This document shows, one piece after another, positions 1-64,000 of a stretch of DNA of 64,000 nt. Made by a program: the position numbers and the translations under genes. The DNA is from Paragorgia papillata (taxonomy: Eukaryota > Cnidaria > Anthozoa > Scleralcyonacea > Coralliidae), in NCBI GenBank assembly GCA_035771165.1, contig JAWNZC010000322.1:4301001-4365000 (forward strand), given 5' to 3'. Position 1 is the stretch's first letter. Each line of letters begins with the position of its first letter. The notes below the pieces were generated by a model. It had not been told where the DNA came from and did not search any database. It saw only the letters and a program-made list of their open reading frames with translations.

Positions 1-158
1 CCAGAGGTTCTCTCGCCGCTTTCAGCAATTCGGGGGGGGGGGGGGAGCGGGCGGCGTAGGACCTCAGGGTAGCTTAATAGAGGTGTCCTCAACACCGCTG
101 CCAAACGTTTGCGCATGCGTGAATTCGCTGAGAAAACATTGCAAGAGAAGTGGGGACT
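1..158. repeat. Poly-G bearing repeat end, inverted relative to 49540-49685
   Basis: The block contains a G homopolymer followed by gagcgggcggcgtaggacct and the phrase cttaatagaggtgtcc. The reverse complement of nearly the whole block lies at about 49540-49685, and a shorter direct copy is at about 50478-50515. It adjoins copy A but is not part of the A/B homology, which begins at 159. The CTTAATAGAGG phrase recurs near the ends of the low-copy repeat, so this may be a terminal or subterminal part of a DNA transposon; that is inference. Confidence 0.6.
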
Positions 159-687
159 AGCCGTGGCGACAACAACCAGACAGTGAAGACTAAGTAAGAC
201 TCGACTATTCATTTGTGTTTTAAAAATAGGGTAAAGAAAATTACGAAGGGGTAAATTCAGAATATGTTACAATATCGACAAGGAAGCCATGCACAAATTA
301 CCTACCTTATCTTTTTGGTAGTATGCTTATAATCAGTTTAACTTTTGTGTCAGATTCTCGGACCAGTCCAAATATTTCAGTGTTTTCCCGTTCTTTTTTC
401 GAGGACGAGCTTGGACGTCGCACATGCGCAAAACGTTTGGCAGCGGTGTTGGTGTCCTCTTAATAGAGGTTCTCGTACCCAGGCCCCTGTCAACCTCGTA
501 CCCAGACCCATGCCCCCCCCGGATGCCAGATCTGTTTTCCCAATTATTAGAACCAATAAACGATATTCGTAATACAAATGTGTTTAACAATAACATGGAT
601 AACAAAAATTTAAAATATGATGCAAATCCCGATTGTTTGATGTCTATGCGAAGAGCAATTTAGATTAAGTTAGCTGAACGAGTACTA
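159..687 (+). repeat. Low-copy repeat copy A, left part
   Basis: This stretch matches 51119-51810 (copy B) almost base for base, apart from a MITE present only in B at 51516-51678. Its right part also matches copy C at about 58530-58787. It holds no supported gene. Its last two bases, TA at 686-687, are the left target-site duplication of the giant array. The block continues at 10697 after the array. Confidence 0.85.
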
Positions 688-769
688 CAATCCTGGACAA
701 AAGTGCTTGGGACACTATGCGAAAATCGTCAAAATCGGCAAAGTGGCCCAACAGTTTTGTCCAGGATTG
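688..769. repeat. 82-bp palindromic terminal module (first of 24)
   Basis: The two halves pair through CAATCCTGGACAAAA, then TTGGG(A/C)CACT, then around a centre near gaaaatcgtcaaaatcgg. In internal copies the pairing extends outward by another 13 bp (CGTCATTTTC on the left, GAAAATGACG on the right), giving a hairpin of about 108 bp. Because the module is nearly palindromic, a direct repeat of it is also an inverted repeat, so an element with one module at each end has terminal inverted repeats by default. Confidence 0.85.
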
Positions 770-3700
770 TCTGAAAATGACGAGTTTATGATTTTTCAAT
801 AAAACACAGCTTTTTAACTTTGTAACATTGCAAAATATATACAGTTTAATAAAAGAGCCCCCATCTCTGCTCCCCCTTACCCCCTCAATGGGGAAAGGAT
901 CACTGGAGCAGAGTCTCTGCAGAGTTCCCACCCGCACCGGTACCACCCGCACGAGAGCTCTATTTAATTTGCATATTCACCAAACCTTCTATACCCCACA
1001 AACAGTTTGTTGTTCATGCATGTGGGAGCGTATTTATGTCATTTTCGAGCAAACTGCGCAGAATCGCCGCCCCCAAATTGTTTTTTTTCCTCGATTTTGT
1101 TTAATTCGTCATTTTCTGACAATCCTGGACAAAAGTGCTTGGGACACTATGCGAAAATCGTCAAAATCGGCAAAGTGGCCCAACAGTTTTGTCCAGGATT
1201 GTCTGAAAATGACGAGTTTATGATTTTTCAATAAAACACAGCTTTTTAACTTTGTAACATTGCAAAATATATACAGTTTAATAAAAGAGCCCCCATCTCC
1301 GCTCCCCCTTACCCCCTCAATGGGGAAAGGATCACTGGAGCAGAGTCTCTGCAGAGTTCCCACCCGCACCGGTACCACCCGCACGAGAGCTCTATTTAAT
1401 TTGCATATTCACCAAACCTTCTATACCCCACAAACAGTTTGTTGTTCATGCATGTGGGAGCGTATTTATGTCATTTTCGAGCAAACTGCGCAGAATCGCC
1501 GCCCCCAAATTGTTTTTTTCCTCGATTTTGTTTAATTCGTCATTTTCTGACAATCCTGGACAAAAGTGCTTGGGACACTATGCGAAAATCGTCAAAATCG
1601 GCAAAGTGGCCCAACAGTTTTGTCCAGGATTGTCTGAAAATGACGAGTTTATGATTTTTCAATAAAACACAGCTTTTTAACTTTGTAACATTGCAAAATA
1701 TATACAGTTTAATAAAAGAGCCCCCATCTCCGCTCCCCCTTACCCCCTCAATGGGGAAAGGATCACTGGAGCAGAGTCTCTGCAGAGTTCCCACCCGCAC
1801 CGGTACCACCCGCACGAGAGCTCTATTTAATTTGCATATTCACCAAACCTTCTATACCCCACAAACAGTTTGTTGTTCATGCATGTGGGAGCGTATTTAT
1901 GTCATTTTCGAGCAAACTGCGCAGAATCGCCGCCCCCAAATTGTTTTTTTTCCTCGATTTTGTTTAATTCGTCATTTTCTGACAATCCTGGACAAAAGTG
2001 CTTGGGACACTATGCGAAAATCGTCAAAATCGGCAAAGTGGCCCAACAGTTTTGTCCAGGATTGTCTGAAAATGACGAGTTTATGATTTTTTCAATAAAA
2101 CACAGCTTTTTAACTTTGTAACATTGCAAAATATATACAGTTTAATAAAAGAGCCCCCATCTCTGCTCCCCCTTACCCCCTCAATGGGGAAAGGATCACT
2201 GGAGCAGAGTCTCTGCAGAGTTCCCACCCGCACCGGTACCACCCGCACGAGAGCTCTATTTAATTTGCATATTCACCAAACCTTCTATACCCCACAAACA
2301 GTTTGTTGTTCATGCATGTGGGAGCGTATTTATGTCATTTTCGAGCAAACTGCGCAGAATCGCCGCCCCCAAATTGTTTTTTTCCTCGATTTTGTTTAAT
2401 TCGTCATTTTCTGACAATCCTGGACAAAAGTGCTTGGGACACTATGCGAAAATCGTCAAAATCGGCAAAGTGGCCCAACAGTTTTGTCCAGGATTGTCTG
2501 AAAATGACGAGTTTATGATTTTTCAATAAAACACAGCTTTTTAACTTTGTAACATTGCAAAATATATACAGTTTAATAAAAGAGCCCCCATCTCTGCTCC
2601 CCCTTACCCCCTCAATGGGGAAAGGATCACTGGAGCAGAGTCTCTGCAGAGTTCCCACCCGCACCGGTACCACCCGCACGAGAGCTCTATTTAATTTGCA
2701 TATTCACCAAACCTTCTATACCCCACAAACAGTTTGTTGTTCATGCATGTGGGAGCGTATTTATGTCATTTTCGAGCAAACTGCGCAGAATCGCCGCCCC
2801 CAAATTGTTTTTTTTCCTCGATTTTGTTTAATTCGTCATTTTCTGACAATCCTGGACAAAAGTGCTTGGGACACTATGCGAAAATCGTCAAAATCGGCAA
2901 AGTGGCCCAACAGTTTTGTCCAGGATTGTCTGAAAATGACGAGTTTATGATTTTTCAATAAAACACAGCTTTTTAACTTTGTAACATTGCAAAATATATA
3001 CAGTTTAATAAAAGAGCCCCCATCTCCGCTCCCCCTTACCCCCTCAATGGGGAAAGGATCACTGGAGCAGAGTCTCTGCAGAGTTCCCACCCGCACCGGT
3101 ACCACCCGCACGAGAGCTCTATTTAATTTGCATATTCACCAAACCTTCTATACCCCACAAACAGTTTGTTGTTCATGCATGTGGGAGCGTATTTATGTCA
3201 TTTTCGAGCAAACTGCGCAGAATCGCCGCCCCCAAATTGTTTTTTTTCCTCGATTTTGTTTAATTCGTCATTTTCTGACAATCCTGGACAAAAGTGCTTG
3301 GGACACTATGCGAAAATCGTCAAAATCGGCAAAGTGGCCCAACAGTTTTGTCCAGGATTGTCTGAAAATGACGAGTTTATGATTTTTCAATAAAACACAG
3401 CTTTTTAACTTTGTAACATTGCAAAATATATACAGTTTAATATAAAAGAGCCCCCATCTCTGCTCCCCCTTACCCCCTCAATGGGGAAAGGATCACTGGA
3501 GCAGAGTCTCTGCAGAGTTCCCACCCGCACCGGTACCACCCGCACGAGAGCTCTATTTAATTTGCATATTCACCAAACCTTCTATACCCCACAAACAGTT
3601 TGTTGTTCATGCATGTGGGAGCGTATTTATGTCATTTTCGAGCAAACTGCGCAGAATCGCCGCCCCCAAATTGTTTTTTTTCCTCGATTTTGTTTAATTC

Positions 3701-6700
3701 GTCATTTTCTGACAATCCTGGACAAAAGTGCTTGGGACACTATGCGAAAATCGTCAAAATCGGCAAAGTGGCCCAACAGTTTTGTCCAGGATTGTCTGAA
3801 AATGACGAGTTTATGATTTTTCAATAAAACACAGCTTTTTAACTTTGTAACATTGCAAAATATATACAGTTTAATAAAAGAGCCCCCATCTCTGCTCCCC
3901 CTTACCCCCTCAATGGGGAAAGGATCACTGGAGCAGAGTCTCTGCAGAGTTCCCACCCGCACCGGTACCACCCGCACGAGAGCTCTATTTAATTTGCATA
4001 TTCACCAAACCTTCTATACCCCACAAACAGTTTGTTGTTCATGCATGTGGGAGCGTATTTATGTCATTTTCGAGCAAACTGCGCAGAATCGCCGCCCCCA
4101 AATTGTTTTTTTCCTCGATTTTGTTTAATTCGTCATTTTCTGACAATCCTGGACAAAAGTGCTTGGGACACTATGCGAAAATCGTCAAAATCGGCAAAGT
4201 GGCCCAACAGTTTTGTCCAGGATTGTCTGAAAATGACGAGTTTATGATTTTTCAATAAAACACAGCTTTTTAACTTTGTAACATTGCAAAATATATACAG
4301 TTTAATAAAAGAGCCCCCATCTCTGCTCCCCCTTACCCCCTCAATGGGGAAAGGATCACTGGAGCAGAGTCTCTGCAGAGTTCCCACCCGCACCGGTACC
4401 ACCCGCACGAGAGCTCTATTTAATTTGCATATTCACCAAACCTTCTATACCCACAAACAGTTTGTTGTTCATGCATGTGGGAGCGTATTTATGTCATTTT
4501 CGAGCAAACTGCGCAGAATCGCCGCCCCCAAATTGTTTTTTTCCTCGATTTTGTTTAATTCGTCATTTTCTGACAATCCTGGACAAAAGTGCTTGGGACA
4601 CTATGCGAAAATCGTCAAAATCGGCAAAGTGGCCCAACAGTTTTGTCCAGGATTGTCTGAAAATGACGAGTTTATGATTTTTCAATAAAACACAGCTTTT
4701 TAACTTTGTAACATTGCAAAATATATACAGTTTAATAAAAGAGCCCCCATCTCTGCTCCCCCTTACCCCCTCAATGGGGAAAGGATCACTGGAGCAGAGT
4801 CTCTGCAGAGTTCCCACCCGCACCGGTACCACCCGCACGAGAGCTCTATTTAATTTGCATATTCACCAAACCTTCTATACCCCACAAACAGTTTGTTGTT
4901 CATGCATGTGGGAGCGTATTTATGTCATTTTCGAGCAAACTGCGCAGAATCGCCGCCCCCAAATTGTTTTTTTCCTCGATTTTGTTTAATTCGTCATTTT
5001 CTGACAATCCTGGACAAAAGTGCTTGGGACACTATGCGAAAATCGTCAAAATCGGCAAAGTGGCCCAACAGTTTTGTCCAGGATTGTCTGAAAATGACGA
5101 GTTTATGATTTTTCAATAAAACACAGCTTTTTAACTTTGTAACATTGCAAAATATATACAGTTTAATAAAAGAGCCCCCATCTCTGCTCCCCCTTACCCC
5201 CTCAATGGGGAAAGGATCACTGGAGCAGAGTCTCTGCAGAGTTCCCACCCGCACCGGTACCACCCGCACGAGAGCTCTATTTAATTTGCATATTCACCAA
5301 ACCTTCTATACCCCACAAACAGTTTGTTGTTCATGCATGTGGGAGCGTATTTATGTCATTTTCGAGCAAACTGCGCAGAATCGCCGCCCCCAAATTGTTT
5401 TTTTTCCTCGATTTTGTTTAATTCGTCATTTTCTGACAATCCTGGACAAAAGTGCTTGGGACACTATGCGAAAATCGTCAAAATCGGCAAAGTGGCCCAA
5501 CAGTTTTGTCCAGGATTGTCTGAAAATGACGAGTTTATGATTTTTCAATAAAACACAGCTTTTTAACTTTGTAACATTGCAAAATATATACAGTTTAATA
5601 AAAGAGCCCCCATCTCTGCTCCCCCTTACCCCCTCAATGGGGAAAGGATCACTGGAGCAGAGTCTCTGCAGAGTTCCCACCCGCACCGGTACCACCCGCA
5701 CGAGAGCTCTATTTAATTTGCATATTCACCAAACCTTCTATACCCCACAAACAGTTTGTTGTTCATGCATGTGGGAGCGTATTTATGTCATTTTCGAGCA
5801 AACTGCGCAGAATCGCCGCCCCCAAATTGTTTTTTTCCTCGATTTTGTTTAATTCGTCATTTTCTGACAATCCTGGACAAAAGTGCTTGGGACACTATGC
5901 GAAAATCGTCAAAATCGGCAAAGTGGCCCAACAGTTTTGTCCAGGATTGTCTGAAAATGACGAGTTTATGATTTTTCAATAAAACACAGCTTTTTAACTT
6001 TGTAACATTGCAAAATATATACAGTTTAATAAAAGAGCCCCCATCTCTGCTCCCCCTTACCCCCTCAATGGGGAAAGGATCACTGGAGCAGAGTCTCTGC
6101 AGAGTTCCCACCCGCACCGGTACCACCCGCACGAGAGCTCTATTTAATTTGCATATTCACCAAACCTTCTATACCCCACAAACAGTTTGTTGTTCATGCA
6201 TGTGGGAGCGTATTTATGTCATTTTCGAGCAAACTGCGCAGAATCGCCGCCCCCAAATTGTTTTTTTTCCTCGATTTTGTTTAATTCGTCATTTTCTGAC
6301 AATCCTGGACAAAAGTGCTTGGGACACTATGCGAAAATCGTCAAAATCGGCAAAGTGGCCCAACAGTTTTGTCCAGGATTGTCTGAAAATGACGAGTTTA
6401 TGATTTTTCAATAAAACACAGCTTTTTAACTTTGTAACATTGCAAAATATATACAGTTTAATAAAAGAGCCCCCATCTCTGCTCCCCCTTACCCCCTCAA
6501 TGGGGAAAGGATCACTGGAGCAGAGTCTCTGCAGAGTTCCCACCCGCACCGGTACCACCCGCACGAGAGCTCTATTTAATTTGCATATTCACCAAACCTT
6601 CTATACCCCACAAACAGTTTGTTGTTCATGCATGTGGGAGCGTATTTATGTCATTTTCGAGCAAACTGCGCAGAATCGCCGCCCCCAAATTGTTTTTTTC

Positions 6701-9700
6701 CTCGATTTTGTTTAATTCGTCATTTTCTGACAATCCTGGACAAAAGTGCTTGGGACACTATGCGAAAATCGTCAAAATCGGCAAAGTGGCCCAACAGTTT
6801 TGTCCAGGATTGTCTGAAAATGACGAGTTTATGATTTTTCAATAAAACACAGCTTTTTAACTTTGTAACATTGCAAAATATATACAGTTTAATAAAAGAG
6901 CCCCCATCTCTGCTCCCCCTTACCCCCTCAATGGGGAAAGGATCACTGGAGCAGAGTCTCTGCAGAGTTCCCACCCGCACCGGTACCACCCGCACGAGAG
7001 CTCTATTTAATTTGCATATTCACCAAACCTTCTATACCCCACAAACAGTTTGTTGTTCATGCATGTGGGAGCGTATTTATGTCATTTTCGAGCAAACTGC
7101 GCAGAATCGCCGCCCCCAAATTGTTTTTTTTCCTCGATTTTGTTTAATTCGTCATTTTCTGACAATCCTGGACAAAAGTGCTTGGGACACTATGCGAAAA
7201 TCGTCAAAATCGGCAAAGTGGCCCAACAGTTTTGTCCAGGATTGTCTGAAAATGACGAGTTTATGATTTTTCAATAAAACACAGCTTTTTAACTTTGTAA
7301 CATTGCAAAATATATACAGTTTAATAAAAGAGCCCCCATCTCTGCTCCCCCTTACCCCCTCAATGGGGAAAGGATCACTGGAGCAGAGTCTCTGCAGAGT
7401 TCCCACCCGCACCGGTACCACCCGCACGAGAGCTCTATTTAATTTGCATATTCACCAAACCTTCTATACCCCACAAACAGTTTGTTGTTCATGCATGTGG
7501 GAGCGTATTTATGTCATTTTCGAGCAAACTGCGCAGAATCGCCGCCCCCAAATTGTTTTTTTCCTCGATTTTGTTTAATTCGTCATTTTCTGACAATCCT
7601 GGACAAAAGTGCTTGGGACACTATGCGAAAATCGTCAAAATCGGCAAAGTGGCCCAACAGTTTTGTCCAGGATTGTCTGAAAATGACGAGTTTATGATTT
7701 TTCAATAAAACACAGCTTTTTAACTTTGTAACATTGCAAAATATATACAGTTTAATAAAAGAGCCCCCATCTCTGCTCCCCCTTACCCCCTCAATGGGGA
7801 AAGGATCACTGGAGCAGAGTCTCTGCAGAGTTCCCACCCGCACCGGTACCACCCGCACGAGAGCTCTATTTAATTTGCATATTCACCAAACCTTCTATAC
7901 CCCACAAACAGTTTGTTGTTCATGCATGTGGGAGCGTATTTATGTCATTTTCGAGCAAACTGCGCAGAATCGCCGCCCCCAAATTGTTTTTTTCCTCGAT
8001 TTTGTTTAATTCGTCATTTTCTGACAATCCTGGACAAAAGTGCTTGGGACACTATGCGAAAATCGTCAAAATCGGCAAAGTGGCCCAACAGTTTTGTCCA
8101 GGATTGTCTGAAAATGACGAGTTTATGATTTTTCAATAAAACACAGCTTTTTAACTTTGTAACATTGCAAAATATATACAGTTTAATAAAAGAGCCCCCA
8201 TCTCCGCTCCCCCTTACCCCCTCAATGGGGAAAGGATCACTGGAGCAGAGTCTCTGCAGAGTTCCCACCCGCACCGGTACCACCCGCACGAGAGCTCTAT
8301 TTAATTTGCATATTCACCAAACCTTCTATACCCCACAAACAGTTTGTTGTTCATGCATGTGGGAGCGTATTTATGTCATTTTCGAGCAAACTGCGCAGAA
8401 TCGCCGCCCCCAAATTGTTTTTTTCCTCGATTTTGTTTAATTCGTCATTTTCTGACAATCCTGGACAAAAGTGCTTGGGACACTATGCGAAAATCGTCAA
8501 AATCGGCAAAGTGGCCCAACAGTTTTGTCCAGGATTGTCTGAAAATGACGAGTTTATGATTTTTTCAATAAAACACAGCTTTTTAACTTTGTAACATTGC
8601 AAAATATATACAGTTTAATAAAAGAGCCCCCATCTCTGCTCCCCCTTACCCCCTCAATGGGGAAAGGATCACTGGAGCAGAGTCTCTGCAGAGTTCCCAC
8701 CCGCACCGGTACCACCCGCACGAGAGCTCTATTTAATTTGCATATTCACCAAACCTTCTATACCCCACAAACAGTTTGTTGTTCATGCATGTGGGAGCGT
8801 ATTTATGTCATTTTCGAGCAAACTGCGCAGAATCGCCGCCCCCAAATTGTTTTTTTTCCTCGATTTTGTTTAATTCGTCATTTTCTGACAATCCTGGACA
8901 AAAGTGCTTGGGACACTATGCGAAAATCGTCAAAATCGGCAAAGTGGCCCAACAGTTTTGTCCAGGATTGTCTGAAAATGACGAGTTTATGATTTTTCAA
9001 TAAAACACAGCTTTTTAACTTTGTAACATTGCAAAATATATACAGTTTAATAAAAGAGCCCCCATCTCTGCTCCCCCTTACCCCCTCAATGGGGAAAGGA
9101 TCACTGGAGCAGAGTCTCTGCAGAGTTCCCACCCGCACCGGTACCACCCGCACGAGAGCTCTATTTAATTTGCATATTCACCAAACCTTCTATACCCCAC
9201 AAACAGTTTGTTGTTCATGCATGTGGGAGCGTATTTATGTCATTTTCGAGCAAACTGCGCAGAATCGCCGCCCCCAAATTGTTTTTTTCCTCGATTTTGT
9301 TTAATTCGTCATTTTCTGACAATCCTGGACAAAAGTGCTTGGGACACTATGCGAAAATCGTCAAAATCGGCAAAGTGGCCCAACAGTTTTGTCCAGGATT
9401 GTCTGAAAATGACGAGTTTATGATTTTTCAATAAAACACAGCTTTTTAACTTTGTAACATTGCAAAATATATACAGTTTAATAAAAGAGCCCCCATCTCT
9501 GCTCCCCCTTACCCCCTCAATGGGGAAAGGATCACTGGAGCAGAGTCTCTGCAGAGTTCCCACCCGCACCGGTACCACCCGCACGAGAGCTCTATTTAAT
9601 TTGCATATTCACCAAACCTTCTATACCCCACAAACAGTTTGTTGTTCATGCATGTGGGAGCGTATTTATGTCATTTTCGAGCAAACTGCGCAGAATCGCC

Positions 9701-10694
9701 GCCCCCAAATTGTTTTTTTCCTCGATTTTGTTTAATTCGTCATTTTCTGACAATCCTGGACAAAAGTGCTTGGGACACTATGCGAAAATCGTCAAAATCG
9801 GCAAAGTGGCCCAACAGTTTTGTCCAGGATTGTCTGAAAATGACGAGTTTATGATTTTTCAATAAAACACAGCTTTTTAACTTTGTAACATTGCAAAATA
9901 TATACAGTTTAATAAAAGAGCCCCCATCTCTGCTCCCCCTTACCCCCTCAATGGGGAAAGGATCACTGGAGCAGAGTCTCTGCAGAGTTCCCACCCGCAC
10001 CGGTACCACCCGCACGAGAGCTCTATTTAATTTGCATATTCACCAAACCTTCTATACCCCACAAACAGTTTGTTGTTCATGCATGTGGGAGCGTATTTAT
10101 GTCATTTTCGAGCAAACTGCGCAGAATCGCCGCCCCCAAATTGTTTTTTTCCTCGATTTTGTTTAATTCGTCATTTTCTGACAATCCTGGACAAAAGTGC
10201 TTGGGACACTATGCGAAAATCGTCAAAATCGGCAAAGTGGCCCAACAGTTTTGTCCAGGATTGTCTGAAAATGACGAGTTTATGATTTTTCAATAAAACA
10301 CAGCTTTTTAACTTTGTAACATTGCAAAATATATACAGTTTAATAAAAGAGCCCCCATCTCTGCTCCCCCTTACCCCCTCAATGGGGAAAGGATCACTGG
10401 AGCAGAGTCTCTGCAGAGTTCCCACCCGCACCGGTACCACCCGCACGAGAGCTCTATTTAATTTGCATATTCACCAAACCTTCTATACCCCACAAACAGT
10501 TTGTTGTTCATGCATGTGGGAGCGTATTTATGTCATTTTCGAGCAAACTGCGCAGAATCGCCGCCCCCAAATTGTTTTTTTCCTCGATTTTGTTTAATTC
10601 GTCATTTTCTGACAATCCTGGACAAAAGTGCTTGGGACACTATGCGAAAATCGTCAAAATCGGCAAAGTGGCCCAACAGTTTTGTCCAGGATTG
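688..10694. mobile_element. Giant tandem-array transposon: 23 units of ~431 bp plus a closing 82-bp hairpin module
   Basis: An 82-bp module starts at 688, 1120, 1551, 1983, 2415, 2847, 3279, 3713, 4144, 4574, 5005, 5437, 5868, 6300, 6731, 7163, 7594, 8025, 8456, 8889, 9320, 9751, 10182 and 10613. Each of the first 23 is followed by about 349 bp of near-identical sequence. The module begins CAATCCTGGACAAAA and ends TTTTGTCCAGGATTG, and its interior is also an imperfect inverted repeat. The array begins exactly at a module start and ends exactly at a module end. It is flanked by TA at 686-687 and 10695-10696. Copy B (51809-51810) and copy C (58786-58787) show the same locus with one TA and no array. 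Units differ only in a T-run of 7 or 8, one C/T site and rare indels. The recurring short reading frames in each unit are repeat artefacts. It is TA-targeting and therefore Tc1/mariner-like in target choice; the superfamily is not proven. Confidence 0.9.
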
Positions 10695-11639
10695 TAGTTA
10701 ACTTATTGTTGTTCTACAAAAAAATGATCGTCAATGGCCAATGCGCGACTGTTTGCGTCCTTGAATCTTGATTTCTTGCAACAGGTAACTGACTTTAGAA
10801 ATTGCTAAAGAAAGTTCGTCTTGTCCATGATAACGGGAGAAATCTTGCAGCATTTCTTCCCAACTTTGACGTTGGACTGACTCCAAGTCTCCAATAAATA
10901 ATAACACTGATTAACTCGAACCAAACGCAGTTTAGAAAAATATGCAAGAAAGTATACCGATTATTGTCATACATTTATTGATTTCCGTCGAGAGACATTG
11001 AAAACAAGAAAGACGCTAATCTAATCTTTACCATCTCAAGGAGAAACATATGTTAAAAATCAATGAATAAAAGAAAACGCTGTCCGCTTAGCACAAGGGA
11101 TTTGGTATCATTTTACACTGATTTGGGTGTCCGCGTCCGCTTAATAGAGGTGACCTTTGTATGGTTAATATGGGATTCAATTCGGGACTTTGGGAACTGC
11201 ATGTCCACTTAATACAGGGTGTCCGCTTAATGGAGGGCCGCTTAATACAGGTTTGACTGTAGTATATATTGATAAAGGTTTGACAGTGGGCCAAAGAAAC
11301 AATTCACTTCGGTCCCAATTTCCTATCCTCTCACAAGGAAAGTTCACAGGGTGGCTAGTTTATGATTAATAGGTATAGGAAAGTATTAATGATAAAGGCA
11401 AGAAACGTTGTAAATCAAATAGTTACTTATTAGTGTGCCACAACGACAAACCCTCACGCAAAACTCAGACATGCATGCACGGCACACGTACGTCTGGGTC
11501 TTATTTGTTACTTAAAAAAAACTATCTGTACATTATTACACAACTCCTTATTTTATACTATTGCTACTGGAAAGCTGTATTTAATACAATAACATTACCT
11601 AAGAACATTACAAGATAAGTATTGGGAAAGGCTTCTTTT

Positions 11640-11865
11640 GACGAGGTACCCTGCGAGCAGAGCCTTCTTTTCCTTATTTCTTCGCTGAGAGAAAGGAAGA
11701 AAAGTAGGCTCTGCTGTATTCGATTGGGACTGGGTTCGAGATTGTAACCAAGCAACTGACATGCATGCGCAATGGAAACCAGTCACGAATACAGCAGAGC
11801 CTACTTCTCTTCCACTCTCTCAGCAAAGAAATAAGGAAAAGAAGGCTCTGCTCGCAGAGTATTGA
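11640..11865. repeat. Foldback MITE, CTGCGAGCAGAGCC family
   Basis: The left arm contains CTGCGAGCAGAGCCTTCTTT and continues to gtaggctctgctgtattcg. The right arm is its reverse complement, ending near gctctgctcgcagag. The arms are about 80 bp with a central gattgggactgggttcgag. The same MITE sits at the matching place in copy B (52745-52970) and copy C (63418-63700), so it predates the duplication. Confidence 0.75.
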
Positions 11866-13151
11866 TGAGGCGGTTACTTTAAGAAAGGCAATGTTCAAAA
11901 TGACAATTACTCGCAAGAGCCGGAAGTTTAATTTCATCCCGTCTTACAGAGCGGTGCCGTGCCTATTGTTTCCGCACGAACAAACGAACTAACAAACGAA
12001 CTCAGTCACAGGAAGAATTGAATATAAAGCCTGTTTTCAATTACGTCCGCTTTGCAAGCGCGGGTGGAACGTGCATTGTTCAGTTCGCTAGCTTTGGAAG
12101 TTGAAAATTTCCGCTCCACCCGCGCAAATCGCACGTATAATAATGGACAACGGCCTCAAAGCTGCTAAAAGCACCCCAATTCCTATGTCCATTTACACTA
12201 TGCAATTAGTAAATTAAGGTTTGTGTTGGGGTCAAACCTGCACGAATTAGTGCCTGGGTCATAAATGCAGAACATGGTATAATTACCTGAAACGTTTGCG
12301 GTATGTACAGTAGTTCCTCCCAGCATGTGCTACATGCATACATCAGTGGATGTTGTTCTCTCTTGTTATACGTAAACAGTAAAATATGTTGTTCCTTTCA
12401 AGTGTTGGATTTTTTTGTCTGATGATCGGCTTCCTGCCTTGTAGACAGCCAATATAATTTGAGGGATTTGAAATATTTCCAACTTTCAAAGCCCGCCCCG
12501 CCCACGCGGGCAAAGCAGACCGTAAGGGAAAACAGTCTTCATGCCTCTATATATTTCAGTCTAGCCAACAACATGCAGACGATTTGGCTGTACGTCTATA
12601 GCTGAAATTGGTTAAATCTTATTATTGTTACTAAATTTAAAATATGTTCAGTTTTAATTTCACATTTAGATCGATAGTTTTTGTAGTGACTTTCTTCCGA
12701 GATGAGTGACATTATACATGATTATGGTGGCTTTCCATTTACACGGTTAGACGTGTATAGAACACGTATAGAACAAAAATTCTGGTTATAGAACAAAAAT
12801 TCTGGTTAGTAAATAAAGATGTTATCGTGTCCTAAATCTTGTGTCCTAAGTGTCCTAAAAGCTGTTCAGGTGAGCATGCATGCATGCACAGATATAGCTC
12901 AGTCGTTATTAGACTTAAAATCATTGATTAGAAGGTTTGAGTTGAGCGCAGACGATAGACGTCGTTCCCAAACGCGGGGCTAAATTTAACTCCAAAAATA
13001 TATAAAGTAATATTTAACTCCGGAAAATCGACTATTCTGAACTTTTCTGTGACTCAATTTTGGAGTTGAAATAGCATCAAAAAGCCAGCAGTTGTACAAA
13101 ACACTATAACGACATATGCAGCCGTGTATAATTAAATTATGGCGTAGCTAA

Positions 13152-13259
13152 CCCTTTACCGGGCAGAATACCAGGTCTCCACTTGTCGAGTAAAATCATC
13201 TGGCCTTAGCCAGAGTAAAAGTAATAAGTTGCCAAATGGCAACCATGCCCGGTAAAGGG
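13152..13259. repeat. piggyBac-like MITE with CCCTTTAC ends
   Basis: Terminal inverted repeats read CCCTTTACCGGGCA and TGCCCGGTAAAGGG. The flanks are CTAA (13148-13151) and TTAA (13260-13263), which fits a TTAA target with one mutated copy. The same insertion is in copy B at about 54260-54370, so it predates the copy A/B split. A relative with intact TTAA on both sides lies at 45058-45169. Confidence 0.75.
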
Positions 13260-13590
13260 TTAACTATACCTCAAAAGTTGAAGTTAACTACTTTTTTATA
13301 CAACCGTCTCCTATAAAAACAATATCCAGAAAATCCCACTTTGGGATATTTTAAATCGAATCCGAAGTCCAGTGCAGTATTTACAGAGTTATGGCATGCT
13401 CTTTAGAATTTATAAATTGTGCTGAAAATGGAGAGCAACGAAATGCAAATTTTGGCGAAGAACGTGTGACAGTGTGTCAATTGTTCGAAAACACTTCAGG
13501 TCAGCTCCTAGAGATTCTCTAACCTTTTGAAGTCGTTCAATATGAGACCACTTTTTCATATAATAGAAACTAATATTATTTCATGTGCAA

Positions 13591-14022
13591 CTCGTTTGTG
13601 TGCATGTGTCTGCAATTCAAAAGAATGTTTACTTCATAACAATTAAGGTCAGAAAGGCTCATTTAGATGCATATAAAAAATATTTAGAGTGAAAGCTTTA
13701 TGAAAGCGGTCTATAAACTCAATAAACCGAGTAAAATACTGCAGTTCGTTTACTAAACATTTCTTTTTATTGTCATTTATTAAAAAATGAGGGTCGTCTC
13801 ATTGAACTATTAATTTCTGACATTGTTTTGTATGCTTTATTCATTTTAGTTTCAGAAAGTCTGAAAAAATGATTTATTTGTAGCATATGGTGCAAGGATC
13901 AAATATTGACTTATCTACTAAGGCGGAATTAAAGGAACAATGAAACGTTAGTGGTTATGATAATATATTAAATCTTATTTACTTTCATTGGTAATTTGCG
14001 GAGTTTTTTTGTTTCGTTTCAG
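13591..14022. other. No gene seen
   Basis: AT-rich sequence outside the repeat homology. I see no coding frame or structured repeat. It ends in a good splice acceptor (gtttcgtttcag) that introduces the candidate exon at 14023. Confidence 0.5.
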
Positions 14023-14213
14023 CAACTGTCAATTAAAGATGAATTAATAGCAACGCTGCAACGGATGTACAACATAATATTATTTGCTGTACCTGATGTT
14101 TGTCGTCGTCCCACGCCTTCGCTCATTTTCTACAAGTTCCTCCGCCACTTGGCAGTTCAGCTCACTCGCTGTTCAGACTGCAAGCTGTTAACAACCACAC
14201 AATCTTTTTAAAG
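14023..14213 (+). other. Candidate internal or 3' exon, unrecognised
   Basis: The stretch is bounded by a strong acceptor (gtttcgtttcag) and a strong donor (AAAG|GTAAGT), which is rare by chance. One frame is open from the first base for 62 codons and stops with TAA three bases before the donor. It includes a run of Arg, Pro and Leu codons and two Cys pairs (CSDC-like near the end). I recognise no domain. It could be a non-coding RNA exon, a decayed exon, or chance; no partner exon was found. Confidence 0.3.
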
Positions 14214-15124
14214 GTAAGTAATCGTAGAAATTAAATATTTCTTCCAGTCTTCTCTAATTGTATCGCAATGTGTTACTTGGCTAGTTTGTGCAAAAATACA
14301 AATAGAAAATATTTCTAAAAGCTAAAATGCGTAGACCTAAATAAGAATTTAGTGATACTGTTTAGCGGTACCATTCACATACCGTATATATATATATATG
14401 TATATATATAATACTGTATATATATACAAATGTAGAAAAAGAGGAAACGAAACTGGAAACAAGGCGCTTGACTTGTATGATATTATGATCATGCAGTATA
14501 TTAATCTGATCTGAATTCTGAATACCAAGGAAACTGCCATCAAACTCTTATATCCAGTCTGAAATCTCTCGAAAGACTGTCAGTGAAATCAATGAATTGA
14601 AATCTGAACACAAAGTTGATTGTGAAGATAGATCGGTGAAAAATAATTTTAAACTGAGACAATGCTATAGACGACTATACAATAGTATATGCAAATAAAA
14701 GTTAATACGCGATTTCACGCGATCTAACTGATCACTGATTATGCAAGTACAGAAAAATCTCCTGACAAAACCAAATCAATAAGACTGGCAACGAAACGCA
14801 GACGAGACTACTTAACATTTCATGCGTTTACAGGAGGCCGGCCCAAACTCAGGCCGGACTGAATTTTACATTTTGAGGCTGGTCTTGAAATTATATGGCC
14901 TTCGTACCTATTACGTCGGTTAAAAAGTTATTTTTTTTGTAGTCCGAATCGGTTCGAATTAGACTTATAGATTCTGTTTAGATAGAAAGTCGGCCTCTGA
15001 GATTAGGCCGGGGTGAACTGAACTCAGGCCGGACTCGTGAAAACGATCTACAGTAAAAATACTACAACCGACCTAAATTCAGTCCGGCCTGGGAAGTGGG
15101 TTAACTCAGTTTATTCAAGTCTAA
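14214..15124. other. AT-rich spacer with a TA tract and GGCCGG-bearing repeat remnants
   Basis: There is a (TA)n tract with interruptions around 14384-14425. At 14830-15095 the motif AGGCCGG or its complement recurs (aggccggcccaaactcaggc, gattaggccggggtg, cagtccggcctgg), suggesting a decayed inverted-repeat element. No gene is supported. Confidence 0.45.
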
Positions 15125-15494
15125 TAAGCCCTAATCAAACGAGAACGCAAGTCATCGCAAGTTAGCTTACGATGACTTGCGATGCCACTTGTCAAATGTC
15201 GGCACAAGTCGTCGCAAGTTCTGTACTTCCGCTAGTTCCCACGCCTTTTCGCTAGTTCTAATGGTAGTTTCTATGGCGACGGAGCACGAAAGACTTGCAT
15301 CGACTTGTGTTTTGTGTTCAAACCTTTCGCAAGCTCTCGCAAGTTGAAGAAAACTTGCGATGAAATTTGAACAAGCTCAAATTAGTCGCAAGCTAACGTA
15401 AGTCACCGCAAGTCATCGCAAGCTGGCGGTCAAACGAAACGCAAGCACAAGCTAAAACTTGCGATGACTTGCGTTCTCGTTTGATCAGGGCTTA
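15125..15494. repeat. Foldback MITE, TAAGCCCT...AGGGCTTA
   Basis: The left end starts TAAGCCCTAATCAAACGAGA and the right end is its reverse complement with one mismatch (GATCAGGGCTTA). The arms share about 38 bp and the interior repeats GCAAGTCATCGCAAG in both orientations. A 3-bp TWA-like target (TAA/TTA), as in PIF/Harbinger MITEs, is possible but not exact. Confidence 0.75.
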
Positions 15495-15507
15495 AAGCCC
15501 TTGGGCG

Positions 15508-15584
15508 TTATATATAGAGATAGAGAGAGAGATAGAGATAGATAGAGATAGAGAGAGATAGATAGAGAGAGAGATAGAGAGCCG

Positions 15585-15679
<95 letters not shown>

Positions 15680-15741
15680 TAGAGATGGAGAGAGATGGAG
15701 AGAGATGGAGAGATAGAGAGATGGAGAGAAAGAGAGAGCGT
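15508..15741. repeat. (GA)n microsatellite
   Basis: A long GA tract with GATA and GGAGAT interruptions. The serine/leucine-rich reading frame on the complementary strand is a product of the repeat and is not a gene. Confidence 0.95.
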
Positions 15742-15879
15742 GTAATTTTCTTTTTATTATATAAATTTAATGCAAAAAGAGGTAAAATTCTTAATGACGT
15801 CATCGATATCTTCACTAGTGAGGATATGGAAAATATAACGACACTGCATATTCTCTAGTAAAACACTCGCATCTATATA

Positions 15880-16400
15880 ATAAATATATATATATATATA
15901 TAGTTCAATCTACAGACACGGTGTTTCGCTGTACAACAGCTCATCAGTGTAGCTTGGAACAATCTGAATGAATTTCATCAATTACTTATACACATGCGAT
16001 CGTCGGTGACAACCGCATGTGGGACAGCTTCGGTGAAGTACATTCAGATAGCGTGAAGTGCGCATGGGCCCAGAGTGCTCAAACTTCCACAAGGGTAGTG
16101 AGCGTTGCATTATCGCTAATAAGTACCCACGGCAACTTCACAGAGTGCTCAACAACACCGAAGTGAAGGAGCGTACATAGTTCAATCTACAGACACGGTG
16201 TTTCGCTGTACAACAGCTCATCAGTGTAGCTTGGAACAATCTGAATGAATTTCATCAATTACTTATACACATGCGATCGTCGGTGACAACCGCATGTGGG
16301 ACAGCTTCGGTGAAGTACATTCAGATAGCGTGAAGTGCGCATGGGCCCAGAGTGCTCAAACTTCCACAAGGGTAGTGAGCGTTGCATATATATATATATA
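15880..16400 (+). repeat. Two-copy 277-bp tandem duplication flanked by (TA)n
   Basis: The phrase tagttcaatctacagacacg starts at 15901 and again at 16178. The two copies agree almost completely to gggtagtgagcgttgca. Copy 1 is preceded, and copy 2 followed, by TA dinucleotide runs. This looks like a microsatellite-associated repeat whose unit was duplicated within the TA tract. No coding content. Confidence 0.85.
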
Positions 16401-17191
16401 CTTTATAGAGTCGACCAAGTTGGTTGTAAGGTAAATTTTTTTAGCGCCAGAATCTTCTTCACGTTCTATATATTATAGTTACTAGCTAAAGGTATATAAT
16501 CAATTTGGTATCTTAAATTCAACGACAATTACAACTTTCCGGAATTTAAGAAGAAGTTAAATTTAAGGTAAATCACCTACTGCAAATAAAATAAAATAAG
16601 CTAAAAACTGATCAAAACCTTAACTGCGATTTCTTATAAGAATCAAGTTTATTGACAGAATCTGCTTAAATCCAAGATGGGGCGCTTAACCAGGAATTTT
16701 GAAGTGCATAGATTTTTGGGTGGGATTACTGTAGGTAATATGTTAAGATAATTTCCAAGGGCAAAAGGGGTTCCAGGCAAAAGCGCGCAGGATTTGCAAC
16801 GTCAGCGCGAGGGCGCGCAGTCTTGTTGGAAGTATATATCCTGTGGCATGAAGAGGCGGTGTTTAATTCTCAGGCTACTGTGGCATATACTTTCCACGAA
16901 AAGATTTGAAAATCTAAAGTTTGTTAAATGGCATATTTCCACAGTTGCTTTTTGTCAACTTATTAATTTTACTCTTGCTATAACGCCAAACGATTTTACT
17001 CGTCAAGGGGAGAGCTCCCGGAAACCGGGCCAACAAACGGCTAAAAACTATTTCCTTTAACCATTTACAGGCCACAGTTGCTTTTTGTCTACTTATTAAT
17101 TTTACTAGGCTAACGCCAGACCATTTTACTCTTTTGCTCTCTTTCTTAATTATAAATTCAACATGAGACCATTGGGCAATGGGCACTGAGG
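16401..17191. other. No gene; partial direct repeat
   Basis: The phrase ccacagttgctttttgtc with the following attaattttact occurs at 16937 and 17072, followed by variants of taacgccagaccattttact, a motif also present in the MITE at 45058. This suggests a decayed MITE pair. The 88- and 139-codon frames here overlap on opposite strands and show no domain. Confidence 0.4.
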
Positions 17192-17318
17192 CTATGTGCA
17201 CACGGTAACGTTTCCGAGCGTTTTCGTATTGTTTACTGTTCTCAAGGGAATCAAGAACAATCAGCTCATTACTTGAAACAATACGAAAACGCTTGGAAAC
17301 GTTACCGTGTGCACATAG
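17192..17318. repeat. Short foldback MITE, CTATGTGCACACGG ends
   Basis: Left and right ends are CTATGTGCACACGGTAACG and its complement. The arms continue through CGTTTTCGTATTGTTT for about 43 bp with three mismatches. The loop is about 40 bp. No target duplication is obvious. Confidence 0.75.
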
Positions 17319-17413
17319 TCTAATATACACCATTGTCCAATCTAATATTCACCAATATAAGTGGAAAGTCCGGCTAATTAGTCTGGCTAATTCTACTATA
17401 GATAATAGACGTT

Positions 17414-17716
17414 TGAGAAGCTATTTCATAGACTCGTGTATCGTGTTTTACTAGGGGTTACAAACACTCGAGGACAACAAAAATCACTCGGCCTATTACC
17501 TCGTAATTTTCAATGTTCTCTCGTGTTTGTAAAACATTCGAAAACAATAATCACTCGGCCTGCATCCTCGTAATTTTATTATTCCCTCATCTACAAACAA
17601 CATTCGAACACAATGAAAATTACTCGGTTAACGACCTCGTGATTTTCATTGTCCCTCTCTTGTTTGTATAACCCCTGGTAAAACACTTCCACTCGTTTAT
17701 GAAATATTACTTCTCA
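17414..17716. repeat. Foldback element with internal ~78-bp tandem repeats
   Basis: The outer arms pair TGAGAAG...GTGTTTTACTAGGGG with CCCCTGGTAAAACAC...CTTCTCA. The inside holds three degenerate repeats of an ~80-bp unit containing CACTCGG...CCTCGTAATTTT. No coding content. Confidence 0.65.
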
Positions 17717-18226
17717 TGCACTTATCTAATTTTTCACTTCAGATTCAGGGGCGGACTTGCAGCAGAAAAGTTCCCGGGAAATTAGAGGGGCGCCTGGCCG
17801 AGCGCAAAGCTTGAATGTTCTATAAGCGTTCCGGCCTCTAGAAAATTTTTGAATTTTTGAGCCTCTGAAATTGTATTTCCTTGATTTTAAGAACGGCATT
17901 AATCATTTCAAGCACGATTTTATGTATTGTGCATGCCCATGCATGCCCAAGCGCGAGTATATACTTTAGCCACAAGTGAATTACTGTTCCTCGATTCAAC
18001 TACTCTTAGTTTTAGTCTTAGAGTTACAAAATTTATTGTATACCCAAAAATTACATATGGTTTTAAAAATTACATACGTACACCGATACTGCTCTATAAG
18101 CAATTTATTCGTTTCTGTGATGCATTTCGTGTATATATACTTCAATACTTTGTTCACCTTTCTGGTTTCAATCTCAACCTTCCACTTGTCTGATCTCTTG
18201 AAGTTACATACATATCCATCGCAGTC
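17717..18226. other. No gene seen
   Basis: Mixed AT-rich sequence. The overlapping plus-strand frames of 88 and 131 codons lack domains and run through sequence that has coding character on the other strand. Confidence 0.4.
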
Positions 18227-18518
18227 TTATATCATTAGTTCCAGCAGCCTGTTCACCACTTTCCGATCCTCTTCCTCCATATTGTCTTCAGTTGTTATGG
18301 TCACATCTTCTTCTCGTTCACCTTTTTCCAGCTCCTTGGGCTTCATCAGGTCTTCTTTCTCTTTGACTTGATTAGGTTTGTTGTTGCCTTCTTGTGTGGT
18401 TTCCTCTGCATTTAGATACTCGTTCACGTTCTGTTCATGATCAATACTGCTTATATGCACCTCTTCCACCTCTACCTCTTTCTCCTTCAGCGATCTCTCT
18501 ATTTCCTCAAGTCCACTT
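18227..18518 (-). pseudogene. Acidic/basic-rich coding remnant, unrecognised
   Basis: On the minus strand a frame of about 96 codons is open between two stops. It is very rich in Glu and Lys (for example LEKGEREEDVTITTEDNMEE) and looks like a charged coiled-coil or linker segment. It has no clear start or domain. A LINE-like 3' tail lies about 320 bp to the right on the plus strand, but the orientation differs, so a shared origin is unproven. Confidence 0.3.
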
Positions 18519-18834
18519 TAGCCAGCCATTCATTTGTCGATCTTTATTGCCCTCGCCGGATCACTTAACCTTTGTTCTGTCATTGATGACATTCCTCTCT
18601 CCTCCCACTCCTACATCATTCTCCTTCTGTATCCCCTCTTACTTGGATCACTGGCGAAATAATATTCCATTATCTTCACGCTTTGAATAATGCATTCGCT
18701 TTTCCTCTACACCGCTGTTGCCTATAATAGATTTCTCGTGACACGAGTCACCGAGGTTTTCATTTTTGTTTCTTTGATTCTCCTGAATAAGGTTTTTAGG
18801 TGTAAATTGATAATTACATAATTGGCATCCAGCG

Positions 18835-19100
18835 CCATATTTCTATACCAGGTCATATAATGTCCATCCCCCTGCCCCCTGGTACTGGGGGCAAGGCCAG
18901 TTATAGGTGATATGTTCCCGATACATTAACCCAAGTGCCATCCATCCATCGGCACATTTAACACCACTATATTGGATTGGGGGTTTGAATTCAGAGTTTT
19001 CTCCTAGATAGGTTGCCTTCTCCACGGTAAAAGAGGCTCATCTCCCCATGAGGTGGGTTATACCGCGTCAGACACCAACCTGATATTTTATCCCGCAGTA

Positions 19101-19189
<89 letters not shown>

Positions 19190-19190
19190 C
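18835..19190 (+). mobile_element. Probable non-LTR retrotransposon 3' tail with (ATT)n
   Basis: Unique-looking sequence containing ggttgccttctccacggtaa and a palindromic ctccccatgaggtgggtta runs into about 90 bp of perfect ATT repeats (19098-19189). A simple-repeat tail directly after a conserved-looking 3' end is typical of CR1/L2/RTE-type LINEs and SINEs. The minus-strand 60-codon frame here is not a gene. Confidence 0.5.
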
Positions 19191-19600
19191 CGAGCCTAAC
19201 TAAGTAAACGAGGTTAATGAACTGTTTATTGTATGGCTATTTTAGGTTTTTCGATACTTATATTATAATTAGTGTGGAAACCTTAGAAATTCACGGCAGC
19301 AAAATTAACATCCGGGACAGCGGTCTGGATACGTATTTCAGTTTACCGTGTATTGACCAATCAGATATTGCAAAGCCATATAATAAAGACCATTATTTCA
19401 CGTCTTCTTTCAATAAATAAGTGCGTTGTACTTGGTTCTCGACCACACCTCGATTTATACGTTACTCAGCTATGGCAGTCAATTAAGTTGTTAAAGTTCA
19501 TTCTTGACTTATGCTTTCGATGTGAAACTACATTTTTAAGTTTCGTCTTTTCCAGTTTTGACCTGTTTTTGTTTTCCAAGGCCCTCAATGGATTTGTGTA
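19191..19600. other. No gene seen
   Basis: AT-rich sequence between the ATT tract and the CACGTCA MITE. Two overlapping short frames lack domains or splice context. Confidence 0.4.
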
Positions 19601-19803
19601 TGCCATACCACTCACGTCATCGGTGGCTCCGTTGGGGGTGGTGAAACAGTACGAAATGTTTGAATGAGAATAGAGTTAAAATCCCATAGGATGAAGATGG
19701 TGCACCAATATGCCGCCATTTCATTGTTTCGGTGCACCAATATGGCCGCCGTTTCATTGTTTCGGTGCGCCAATATGGCCGCCGGGACGTCAGATGAAAA
19801 CCA
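19601..19803. repeat. MITE related to 51516-51678 (CAATATGGCCGCC family)
   Basis: It shares cggtggctccgttgggggtg, caatatggccgcc and gacgtcagatgaaaac with the insertion at 51516-51678. The segment around caatatggccgccgtttcattgtttcggtg is repeated here about three times rather than twice, so it is an expanded relative. Confidence 0.65.
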
Positions 19804-20178
19804 AGATTAGATGTGTTTACACGTGACCAATGTATAATTGGTGTTTCCTTGTCAGTTTTTGTTGGGTTGTAACTTATTGCTTTATTCCGTAATGTATTTC
19901 AAGCATTAATGGCGAAGCAAAATAAAACAACAACAAAACAAAACGATTACGTGTTAAAAGTCAAATAAAAATATGCTACCACTGGAAAAAGATCTTCATC
20001 TTTTTGAACACCTATTTTTTTTGCATTTTTTGAACATCTGTTATATAAAAAAAATTATAGTACAGTTGTGACATTTGCGAGCACAATTTGGTTCTTTTAA
20101 AAAGTTAGTCATAACCTTGCGTCCAATTCTTTTAAAAAATATTATAAACTAAGTTTTGTATTTCATTTAATCTTTCAG
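19804..20178. promoter_or_regulatory. 5' flank of the FAD oxidase gene with a splice acceptor
   Basis: AT-rich. It ends in tttaatctttcag immediately before the ATG at 20179. This good acceptor suggests that the gene has a non-coding upstream exon and that the first coding exon starts at the ATG. The upstream exon was not located. Confidence 0.4.
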
Positions 20179-21762
20179 ATGTTGTGTCTCAAAATTTATA
20201 ACGTAATTATTTTGTCCTTCGCATGGCTGACCATGTCTGTACCGCAAAGCTCTTCCAGTCCAGCAGAAAAAGCTTACGAACAACTAGTTAATATTGTCAT
20301 GTCGAGTCCGAAACCAAAAGGTATTCCATTTGCAGATGCAATTCCATCCCCAAAGAATTTAAATTGCCGCATTGGAATTGTTGGTGCCGGACCAGCTGGC
20401 ATTCACATGGCATATTTACTGAAGAAGAAAGGATTTAATAATATTGTTGTCCTTGAGAAGTCAGATCGTGTCGGTGGTAAATCCTACACAGTTAAACATC
20501 GAAATGTACTCCATGAAATGGGAACATGCTATACCCAACCAGATTACGAAGATAATGTGATTGCCTTGGCCAAGGAATTTGGATTATGGGAACCAGTTGA
20601 TTTGCCTTCAGCTAATGCTTGGTTGGACCAATTCCAGTCCCCAGTTCAATATTCCGACTACGTCATTGGAGAAGTCATGAAAATATTAGGAACACAAAAT
20701 CAAACTATTGCTCAGGGTAAACTGTTATTGGCCATGATTAACTATTCTGTCCTACATCGTCAATTGTTTGGCAAATATGATGGAGAACTAATGAGAAAAC
20801 CTGCTCCAAGTACAATGAACATTCTCAAGTGTACATTCAGCAAATTCCTCGCGAAATACAACCTCGAAGTTCTCAAACCAATTTTCATTGCATCCCATAC
20901 AGTACAAGGTTATGGCCATTTAGACGAGATCTCAGCCTTGTACGGTCTCATGTGGAACACACCAAACTATGTGAAAAGTCTGGCGGGAAAACTTGTCGGA
21001 AAAGATCATGCATTAAACATGATTCGTGGTGGTTTCGAAGAACTGTGGAAGACGATAAAGAACTGGGAAAACATCGATGTTCAGTTTAACACACGCATCA
21101 CGAAATTATACAGGAAATACAATAAGGTATTTGTAAAAACACACCGGCGTTCATGGTTGAAATTTGATTTCTTAATTTGGACACCAAGTTTGTATTCCAA
21201 CCTTGATATAATTCATGCCAGCCAAAAAGAAAGAGAAATCTTCTCAAAGCTCAAGCCAGTTTGGTTCACCACAACTTTGTTCGACTCAACATATGGCATA
21301 CGTGGTCTTTCACCCATTGATTACTGGATAAGCAATATTGAAAACAAACGCGAGCATTCAGTCTGGGCTCAAAGAGATTCTTATGGAGTGCTAAACAACC
21401 TTTACGGACCAGCTTATCAAAATGGATCTTTACCTGGAGAACCAGATGGAACATTCATCAGAACTGGAGTGGCGTATCAATATGGAAAAAAGCGTGCATC
21501 CCCGACAAAAATAGAGAACAGGTTTTACCAGAATTTCAAGCAAATAAAAGCTAGCGGTATTTCTGTGTTGAAACAAATCACCTGGGAATACTTTCCAAAG
21601 TTTTCTCCGCAAGAAATGGCAGATGGCGTTCTTTGGGATATCTTCGAGTTGCAAGGATTCAGGCGTACTTGGTTTGCAGGTTCATCAGTAAGTTTCGAGT
21701 CTGTAAAAAGTGTACTCGAATACAACAAGTTATTGGTGTCAAAAATGACAGAACCTTGTTAG
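20179..21762 (+). CDS. Secreted FAD-dependent amine-oxidase-like protein, intronless
   Basis: The 527-residue frame begins at a Met followed by a hydrophobic stretch (IYNVIILSFAWLTMSV), a likely signal peptide for the secretory pathway. A Rossmann FAD-binding fold follows: CRIGIVGAGPAGIHMAYLL with GAGPAG at residues 69-74, the ribose-binding Glu at E93 in VVLEK, and the downstream RVGGKSY at 97-103. The C-terminus has RRTWFAGSSVSFESV, resembling the final FAD-contact segment of flavin amine oxidases. Length fits flavin-containing amine oxidoreductases. Substrate cannot be told from the sequence; related animal proteins are often named beta-cyclopiazonate dehydrogenase-like, a transferred name. 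The whole coding region lies in one exon, preceded by a good splice acceptor, which is compatible with retroposition or horizontal acquisition followed by gain of a 5' UTR intron. The frame is intact, so it is probably functional. Confidence 0.85.
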   Translation: MLCLKIYNVIILSFAWLTMSVPQSSSSPAEKAYEQLVNIVMSSPKPKGIPFADAIPSPKNLNCRIGIVGAGPAGIHMAYLLKKKGFNNIVVLEKSDRVGGKSYTVKHRNVLHEMGTCYTQPDYEDNVIALAKEFGLWEPVDLPSANAWLDQFQSPVQYSDYVIGEVMKILGTQNQTIAQGKLLLAMINYSVLHRQLFGKYDGELMRKPAPSTMNILKCTFSKFLAKYNLEVLKPIFIASHTVQGYGHLDEISALYGLMWNTPNYVKSLAGKLVGKDHALNMIRGGFEELWKTIKNWENIDVQFNTRITKLYRKYNKVFVKTHRRSWLKFDFLIWTPSLYSNLDIIHASQKEREIFSKLKPVWFTTTLFDSTYGIRGLSPIDYWISNIENKREHSVWAQRDSYGVLNNLYGPAYQNGSLPGEPDGTFIRTGVAYQYGKKRASPTKIENRFYQNFKQIKASGISVLKQITWEYFPKFSPQEMADGVLWDIFELQGFRRTWFAGSSVSFESVKSVLEYNKLLVSKMTEPC

Positions 21763-22028
21763 AAAGGAACAGCTCTTCCTTATTACTTTTATTTCATTTA
21801 TTGTTATTATACATGTTTGTTAGTTAAGATTTTGAATTGGTTCATTTTTTCTGCTGCAAAAATATCCTGTAAATTTAATTTCAACTAACGTGCGTTAAGC
21901 TAGTGTTTTATTGTTGGTTGTTACCTGCAATAACATGTTACTATTATTTTAAAAACCATTTTCCTTTTTCAAATATATTTCTGTCGTTTTTAAATATACT
22001 TTTCTTATGTAACACAGTGCACTTTCCG
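21763..22028. other. 3' flank of the FAD oxidase gene
   Basis: AT-rich sequence with long T runs. I see no canonical AATAAA close to the stop codon; polyadenylation may use a variant signal. Confidence 0.35.
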
Positions 22029-22152
22029 TTTGTTTGTTTGTTTGTTTGTTTGTTTGTTTGTTTGTTTGTTTGTTTGTTTGTTTGTTTGTTTGTTTGTTTG
22101 TTTGTTTGTTTGTTTGTTTGTTTGTTTGTTTGTTTGTTTGTTTGTTTGTTCG
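22029..22152. repeat. (TTTG)n microsatellite
   Basis: About 30 uninterrupted TTTG repeats. All reading frames through it (FVCL and KQTN repeats) are artefacts of the tetranucleotide. Confidence 0.97.
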
Positions 22153-22780
22153 TTCGGAATCGTGATGTTTATTGCAAGGATTCTCAAAGTGGGCTCAGCG
22201 ACATTATTCGACCCTAAATGGAGTCGCGAGCTGTCGCAGAGGGGGTTCTTTAAAGATTGTCATAGTACTTAGTGAGGTCACATACACTTTCCAGCAAGGC
22301 GCACCCTGCTTTCAAGTTACGCGGGAAACCGCCATGGGCCAATGACTGGAAATACGGTTCTTCTATTTTTAGTAGGAGCTATAGTCAGATCAATAACGGC
22401 GACAATGATGCCTCACAATCCAAAGCGTCCAAATTGGGCAATATTAATGATTTCGTTTAAAAATAATTGCCGGTTTATGGTGCATATAAAACATTTCACT
22501 TTCTTGCATTCTGTGCAAAAGTAGTTCCTTCATACGTTCATTAGTATTCTTTATATAAAATTGTATGTTCATTCGTATCCTTTCTGACGTCAAGAAGTTT
22601 TATCAGGTATAAAACCACGGACATGGTACTGATTTCCTTTGTGTTTTCCTCATGAATTATTAATGAGTTTTTGAATATACTTTAGTATAAATACAAAGGT
22701 GATTATAGAAAATCGCGCCCGCAGATTGGTCCAGCTACTTCGGACTAATTCTCGATAATCACTAACAGCGTTTATTCAAA
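22153..22780. other. No gene seen
   Basis: Mixed sequence with short unsupported frames. The last 100 bp lead directly to the start codon of the DUF3504-like fragment at 22781. Confidence 0.4.
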
Positions 22781-22909
22781 ATGCCCGCCAGCGAATCTGT
22801 CAATGCGACAGACGAGGAAATTAACAAATTTAAAGAAAATGCGGTTCCTAAAAGTACGAAAATGTGTATTTATACTAAAACAATTAATTATTCGCCTCAG
22901 GTTCAGTGA
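22781..22909 (+). pseudogene. N-terminal fragment of a DUF3504/Crypton-recombinase-type gene, broken by a MITE
   Basis: An ATG opens a 42-residue frame containing DEEINKFKENAVPKSTKM. This resembles the N-terminal helix that precedes the tyrosine-recombinase-like (DUF3504) region in many cnidarian proteins, where a phrase like NAVPKSTK is followed by a long helical domain. Similarity ends at about 22862 and the MITE at 22880-22983 follows at once. No downstream continuation was found. The identification is by recall of the family pattern and is moderate at best. Confidence 0.4.
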
Positions 22910-22983
22910 ATATCGGTGAATAATAACCTCGACTTCGTCTATATTATTCGCCGATATTCACCTCGCCTTCGGCGAATAATTGT
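22880..22983. repeat. MITE, ACAATTATTCGCC family
   Basis: Ends are ACAATTAATTATTCGCC and GGCGAATAATTGT. Inside is a second inverted pair, gaatatcggtgaataata and tattattcgccgatattc. The flanking TAAA on both sides could be a 4-bp target duplication. Confidence 0.75.
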
Positions 22984-23575
22984 TAAATAATAAAGTAAAT
23001 GGTTTGAACCTAGGATTAGTACATGTTTGTGAAAATTGATCGTCTAGGTTAGTGTAGTCATGAGAAAGATTGTTGCTTGCGTTAGTAGTATTGCATAAGG
23101 TCTATTGCTGATGTTAGTGACTGACGTTTCGGCGACCTCAGCGACGGTGCTGGTGCTGGTTATTATATGGCTGGGTTTGTTTTCCGGTTCGTATACGCAA
23201 AATGACGCATGCTGATTGGTTCCTGAGCGGTCGGGATTTTACGATATTGACCGACCAATACGTATTGACCAATACGCTTTTTTCTTGGCCCTGTAAATTT
23301 TGGCGGGAAAATGTCTGAGTTGATTTGAATACAAATAAAAGAGAACTGGGTATCTTTATTCAAATATTCTGAACAATAAAATGTGTTGGAACATTACTGC
23401 TGGTTTTCTTTAAAGCTGTTTATCTAAAAACATGATAAATAAAAGCCGAACTGGTGTAAACAAGAAAGGCAAGAGGCGACACGAAAAAGTTAACAGGTAA
23501 GGTAAACAGCATATACTCCGAAGAGAAAAACAACGCTTGAAACTTGAACCAATAATAGCCATATAATAAATTCCT
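22984..23575. other. No gene seen
   Basis: Includes a short inverted phrase around gaccgaccaatacgtattgaccaatacg. No coding support. Confidence 0.4.
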
Positions 23576-23692
23576 TATTAACTCGTTTGCTCGGTCTGTA
23601 CGGGAAAGTATCTGCCCTCGGTTTCGTCGCTCGGTCTGTACGAAAACCTCAGGCAAATACTTTCCCGTACAGACCTCGCACTCGGTTAATAA
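23576..23692. repeat. MITE, GGTCTGTACGGGAAAGTA family
   Basis: Arms TTATTAACTCG...CGGTCTGTACGGGAAAGTA and TACTTTCCCGTACAGACC...GGTTAATAA pair with a small loop. A direct partial copy of ctcggtctgtacg occurs in the middle. Confidence 0.7.
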
Positions 23693-23705
23693 GTCTTTAA
23701 TACTC

Positions 23706-25900
23706 ACGTGACAAGCTTGTAGAGCTACAACAAAAGTTTGATGAGTCGGAAAGGGAAGGAATTTTTAAGCGTCCAGGGGCCGGTTGTACGAAGGCCGGAT
23801 AGCGCTATCCACTGGATAGCGATTTTTTCAACCTTCGTAAAATTGGCCGTTGATTGTTATGACCTCAGATTAGGATTTGGTATTTATAAACTGAAGTTTT
23901 TAAGATCTATTGTGGGCTCCAGATCCGTAGTTTCACAGCTCTTCGGCCATTTTTACGAAGGTTGAAAAAATCGCTATCCAGTGAATAGCGCTATCCGGGC
24001 TTCGTACAACCGGCCCCTGAAGACATTGATGTGTCAGTGGAGTATCTTAACCCGTCATTCCTAGTTAAGAAACCTAATGGTGGTTCCCGTCTCGTTACCG
24101 CATTTGCCGATGTGGGTCGCTACTCCAAACCTGAACCCTCCTTAATGCCGGATGTGGACAGTACCTCAGTCAAAAAGCTCAGTGGAAACACATCATCGCC
24201 TCTGATTTGACTAGTGTCTTTCACCAGATTCCGCTTGCTCGAGAATCTATGAAATATTGCGGCGTGGCTACTCCTTTTCGTGGCGTACTTGTCTATGTGC
24301 GTTCGGCCATGGGTATGCCTGGGTCTGAAACCGCCCTTGAGGAACCCATGTGCCGCGTCTTAGGTGATCTCATTCAGCCAGGCGTCGTCGCCAAGATAAC
24401 CGATGATTTGTACTGCGGGGGCAGCACACCAGAGGATCTGTTATGGAATTGGTCCTTAGTGTTACAAGCCCTGCACAATTCTAACCTACGTCTGTCAGCC
24501 TCGAAGACCATCATCAACCCACGGTCCACCACCATCTTGGGATGGATCTACAAGCCAGTCCGCACCACGTTTCTACACTTGCTTCATATGCTTCACCAAA
24601 TAAAGTCGGTGGTATGAAGTCCTTTATAGGCGCGTACAAGGTCCTCGCCCGTGTAATTCCGCAATGCTCTTCTCTCCTTGCACCTCTTGATGATGTAGTT
24701 GCCGGTAAGCCATCACAAGAAGACATTAATTGGACAGACGACCTCCAGTGCGCATTCAGTAAGGCCCAAGCCACCCTCTCAACTAACCGCACCATCACAC
24801 TTCCTAGACCCGACGACCAGTTATGGATAGTAACGGACGGTGCTGTAAAGAAATCTGGAATCGCTGCCACTCTGTACATCACCCGGTCAGGCAAGGTAGC
24901 TGTCGCAGGATTTTTCAGTGCTAAGTTACGTGGTCACCAGCTACTATGGCTACCTTGTGAAGTCGAAGCCCTAGCGATTGCTGTCGCAACAAAGCACTTC
25001 TGTCCGTATATTATTCAATCTCGTCATCGGGCTGCATATACTCACCGACATGCAGTAAGCCGTGCGTACAGGCTTTTGAAACGTTATGCAGAGGGGAGTT
25101 CTCTGCTAGTCCACGCGTCTCAACGTTTTTGTCTACCGTCAACCGTCAACCGTTACCAGGCTTCTATAAGACACGTAGCCGGAGCTGCCAGCTTACCCTC
25201 CGACTTCTCAAGTCGTAATGCCCCTGAGTGCAATGATATGGCATGCATGCAGATATGCAGTTTTGTCGAACGCACGGAAGACTCCGTTGTGCGACACCTA
25301 TCAAGTGAAGAAATACTGTCTAGTCATACAAAGCTTCCCTTCACCAGTAGAGCTACGTGGTTATCAATTCAGTCCGAATGCGCCGATCTACGACGCACAC
25401 ACGCCCATTTAACACAAGGTACACAACCGTCCAAAAAGTTGACCAACGTTAAAGATGTGAAAAGATACTTAAACGTTGTGACTATTGCTAAGGATGGTCT
25501 TTTGGTCGTAAAACGTGACGAGCCATTAATTAACACCCATGAGTGTATCGTAGTAGTTCCACGACAAGTTTTGGATGGACTTTTAACTGCCCTTCATCTT
25601 CACCTCAGTCATCCAACCAGCGCCCAACTCAAGAAAGTGGTAATGCGTTATTTTTACGCTCTTGACTTAGCGAAGGCCATTGACTGCGTCACACGTGGTT
25701 GTCATGCATGTGCACTGTGCAGCCCTCCGCCGTACACCACACACTGTGATTGAGCAATCCACATCCGATCCACCAGCCGGAGTTGGAGTATCCTTCGCCG
25801 CTGATATTATTAAACGCGCTCGCCAACTTGGTACTTAGAGAATGTGTTACGTCCTACACCAAGACCATCCTTGTAGCTGACGAACGCCGGGATTTTATGT
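23706..25900 (+). pseudogene. Degenerate LTR-type retrotransposon pol (RT, RNase H, integrase zinc region)
   Basis: The coding trail begins with KLVELQQKFDESEREGIFKR (23708-23773). It is interrupted by a MITE (23777-24016) and resumes with [18 protein letters not shown] at about 24019. The reverse transcriptase follows: [44 protein letters not shown] and the catalytic ITDDLYCGG (a variant of YxDD) near 24400. Frameshifts are needed near 24161 and near 24590. RNase H is seen as VTDGAVKKSGIAATL, and an integrase-type HHCC zinc region as HLSHP...CHACALC near 25600-25720. An integrase start (GVSFAADIIKRARQL in a shifted frame) decays after 25840. No LTRs were found. It is Ty3/gypsy-like in order, with an unusual RT motif; the clade is unassigned. 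Confidence 0.8.
23777..24016. repeat. MITE GGGCCGGTTGTACGAAG inserted in the pol frame
   Basis: Arms of about 68 bp read GGGCCGGTTGTACGAAGGCC and, on the right, its complement, and include GGATAGCGCTATCC. The flanks are CAG (23774-23776) and CTG (24017-24019). Removing the element and one 3-bp flank joins AAGCGTCCAG to AAGACATT, restoring the pol frame (FKRP then EDID). Confidence 0.85.
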
Positions 25901-26288
25901 TGAAACGGTCCTGACCGTGCACATGCAAACCTTTTGTTTTTTTTGCTTATTAATATTCAATAACAAGTTTGAGTGACTCGAACGCTGCTATTGCCTATTC
26001 GGTGCATGATTGCTTCATTATATACATTGCATAAATGTGAACAAAAAGATAGAACATATTTCTTTTGAAATTGGGCCAGGGTACCAGGCTATTTTACTCG
26101 TAGCCAATAAAAACGCGCGAAAATTCAACCAATAGGAAAGCAGAAGTCTTTAGTGGTTACCTGGCCCATATTCTGGTTATAAATCCATGTCCTATGGCAT
26201 ATACGCATTTCATGAATCATGTCTCTTGTTACGTTGTGAACCGCTGACTATTAAAACTGCAATCACATATGGGCTCGAGATAGCCGGG
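25901..26288. repeat. Spacer with a rearranged copy of the TAGCCTGGTACC MITE (26070-26170)
   Basis: At 26070-26170 there is ttgggccagggtaccaggct, then the internal ccaataggaaagcagaag and ggttacctggcccatattc. The parts are those of the 27346, 31024 and 38397 elements but in shuffled, truncated form. The remainder shows no gene. Confidence 0.6.
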
Positions 26289-26345
26289 TGGCGATTTTCC
26301 CCGGGCGTAGAGAGAGGCTGAGCCTGCAATGCTACAGCGTTCTAG
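26289..26345. repeat. Uninterrupted copy of the host repeat of the 38-41 kb nest
   Basis: The phrase gcgattttccccgggcgtag, followed by aggctgagcctgcaatgctac, is continuous here. In the 38-41 kb region the same repeat is split at GGCTCAGC by a 3.2-kb insertion. This copy therefore supplies the empty target site (26317-26324). Confidence 0.75.
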
Positions 26346-26366
26346 CCCAAGAATGTTGGTGTATAC

Positions 26367-26454
26367 CAACCTCGTCCCCAGGGCCATTTGTGGGGGCTGG
26401 GCCAAGATGGCGGCCAAAACAAAATGGCGGGAACAAATGGCCCTGGCACAGGCT
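26367..26454. repeat. MITE, AACCTCGTCCCCAGGG family
   Basis: Ends are aacctcgtccccagggccat and atggccctggcacaggct. The inverted copy at 27230-27306 matches, and a diverged one lies at about 30327-30392. Confidence 0.65.
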
Positions 26455-27229
26455 GCAAAAAATGAGTCAAATTTTGACTCATTTTTGACTCGGACCCAGG
26501 CTTCACTAACTTTATCGCGCCTAGTCAGGCTCAATTTTTTCTGAATATTTAGTTCAGCTTGATTGACCCAAACTGAAAACAATCAAAACATTCATTTCCA
26601 AATACATTGTCGAATTATTAAAATAAATAGACTTTTAATAAATATCTGTAAATGCTTAGTATTTATCATTTGCTTCACCGTTTTACCAAATTCGCAAGAA
26701 ACTGGATTGCCGTTGTCTGGCCGGGCCGCCTTGTTTTCGTGAGTTTTCGGTGGATTCAATTCAGCGTTTTGAAAAACATTTAGGCTTCGTTTAATCGAGA
26801 ATTCTTGTTTGAAAAATGCCTGCTTCTCAATGGCCAAACACGTAAATTCTGTCCTGTGTTGTACTTTCCTTTCGCAGCCAAAATACGTTTGACTTTGTTC
26901 ACCAAGTCTTTCGTTCGCTCGATTTAGAAAACACTCTGAATTGCCGTCCCATGTACTTCGCTGTATGGCAGCCAAGGCACAGAGACGACATGACTCATCA
27001 TTACATATTCTTCCGACGTTTTTACGGGTGTTTTGCCAGCTTTCCTCACATTTTCATTAATTTTGAAGTTGTTTTTAACAGCCGGCAATTCTGGTATCAC
27101 TATATTTAATATAATTTGAGCCCTAAAAACAAATGCCCGCGAGTTAGCCTGCCGCCCGCCTTGTTTCTACCAATCAGAATACCTAAAACATCCAATGTTA
27201 TCTCGACCAATCAGATGTGGTGATAGCTC
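26455..27229. other. No supported gene
   Basis: A minus-strand frame of 127 codons (26592-26975) has no recognisable domain and no splice context. The sequence is bracketed by the two inverted copies of the CCTCGTCCCCAGGG MITE, so 26367-27306 could be one composite element with these as ends. Confidence 0.35.
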
Positions 27230-27306
27230 AGCCTGTGCCAGGGCCATTTGTTCTTGGCCGCCATCTTGGCCCAGCCCCCACAAATGGCCCTGGGGACGAG
27301 GTTGGG
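27230..27306. repeat. MITE, AACCTCGTCCCCAGGG family, inverted copy
   Basis: It reads agcctgtgccagggccattt to ggccctggggacgaggttgg, the reverse complement of 26367-26454, with the internal ggccgccatcttggcccagc shared. Confidence 0.65.
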
Positions 27307-27345
27307 TGTATACTAAATCGTGTTCGCTCAGGGGACACTATCGAG

Positions 27346-27601
27346 TAGCCTGGTACCCTGGCCCAATCAAAGAATATGGGCCAGGTAACCACTAGCCTGG
27401 TACCCTGGCCCAATCAAAGAATATGGGCCAGGTAACCACTAAAGGCTTCTGCTTTCCTATTGGTTGAAATTTCGCGCGTTTTTAGTGGCTATGAGTAAAA
27501 CTGCAATCGTCATAAGTGGATTTAGCCCTGATGACGCGAGAATGAGATTAGTGGTTACCTGGCCCATATTTCTTTTGAAATTGGGCCAGGGAACCAGGCT
27601 A
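27346..27601. mobile_element. TAGCCTGGTACC MITE with 9-bp target duplication and an internal 47-bp duplication
   Basis: The element is bounded by ACTATCGAG at 27337-27345 and 27602-27610, a perfect 9-bp target duplication. The ends are TAGCCTGGTACCCTGGCCCA and its complement. The first 47 bp are repeated directly at 27393, which accounts for its greater length (256 bp against 209 bp for the 38397 copy). A 9-10 bp duplication fits Mutator-like elements. Confidence 0.9.
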
Positions 27602-27610
27602 ACTATCGAG

Positions 27611-28224
27611 CTGCTCGAGGAACGTCGCATTTTGCGAGTTTTAAAGAGTTATAATTCAGTTTTTACATATTATACGTCAATCTCGAAATAACGGATGTTT
27701 TACGACATTCTTGCTACCAACAGAAAAGTAAAGAATAAGCTTTTATTTCTTCGATGTGAATAGTTGAACAGTGAGTGCTGCAGTTGATGTTGTATTTTAA
27801 TGGACATCTATCAATCGGATTTTGGTAAAATCAAACTCAAGTTATTTAAGGTACAGTAAAGATTGCATTAAAGCTACGTTTATACATTGCGATGAATCAG
27901 GCCCATTTCTGGTTCGCGGAGCGTGACCATTCTTAGGGGGGTGGGGGGTCAGCTGTACTTTTGAAAATTGATTTGTTCAAATGCCCTATTCTAGAGGCAA
28001 ATTACAGTACCGGTAGATGGTCAAATGCCCAACCTCCAGGGACAAAGTAGATGCATGGAAAGAAAGAAATAATAGGAAGTGAAGTAAGGATAGTGAGCCC
28101 AAACATTACAGATTGTTTCTTGTTCTTGCCATGCATCTATAGTAAACCAGAAATCGACTGGAAGGGGTGGAAGGTCCAGATTAATTTGCAGTGTGTAAGC
28201 ATATTGCTGAAAAAGTGAGTTTAT
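27611..28224. other. No gene seen
   Basis: AT-rich intergenic sequence containing a purine-rich ggggggtggggggtcag tract at about 27936. No coding support. Confidence 0.4.
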
Positions 28225-28585
28225 ACACCAGTCAATGTAAACCCCACCCACCCCTGACCCAGGCCACATAGGCATATGAGGTGGGAGGCAGGGGCAGCTG
28301 CCTCCCAGACAAATGGAAATGTTGCTGCGGCAAATTTATGAGCAAATTTTCAACCTAAGTCGAGCAAGAAATATAGGGAAAAAACTAAAAAAATAGGATG
28401 AAAATAAGGAAAAGGTGTTTTTTTTACATCAAAAGTCGGGCAATTTCCAAATTCAGTCAGGCAGAATTTTCTCCACCCCCCTATAAATTTGTGCCCATAT
28501 GCCTATGCCAGGCCATACATTAGCAGGGCATACCAAAGCAATTATATAGTTTTGGATTAGTGGTGGTTTACATTGACTGGTGGAT
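28225..28585. repeat. Inverted-repeat element, CACCAGTCAATGTAAAC arms
   Basis: The phrase caccagtcaatgtaaacccc at 28227 has its inverted counterpart ggtggtttacattgactggtg at 28561-28581. The interior has a C/T-rich segment and a degenerate poly-A-rich stretch. It is probably a non-autonomous element; ends are not exact. Confidence 0.5.
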
Positions 28586-29271
28586 AAGTGACAGTTAATA
28601 ATCAGTGGATAAGTTAAGTATTTCAGATGAATTAAATTGACTGTTTCAGTTTTGGTTAGACCAGACCAATGTCAAAAAAAATATAAGATCTAAATTTAGA
28701 GAAAAAATATAAAATATATATATATATATATATATTTACAAAGAATAATGACATTCAATGACACAAATTATAACAAAATACTTAATTTGTTGAAAATACT
28801 GTACATGTATTTAATATATTGTATTAAAATGCTATTGTACTAAAAAAACAAGGTGCTAGCCTGTTTAGTCCTGCAGCAGATGTTTCTTTTTTACTCTAAC
28901 TTGTAAACTGGAAGGAAAATTGTTGTAAAAACCATTGTTGTATCCAATCATAATCTCTCTTATTGGAACGTCTTGTTGTGAATGCTTTGATTAACCAGTG
29001 AATACATCACTTACTGTTACAGTACCAAGACTAGGAAAATGAATTCTTATTTTCTGAGAAGACATTGGCCTTTGAATTGTTGTTGGACCTCCATATTTGA
29101 GAAGACAATTTGTTTTCACAGTTAGGAGTTGTTCATTTTTTTCTTGCAGTTTATAAGGTTGAAAAAAATGTTTGCTGTACTAATAGCAGGCAAAAGGGCT
29201 GCACACCTGACTTTTTACATTTGGAAGACATAATCTTTTGTGTTTATCAATAAAATGAAAGTGATCTGGTC
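28586..29271. other. AT-rich spacer with (TA)n
   Basis: A TA microsatellite lies at about 28717-28735. No coding frame or conserved repeat is visible. Confidence 0.4.
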
Positions 29272-29692
29272 TTACTGTCATGGCAATAGAAGCGTTCCGA
29301 AAAAAAGTTGAACAATTCATTTTGTAAGTTCTACCAATTCATTTGATGAGTTCCTCAAATAGTTGATGAAGTTTGTTGACAAATTGCCAATTCAAACTAC
29401 TTTACACTTCCTGATTTCATCCTATTGGTTACTTAGTGAGGGCCATCATGAAAACTACTGGGAAACCAGTAATGATGTATTTAACCCTTGTTAAATAAAA
29501 TATTTCTTCTTCTTTTTCCATAAATTACTAAGCAGAACATGATTGGTCAATTCCCAAGCTAATACCAGGAAGTTGCCAACATTTCGAGGAGGTTAGCAGT
29601 TTTTCGCAGAACTAATCAAATGAATTGGTAAAAGTTAGGAAATGAACTGCTCAACATTTTTCGGAACGCTTCCATAATTGCCACGACTGTAA
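29272..29692. repeat. Foldback element, TTACTGTCATGGCAATAGAAG ends
   Basis: The left arm (ttactgtcatggcaatagaa, gcgttccgaaaaaaagttga) and the right arm (its complement, ending ttgccacgactgtaa) share about 75 bp, including the part around caattcatttgatgagtt. It lies just 3' of the large minus-strand gene. Confidence 0.7.
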
Positions 29693-29813
29693 CCATTGTA
29701 ACAAATGATCCACATATTACTAGTAATACTATTCTTGCCAAACTCAGACTTGTTCTGTCATTCTTGATGTGTGGTGAAACATTTATGTTACTTGATAAAG
29801 GCTCAATAATTTA

Positions 29814-32800
29814 TCACGTACATTGAAATGGTTGACACAATGACCTAGCAAAATCTACTCCAAGACAGCTTGCATGGAAAAACTGTCCACATTGATCGCA
29901 TCCTAACCAGTCTTCGTTGTCATCTTGTTTGCAGATCTTGCACACAGCAGTGTTACGCCCACTGAAGGAATAAAAAATTTGATAATACCAACAATGAAAA
30001 ATTAATCGAAGAGACAAACTTTATGCTAGGTAGATAAAAGGATATTATTGTAATAAGGGAGAAAAAAGAGGAAGTTTATTATTACTTGATTGTTACTGTA
30101 GGTGATGTCTGGTGCAAAAATGATACTGCATACCTAATTATGTCATCATAACAAGAACCAAACAAATTTGACATAATTCTCTTGCGTTCTGTGCTGCTAT
30201 CAAAATTTTTGGTCACATCAAGGTCTTGAGTCAGGCATCGAGCAAACTATGAAATGTAAATAATCTAGTTTAAACTGCCACATTATGCTGTAACTTCTAA
30301 AAAATTAACATGGTTCTTACTCAACCTTATCCCCAGGGTCTTTTCTAGTGGAGCAGCAGCGAAAAGACATTGGATATGAGGTTGGTTCTTACTTACAAAG
30401 CACACATACACTCCACAGTTGTAGCCATCCCGTTGGCGGCAGTGTTGAGGTTGAATACAGGGCCAAGATCTAACATTCCAACCGGTTTTGACATCTACCA
30501 GGTCACTGAAAAATATTTTACAACAGTGATTCTTTAATGGAATTACATAATGAAAATGAACTCTAGTTTCGTTTGTATTTGCAAGCTTATCTAGTTTTGT
30601 CTGTTTTTTTGCATGTACAAGAAAATAATTATTGGGTTTGGCTGATGCATACGATATCAGGTGTTACCAAGACCTTGAATTATCTATCTGCCGAAGTTGA
30701 AGGCTACAAAGTGTTCACAACATAATAATCGTTACTAAATACCTTTTTATAAAATAGGCTGATCACTCACGCTGTGATTGGACACTTTCCCTGTTTGCAT
30801 CAGGTTAAGCAAACGCGCCGTTATGACGACACCTTGCATTTCGTACAGTAGTGTTATTTCGCAAACTATGTTTACATAGAAAGATTCATTTGATAGAAAC
30901 ATTCATTTGGGAGAATTCGAAGTTACTCGCATACGGCTGGAGTTTACAAACTCTTAAATTCTCCAAACATCTTTTCGTGTTTGTATCATGTTTCAGGCTG
31001 TGTAAACACGGCTGACCATACACTAGCCTGGTACCCTGGCCCAAATGCCAAAGAAATATGGGCCAGGTAACCACTAATTACAGTCTCGCGTCATTCAGGG
31101 CTAAATCCACTTGTACGTCTGCGCATGCCCTAAATCCGCGAAAGTTTCAACCAATAGGAAAGCAGAAATCCTTAGTGGTTACCTGGCCCATATTCTTTGA
31201 TTGGACCAGGGTACCAACTAACCATACACTAGCCCACCTCAAATTATCCAAATGTTTCACCAAATTGGGATGAGAAGACAATGTGATAAGAGAAGTACGT
31301 TCGCCGTCGAAGGGATCGAAATAAAGTCTTTTCTTGGAGTGTGTGTCTACAACCTAACAGTAAAAAACAGAAAGTCGATTCTATTTTAAAAATACCGAGA
31401 GAAAACAATAAAAATATACTGTGCCGCCCAAATGTCTTTGCAAGTAGATGTACATTTGCCTCTGTGACTATCATTGATCGTTTGTCAGGAAAAACTAGGC
31501 TGATACAGCATTGCAAAAAAAAGAAATGAATGTTTCTCACATGTCTCGCAGTCAATCTGGTCACTGCTCCGTTTTGAGATGTTGCGCTACGTTCTAGGAT
31601 GTTACGCAACGTTATGTTATTAGACGTTACGTTTTGTCAAGACACGTTATGTCATGTTCGGAGATTTTACGTCCGTCTTGCCTTGGACGTTACGATATGG
31701 GACGTTATGATCTTCCAACTTAATAAGAGTAATGAGTTTGGCTGTTTTCAAGATGGACATGCAAAATATCTTTGGTATAAGTATATATTAAGCGCATGCA
31801 ATATTGTAAAAAAGTTGACCTGGCATTTGTCATGAATGCGCTGCGATTTCGGTATTTCAGGTGTCAGTAAAACAGATTATCGAGTGTTCGGTTTTTGAAA
31901 ATTATAATACCAATAATTATTATTGAAATATTGATATGCCGCGTATTGATATACATCAGCCTATATAGCAAATAGCTCATAGTTGTTAACAGAGTGGGAA
32001 TTTACTGATTACAGTACTCACAAATAGTGTCCAGTGGTTGCCAGAGAAATTAATAGGGAACAAAATTATTTTAATTTTTCCAAAGTTAACATCAGACCAG
32101 GTACGACAAGTGCTGCTATGACGCATAACGACCTGTGATACGTAGGATGCAGCCGCCAAAACACTCTCGTTTTTGCGTTGAAGGCATCTGAGATAACCAT
32201 CTATTACCTACAAAAAGAGAAAATGTTAAAATACTTCAGGAGGTTAGAATACATTTTAACAGCCAATCATGCATGAACAGATGTGGCGCGCAAGAATGTA
32301 TTAAGAAAAGAAATAACTTACAGTATCTGTTAACCATCCAGGTTTAAATGATGTTACTTCTTTCCTTACTTTCTGGCACTCGGCAAGCGTTGTCTGTTTG
32401 GGTTCAGCGATAGTCCACAAATCAGCCACGGTTACTTTTATAAGTTCCACTTCTAACATCACATCTCTGGGCTTTATGCCGTTGTCCCCTGCGAATATGA
32501 CTCTCTGTAACGGATTACATTTACGAGCAATCCCATCAACGTGATCGTCTTGGTTTGTCCTTAATATAAACAAATAAACGTCGGTGCAATAACTTGAGTA
32601 AATTTAAATTAATCATTCAAGTTGTACTCGTCAAAATCTTCTCGAAGGATGGGATTGAACCAGCTGAGTAACCTCGCTATAGTGCTGATGCATGGACAGT
32701 GGGATCGGTGCTATAAATGTTTAAGCTACAAAAACGTGTGAAATGGTGAGTGGAGCTTATCTCTTTTTCGCATTCGTGTTTTGTTATAACATATTTTCTA

Positions 32801-35800
32801 AGCCATATCGAGATTTTCGATTGGCACTGCACATAAAATTGTAACATTCGCCTTCAATGCATATAGCCTGGTTCACACTTGAATAAGGGAAAACAAAAGA
32901 ATGAAGTCAAGCCTGCGACACAAGGACAGTCATATAACCGTATATACTCATAAGACCATAAGCCAAGAGCAGAACAAAAGACGAAATAAAGAAAAAATCT
33001 CGTTTTGTGTTCGCAAGTCCCAGAAGAGAAGTTATGCTTTGTTTTTGTGCTTGTGCTTAATGTCGCTCGTGTGAACCAGGCTTATATGAACCCTTGTAGT
33101 TCAAGGGCAAGGGTTGCAGGAACGTCTCACTGCACATCAAAATGATACGGTATTGAAACAATTTCAAACTTACGAAGTAGTGTGTATAGCTTCGCACTTA
33201 GGCAAATTAACTGATGGCATGTCTACGTTTCTGTTTCATTATGTTCAGCGTTTTGGGAAGGTGGGATGAGGTTGGGCAATGTCGCACTGTCTTCGTCGTC
33301 TTCTGTATAACTCGGTTGCCATTCCTGTACAAGGTTAACATATTCTCTATTAACTATTTTAACTTATATTTCTATACCTTGTCCTCTGCAGATTCGGGTA
33401 AGTCAGTGAGATCTATGAACGTTGCAGTAGATATCTTGCTTTCGGCATTATTGTTTGGTGCTTTCCGTACTTTACGTTTACGCTGGGGTAACGGCTTGTG
33501 GAAGACTTTGTGATAATCCATGGCCGTTACCTTGTACCGTTTCTTCACAGGACTACTTCGCAGTAGAAGACCGTCTTCCATGGGACAACTACGACGAAGT
33601 GATTGGTGGATTTGATCGAGATTTTGAACGTCTTCTTTTAAACACTCAATTTCGTCCACATTGTAGGCAGCATCGCACACAAGACTAGCTTTTTCTCGGA
33701 TAGATTTGCGAAGGTTTGTTGATGAGGGGTGTATCAGTTTCCTCTCCTCATGCTTTTCGGGTGCAGACTGGTTTTTATGCAAGCCGTCTTCACTACCATA
33801 CAGGTGGTCGCCTTCGTTGAACATGCCATTACCTTCGTTGCACTTTTCTTCACGCTGTACTTTATCCTTGACATGCTCTGTTGTTGAATTAGCCTCGTCA
33901 CAATCAAGAGTAATAAACATGTTATTGCGATATGAGTGTGGCAATCGAGAAAAATCCCACTCATCATAAGTGTTGAACACAGCGTAGAAGTGTTTGCACG
34001 GGAAGTGTGTCCTGAACCATGCTTCACAAGTGCAACTCGGAATTTGGAGTTGAACTGAATACTTCACTGTGGTATCGCCTGAGCTTCTAACCATGAATAC
34101 ACCTGTCTCTAAATCGATGCAATCGACATCACTTTCGCGAAACTCGCCGGCCGAAAACCTACTCTTGATACAGTGCTTTATAAAATGAGAAGGACGGTTG
34201 TGTAGACTTGGAGGAATATCGTCGTTGTACGTTCTATAGGAACCACTGAGCTTAAAATTTGTGTCCTTATATTGTTGGTACGATTCTGGGATAAAGGATT
34301 CAACCAAAAGCAGAGCAATGCCAAACGCCGATTTATCAACTGATCTCGGTAGATAATTGTACTTGAAATGTTTGTTCTGTGCTTCTACGCCATTGTTGGT
34401 ATTCACTATATTAAGCACTTGCTGTTTGCGAAAAGCTTGAGCCCAACGTTCAGCGCACGACACCCACACGTTTTCTACATAATCTTGAACATTGCTGTTG
34501 GTAGTGTAAACTCTTGATTTTCGCAGTTCTGCTAGAGCAATATTATAAAGACTCAACTTACGCGCGTTAGCTACCCGTTGCAGAAGAGCTGTGAGAATCT
34601 CTTGTTCTTTCGAATTGAGACCATTTTTTCCAGTATGAACCCATCGGTGCCACGCCTGCTTTCGGTGGAAATCGCATATATAGACAAGGGCATCTGGAAA
34701 TTCTTTTTCTAGTGCATTGATCTCAGCCAACGAGTAATCCACCATAAAATACGAGGGACTCCAACCGATGTTCCATCCTTTAATGACAGCAAGTGCCTCA
34801 GATATAGACTCGGCATCCTCATTTTCGCAAATGAACTCTGCGACGACTTTATAGCCCACGTTGGTGTGCACACAAACGAAAAATAGCGGAAGTGCATACT
34901 TTGTGGTCTTGTAGGTAGCATCAAGTAGAACCAGATCTGACCTGTACCTTCTCAGGAGTCTCTGCTGCCACATTTCTTGGTGTACAAAAAGAAACTTGCC
35001 ACTGCAGGTCTTTTTACTGGCGCTGTGACTTTTCGGTCTGTAAAAGAAATTTCCAGTGGTCATTGTCTGCCATTCGTTGACCTTCTGACGAAGTGACTCT
35101 TGGTCATCCTTATTTGACTTCGAGGTCGCGATAGCTCTTGCGATATGATTTCGTAAGTCTTGCCTGGTTGGGTAATACTTACGATTCGTTTTCTTGGGCC
35201 GTCCATCAGGCCGTGAAATGTCTACAAATAGCTCTCTCTCAACAAATTCCTCGACACACCGCTTTACCTCCTCGGGACGGGTTACACCCTTGTGCACAAG
35301 TTCGTAAATCTTTTCGATGACTCTTCTATCCACACAATGGTTAATAGTGGCAGCATCTCCCAGCCGGTGGTTTTTATGCTCGTTACATAAAGGTATCTTT
35401 ACACAGTAGCGCATGACTGTAGATAAACTTTTGGTAGGGTTGTGCATGTCTTCCTTTAGTTGATCGAAAACCTTTTTCTTTGCCAATTTAAGACTGTTAG
35501 CTGTCCCACATAAAGACTGTTCGACCTGATATTCATGGAAGACTTTGATCCCTCTTATTTGAATGACGGCGGGACAATCCATTTTTCGAGTTCCTTGAAA
35601 CTTTTGGTAGTGTACCGTACACTCATCATGGTCATGGTTCTGTGGGTCTTTATGTGTTTTTGTCCCACCTCGGGAGTCCTGAAATTATGAGAGAAAGACA
35701 TTATCTACAGCGATCAGGTCACATTTGTATTTAAAGGGCATATGACTCGAAAATTAAGTTTGTCTTATTGAAAAGAACATTTAAAATGATAAAATAACAT

Positions 35801-38187
35801 CTTTTGCAGTTGTTGGTTTCCTTGCTTCGTTTTTGAGATATTCCAGCTTGTTTGATATGCAAATGACACAACTTTTTACGTCACACGTGCATAATGAGTA
35901 TCATGAGTTACTGAGAGAACGTTGCATATCTTTGCTATTGTGAAACGAAATCACTTGAAATTCTACATGTTTGGTGTTGTGGGTAGAAACACGCACACAT
36001 GCTTCCTTTGAGTTAAGCCCATGTTTTCATAATAGCAAAGATATGTAACCTTTTCTGATAACTCATGCACATGTGACGTAAAAAGTTGTGTCATTTGCGT
36101 ATCAAACAAGCTGGAATATCTCAAAAACGAAGCAAGGAAACCAAAAATTGCAAAAGATGTTATTTTATCATTGTTCTTTTCAATAAGACAAACTTAATTT
36201 TCGAGTCATATGCCCTTTACTGTTATATTAGTACAAATTAGAAATATTAAAAATTACCTTTAAAGACCCATGATGACAATGTCTTGTTTCAGCTGTTTCC
36301 AATACAAATGGGTGCCCAAAGAAACAAATAGGGATGTTCCCTCTGTTGTTCGAAAATTGGCTGAGCTAGAAAGGCGAATTAAAGGTAATTATATTTTAAC
36401 ATTTAGTTGTACTAAAAGGGTGATTGTGTCCCATGCTTGGTGGAATTGTACATTTACAAATTAAGAAATGGTTCATGGTTGGCGTGCTCCATCAAGTTAT
36501 GGATGCACGCGGGAAGTTCGGAGAGCATGAAAAAAGTGTAAGAGTTGGTCGAGGCATAGCATTTTTGAGTGCTCTCCAACTTCCCAAGTGCATCCATAAC
36601 TCAATGGAGCACGCCAAACCATGAACCATTTCTTTTATAACCGAGAATCAGACACAAAACAACGGAAAACAATCTTTATTTCGCTGATTAAAAATGAGTT
36701 TCTCATTACGTTTGAAATTGTGCTCCATCGAGTTATGGACCACGCGAGAAGTTCGGAGAGCATGAAAAAAGCGTAAAGCCAATCAGAAACACCGTTGTAT
36801 TAAATCTATGTTATAATGACATCTTTTATTCCATCTTCTGGTAATTTATTTTTGTTAACAATGTTTTACAAACACGTTTGTTCAGTTATTCGCTGAACAC
36901 CCAGCCGCTTTACCCTATGTGTGTGTATTTTATAGCCTCAAATGCATTTGCGTTTTCTTCATATGTTAGCTTCCCTTTACTAGTGAGATTCCTATTATGT
37001 CAATCTATTGTCTATATTTATTAACGAATGGGAAGCTAAATTTCGACTAACTCAAAAAACAACTTGATTAAAAAAACGCCATGAATAAAATAATTTAACT
37101 AACTTGAATAATATTTTATATATTAGATTTATTTATAATATTTTAAAGACAACTCAATTACTAGTAAAACAATTCTCGACTATTGAATAACAGCTGCGCA
37201 ATCTTCTATACAGCAGTTATACATGATTCGCGACCACCGGAAATAAAGTTCTTTATTTCTTAAGGTGGCTCGCTACTGTTTCTTCAAAAGTTGAAATAAT
37301 GCAAGTTCCACCCTCAGAAACTGCTCATGAATATTTTGGAAAAGAATGAAACTGATGTTATGCATAGAATAACACCCAAGCCTCTAAGTACTGTTAACGG
37401 ATAAAGTGTTTCAGCCATTGCCATGACAACAGTGACGTTTCAAAATGGCTGTAATTCAAGTTAATTCACGAATCAGGTGACCCCCCAAATTTTTCGCATT
37501 AAAACATTTCTTGAAATTTAAGTGATCAATAGGCAGATTTAAAAAAAATTATGTAGATCCAATTTTTTTATCAAAGAAAAATTATGGTTTTCTATTTTTT
37601 TCAAATTAAATTAAATTTTTAAATAATGTTATTAACAGTACTTAATGTGTTGAACGTTATTCTATGCATAACGTTAGTTTCACTCTTCGGAAATATTCAT
37701 GAGCATATTTATGAGGGGTTGAAACTTGCATTTATCAACTCTTGAAGAAATAGTAGGGAGCCACCTTAATAACTTAATTCATAAATTTAAGCGTCCATAG
37801 CTAGCCACTAGCCAGCTAGCCTCGTTCGACGGTTAAAACTTTCTAACTTATCGGCTTGGCACCAGTAATTAAATACACATGCGTAAAGCTCATACACATA
37901 CACTCAAGTAATCACTCACATATACTATGCTTACCTTTCTGTGAATAGCGCTTATGATTCTTGCCCTTAATGTGCTTCTCAGCTCGAATAAATGAAGTAC
38001 AACTCAGAGAAAGAAATCTGTCTAGACAGTCATTTAGGCTTTCTTCGTTACCCTCGAATGTCGCGAAACAATAACAGCCTGCAAATCGAACATCATTGAA
38101 GTTGCTGTTAAGAAATTTCATTTCATTTTCTGCCACGGTGTTGCTCGCGGAAGGAATCAATGTTTCGCTTGCCGCCATGTTTACCAT
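29814..38187 (-). CDS. MULE-type transposase / SWIM / Ulp1-like C48 protease / PHD-finger fusion gene
   Basis: Minus-strand exons read from the sequence: E1 38187-37935, E2 36365-36258, E3 35678-33378, E4 33324-33227, E5 32559-32322, E6 32207-32022, a missing exon, E7 30505-30397, E8 30246-30134, E9 29961-29814. Phases agree for E2-E3-E4-E5-E6 and E7-E8-E9. E2/E3 supply Cys/His-rich N-terminal parts (RHCHHGSLK, DECTVHYQKF). E3 carries a MULE DDE domain; numbered from the Met at 35582, the putative acids are D221 (LLDATYK), D282 (FMVDYS) and E400 (NNGVEAQNK), with CDFH at 303-306. The SWIM finger is CTC...CKH (C517, C519, C529, H531). E6 has the C48-type His (NFSGNHWTLF) and E7 the Cys (RDGYNCGVYVC). 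E9 is a PHD finger (VCKICKQDDNEDWLGCDQC, HASCLG) ending in TGA. It may be a captured-domain Mutator element or a domesticated gene. An E1/E2 phase mismatch and an unplaced catalytic-Asp exon are the doubts. Confidence 0.75.
31024..31220. mobile_element. TAGCCTGGTACC MITE with 9-bp target duplication, inside the fusion gene's E6-E7 intron
   Basis: Flanked by ACCATACAC at 31015-31023 and 31221-31229. The ends are TAGCCTGGTACCCTGGCCCA and ttggaccagggtaccaacta (slightly diverged). It shares the internal ccaataggaaagcagaa with the 27346 and 38397 copies. Confidence 0.9.
32865..33082. repeat. MITE, AGCCTGGTTCACAC ends, between exons E4 and E5 of the fusion gene
   Basis: Ends are AGCCTGGTTCACAC and GTGTGAACCAGGCT. 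The flanks share TAT (3 bp). The interior has no gene. Confidence 0.75.
35732..36219. repeat. Foldback element with ~165-bp arms, TAAAGGGCATATGACTCG
   Basis: The left arm ttaaagggcatatgactcga and the following ~160 bp are almost exactly complementary to the right arm ending tcgagtcatatgcccttta. It lies in the E2-E3 intron of the fusion gene. There are few mismatches between arms, so it could be young or maintained by gene conversion. Confidence 0.85.
36463..36634. repeat. Foldback MITE, AAGAAATGGTTCATGG ends
   Basis: Ends AAGAAATGGTTCATGGTTGG and its complement form arms of about 62 bp that include gcgtgctccatcaagttatgg. A partial third copy of the arm (gtgctccatcgagttatgga) follows at about 36721, outside the element. 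Confidence 0.75.
37264..37765. repeat. Foldback element with TTAA target duplication, GGTGGCTCGCTACT
   Basis: Flanked by TTAA at 37260-37263 and 37766-37769. The ends GGTGGCTCGCTACTGTTTCTT and its diverged complement extend to about 110-bp arms containing ttctatgcataac. TTAA targeting suggests Kolobok or piggyBac. It lies in the E1-E2 intron of the fusion gene. Confidence 0.8.
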
Positions 38188-38327
38188 ATTTCCCGCCAGA
38201 TTAATTTGAATATTCAATATTAGCACTACGCCTTCTGAAATATACGATTTAGTATTCAACCAACATTCTTGGGCTAGACCGCTGTAGCATTGCAGGCTCA
38301 GCCACTGATCTATATAAGAGACTGGAT

Positions 38328-39518
38328 CAGTGAACTCTATATAAGGACTGGAACGATACCTACAAACCAAATTTTGAAGCCGTCATGGAGGCTGACTAGC
38401 CTGGTACCCTGGCCCAATTTCAAAAGAAATAAGGGCCAGGTAACCACTAATCTCATTCTCGCGTCATCAGGGCTAAATCCACTTATGACGATTGCAGTTT
38501 TACTCATAGCCACTAAAAACGCGCGAAATTTCAACCAATAGGAAAGCAGAAGTCTTTAGTGGTTACCTGGCCCATATTCTTTGATTGGGCCAGGGTACCA
38601 GGCTAGGAGGCTGACATGCAGGGCGGCCCCAGTCCTCTTTATATGCAAGAAAATCTTTATTTTTAAGTTATATTTTGTTATGAACCAATTACAAAGAAAT
38701 GCAAACATGCTACAGTAATAGATACTTCTTCTAAAGGCTTTTAGCAGCAAAAACGTAGCTTGAATATTTGACAAAAAAACACATTTTGAGTCCGAAACCG
38801 CGCGGATCTCTTGATTGTTTGTAGGGCAGCTCCAAGTGTTGAGCCAGTTGAGGTATCAAAAGTCAAGAAAAAAGTGTATGAACTATCTTGAATCAAATAA
38901 AGATAGCATTAATCAGGGCTAAAGCCTACTGAAATCTAGTGGCTATAATCTGTCGAGCATATGGATGCTGACATGATCAATAAAAACCATAAATATTAAA
39001 TTTTCTGAACAGTCAAAAAATCGAACAAAACACAGAAATACGAACCGACAGTGTTTTAAAGGCATCAAAGAAAAAAAATATATGTGATTCAAAAGGTATG
39101 AGGAGACTATTCATAAGAGCAAAGGCACAGCTTGATAGGGTTGCAAGAATTCATAAAATAAAGACGAATAAATACTAAATATAACCTGAATTTTCGTCAG
39201 GAGTTTCCATCAATCCAAGCAAAATTTTGCTTTCGTTTGACAATATATTTCCTGCTTCAATCTAGTTTTGCCAGCAAACATACCTCAGACAGAAAGGACA
39301 ATGATTCTAATACATACTAGCTTCGTTATATCAATTCAAATGAAGTTCAACTACAAAAAAATAAAAAATTCTCGCTGGGCCATTGTCTGTTTTCTACCGC
39401 TCCTTGGACGTTGGTCAGACGTTCATGTGTTGCCCCCAGCAGCCGGAAGTTTGGCTTCATCCAATCATAGGGCCGACCTTATGGAGGTATCGTTCCAGTC
39501 TTTATATAGAGTTCACTG
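38328..39518. mobile_element. Inner hAT-like element inserted in the outer element's terminal repeat
   Basis: Flanked by GACTGGAT at 38320-38327 and 39519-39526, a perfect 8-bp duplication. The ends are CAGTGAACTCTATATAAGGA and its near-complement (tttatatagagttcactg), continuing through ctggaacgatacc. It contains the MULE-like MITE at 38397-38605. No transposase was seen. Confidence 0.88.
38397..38605. mobile_element. TAGCCTGGTACC MITE with 10-bp target duplication
   Basis: Flanked by GGAGGCTGAC at 38387-38396 and 38606-38615. At 209 bp it is the cleanest copy in the window: TAGCCTGGTACCCTGGCCCA at one end and its exact complement at the other. It is the youngest layer of this nest, because it interrupts the inner element. 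Confidence 0.92.
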
Positions 39519-39526
39519 GACTGGAT

Positions 39527-41300
39527 AGAGCATCCGTTGTCTGAAATTGAAGTCGGAAGTGGTCGGAAGTTGGCAACAGCCGCCATGTTGGATGGTCCCA
39601 CTTTCGCTATATTTTACTGTTGCACAATTATAGTTTTCGCATATTAAGGCATTTTTCTCCTTCGGGTTCGGACAAACTTTTTTATCACGAGGAAGAAAGG
39701 ACACGTGAAGCATTTAGAGAGAAACATTGTAGTTATTTAGCCCCAAAATGTGGGGGAAAACGGAATTTGCGAGTTCGATGGAGCGAACTCCCAAGTGTCA
39801 TTGATGACAACTTTGAACAGACGAAGGCCGTTCTCATTCAGAATTTACTCACAATATGGAAATACTGCTAAAGGACCGAATGAATTCGGGAAATTTGATC
39901 AACTGAACAAGCTACACTACGAACAACTGCTGTGGTATTATTATATCATAAGCCAAAAGACCGGAATCAAACAATTAATTTAAGAATGCGATGTGCCCAA
40001 CTGTATAGATTAGTGGATGTGCCTATAGTTGAACAATATATTTTCACTCACAGAAAACTCGGGGTAATGATTCAAATAAGTTATCCTGGCATTCACAGGA
40101 TTAATCAGAATGAGTTTATTATTTTCTATGAGATAGGGTTATCTAATTTGGGCAATTGGGCCTACATTTGCCTACAACTAAAAATCTTGTATTAATTTTA
40201 CAATATAATTAGTTTTGTGACTATACCTTTGCCAAATGCTTTTTTTTAGCCAGTTTACAAATGTTATCCGCCACATCGTTGTGAAGTTTAACATATATAT
40301 TAGCTTGGTTTGTTTTGACTTTATATAAACATCAAACACTGGCCTTGTTGATCTACTTGTATAGTACACACTGATAGTACAGTATTAGTTCTGCCACAAT
40401 TTTCATAACATACAGAAGTCAGAGAACAGATTAAAAATTTATCATTATATAGTACATTTATACAGAATCAAACTACACAAGACAAAATACACTCATGAAT
40501 TGTAAACATTTTCTTTAATCAAATCATTGACAAAGTTTGAAAACTATAAATGACACAGTTCAATTATATTCTGTATTAAGTTGTCATGTTGCTTCACCTT
40601 TATTGTTCTTCATTCATTGTTGTTTCATTTTAAACTACCTACAACATAACATACAAATATCACATTCAATTTTACAGATACTCACAAACAATTTTTTCAT
40701 CAAAATGACAGGGAGTAAAATAGCTCAGCTGTTAATAAGAAACAATGTTGACAACTTAATTTCTTAAATACATGACTTGGACACTGGGCATGGAGTTTAA
40801 TAAAACAAACTGGCTCGTTCTTGTTATGATGCATGCTACAGTTTACTTCTATGGAAGCACCAAACATTGTAAGTATTACTAACTTATAGAGTATTAACAT
40901 GCTCCTATGTTGCCAAAGAAATATGCTGCTTGTCGAAATCTACTTACAACTCTACAAGCCAATCTATCTTCTGTGCCATAATTTTACACGTCCTTCGGCT
41001 TTTTTAAAATGATCTACTCGATTGTGAACATTCCACAATTACAGTATTATCTCACATTTGTATCCTACAAATCAGTTTATTAACCACCGGCCGTTTACAA
41101 TGTTGGGTTTCCCGTTTCCTTGGTAAATAACCCTTCGGGAGCTCTCCGTCCCCTTCGAAATTTCGTCAAAATATCAAGTTATTTACTTACGATTCAGTTT
41201 CCCTTCACGTTCTTAGGTCCTCCATAGTTCCATGATGTGTCCCGTTGCTTGAAATACCAAAATGGATTTGTGTTGTTCGTCTATTTCGTGATTATATGCG
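39527..41300. other. Interior of the outer hAT-like element, no gene recognised
   Basis: A plus-strand frame at 39620-39870 contains APKCGGKRNLRVRWSELPSV with two Cys/His residues but no domain I know. The rest (39980-41270) is very AT-rich, with short frames only. It is probably a decayed internal region. Confidence 0.35.
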
Positions 41301-41506
41301 AAAACAACGAATTCACAACAGTAAAATATAGCAACTCACTCCTCATGGTGGGACCATCCAATATGGCGTCGCTTACAAATTAGGGCGTAACTTCCGGCTT
41401 CAATTTCTGAAGGCGCTCAGATAATAGATGCTCTATCCAGTCTCTTATATAGATCAGTGGGCTCAGCCTCTCTACGCCCGGGGAAAATCGCCACCCGAGA
41501 TAGCCT

Positions 41507-43422
41507 GCGACATTCATTTCATTCGCCTATGTTGTTTACATCTGATCTGTCTGTAAATTTTGTCTGTCACACACACTGATCTATATCAGTGGTCACACAC
41601 AGACACACTCACATCGAACAAAAAGTATTGAATCATATTCATTGTAATGTTTATGTAACTTGCAATGTGGAAGCCATTAAATTTTGCTTGATTTGGTTGA
41701 GAATTAGATAAGAATTAAAAAAAAATATGACCGCAAGATTCTCCGGTCTCTGGGTTATTTGGGATTGGAATGTTTAATATCCTCCATTTGTCAAGCAGAC
41801 AACTTATGAAGCCATGGTTTAAAAACAGGCTTAAAAAGTAGACCGATAGAGTTTTTGGAATCAGACATGTTGACGTGACTCGATCCAGCCGTCCAAATGC
41901 TAAGCAAGAGTATATATAGCGTCAAACACCTGATTGCATTAGCAATTTATTGCATGGTTATAGTATTGGAATATTTTCTCTTGAGAACTGTATATATATT
42001 CAATCCCCGTTACTTCAGTCAGTATATTACAATACCTAAATCCTGGAATTACAGTACTTCTCACACTCTTGATAATCTTTATAAAATAAATAATAATTTT
42101 CTGGCACTAATAAGCGAAAGTAGTGCCACGAATCAAAAAGTGCCGCTAAGGGTAAACGCCTGTACTGCATGCTACGCTAAACAACAGTGCATGCAGCATA
42201 AAATACATGAAAATCAAAAATTAACTTCCCGCCATCTCTTTCCCACGACATTTAACTAATTTTCGTTTATTGTAAATTTATATTTTCAAATAGATTTCTT
42301 TCTATTTCTATTTTGAATTTTTGAAAGCCTAATAAAATAGCATCAAACTGCATTTGTATCGAAACCAGAGATTTGAGTTGAATGTTAAAGGATGCTTAGG
42401 AGGGTACAGCGAAAGGGGAACTCTATACAACGGACACTAATATTATTGATTCAGCATTTATTTGCATGTATATGTACAAGTTCACTACTTCAGTTCCAAA
42501 TGTATGTTTTCAACCGCAAATCATTTACAAACAAGACGCCTGCTCAGGCGTTCACTCGGGCTACTGATTTCTGAAAGCTTCGCGTAGCCTGTGCGTACTC
42601 TAGCAAGACTACATGGCAATGGCAATGCATAAATTTTCACAAATAGAATCTATGGTCTTATATGAATTGCAGCGGTGCAGGAAGCGCCGAAGGTCTGCTA
42701 ATATTATAAATGTAAATAAGGCTGTTTCTCTGAAAATTAAACAACGGATCTAATATATTTAGTAGACAAAACCTATAGTGTCGGATTCGGCAGATTCAAG
42801 CGATCATTTTGATATAGAATTTATTTAAATTCGGACAAACAGAAAATATTTAAACATGTTTTGAAACACACGTTTCCAAATGTAATACGACACGCGATAT
42901 CTAGACATGCACTGAACAGTTCAACATATTGATATCTTTAATACCGGTATTTGCTCTATTTGGTGCTTATTATTATACTTGCATTTTGTAGTACGTAAAA
43001 GATGACGAGCTATTTCAAAATAGGTTGGTCCTGGCCTTGCTGCTTTATAGTTTATAGTCCGACAACTAGGTCTACCGCGATCGCCGGCGTGTGCAGCTGT
43101 AAACATTGTAAAGCTTTTGTAAGCATGTTTGTGATGAATTGAAGACAATTGTCAACCGCACTACTGATCAACTATAACTCGGTCACTTGCAAAGCTATTC
43201 AAACAAGTAAACAACTGAGAAACAGTGAAATGTCTTGAAAATATTAAAAAACATCGATAAATTTTTAATACACCTTGATTCGCTGACAGTCCGACTACCC
43301 TGACATCTTTGTTTGAGACAACTGCTGTGTAGTGTGGCAGTGTGCCAAGAAATGTCGTGGAAATATTCAAAAACATCGATAAAATGGCATGAAAGTTAAA
43401 TCTCGGTTTCGCAAAGCCTGCT
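41507..43422. other. No supported gene
   Basis: AT-rich sequence. A 120-codon plus-strand frame (41897-42259) has a hydrophobic start but no domain or splice context. At 43229 and 43350 a phrase like gaaatgtcttgaaaatatt with the following acatcgataaa is repeated, a decayed direct duplication. Confidence 0.35.
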
Positions 43423-45057
43423 GGGTGCGTGGGCGTTTCGTTCATTCAAAAATTGAATTCACAAAAATTGGAAATAATTGATTTCGCGCTCTGATTTCAA
43501 TTTTTTGAAAATTGAATTCACAAAATTTTCCTGAATTCAATTTTCAATTTCAGCTAGAATTTTATTTAAGGATTTTTTTTGATCATCCAAGATTTAATTT
43601 TACATATGAAGTTAGTTTCGCGTGCATTCAACAGCTCATGTACTCATTGCAAATAAACAAATTCGAGAAAATGTCGTGCCGCCTGCAAATGCCAGGGGGG
43701 GTGCTTATCGTACACATCTGCCAAAAGTTGGACATTGCCCAACGTCAACAACGTGGTGTACTTAAGACTTGAAAAACAACGCTAAAAATGGAAGAGCATG
43801 TGAGTGTTGAGTTGGTGAAGGACCTTTTGTTGAGAGGGAAATTGACCCACAAACAGATTAGTGAAGAGCTGCAACGACAAATTCCCGGTGTTCGCGGTCT
43901 TAGCGAGATGAGTTGTTCGACGCTATTGCTCTAAGCATAATATTCACCGAACAACGCAAATATCTGATGGAGAACTGGATTGTGCTGTATTAAAAGCTGT
44001 GTCACAGGTCAGTTTGATAATTTATGTTGATCGATTTCAGTTTAACACGTGTACGATATAAATGAAATTATATACAGGCTTGCTTGTCTGGCGACACTCT
44101 AATAATCAGATTATTTATACATTGTCATATATGAAACTTGTGCGTGCAATATAAACTGAACATTTATACAAATATTAGTGTTATACATTCTATTGTTAGA
44201 CTTAATTTTATTTTATAATTATTTTTTATTAAATGTGTAGGTTGGGCCTACATATGGGCGAAAGATGATGAAGGGCAAGCTTGAAGCAGAGGACATAAAA
44301 GTACATGACAAAAGAATTTCAAAGTCTCTTCAGAGAGTGGCTCCGGAATATTATCAACAAAGGGAACAGAAACACTGCAAAATTATTAAACCCAGTGCCG
44401 TACAAGGCAGACTATTTTGGCCACAAGATGCATCTAGACCAAAACGAAAAGTTGGTTATGTATGGTTGCACAACGGTGCTAGCAACTGATGGATACAGCA
44501 GTACCGTTTTGGCAGTCGCCTCTATGCCTGTAAAGAATAACGTTGAAATTTATCGTTCTGTTTTCAGGTACTAATTATAGCTGTATAGTGACTAGTGGAC
44601 TACAGATTATAGTGCAAATTTTTTGATAACTTTATAATTCTAGACTTGTTCTATTTTACTTTTCAATAGCACGTTACATTTTCCTTGCGTGTTGTTATCT
44701 TGGCCAATTTGGTAATCGAATGAACTTGTCCTTCAGTATAGCAACTAGCTATGAGAGAAAAAAACCCCACTGTGTCTGAAATCACGGAACCATCCTGGAG
44801 TCGTTCCTAGAGCTTTCTCCGAGAATCACGGAACCGTTTGTAAACAAAGTTTACTCTTTTACACTTAGGCCCATTGTCCTACAGTACGGCTTATGGGACC
44901 AAGTTCGCGTTGATTGTGGAAAAGAGTTTTATCTTATTTTGTTTATTCAACAAAGTTTATCCGGATACAGAAGGAATACCCTCCGAGCATCTTATAAACA
45001 GACCCCCTCAACCAAGGTAAAATAACCACGGCACTATGGTGCGCTCAAACTCTTTAA

Positions 45058-45169
45058 CCCTTTCATTCCCATCGGTGCCGTTTGGCACTTATTTTTTACT
45101 CTGCAGTCTTAACGCCAGACGATTTTACTCATCAAGGGAAGACCTCCTGACATGGTGGGAGTTAAAGGG
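45058..45169. repeat. piggyBac-like MITE in the transposase intron
   Basis: TTAA at 45054-45057 and 45170-45173 flank ends CCCTTTCATTCCCA and a diverged gtgggagttaaaggg. It shares taacgccagacgattttact with the region at 16980-17130. Confidence 0.75.
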
Positions 45170-45569
45170 TTAAGGAAGATATAAATAACTAGGTGAATAT
45201 TTTATAAAAATGTTCTTTGACATTAGGTTACAATAGCGAATTTGGTAATTAATTTTGTTATAACTCAATAAATTTAATTAATTTGGCTGAGACATCTATT
45301 TTTAAGAACCACATGGCTGAAAGACACTGGGTGGAAGTAAACAGTCGTATTAATTACCCCATCAAAACACAGCTAAATAGGATGGTTCAAGAAGAAGTGA
45401 TTGACATGACGAATGATCTAGACCAGTTTTGTGTTTCAACAATCACAATTCAAGTTGTCCAGGCTGGAGTACAAGAACTGCTTCCGGCATGGAATCACCA
45501 TAGTATTCCAGGTTTGTAACCACAGCTCTATATTTCTAGCAGTTACTGCTATGTATGAGAATCCAGCTT

Positions 45570-45880
45570 AAGTTATAAGGCCTTTTTCGAAAACCGTTAT
45601 TGAACTACATCACGGAGCGACGAGAAAAACACGTCATGATTTACAGCAAAAACATTGACGGCTCTTCATTTCTATATAAGCCTTTGAAATTGACACAGTG
45701 GATAAGAACTCTAATATAAATAAAGTGGGAAATGAACCAATCATATCACTTATTTCACCGTGTCAATTTCAATGCTTCGTGTTGCAGAGTGCAGACAGAT
45801 TCATTGATGTTTTGAACGAAATTTATGACGTGTTTTTCCCCCCATGCCGTGGAATCACTGGTACGTTTTGGTCACATGTT
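45570..45880. other. Intronic sequence with a possible stray exon
   Basis: A frame including QSADRFIDVLNEIYDVFF follows an acceptor-like tgttgcag and ends near a gt. It breaks the expected exon 4 to exon 5 join of the transposase (PG followed by GKGKP), so it is more likely intronic. Confidence 0.3.
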
Positions 45881-46672
45881 TAATTGCCCTTACTGAATAT
45901 AAGTCCACTTACCTAAAAAAGCTTTGTGGATAGTAAAAAGTGCAAAGAAGACAAGTAATAAAGCACGAAACGCAGTTTGTTTTATACTCTGTTATGTGTT
46001 TCGAAACAATTTTTTCTATCCTGGTTTTGTAAGCCCGTGTGTTTGACCCGCCTGTTATAAGCCCACTCAAATCCCTTATAGAAAGTTGTATAAGCCCAGG
46101 GACCAGGATTTATAAGTGGCATCTATATACGTCTTTTTTTAAAATGTTTAAGAAGTTATCATTATTTGTTTAAAGGAAAAGGAAAGCCTGTAGACATGAT
46201 GATGAACAATTACCAGGCAGTACGTCTTCCAGAGAGCATAGTTCCTTCCCGCGAAATTGCCGATTATCAATACGAAAGAAGCGGTGGTAAACTAAAGAAT
46301 TTTGGAAATTTTGGTACGGATCCGCTACTAGGCTATAAAGCTCTTCAGGAAATCAGAGAGCATGAGTTCAAAAGTCACAATCCTTCTTTCTGTGCTATCT
46401 TCAATGCAGTTGTAAACAATGACCATAACCCACTAGTTCAGTCTATTCAGAGTTTTATTGACATTACAAGGCAGCTTTCACCTGTACTTTAAAGTACATG
46501 ATAAACAAAAACGAAACCGGAAGTTCAAGTTTAAACTAGAAAAGTTGTCATGATACATATAACATAAATATCAACTCATTCTATAATACATGTATTACTC
46601 AAAGTGTCAAACTGATACATTCTCTACTGCATGTTTGTTTGGTCAGTTTGGCATATTTGTGTTCATATTAAC

Positions 46673-48891
46673 TCACTCATGACTCTCATTATCTTGCACA
46701 AGTTGGCGGAGTTTGACCAAAAACTCGTCAATTCCAAGTAGTCGGAATGTGTTTGAATAACCGCGTTCTGCTCGACAGTTAGGACAGCATTTATCAAATA
46801 CGCTGTTTCCCGTTCCGTACCAAGTTTGCACGCAAGCCTCACATCCAATTATAGTACCACAACATCTTGATGCCAAAATGGGCGTATCCATAGGGGCCTT
46901 GTGACAAATCTTGCAGGAAAACGATTCTTTAACCATGTTTTTCAGAGCCAAAGGAACTTTGTTGTCCTTACTAAACGTAAGAACTTTCAATAGTTCTGAT
47001 TTGTTTTCGTTCACGACATCTTGTAGCTCTGTCAGCTTATCCTCGATCTTCGACAGCTTGGCGGTGGCGCCAGTTTTTCTCTGCTTTCGACTACGTTCTT
47101 GGTCGTCACTTGCATACTCATCAGAACTGCTAATGACGTTGACACTATCAGCACTAGATCTGTGTTTTTTCACTCTTAATGGTTTTTTAACAGCAAAAAT
47201 TTTTCTTGATCCCGTTTTCCAAAAAGCGACACCTATAATGAAAATAGTAATTTGAACATCCGTTTTAGGCCTGTGACAAACGGCGTATTTTGATGCGCTG
47301 TATTAAGTACAAGAATTAAGTTCTTGAAAATACTCTGTCTGTAACCATTAAATACGGCAATTTGCATTAAATTCAACGGCCATCAAATGCGATGAACGTG
47401 GTCGTGTTTATATAAACAGGCGTGTTTTTCATGTGGCGAATAAAATACAGACATGAAACATTTATTTAATTTTACTACCCTGGGAACCAGACGTTTTATT
47501 ATAATTTTATTAAAGAAAAACAAAGTACGGCTTGAGAATTAATAAAATTCGACCTATTAAATACGCCGTATATAAACGCAACAGAAAAATACGCGCCGTT
47601 TGTTATGCATCGTATAAATCAATTATACAAACAAATATTAAGACAGACCCATATACCTTCTGATGAAGTTCAAAGAACAATGTCACAGTTTAATAGCTAA
47701 CCTTTCTGTTCACTCAGCCCTTTAGGTTCAAACATAGTATTAACTTTTTTTTTAAATATATTCTTTTCTATAGCTTCATTAACTTAAACAATGTGATGTA
47801 TTTTATACCTTTTGTAAATTCATAAAAAATGGGTCAATTAAGAAGGATTGTTGTTGATTGCAACAACAACCAAGTGGTAATAAAAACTGCGTTTACACAG
47901 AAATACATTATATTGTGATTGTTTTCATTCACAATTTATACAAGAAATGTCCTTTAATTTCAAGCTTCAAATTTGAATTGCCACATCAGACATGTACCAT
48001 AGACAAGCATGCATGCAGTGAGGCAGAGATGAACTTTCAAGGCTAAAAAGTTCTAAATTCAGTGACCGCATCAGATATACAGAAAATCAACCAAATATCT
48101 GCCAGTGCCAGGATTGCAGGTAAGTGCGTCTGACATTCAATTTTATTGACTTTCTGATCAGATTGTTTTACTATAATAGCCTACCTCGGGTTCCGGGTTC
48201 GTCGGTATATTCATAACCATTGTTTGTTACCAACATTAGGTTCGTCTCCTTAAGGTTGGCCTCCACGGTTGACAATAAATAATGAGCGTTGACGTTGTCT
48301 TCGTTGTATATTGGCACAAAAGTTTGCTTTGTTCTAGAATGGTTGACCACCGGTTTACCAGTAGGAGACAGCTCTGCAAAGACCACCTTTATTGTTGCTT
48401 TTGCCTTCAGACTTCCCTTATTATTTAGGCCGCTAGGTCCCGCACCGCCACTCAGTCGTGAGGCGTTCAAAGCCCACGGTCTACTCGCGATCGTTGAAAA
48501 CGCGTTATTTGTGCCAGGTGAATCAAAGAGAGAAGCATGACCGGCTGAACTAGATGGTTCTTCGCCCATAACTTCAAAGCTTGCTCCATCGTCGAAGGCG
48601 GCAAAATTCAACTTCCCGTTTTCGTTGGGAAATTCCACTCGGTTCCCGAACTCTTGGCATGAACTAATCACACAAAAGAAACAAAGAAATATTAATTAGA
48701 CCCACTCAGCCATGCACGCTAACTATAAATTATACAAACATGCAATAGGCATGTAATTTTATATACTCACATTGAAATAGCGTCCTAATCGTTCTGCCGT
48801 AACCATCGATCTTCTTTCTCATCATGATTTCTTTTCCATTATGCAAAAAGTTATAGTTTACATCACCACTTCCAACAGTATTTTCTGCCAT
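46673..48891 (-). CDS. RING-finger accessory protein of the 5.9-kb transposon
   Basis: Minus-strand exons: 48891-48771 (MAENTVGSGDVNYNFLHNGK), 48663-48185, and 47232-46673, with standard splice sites. The exon 2 to exon 3 join is in phase (EPGTRG|VAFWK). Exon 3 has a basic region, a coiled-coil-like helix (KIEDKLTELQDVVNENK) and a RING-type zinc finger: CKIC, CCGTIIGCEACVQTW and CCPNC. The protein ends RQLVQDNESHE. A ubiquitin-ligase-like or DNA-binding role in the transposition cycle is possible but not shown. Exon 1 leaves one base where exon 2 needs two, so a one-base indel or a different splice site is likely. It faces the transposase gene, with about 180 bp between stop codons. Confidence 0.65.
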
Positions 48892-49355
48892 TAGATGATC
48901 TTAAAAAATTCAGTACAGACTATTACATGTAAACCAGCTCGACGCAATTTTCACCTCAACCCAAGTAAACCAGGTGGCAAAAAATGGCGCCAATACAGTC
49001 GAAAGACTTCAATTCACTTCCGTCATCGTCAGCACAACTTTTGGCAGATGTGTACGATAAGCACCCCCCCTGGCATTTGCAGGCGGCACGACATTTGTCT
49101 GGGCTTGATTCTCGAATTTGTTTATTTGCAATGAGTACATGAGCTGTTGAATGCACGCGAAACTAACTTCATATGTAAAATTAAATCTTGGATGATCAAA
49201 AAAAATCCTTAAATAAAATTCTAGCTGAAATTGAAAATTGAATTCAGGAAAATTTTGTGAATTCAATTTTCAAAAAATTGAAATCAGAGCGCGAAATCAA
49301 TTATTTCCAATTTTTGTGAATTCAATTTTTGAATGAACGAAACGCCCACGCACCC

Positions 49356-50537
49356 GGTGGGGCAACATCGCAAACCCAAAAAAAAATCGCGAAACCTGGA
49401 CTCGGCTACCACAGGTAGCCCGAGTAATTATGGTGATTCTATATATAAGCTAAACAATAATAATGCCAATGAAAGGAGGTGTATATAGAATACAGTCATG
49501 CAAACCTGTATTAAGGGGACACCCTTGGGGAATTGTTGGCAATGTTTTCTCAGCGAATTCAAACGTTTGGCAGCGGTGTTGAGGACACCTCTATTAAGCT
49601 ACCCTGAGGCCCTACGCCGCCCGCTGCCCCCCCCCCCCCCCCCACCCCGAAATGCTGAAAGCGGCGAGAGAACCTCTGGTCGAAGACGCTACTAATCTCA
49701 CTTTCATGTTGCAGTAATCTAATTAACTTGACCGGGTTAAAACTTTTTGCACCACTAATAGAAATTTTTATTTATTAAGGACGTTTGAGGTGCAGGCTAG
49801 GAGAAATAAACTATAAAAGTCTAGAAATTTGGCCGTTTTACCAGTCGAGCAAGAAAAAAAAACCCAACAGCCCACAAGACAAGACAACTTACAAGACAAA
49901 TTAGTTGCGCTGAATGACTCGCCCAACCGCTTCAGTGATCAAATTATTTATTCGTTTGATCGTTTCAAAATCACTTGCAATCCACAATAACAGGAAATTT
50001 CTTATCCATAGGGCTGCTATTCAGAAAAATTGCGAAAACGAAATCAAATTTTATATATGTGTAGTTGTGTACAACTACAACGCAAAAATTTATAGTTCGG
50101 CGGCAGATTAATTTTCAGATTTTAATACTCGATCGCCCAATCCGTATGCCAACGTAGAAATATTTCTTGAGTAAGAGAAATATATAAATAGTTTAGTCTA
50201 CGCACTGAAATAATATTTATACCTCTCACGCACTGCAAACTCTACACCGAGGTACGACCCCAAAGGTACGACCCGGAAATGTGCACCAGCAACGGTATTT
50301 GTTAGTTCTTGTCCTGTACGGCTTTGTTTTGCAATTTTGCTCCGGCGATTTTAACATAACGATGCTACAAACGCCTTACAAGATGCAGTATATTTCTTCA
50401 CGCCTGTGAAAGTGTAATTATTATTTTTTAATCGAAACCCCCCTAACAGTTCGGAGCGATCAATGAAACGGCCACAGCATTTCGGGGGGGGGGGGGAGCG
50501 GGCGGCGTAGGACCTCTTGGACCAGGGTACTACTCAG
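49356..50537. repeat. Repeat-derived flank with CTGTATTAAGGGGACACCC terminus and polyC/polyG tracts
   Basis: At 49491 tacagtcatgcaaacctgta followed by ttaaggggacaccc resembles the complement of the TCCGCTTAATACAGG...TTTGACTGT end seen at 11230-11270 and 52320-52370. It could be the opposite terminus of that transposon family. 49540-49685 is the inverted copy of 1-158 and includes a long C homopolymer. At 50478 a G homopolymer with gcgggcggcgtaggacctc is a partial direct copy. 49690-50470 shows no gene. Confidence 0.5.
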
Positions 50538-50755
50538 CGAATTGAGAAGCAAATACGTTTTGTCAGACGATGAGGCTCAATGTATATCACACGAGAGCAC
50601 TTCCTGTCGACAAGCCGAGAAACTCCTCGATATCTTATCTGAAAAGGGAGATATTGATTTCCAGTGCTTTCATGACAGTTTAAGGGAAAAATACCTCCAT
50701 TTAGCTCATAAGCTGTTAAGTCCTGGACTAGTCAGAGTGGCCAGGTTGAACGAAG
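50538..50755 (+). CDS. Single exon encoding a CARD (death-fold) domain
   Basis: The exon lies between an acceptor (ggtactactcag) and a donor (GAAG|GTGAGG), with 72 codons plus one base. It starts ELRSKYVLSDDEAQCISHES and continues with QAEKLLDILSEKGDIDFQCF and HDSLREKYLHLAHKLL. The order fits the caspase recruitment domain pattern: an N-terminal helix, then R/QAxxLLDxLxxKG, then FxxFxxxLRExYxHLAxLL. CARD domains mediate homotypic assembly in apoptosis and innate immunity. No ATG precedes it in frame and no partner exon was found within the window, so it is either one exon of a gene extending through the repeats or a captured/duplicated exon. Its left flank is repeat-derived, and the acceptor's ctcagcgaatt phrase resembles the repeat sequence at 49548. 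The frame is open with no lesions. Confidence 0.65.
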
Positions 50756-51118
50756 GTGAGGGAATATATTATTTATAAAAAGATATCGTGGGCCAGATCG
50801 TGGTTTATTAGCTACAACTTACAGCCTATTTACAGTAAATAAGCAGTCAATACTGCTAATAAACTTGATTGCATGCTACCGGTTGTGAAATATATACTTT
50901 TCCTCCGAAGAGGATTGTTTGTCCCTTGATATCGATCGAAGGCCTGACGGCCCTTCAATCCTTCATAAGCGAGGTTCAGATCACACTTCCACTACCGCTA
51001 CCGTAAATGTGATTAAGCTGGTGTAATGTTCGTTTTTTCGTCCTGTAGTCGTAGTTGGTTTTAATCCTAGTACCGTAAAACGCTTTCTTTTTGCACTAGG
51101 TTTGAGACCTGCGACCAT
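50756..51118. other. No gene seen
   Basis: Intron-like sequence after the CARD exon donor. It leads to the copy B boundary at 51119 and contains no recognisable exon. Confidence 0.4.
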
Positions 51119-51515
51119 TAGCCGTGGCGACAACAACCAGACAGTGAAGACTAAGTAAGACTCGACTATTCATTTGTGTTTTAAAAAAAGGGTAAAGAAA
51201 ATTACGAAGGGGTAAATTCAGAATATGTTACAATATCGACAAGGAAGCCATGCACAAATTACCTACCATATCTTTTTGGTAGTATGCTTATAATTTTAAC
51301 TTTTGTGTCGGACTCTCGGACCTGTCCAAATATTTCAGTGTTTTCCCGCTCTTTTTTCGAGGACGAGCTTGGACGTCGCACATGCGCAAAACGTTTGGCA
51401 GCGGTGTTGGTGTCCTCTTAATAGAGGTTCTCGTATCCAGGCCCCTGTCAACCTCGTAGCCAGACCAATGCCCCCCCGGATGCCAGATCGGTTTTCCCAA
51501 TTATTAGAACCAATA

Positions 51516-51678
51516 GAGCGTTTTCACTCACGTGATCGGTGGCCCCATGGGGGTGGTGAAACAATACGAAATATTTGAATAAGAAAGAGCTAATTCCCAT
51601 ACCGTACACCAATATGGCCGCCATTTCATTGTTTTGGTACACCAATATGGCCGCCGTGACGTCAGATGAAAACGCTCT
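51516..51678. repeat. MITE GAGCGTTTTCACTC, insertion specific to copy B
   Basis: Ends GAGCGTTTTCACTCACGTGA and tgacgtcagatgaaaacgct are inverted. ATA flanks both sides (51513-51515 and 51679-51681). Copy A reads ccaataaacgat without it at 555-566. Confidence 0.85.
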
Positions 51679-54395
51679 ATAAACGATATTCGTAATACAA
51701 ATGTGTTTAACAATAATATGGATAACAAAAATTTAAAATATGATGCAAATCCCGATTGTTTGATGTCTATGCGAAGAGCAATTTAGATTAAGTTAGCTGA
51801 ACGAGTACTAGTCAACTTATTGTTGTTCTACAAAAAAATGATCGTCAATGGCCAATGCGCGACTGTTTGCGCCCTTGAATCTTGATTTCTTGCAACAGGT
51901 AACTGACTTTAGAAATTGCTAAAGAAAGTTCGTCTTGTCCATGATAACGGGAGAAATCTTGCAGCATTTCTTCCCAACTTTGACGTTGGACTGACTCCAA
52001 GTCTCCAATAAATAATAACAACGATTAACTCGAACCAAACGCAGTTTAGAAAAATATGCAAGAAAGTATACTGATTATTGTCATACATTTATTGACTTCC
52101 GTCGTGGGACATTGAAAACAAGAAAGACGCTAATCTAATCTTTACCATCTCAAGGAGAAAATATGTTAAAAATCAATGAATAAAAGAAAACGCTGTCCGC
52201 TTAGCACAAGGGATTTGGTATCGTTTTACACTGATTTAGGTGTCCGCGTCCGCTTAATAGAGGTGACCTTTGTATGGTTAATATGGGATTCAATTCGGGA
52301 CTTTGGGAACTGTCCGCTTAATACAGAGTGTCCGCTTAATGGAGGGCCGCTTAATACAGGTTTGACTGTGGTATATATTGATAAAGGTTTGACAGTGAGC
52401 CAAAGAAACAATTCACTTCGGTCCCAGTTTCCTATCCTCTCACAAGGAAAGTTCACAGGGTGGCTAGTTTATGATTAATAGGTATAGGAAAATATTAATG
52501 ATAAAGGCAAGAAACGTTGTAAATCAAATAGTTACTTATTAGTGTGCCACAACGACAAACCCTCACGCAAAACTCAGACATGCGCGGCACACGTATACGT
52601 CTGGGTCTTATTTGTTACTTAAAAAAAACTATCCGTACATTATTACAAAACTCCTTATTTTATACTATTGCTACTGGAAAGCTGTTTAATACAATAACAT
52701 TACCTAAGAACATTACAAGATAAATATTTGGAAAGGCTTCTTTTGATGAGGTACCCTGCGAGCAGAGCCTTCTTTTCCTTATTTCTTCGCTGAGAGAAAG
52801 GAAGAAAAGTAGGCTCTGCTGTATTCGATTGGGACTGGGTTCGAGATTGTAACCAAGCAACTGACATGCATGCGCAATGGAAACCAGTCACGAATACAGC
52901 AGAGCCTACTTTTCTTCCTCTCCCTCAGCGAAGAAATAAGGAAAAGAAGGCTCTGCTCGCAGGGTATTGATGAGGCGGTTACTTTAAGAAAGGCAATGTT
53001 CAAAAAGACAATTACTCGCAAGAGCCGGAAGTTTAATTTCATCCCGTCTTACAGGGCGGTGCCGTGCCTATTGTTTCCGCACGAACAAACGAACTACCAA
53101 ACGAACTCAGTCACAGGCAGAATTGAATATAAAGGCTGTTTTCAATTACGTCCGCTTTGCACGCGCGGGTGGAACGTGCATTGTTCAGTTCGCTAGCTTT
53201 GGAAGTTGAAAATTTCCGCTCCGCCCGCGCAAATCGCACGTATAATAATGGACAACGGCCTCAAAGCTGCTAAAAGCACCCCAAATTCCTATGTCCATTT
53301 ACACTATGCAATTAGTAAATTAAGGTTTGTGTTGGGGTCAAACCTGCACGAATTAGTGCCTGGGTCATAAATGCAGAACATGGTATAATTACCTGAAACG
53401 TTTGCGGTATGTACAGTAGTTCCTCCCAGCATGTGCTACATGCATACATCAGTGGATGTTGTTCTCTCTTGTTATACGTAAACAGTAAAATATGTTGTTC
53501 CTTTCAAGTGTTGGATTTTTTTGTCTGATGATCGGCTTTCTGCCTTGTAGATAGCCAATATAATTTGAGGGATTTGAAATATTTCCAACTTTCAAAGCCC
53601 GCCTCGCCCGCGCGGGCAAAGCAAGTAAGGGAAAACAGTCTTCATGCCTCTATATATTTCAGTCTAGCCAACAACATGCAGACGATTTGGCTGTACGTCT
53701 ATAGCTGAAATTGGTTAAATCTTATTATTGTTACTAAATTTAAAATATGTTCAGTTTTAATTTCACATTTGATCGATAGTTTTTGTAGTGACTTTCTTCC
53801 GAGATGAGGGACATTACATGATTATGGGGGCTTTCCATTTACACGCGGTTAGACGTGTATAGAAGTATAGAACACGTAAAGAACAAAAATTCTGGTTAGT
53901 AAATAAAGATGTTATCGTGTCCTAAATCTTGTGTCCTAAGTGTCTTAAAAGCTGTTCAGGTGAGCATGCATGCATGCATGCATGCACAGATATAGCTCAG
54001 TCGTTATTAGACTTAAAATCATTGATTAGAAGGTTTGAGTTGAGCGCAGACGATAGACGTACGTCGTTCCCAAACGTGGGACTAAATTTAACTCCAAAAA
54101 TATATAAAGTAATATTTAACTCCGGAAAATCGACTATTCTGAACTTTTCTGTGATTCCAATTTAATAAATAAACAAATAGCACAAAAAAGCCAGCAGTTG
54201 TACAAAACACTATAACGACATATGCAGCCGTGTATAATTAAATTATGGCGTAGCTAACCCTTTACAGGGCAGAATACCAAGGTCTCCACTTGTCGAGTAA
54301 AATCATCTGGCCTTAGCCAGAGTAAAAGTAATAAGTTGCCAAATGGCAACCATGCATGCCCGGTAAAGGGTTAACTATACCTCAAACAACAGTTG

Positions 54396-57126
54396 GCTAG
54401 AATCACGGTTAATAGAAGGGAGACTGGTTAGGCTAGCCGGCGAACTTCAAAGGGGCGCCAAAATGATGTCGGGAACCATCGAAAAAACGTATCACGTGAT
54501 GCGCAAGCTGCATTGCTTCGTGAACATTGAAAGGTGATACATAGGGAGTTATCAGCACTTGATAGAAACGAGAGGTTTTTCCGTCACCCGAAGCTAATTT
54601 GTTGACATGAAACTTAATATGGGCTTTGAACATGTCCTTTGGCAACATGTGGAAGAATTTACAGTCGCTTTAGGAGAAAAACGCGTTTTTTATCGTCATT
54701 TGAAGCCGAGATTGAAGCCGTTTATAAAGGCGATCGCCGCAGAGTCGAGTGACTTCTTGGATGTTTATTGTTGGTAGTTTGTATCACATGAATATTTCAA
54801 TCACTGCCACTAAAACTGGACAAGTAAAGAGTGAAGTTCAAGGATATCTCGAACCACGGTTCTCGAAGGAAATCGGAGGAGTTTAATATGCGCACTGCGC
54901 AAATATAACTATATTATGTATATTAATACGAAGGATACAAACTCCAAACATTCAAAGCTTTTCTGACATTATTTTGGCGAAAAACGAATCAGGATATTAA
55001 GCGTCTACAATCTTTTCAAGGGTTTATATTCAAATCCCGCAGTTGTGTGAAGTGCGAACTTGTATTATTATTAAAAACTAAGCTGCAAGAAATCTTGATA
55101 ATTTATCCTTATACAGGTACATACAGTAAACGTCCACTATTTTATATAAGAACCCACATACATATTATTACTAAACTGGCCTAAGTTTAGTTTCTAATAG
55201 AAACTTATATAGTAACTTGATAGCAACTTATAGCCAGGGTGTCAATTTTTTCAAGAGAATTCTAATAAATTATTTTGCAGTGATGCTATTAAATTAATTA
55301 TTCCAAAATATCACTGGATTTTTTTAATAAAATATTTGTCTATACATGTATTTAATATTCTCAATTCCTGGTCCATTTTGGAGTCAATGCTGTTTTGATT
55401 TTAGTGATCAAATAAGATTTTGGTATTGCCCTTGTTTGGTAAACACTTTGCTAGTACCATTCAATTAAAATTATTTTTTAAACCTATTTAAAATATCAGG
55501 TTCAAAAAGGTTATGTGGAATGTTCTTACCATATATATGTGGATGTTTATTATACTGTTGTAGTAACAACTGTCATTTGAATGTTAAGGCCCATTTACAC
55601 TATGCTTCATTTTTGGCAGGGCTTGGTTAAATTGGTACCCGTACCAATTTTATCTGTGCTTGGACCTTGTAAATAGGTAGTCTGAGCATGGGTAAAATTG
55701 GTATGCGTACCATTTCTATCCAAACTGTACCAAAAACTGAGTGTAGTGTAAATGGGGCTTGAGAGTTCTTATAAATAAAATTGTCTGGTAGCCAGCTCAG
55801 GAAGGAATGAGTTAATAAGTGAAAAACCTGGAAAAACAAGATCTGTGCAGGACCATTCCAACAATATCACAGCTCATGGGCTAGAACCAGTTTAATAATT
55901 TCAGGCTGAACGATACCCTGGGTGCCAGAGGTTTTCTTGAGAGAGCGGAACGAAAGCTTACCTAGTAAATCCATGGCAATACTTTGGTAGGAATTTTAGA
56001 ACATGTATATAAAATTTGTTTAGAAAACAACCTTAGGTGTTTAATTATTACTGGATTAGGGTATTTTCCTAATTTAAATCCTGCCTTCAATAACTTAATT
56101 AACCATGCAGTTATTAAATAGCCTTTTGAACTGATCCAGGACTGAATCCAATAGACAGGTCTGATGGTGTCATTGATTCATTGTCTGCATAATGAGGTAT
56201 AATAAAGAATGCCAACTTTATTTGATAAACTCTGTTAAAGTTTGCAAGCAATTTCAAAGTTTAAAATGTTAATTAATATGTAAAATGCAATTCATTTATA
56301 CTGTATATACTTCAAATTTGCTTAGTTATTTACAAATATCAAAGCTAGGGTAGTTCAACTTCAAGTTAGAGCATCTTGTGATCTCACCAGTTCCCACCAC
56401 AGAAGGTTTTATTCCCACTTGCAGTTGGAATACGATGAAGATGGAGCGCCTTCTTTATTGACTGATTCCTCAGTTCGACGTGGGCAAATTCTCAGTAGGA
56501 TGCTTCCAACAACCAAAACTTATCATTTACGATCTGGGAATTAAAAACAATATCAGTTTTATAAATTCGACATGGACTATATCAGAAAGCCCAGACATTG
56601 CCGTGACCATAACAAGACGCGCAAACAGAACAGAATATTTAAATATACTTACTTCTAGGAGTGCAATTTGACTTCGCAAACGTAGACATTATTCTTCCCA
56701 ATAAGTTGATTCAACTCCTGATTTATTTCTCTATTTTGCAAATTAATCGAAGCCATTCTTGTGTAGATTTTGTCTTTTGCGAGCTCGTCACTCGCCACTC
56801 ATCTGCGCGAACGACCGGGATTTAAAGAGTGAAATACACTGCTTTCTACTGCTCGGGAAACCAAAAAACTTCCAGTTTACATGTACACCAGGCATATCTC
56901 CAAACTAGTATTTGAAAGCACTATTACAACAAAACGAACTAACAGAAGTCGCAGAACGGAATATTTCAATGTGAATTTTCACTGACCGCAAACAGAGCTT
57001 TCAGAAGCTATGCACACTCCGCATCACGTGATACGAATAACCGGTGGACAATCCCATATTTTGTCACGTGGTACAGCTAGCCTAACCAGTCTCCTTTCTA
57101 TTAATCGTGCTAGAATTAAGCACATG
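54396..57126. mobile_element. 2.7-kb element inserted in copy B, GGAGACTGGTTAGGCTAGC repeats
   Basis: Near-terminal inverted repeats TTAATAGAAGGGAGACTGG (left) and ccagtctcctttctattaa (right), with GTTAGGCTAGC, are separated by 2.6 kb. CAGTTG flanks both sides (54390-54395, 57127-57132). Copy A is continuous through this point (caaaagttgaag, 13274). The interior holds a minus-strand C-terminal exon (54433-54650) and a possible minus-strand start exon near 56753. Most of the rest is AT-rich and non-coding, so it is probably an internally deleted element. Confidence 0.8.
54433..54660 (-). pseudogene. C-terminal coding fragment within the 2.7-kb element
   Basis: The minus-strand frame reads HMLPKDMFKAHIKFHVNKLA and later NVHEAMQLAHHVIRFFDGS, and its stop TAG lies inside the terminal inverted repeat (ggctagc). 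I do not recognise the family. A coding end reaching into the terminal repeat is consistent with the element's own gene. A start-like exon (MASINLQNREINQELNQLIG) is on the same strand at about 56753-56670 but meets a stop before its donor. Confidence 0.4.
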
Positions 57127-57338
57127 CAGTTGAAGTTAACTACTTTTTTATACAACCGTCTCCTATAAAAATAATATCCAGAAAAACCCACTTTGGGATA
57201 TTTTAAATCGAGTCCGAAGTCCAGTGCAGTATTTACAAAGTTATGACATGCTCTTTAGAATGTATAAATTGTGCTGAAAATGGAGAGCAACGAAATGCAA
57301 ATTTTGGCGAAGAACGACTGACAGTGTGTCAAGTACTA

Positions 57339-57601
57339 TTTCAAAAACTCGTTCTGCGTGTTTGATCACGGTATCAAAACACTCGAAAGCTAATGAATCT
57401 CGAGGGGCGAAGCCCCGAGAGATTCATTAGCTTTCGACGAGGGGCGAAGCCCCGAGAGATTCATTAGCTTTCGAGTGTTTTGATAACGGTATCAAAACAC
57501 GACGGAAAGCTAATGAATCTCGAGGGGCGAAGCCCCTCGAGATTCATTAGCTTTCGAGTGTTTTGATACCGTGATCAAACACGCAGAACGAGTTTTTGAA
57601 A
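57339..57601. repeat. Multi-arm palindromic block, AATGAATCTCGAGGGGC
   Basis: The outer arms TTTCAAAAACTCGTTCTGCG and its complement enclose four copies of attcattagctttcg or its complement. These pair around GGGGCGAAGCCCC cores and around a second arm, GTTTTGATA(C/A)CG. The result could fold as a three-way cruciform. The block lies in copy B and is absent from copy A. Confidence 0.85.
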
Positions 57602-57857
57602 TGGCTTCTCAAATGAAAGACAATGAACCAATGAGCCACCGTTGTGGGAGTTGTGGATGTTTTGTGATACAATTTTACTCAATCGTATCGTGTTTCCTGT
57701 TTAATTAACATAAATGAAACTCTAGTGTTTGATGAAGAAACAGATCAAACACTAGTGTTTGATGCAGTGCTTTACCGTGTTTCACAGCCCATTCACGTGA
57801 CGGAATGGAGCTGTCTAATTGAGTAAAATTCTCATGAATTATTAATGAATTTGAGAA
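57602..57857. other. Remainder of the copy B specific insertion
   Basis: Contains the inverted pair aaactctagtgtttgatg and gatcaaacactagtgtttga (57717-57770). It appears to be part of the same composite insertion relative to copy A. Confidence 0.4.
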
Positions 57858-57970
57858 TTGTTGGAAAACACTTCAGGTCAGCTCCAAGAGATTTCTAACC
57901 TTTTGAAGTCGTTCAATATGAGACCACTTTTTCATCTATTAGAAACTAATATTCTTTCATGTGAACTAAC

Positions 57971-58504
57971 ACTGATTTGAAAAAAACTTGCACGGAAAAA
58001 TTAAAGAATATTTGGCGCGTACGTCACAAGCAAATTATATTCACACGCATTGATTCAAAAGAATAATGCATATTATTTCTTTGTGAACGGGTGACATTTT
58101 TGCGTTGTAGTTGTACACAACTACACATATATAAAATTCTGTTTCGTTTGACAGTATATTTTCGACACCGAAAAATCTTACCCTCCCACCGAAGGAAATA
58201 ATGAATATCAATCAACCAATCCTGGGAGAATTTAAAGTTTCAACGGGAGTAATGTACTGTCCACCACCCCGCGCGGAACGGTTTTGACCGTTGGTACACG
58301 CGTATTTCTGTCGAGCCTTTTCCCGGGCGCCTTTAAGCTAAATTCTGTCGAATTTACCTATTCCAAGTTGGTCGCCTCTCCGACTGTGGTCGATCAGTGG
58401 ATAGTCTAACTATCTAACTTGCTTTGAGTGAAGTTTTGGAGCGATCGATGAGAGCATTTGAAGCGAATTTAGAGCAATATTACCGAGATCGGCCAATAAG
58501 CAGT
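57971..58504. other. No gene; inverted echo of 50035-50085
   Basis: The phrase tgcgttgtagttgtacacaac (58101) followed by tacacatatataaaatt is the reverse complement of 50048-50088, marking a shared decayed repeat. No coding support. Confidence 0.4.
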
Positions 58505-59293
58505 CTCCTGGGTAGCTTAATGGAGGTGTCCTCTTAATAGAGGTTCTCGTACCCAGGCCCCTGTCAACTTCGTACCCAGACCAAGGCCCCCCCTCCCTCC
58601 CCCCCCCCCCCCCCCCCCGATGCCAGATACGGTTTTTCCAATTATTAGAACCAATAAACGATATTCGTAATACAAATGTCTTTAACAATAACATGAATAA
58701 CAAAAATTAAAATATGATGCAAATCCCGATTATTTGATGTCTATGCGAAGAGCAATTTAGATTAAGTTTATTACTGAACGAGTACTAGTCAACTTATTGT
58801 TGTTCTACAAAAAAATGATCGTCCATGCGCGACTGTTTGCGCCCTTGAATCTTGATTTCTTGCAACAGGTAACTGACTTTAGAAATTCCAACTTTGACGT
58901 TGGACTGACTCTCCAATAAATAATAACACTGATTAACTCGAACCAAACGCAGTTTAGAAAAATATGCAAGAAAGTATACTGATTATTGTTGTGACGAATG
59001 TAAATTAACAATTAGCAGAATTAGCGCGTAAAAGCATGATATAGCAAATTGCGGTAAACGCTCCCTTTCCTGTAACACCCTTCCTTTACATAGGTCATGT
59101 ATATACGTAGTAGTTGTATTTCTATATTTGGTTATATGTTTGTAACGCCCAACTTGGGCCTAGGGTATAAAAGTAACGAGACTGTTAAAATAAAGAGAGG
59201 TTCTGTCTGACTGAAAGTCGTGAAGTCTGTTGATTGGGTAGCTCGGTACGTTACAAATCTGGTGGCAGCGGTAAAGCATTAAACATCCAGAAA

Positions 59294-59412
59294 CATGTCT
59301 TCTACTAGTATTTTGCCTGGACGATTCGATAACGGTGACTTTGAGTCATTGCTGAGAGAATTCAACGCGCGTTGCGGGAATACAAAAGGCCTTGGACGAA
59401 TATGAATTTTTG
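59294..59412 (+). pseudogene. gag N-terminal remnant
   Basis: A frame opening MSSTSILPGRFDNGDFESLL stops after about 36 codons. It resembles the start of gypsy-type Gag (a short leader, then an F-D-x-GDF helix). The rest of gag and all of pol are absent or unrecognisable before the 3' LTR. Confidence 0.55.
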
Positions 59413-60796
59413 AAGTTAGGGATAACAAGAATTTGACGTGATGTGTTGCATTCAGCCAACGTATCGAAACGACATGAAATCAGAAGAGACGATCGACTTC
59501 ACTGGACGCGAGGACAGTGAGATCGAAAGACCGAGACGGAGGATGATGGCGACGGACCGATGAGGCAAAACAATGAAAAACGACGAAAATACTGAACGGT
59601 ATTGGATAGGAACAGAACGTTGACGAAAAGCCGAATTGGGCGACGATTAAACCAGACTTGAAACTAACCAGTTTCAGAACCAAGACAGAAAACCCCAGAT
59701 AAGTCAGCCACAGGAGAAGCGAAGATTTCAAGAAGAGAAATATTTGGGAGTATACGTCTAAATGACTTTCGCAAACGAAAAGAAACAAATGGATAAATTA
59801 AAGAACTTCTAATAGTCATAAACATTCATTACCGTGTAGAGAACTCGAGGATAGTTTAAATTAACAAGTACAATTTTAGTTGGTTTTTTTTTATGAAGTA
59901 TCGAAGTTAGAGTAATAAGCGAAGAGTTGAGGCAAATAGAGATTTGCGCATAAGTAATAACCAAATTAAGAGTGGTTATAGTGAATACTGAACATGAGGT
60001 TCAGGGCGCGTAATGTGCGTCTGAGTATCGCGTATAGATGACACGCAAGAGTAGTTGAGAAGTAGAAGTATTAAAAAGTAAGTTTGAAGTAAATACTAGG
60101 TACTAAGGTACACTGTAGTTATGTTGGTAGAAATAGAGTAAGTCCGGAAGTAACGGCTGACCAGCGAGATAGTAACCGCAGAGAGTATGTTAATATTTTT
60201 TAGCTGCCATTAGGGCATGACAAGAGTGTACGTACGTACAGGTTTAGTTTGTTATTTTGAGTTGAGTAATCACTTAGCTTTTGTGAAGTGATATAGTTAA
60301 ATTGTAATGAAAAATATCCTAAAAATGCTGTAGATAGGAGTTCAAACGGTTGTAAGTGTTCATGTTTGTTGAATGCCGGGCATTTAAAATGTGCGAGGTA
60401 GCGAAAGAATTTAATCATAGTATAGTTTCATTTCATTGTTTTCCTGATGGTTCTAGGGAGTAGGATTACGTAGCTTATGCATAAAAAAAAAAAGAAAAAT
60501 AGATAAGTAAACTAGGTACGTAAGTAACTGTTCTTGTAATTAAGCAGCTTATAGTTTTGATTTATTTTCGAGGGCGAAAATCTTAACGAGGGGGTAGTGT
60601 AGTGACCTGTAATTCTGTATAGTATATAGCCTTAATTAGATTATTGAGCAATAGACTCTTATCTGACACATCACACTTCGATGTACGTAAGCAATTTGAC
60701 ATGTAGTTCCTCTCAGCATGTTGTATCATAGTTATGTTTAGAATATAAGATATTCATCAATGTCCTCGGGACGAGAACATTTAAGGAGGAGGATGG
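59413..60796. other. Non-coding interior of the LTR element
   Basis: No frame with domain signal. A phrase gagggggtagtgtagtgacc at about 60588 resembles a polypurine-tract/LTR junction of another gypsy element, and cctcgggacgagaacatttaagga precedes the real 3' purine tract. This suggests that the interior was patched together by recombination between elements. Confidence 0.45.
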
Positions 60797-61967
60797 TGTG
60801 ACGAATGTAAATTAACAATTAGCAGAATTAGCGCGTAAAAGCATGATATAGCAAATTGCGGTAAACGCTCCCTTTCCTGTAACACCCTTCTTTTACATAG
60901 GTCATGTATATACGTAGTAGTTGTATTTCTATATTTGGTTATATGTTTGTAACGCCCAACTTGGGCCTAGGGTATAAAAGTAACGAGACTGTTAAAATAA
61001 AGAGAGGTTCTGTCTGACTGAAAGTCGTGAAGTCTGTTGATTGGGTAGCTCGGTACGTTACATTGTCATACATTTATATTGATTTCCGTTGTGAGACACT
61101 GAAAACAAGAAAGACGCTAATCTAATCTTTACCATCTCAAGGAGAAACATATGTTAAAATGACCTCGTTTTAAAGTAAAAGTTATTTTGAATTTCACACA
61201 TGAAAACGAGTTCATAAGGGCTAATTTATATGTATATAAAAGAATTTTAATTCGGTGGCCATTTTTGAATAAGGTCTATAGAGGTGACCTTTGTTTGTAT
61301 GGTTAATATGGGATTCAATTCGGGACTTTGGGAACTGTCCGCTTAATACAGGGTGTCCGCTTAATGGAGGGCAGCTTAATACAGGTTTGACTGTAGTATA
61401 TTGATAAAGGTTTGACAGTGAGCCAAAGAAACAATTCACTTCGGTCCCAGTTTCCTATCCTCTCACAAGGAAAGTTCACAGGGTGGCTAGTTTATAAGAG
61501 ACCTTAAGATTGACGTTTATTTTATTTACCGCTAACTGCTGACTGCAGTTTGAGGTTAGCGGTTTGACGTTTGACGTAAAAAATGAATTAGACCTTAAGA
61601 TTGACGTTTACGTTATTCCCCGCCGACCGCGAAAAATTGTGGCTATACGTCAGAAACAAGATTTTACCTTATTTATTCGTTTAAAATGTAACACTTGACC
61701 TAGCCTGCGTAGCTGGCTGTATTAGGGAGTTCGGGCGCGGGCGGCAGGCGGGCAACGCGAAATATATGTTTTTGAATTCCGCCCACCGAATATGTTTGTT
61801 TAAGGGAACCAATCAGAACGTTGCTGTGTAGTTAAGCGATTCAAGAGAAGAGATTTGATCGTTTATAGATACTCTTCAAGGAAGAGACGACGAGTACAGA
61901 ACAGCCATCATTAATAATTCCAAACAGTGAAATAAAAATAGTGTGCTGCGTAGACAGTGTTTATAAA

Positions 61968-62092
61968 CTAGACTGAAAGCCAGCCGCCGCCGGTCTCATC
62001 TCGTTCTCACTCCTGAGAGTATCTCAGGATCACTCCTGAGAGTATCTCAGGAGTGAGAACGAGATGAGACCGGCGGCTGGCTTTCAGTCTAG
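61968..62092. repeat. Large hairpin 1 (arms ~60 bp)
   Basis: The arms CTAGACTGAAAGCCAGCCGC and the complementary GGCTGGCTTTCAGTCTAG match throughout except for one extra GCC triplet on the left. Near the centre cactcctgagagtatctcagga is itself repeated. Confidence 0.9.
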
Positions 62093-62100
62093 TGTTAAAC

Positions 62101-62276
62101 AACAATCGGAATATAGTAAGGTTAGATATACTGCCGAAACAGAGAACGTAGGAGTCTAACGTTTCGAGCGAAGGCCCTTCTCTCTTTCTCTCCGACGAAG
62201 GGCCTTCGCTCGAAACGTTCGATTCCTACGTTCTCTGTTTCGGCAGTATATCTAACCTTACTATACTTCGATTGTT
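62101..62276. repeat. Large hairpin 2 (arms ~75 bp)
   Basis: The arms aacaatcggaatatagtaag and its near-complement enclose aacgtttcgagcgaaggccc and its complement around a short tctctttctctcc loop. It starts nine bases after hairpin 1. Confidence 0.9.
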
Positions 62277-62653
62277 ATTAATAATTCCAGACATGGTCAT
62301 GATCTCATGCTTCACCAAAGCATACACGGTAAATACTAAATATCATACTTTTACCAAATCCAATTGGCAAAATTGCAATAACATCTCTACCAAGCAATAG
62401 ATATCCAATTTCAATTCGTTGTTCACTCTTCAAAACGACGTGACGATCAATACTTTCTCAATACATACATTCGCTTAATATTTGTCCGCTCATGTCTGTA
62501 ATATGATAACTCCTGAATTCAAAAATCAATATTCTGACCAATCAGAATGCTCCGTCACCCAGCGGACGGAGACCACTCAAAAACATGCGGTAGGCGCCTG
62601 CCGCCCGCGCCCAAACTCCCTAATACAGCCAGCTACGCAGGCTACACTTGACC

Positions 62654-63390
62654 ATCCTTCCACGTTTTTATATTATAGTTTAAATCAGATCAAGCCAATT
62701 TTTAATGGATTACTCAAAGAATACAATTTTTTAATAGTTTACTTCTGAGAAGATGACACTAAGTAACTCTTCAGCCCTTCCAAACAAACGCCATGATGAT
62801 TGATCTATTAACAAATACTTTTCGATCAAACCACTATAACAATCAATAAACTGACGAAGCCAAGACCTCGGTCAGAATATTGTAGTGAAATTGACAAGAC
62901 AAGCTTAAAACGTAAGAGACTGTCGACCGATTTCGACACTTAAAAACTCGAAAGATGACATTTCCCGAATGCTCAAAATAACAAACACAAATTTGAAAAC
63001 CTATGCAAGTCAAAACCACGCAGAAATACAATAACTGCAAATAAGATGAGATCTTTGTTTTCACTTCTGAAATTGGCCGCCATGTTTACTTTTACCAGTC
63101 AACCACGCTTCACATTAACTCAAAACAGGTAGATTTTATCATTTCAGCAAACAAAAAACCTACCAAATCAAAGATAAGATAGTGTGTGTCATAGATATAG
63201 TTATGAAACGTGTAGTCATTCTGTCATTGAACAGTTATTCGTTAATATCTTGAGGTAAATGACTTACGTGGAGAAGGGGGTCTTGCGGTTGAAAACATCA
63301 AGAAATTACGGCAAACGCAACGTCAGGCTCTTGGTCACGTGGTTTCTAGCGGTTTGCGGTTAGGCGTTCGCGAAAAAAACGTCAATCTTA
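62654..63390. other. No gene seen
   Basis: AT-rich interior of the ACCTTAAG element with short frames only. Confidence 0.35.
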
Positions 63391-63493
63391 AGGTATCTAA
63401 TAGTGCGCCACAACAAACCTCTGCGAGCAGAGCCTTCTTTTCCTTATTTCTTCGCTGAGAGAGAGGAAGAAAAGTAGGCTCTGCTGTATTCGT

Positions 63494-63573
63494 GTTTGGC
63501 TTCGTCCAAGATTTAGGACGAAGTAACCCGTTTAAGACCCGTTTAACCGGTTCTCGTTTTGTTTTCTGCTCTG
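63494..63573. repeat. ~80-bp insertion in the copy C foldback MITE
   Basis: Copies A and B read gctgtattcgattgggactg at this point. Copy C has tttggcttcgtccaagattt followed by aggacgaagtaacccgtttaag and a cccgtttaa direct repeat before resuming at gattgggactg. It lies in the loop of the CTGCGAGCAGAGCC MITE. Confidence 0.7.
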
Positions 63574-64000
63574 ATTGGGACTGGGTTCGAGATTGTAACC
63601 AAGCAACTGACATGCATGCGCAATGGAAACCAGTCACGAATACAGCAGAGCCTACTTTTCTTCCTCTCTCTCAGCAAGAAATAAGGAAAAGAAGGCTCTC
63701 ACGTATCATGAAATCCCACGTATAATGGACAACGGCTTCAAAGCTGCTAAAAGCACCCCAATTCCTATGTCCCATTTACACTATGCAATTAGTAAATTAG
63801 GGTTTGTGTTGGGGTCAAACCTGCACGAATTAGTACCTGAAACGTTTGCGGTATGTACAGTAGTTCCCCCCAGCATGTGCTATGCATACATCAGTGGATA
63901 TTGTTCTCTCTTGTTATACGTAAACAGTAAAATATGTTGTTCCTTTCAAGTGTTGGATTTTTTTTGTCTGATGATCGGCTTCCTGCCTTGTAGATAGCCA

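Follow-up and report, generated by a model that had tools for sequence, protein, structure and literature searches.

The window is a 64,000-nucleotide stretch of Paragorgia papillata DNA, part of a 10.5 Mb contig. Its positions 688-10694 are occupied by a tandem array of the form (H-I)23-H, in which 24 hairpins of 82 bp (H) alternate with 23 spacers of about 350 bp (I). The parts of the array, and two paralogous sites that lack it, are as follows.

686..687, no strand: left TA of the target duplication (full site C-TA-G); a single TA in both empty sites
688..10694, + strand: whole insertion (H-I)23-H, 10,007 bp, with 24 H and 23 I
688..769, + strand: first H (82 bp; outer 15 bp CAATCCTGGACAAAA, perfect inversion), from copy search and folding
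770..1119, + strand: first I (350 bp), with TCTGA at both start and end, from the unit alignment
1120..10612, + strand: units 2-23, that is 22 more H-I units of 430-434 bp each
10613..10694, + strand: last H
10695..10696, no strand: right TA of the target duplication
51809..51810, no strand: empty site 1, paralogous, single TA (flanks 51679-53796)
58786..58787, no strand: empty site 2, paralogous, single TA (flanks 58525-58887)

All 24 H copies are 82 bp long and 100% identical, with a spacing of 430-434 bp, and the I spacers are near-identical, the 23 units varying at 6 alignment columns, one of which is a substitution. Tandem Repeats Finder delimits the repeat at 687-10695 with a period of 431 and 23.2 copies, and no junction in the array lacks H. 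Folded as DNA, H reaches -28.8 kcal/mol against -7.9 +/- 2.1 in 200 shuffles, and it bears terminal inverted repeats, CAATCCTGGACAAAA...TTTTGTCCAGGATTG. Private I variants are common to all 23 units. I ends in TCAGA in most other elements read, and an A-to-T change turns this into TCTGA in every unit of the window. This variant junction occurs 23 times in the array; its single occurrence outside is in a unit without the other two variants. The substitution is found in units 2, 3, 6 and 18, a distribution that implies exchange between units.

The earlier note had claimed that the array is bounded exactly by the 82-bp module with TA on either side, and that two paralogous loci keep an uninterrupted single TA. 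Both claims hold. The outermost H copies (688-769 and 10613-10694) directly abut TA at 686-687 and 10695-10696. The left flank of the array matches 51679-51810 (99.2%) and the right flank 51809-53796 (97.2%), and the only bases common to both alignments are the TA at 51809-51810; at the second paralogue the flanks match 58525-58787 (85%) and 58786-58887 (91%) and share the TA at 58786-58787. The flank alignments share just the TA, so both empty sites are real. The empty sites read C-TA-G and the filled site C-TA-[array]-TA-G. A TA target-site duplication is seen both in this comparison of filled and empty sites and at the two ends of 16 complete elements elsewhere, and of the 64 ends with TA, 63 show CTAG as the target. 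As a whole, the array represents one insertion, bounded by TA, of a non-autonomous element that is oligomeric and has Tc1-type features; its H serves at once as left end, right end and link between units.

The genome search for loci with the same ends, which the earlier note had proposed together with unit counts, returned relatives of varying length. A run of 20 consecutive left-end sites contains 16 complete (H-I)n-H elements, each with an H at either end and TA next to it, n being 0, 1, 2, 5, 8 or 9. Three others carry arrays of more than 20 units that run past the 9.9 kb read, and for two of these a TA-bearing end was found further on (L049, and C14:7183240, where the intervening stretch is unread); the last (L045) is truncated within I. 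Equal boundaries were also found at 20 chosen loci, some of them covered only in part. In none of the complete elements does the array extend past its terminal module, and the view of an array with transposon boundaries is strengthened by relatives bounded likewise at 16 of 20 sites. Unit number across elements ranges from 0 to more than 100, the C14 array reaching 129 units over 45.6 kb. These are head-to-tail arrays with homogenized units, as in satellite DNA (10.0 kb in the window and 45.6 kb on C14), but where a satellite would have boundaries without a transposon signature, they stop at H next to TA. In this genome, arrays of more than 40 kb and others whose junctions look like scars coexist with solo ends, monomers and dimers, and the insertion boundaries are readable.

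Junctions that lack H, found at several loci in place of an inner H, are short and mostly consist of CATG or CAG. Those 4-8 bases long are CATG in all but three sites among those listed, CAG fills 127 junctions of the C14 array, and several kinds of scar can occur inside one array. By their sequence these junctions resemble the scars of Tc1/mariner elements, for which PMC7913693 gives footprints of 2-4 bp. At the inner junctions read, H is flanked by GA/TC (CAGA...TCTG) and not by TA...TA, which rules out for these junctions the insertion of two elements into each other's target, a model cited in reviews. A later insertion of H into an I-I array can likewise be set aside, as TA is not duplicated there and the usual H-less junction retains the outermost bases of H, CA..TG. 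Direct-repeat slippage as a way of losing H does not fit CATG, since no bases match across the join.

A second class of insertion has the same architecture and is probably the autonomous counterpart, encoding a predicted Tc1-like DDE transposase and a Rep-like protein. Its unit comprises a 276-bp module (H*) and the two genes, with the Rep-like one on the strand opposite to the Tc1-type transposase. Its insertions also take the form (H*-T)n-H*, from solo H* to 55 kb; a right end to match was found for 18 of 21 left ends, with spans from 269 bp to 55,234 bp. This partner and the 82-bp-H element have end sequence and flanks in common. It was identified from the C324 unit and not from the scan of flanks upstream of transposases, in which one of 16 rose above its shuffles (L062, 16/20 bases, shuffle maximum 14); the similar-looking L064 flank (14/20, shuffle maximum 15) is within chance. 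No transposase was found near the first 100 left ends. The partner transposase, whose reading frame lies within paired CTA/TAG ends, matches DDE_3 (PF13358, 3.5e-13) and HTH_Tnp_Tc3_2 (PF01498, 5.1e-7; 30.3 bits, slightly under its 31.5 cut-off). Rep lies on the opposite strand at 52 of 77 transposase places tested, in 43 of the 52 at a distance of 2839-2851 bp, and both genes also occur within one n=1 insertion (C294:186957-191208).

The Rep-like protein combines sequence motifs of an HUH-type endonuclease and an SF3 helicase in one polypeptide. Across 50 homologues, the HUH motif (H72 and H74, 49/50), the candidate catalytic tyrosines (Y109 and Y115, 50/50) and the Walker A/B motifs of SF3 (K303, 50/50; D340, 49/50) are conserved, as are E59, H61 and K118 (50/50). 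A profile match to SIRV1 ORF119 (E=0.028) spans the HUH/Tyr region. Domain matches are weak and, for the two members shown, score under the Pfam cut-offs. With E allowed up to 0.1, a threshold at which plainly unrelated families are also returned, the 50 homologues match REP_ORF2-G2P in 14 cases, Rep_OBD in 6, Gemini_AL1 in 1 and Parvo_NS1 in 37 (best 2.4e-6). A precomputed Parvo_NS1 assignment exists for 5 of the 120 homologues listed. Neither two pattern scans of IMG/VR nor a search of PHROGs found relatives of Rep.

How similar the parts of one insertion are bears on how such arrays arise. In 15 n=1 insertions, 9 substitutions in total separate the two end hairpins, against a mean of 26.1 and a minimum of 14 in shuffled pairings (p=5e-5); the two end H of one insertion are more alike than chance pairing allows. 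A duplicated, one-off form of H is present at two loci only, with several copies at each: on C3 in all three H of an n=2 element, and on C216 in three copies at spacings of 476 and 45 in unread sequence. Homogeneity of units within elements is not general. Of 16 multi-unit elements, only 6 show less divergence of I among their own units than from the nearest other element, and in a unit tree that leaves out L036, 7 of 15 multi-unit elements are not monophyletic. The units of L036 are strongly mixed (6.4%), L039 has two unit types arranged in blocks, and on C174 the inner H listed do not have a variant common to its outer H.

The earlier note had posed a choice between 10 kb moving at once and a small element expanding in place. 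We favor the insertion of a ready-made concatemer, with expansion in place as its main rival, because the partner with its Rep-like protein, the range of n from 0 to more than 100 and the unusually alike ends are together best accommodated this way. In this scheme, Rep would turn an excised or one-H circle into a concatemer of head-to-tail copies, from which the transposase would then cut a piece at the outer edges of any two H and insert it at CTAG in one event. Cutting at any two H would yield n = 0 (solo H), 1 or many, with all H of an insertion initially identical. After insertion, the transposase may sometimes cut inside the array, removing H or H-to-H pieces with CATG or CAG left behind; unit number may be altered further by unequal exchange. 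The 82-bp H could be a shortened H* that uses both partner proteins in trans, and such trans-action is assumed because I shares just TCTGA...TCAGA with the partner interior. We put the probability that Rep amplifies a one-H circle to a concatemer, from which the transposase inserts an H-to-H piece, at about 0.56. In its favor are the shared boundaries, the CTAG target, the short scars, the alike ends, the duplicated H form and the private variants, as well as a partner predicted to encode a Tc1-type transposase and a Rep-like protein, their fixed spacing and the paired partner ends. Against it stand the weak Rep domain matches, the homogeneity that is not general and the exchange between units of the window array.

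Growth in place would start from an H-I-H monomer at CTAG, with unequal homologous recombination between direct-repeat H copies then producing solo H and longer arrays, and Rep would be irrelevant to the arrays. Direct-repeat units with H as a shared link do have the geometry of tandem LTR elements, as portrayed in PMC11899658. The private variants of the window, not found together elsewhere, are equally what on-the-spot amplification of a mutated monomer predicts; the block-mixed L039 and the scattered single substitutions show exchange, and the H-less I-CAG units of C14 also fit. However, given n=1 ends more alike than shuffled pairings and a duplicated H repeated at each of two loci, growth in place needs either repeated conversion of both ends or the release of new elements from homogenized arrays, and it offers no role for a Rep-like gene whose place in the partner is kept constant. 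We regard it as somewhat unlikely. Growth driven by the transposase, in which cuts at inner H are repaired from sister or neighbor units misaligned by whole units, is improbable: it suits the CATG and CAG scars at several loci, several kinds per array, and the size of Tc1/mariner footprints, but it yields scars and length change and by itself explains neither the like ends of n=1 insertions nor solo H, and H is present at all junctions of the window array. Although near-identical repeats are prone to mis-assembly, we give hardly any credence to an array inflated or misplaced by the assembler, as each flank aligns with paralogous empty sites that are uninterrupted, the same organization recurs at many other loci in two element classes, and units differ in small ways.

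Insertion of a ready-made concatemer, if it is how these arrays form, would mean that one transposition plants tens of kilobases of homogeneous repeats, that satellite-like tandem arrays can be the direct product of a single transposition event, and that internally deleted hairpin elements exploit both partner enzymes. It would join cut-and-paste transposition and rolling-circle replication, routes of mobility that are normally separate. The wider proposal, of a class of animal elements that pair a Tc1-type transposase with their own rolling-circle Rep, pass from circles to concatemers and insert H-to-H pieces of any n into CTAG, may be right, and we consider its chances even.

Several known systems resemble this one in part. 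Tc1/mariner (IS630-Tc1-mariner) elements and MITEs share the TA duplication and the inverted CAATCC...GGATTG ends, the short scars here look like their footprints, and the DDE_3 and HTH_Tnp_Tc3_2 transposase of the probable partner is of their kind; here, however, the ends are whole hairpin modules shared by successive units, the target is CTAG, insertions are oligomeric and of widely varying length, and the partner adds a Rep-like protein. The Xenopus Tc1/mariner MITE with an internal satellite (miDNA4) and Xstir also bear tandem repeats of variable copy number, but as presented in two reviews (PMC12628747, PMC9659126) those repeats are internal to one MITE, whereas here every unit contains the terminal module. 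Tandem LTR retrotransposons and TRIMs, as described in PMC11899658 and, for Cassandra, in PMC7215508, have the same layout, (terminal repeat - internal)n - terminal repeat, a single target-site duplication that encloses the entire array, and solo terminal repeats. In contrast, ours is a DNA transposon whose partner encodes a DDE transposase, the repeat at its ends is not an LTR but a module of 82 bp or 276 bp with inverted ends, and amplification is proposed to proceed via a Rep protein.

Replication proteins of the HUH-Rep/SF3 type are found in CRESS-DNA viruses, parvoviruses and plasmids, groups that are akin in this respect. The Rep-like protein has the same combination of HUH-type and helicase motifs in a single polypeptide, but its gene sits inside a chromosomal Tc1-type transposon and, as the IMG/VR scans indicate, has no relative detected there. 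Teratorn, a piggyBac element fused with a herpesvirus according to PMC10175614, likewise unites a cut-and-paste transposon with virus-like replication genes; here the unit is about 4 kb with one Rep-like gene, and insertions are multi-unit. Among open-licence papers we found no description of a Rep or helicase paired with Tc1 in one element. Reviews propose several routes from transposons to satellite arrays. A Rep and a transposase in the likely parent element could explain how jumping genes become tandem repeats, and since this genome shows array stages side by side with a candidate amplification enzyme in the probable partner, satellite origin becomes directly testable here.

The array at 688-10694 consists of 24 identical 82-bp hairpin modules (H) alternating with 23 spacers of about 350 bp (I), a plan that we write (H-I)n-H, with n the unit number. 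H forms a near-perfect hairpin (as DNA, -28.8 kcal/mol versus -7.9 +/- 2.1 for 200 shuffles). The array is bordered by TA on the left and on the right, as the earlier note had it, and the two paralogous empty sites that it had pointed out in the window both read as an uninterrupted C-TA-G. These sites could be found because the insertion's locus exists in three diverged copies within 60 kb (51119-53796 and 58525-58989). Other features of the window are:

20179-21762, amine-oxidase-like ORF
24542-25753, reverse-transcriptase RNase H/integrase fragment of a retroelement
33372-35582, MULE/ZSWIM-like ORF

The 23 units comprise eight distinct sequences and vary at six alignment columns, of which one is a substitution; every unit carries the spacer variants 127A, 236G and 348T (alignment columns 160, 315 and 475). 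The 348T junction occurs 23 times in the window and once on contig C311, in a unit without 127A and 236G. Mean spacer divergence is 0.0009 within the array versus 0.0092 to the nearest other sampled element, and a tree of units groups all 23 as a clade (support 0.948). The window array thus arose from one template, whether before or after insertion.

Such homogeneity is not general. In 6 of 16 multi-unit elements the spacers diverge less among themselves than the nearest-other distance, a demanding yardstick taken as the minimum over all other units. In the unit tree, 7 of 15 multi-unit elements are not monophyletic, with L036 (C6:23341-33241) left out. L036 has a far higher spacer divergence, 0.064, and contains both near-identical units and ones just 83-90% alike; it is either an old array or a patchwork.

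Across the genome (618 Mb, 473 contigs), a 25-letter search for TA and the left end of H, allowing one mismatch, gave 1262 + 1266 matches, and its reversed control gave 0. The earlier note had proposed counting units at other loci with the same 82-bp ends. Such loci exist, with n of 0, 1, 2, 5, 8, 9 and >20 in the 9.9 kb fetched for each of the first 20 of 100 left-end sites listed, a sample that misses decayed copies because all 20 have an exact left end.

Unit number at 20 left-end sites
Solo H (n=0), 4 of 20: L033, L034, L044, L047
n=1, 6 of 20: L029, L031, L037, L038, L041, L048
n=2, 3 of 20: L030, L040, L043
n=5: L039
n=8: L035
n=9: L032
>20 units, running past the 9.9-kb fetched stretch, 3 of 20: L036, L042, L046
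Broken off inside I, 1 of 20: L045

The flanks of L033 and L034 have letters in common, and the two may represent a single duplicated locus. Twenty further loci, comprising 17 top window matches (one overlapping L046) and three left-end sites overlapping L029-L031, show the same plan wherever the fetched stretch does not cut the element; L018 and L019 have one H-less junction each. At L019 (C82:644500-647200) a Tc1-like transposase frame at 1-1041, 46% identical to the C324 transposase, adjoins the element. Inner H modules (CAGA-H-TCTGA, up to three mismatches) gave 721 + 578 matches (control 0); C272 has runs of them, as does C314 between 1401175 and a point past 1443132. Outer-end spacing divided by 431 gives estimates of ~41 units at C14:7165650-7183325, the far part of which is known as end positions only, and ~42 at C390:718745-737026, likewise from end positions only.

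C precedes TA in 63 of 64 H ends with TA and twelve flanking bases (counted without L020, L025-L028 and L033), so CTAG is the insertion target. H-less junctions between spacers gave 363 forward and 350 reverse matches, and because all 36 such sites in the loci read match on both strands, the site count lies closer to 360 than to 700. Junctions 4-8 bases long gave 92 and 83 matches on the two strands, with CATG at all but three among the matches listed. The 45.6-kb array at C14:1615097-1660740 has CAG in place of the inner H; from 100 CAG junctions among the matches listed and 27 in L042, it has 129 spacers. Each of its ends is an H bordered by TA, one end retaining a second H. One array on C64 carries H, CAG, CATG and CAATC junctions together. 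We infer that the CATG and CAG junctions are transposase scars; passages of one source report Tc1/mariner footprints of 2-4 bp (PMC7913693).

The end hairpins of 15 n=1 elements, 9 of which were selected as best window matches, differ by 9 substitutions in total versus a mean of 26.1 for shuffled pairings, which never fell below 14 in 20,000 (p=5e-5). In 11 multi-unit elements the figure is 3 versus 17.2 shuffled, with the fetched part only used for L021, L022, L023 and L046. L018, L019, L030, L036, L042, L049, L050 and L051 were left out of the end test. At six positions picked post hoc, a non-reference state is common to both ends in 12 of 14 n=1 cases and in 9 of 11 multi-unit cases. A rearranged H has six genome copies (pattern search, up to one mismatch): three on C3, which are all three H of the n=2 element L030, and three on C216, at spacings of 476 and 45. 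From match positions only, we interpret the C216 locus as an n=1 element in which one H has been duplicated again.

The Tc1-type HTH profile PF01498 scored 150 matches in the genome, many in runs of ~4-kb spacing. A unit on C324 (L067 and adjoining L068) includes H*, a 276-bp module whose ends read CAATCCTGGACAAAA...GGCCAGGATTG. In alignment H is an internally deleted form of H*, and the inner flanks, TCAGA/TCTGA, are the same for both. The unit encodes a 362-aa Tc1-type transposase (Pfam DDE_3, 3.5e-13); a 446-residue ORF (Rep) with HUH-type and SF3 helicase motifs lies on its other strand. This unit is the probable autonomous partner of the 82-bp-H element.

Pfam matches of Rep to SF3-type helicase families lie below cut-off (PPV_E1_C 1.5e-4, Parvo_NS1 0.012). 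Among 50 homologues at E<=0.1, Parvo_NS1 is matched by 37, REP_ORF2-G2P by 14, Rep_OBD by 6 and Gemini_AL1 by 1; the same scan also returns unrelated families, so single weak matches mean little. The motif residues are nearly invariant among the 50, whose profile matches SIRV1 ORF119, a Rep nuclease, across the HUH region (E=0.028) and papillomavirus E1 (0.46) in PDB. Rep has 249 homologues, and the three named among 120 listed are from the stony corals Porites harrisoni, Porites lobata and Oculina patagonica; the two transposase homologues with organism names are from other cnidarians. From these names the host is probably a coral. Rep also has a second family, with 60% identity to the first, which forms head-to-tail pairs at C213:1112144 and 1115825 (3.7 kb apart) and C368:637819 and 641744 (3.9 kb), and has copies 15.2 kb apart at C261:757004 and 772243.

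In a sample of 77 of 150 transposase places and 59 of 103 Rep places, 52 of the 77 have an opposite-strand Rep at 2529-2851 bp (43 at 2839-2851); the other 25, which include other Tc1-like families, have none among the 59 sampled. In two of the pairs, at C340:1077030 and C354:7346247, Rep is only 62-63% identical. In other assemblies 10 contigs, matched by size, appear in both homologue lists, with chance giving a mean of 1.4 and a maximum of 7 in 2000 jittered trials, which indirectly suggests that the two genes are together there also. Rep and transposase thus appear to belong together.

Left ends of the form CTA+H* number 21, and right ends 37, other subfamilies included (up to one mismatch). 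A matching right end exists for 18 of the 21; none was found for the left ends on C91, C127 and C145, the last flanked on its left by CTG.

Spans of the 18 partner pairs
Solo H*, 4 of 18: 276, 276, 275, 269 bp
About one unit, 5 of 18: 4279, 4268, 4246, 4141, 3747 bp
Four units, 1 of 18: 16,284 bp
Derivative with both H* ends, CTA...TAG-bounded, 1 of 18: C259:1031057-1031607, 545 bp
Long spans, mostly known as match positions, 7 of 18: 17 to 55 kb

The 3747-bp pair, on C368, has a mismatch within TA itself at both ends. The single n=1 span at C294:186957-191208 has both genes, and both matched frames are free of stops. On C324, match positions only give periods of ~4003 and 3730 bp, and the difference of 273 can be read as H* minus a 3-bp scar. 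A single left and a single right boundary enclose the partner array at C9:2041052-2080206, whose units point both ways: transposase matches are minus-strand as far as 2064022 and plus-strand from 2065311. Internally deleted partner units carry constant-length Rep fragments every 2.7-3.0 kb at C354:7203320-7218055 and every ~2.8 kb at C187:547851-565644; because these recur so regularly, the deleted units themselves multiplied.

We favor, at a probability of roughly 0.56, an origin of the arrays in which one-H circles would be amplified by Rep and the product inserted as H-to-H pieces. This would account for the free n, the solo ends, the likeness of the ends and the homogeneous arrays. Unequal exchange is a doubtful sole origin, and transposase-induced repair an improbable one; both probably act as well, and they could suffice alone. 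We found no description of a Tc1-type transposase joined to a Rep gene in the open-licence literature. Systems already described are satellites born from MITEs, among them a Tc1/mariner MITE that holds an array internally (reviews PMC12628747, PMC9659126), LTR elements in tandem within a single target duplication (PMC11899658), Cassandra arrays (PMC7215508), and Sleeping Beauty transgene concatemers formed via non-canonical integration (PMC3271037).
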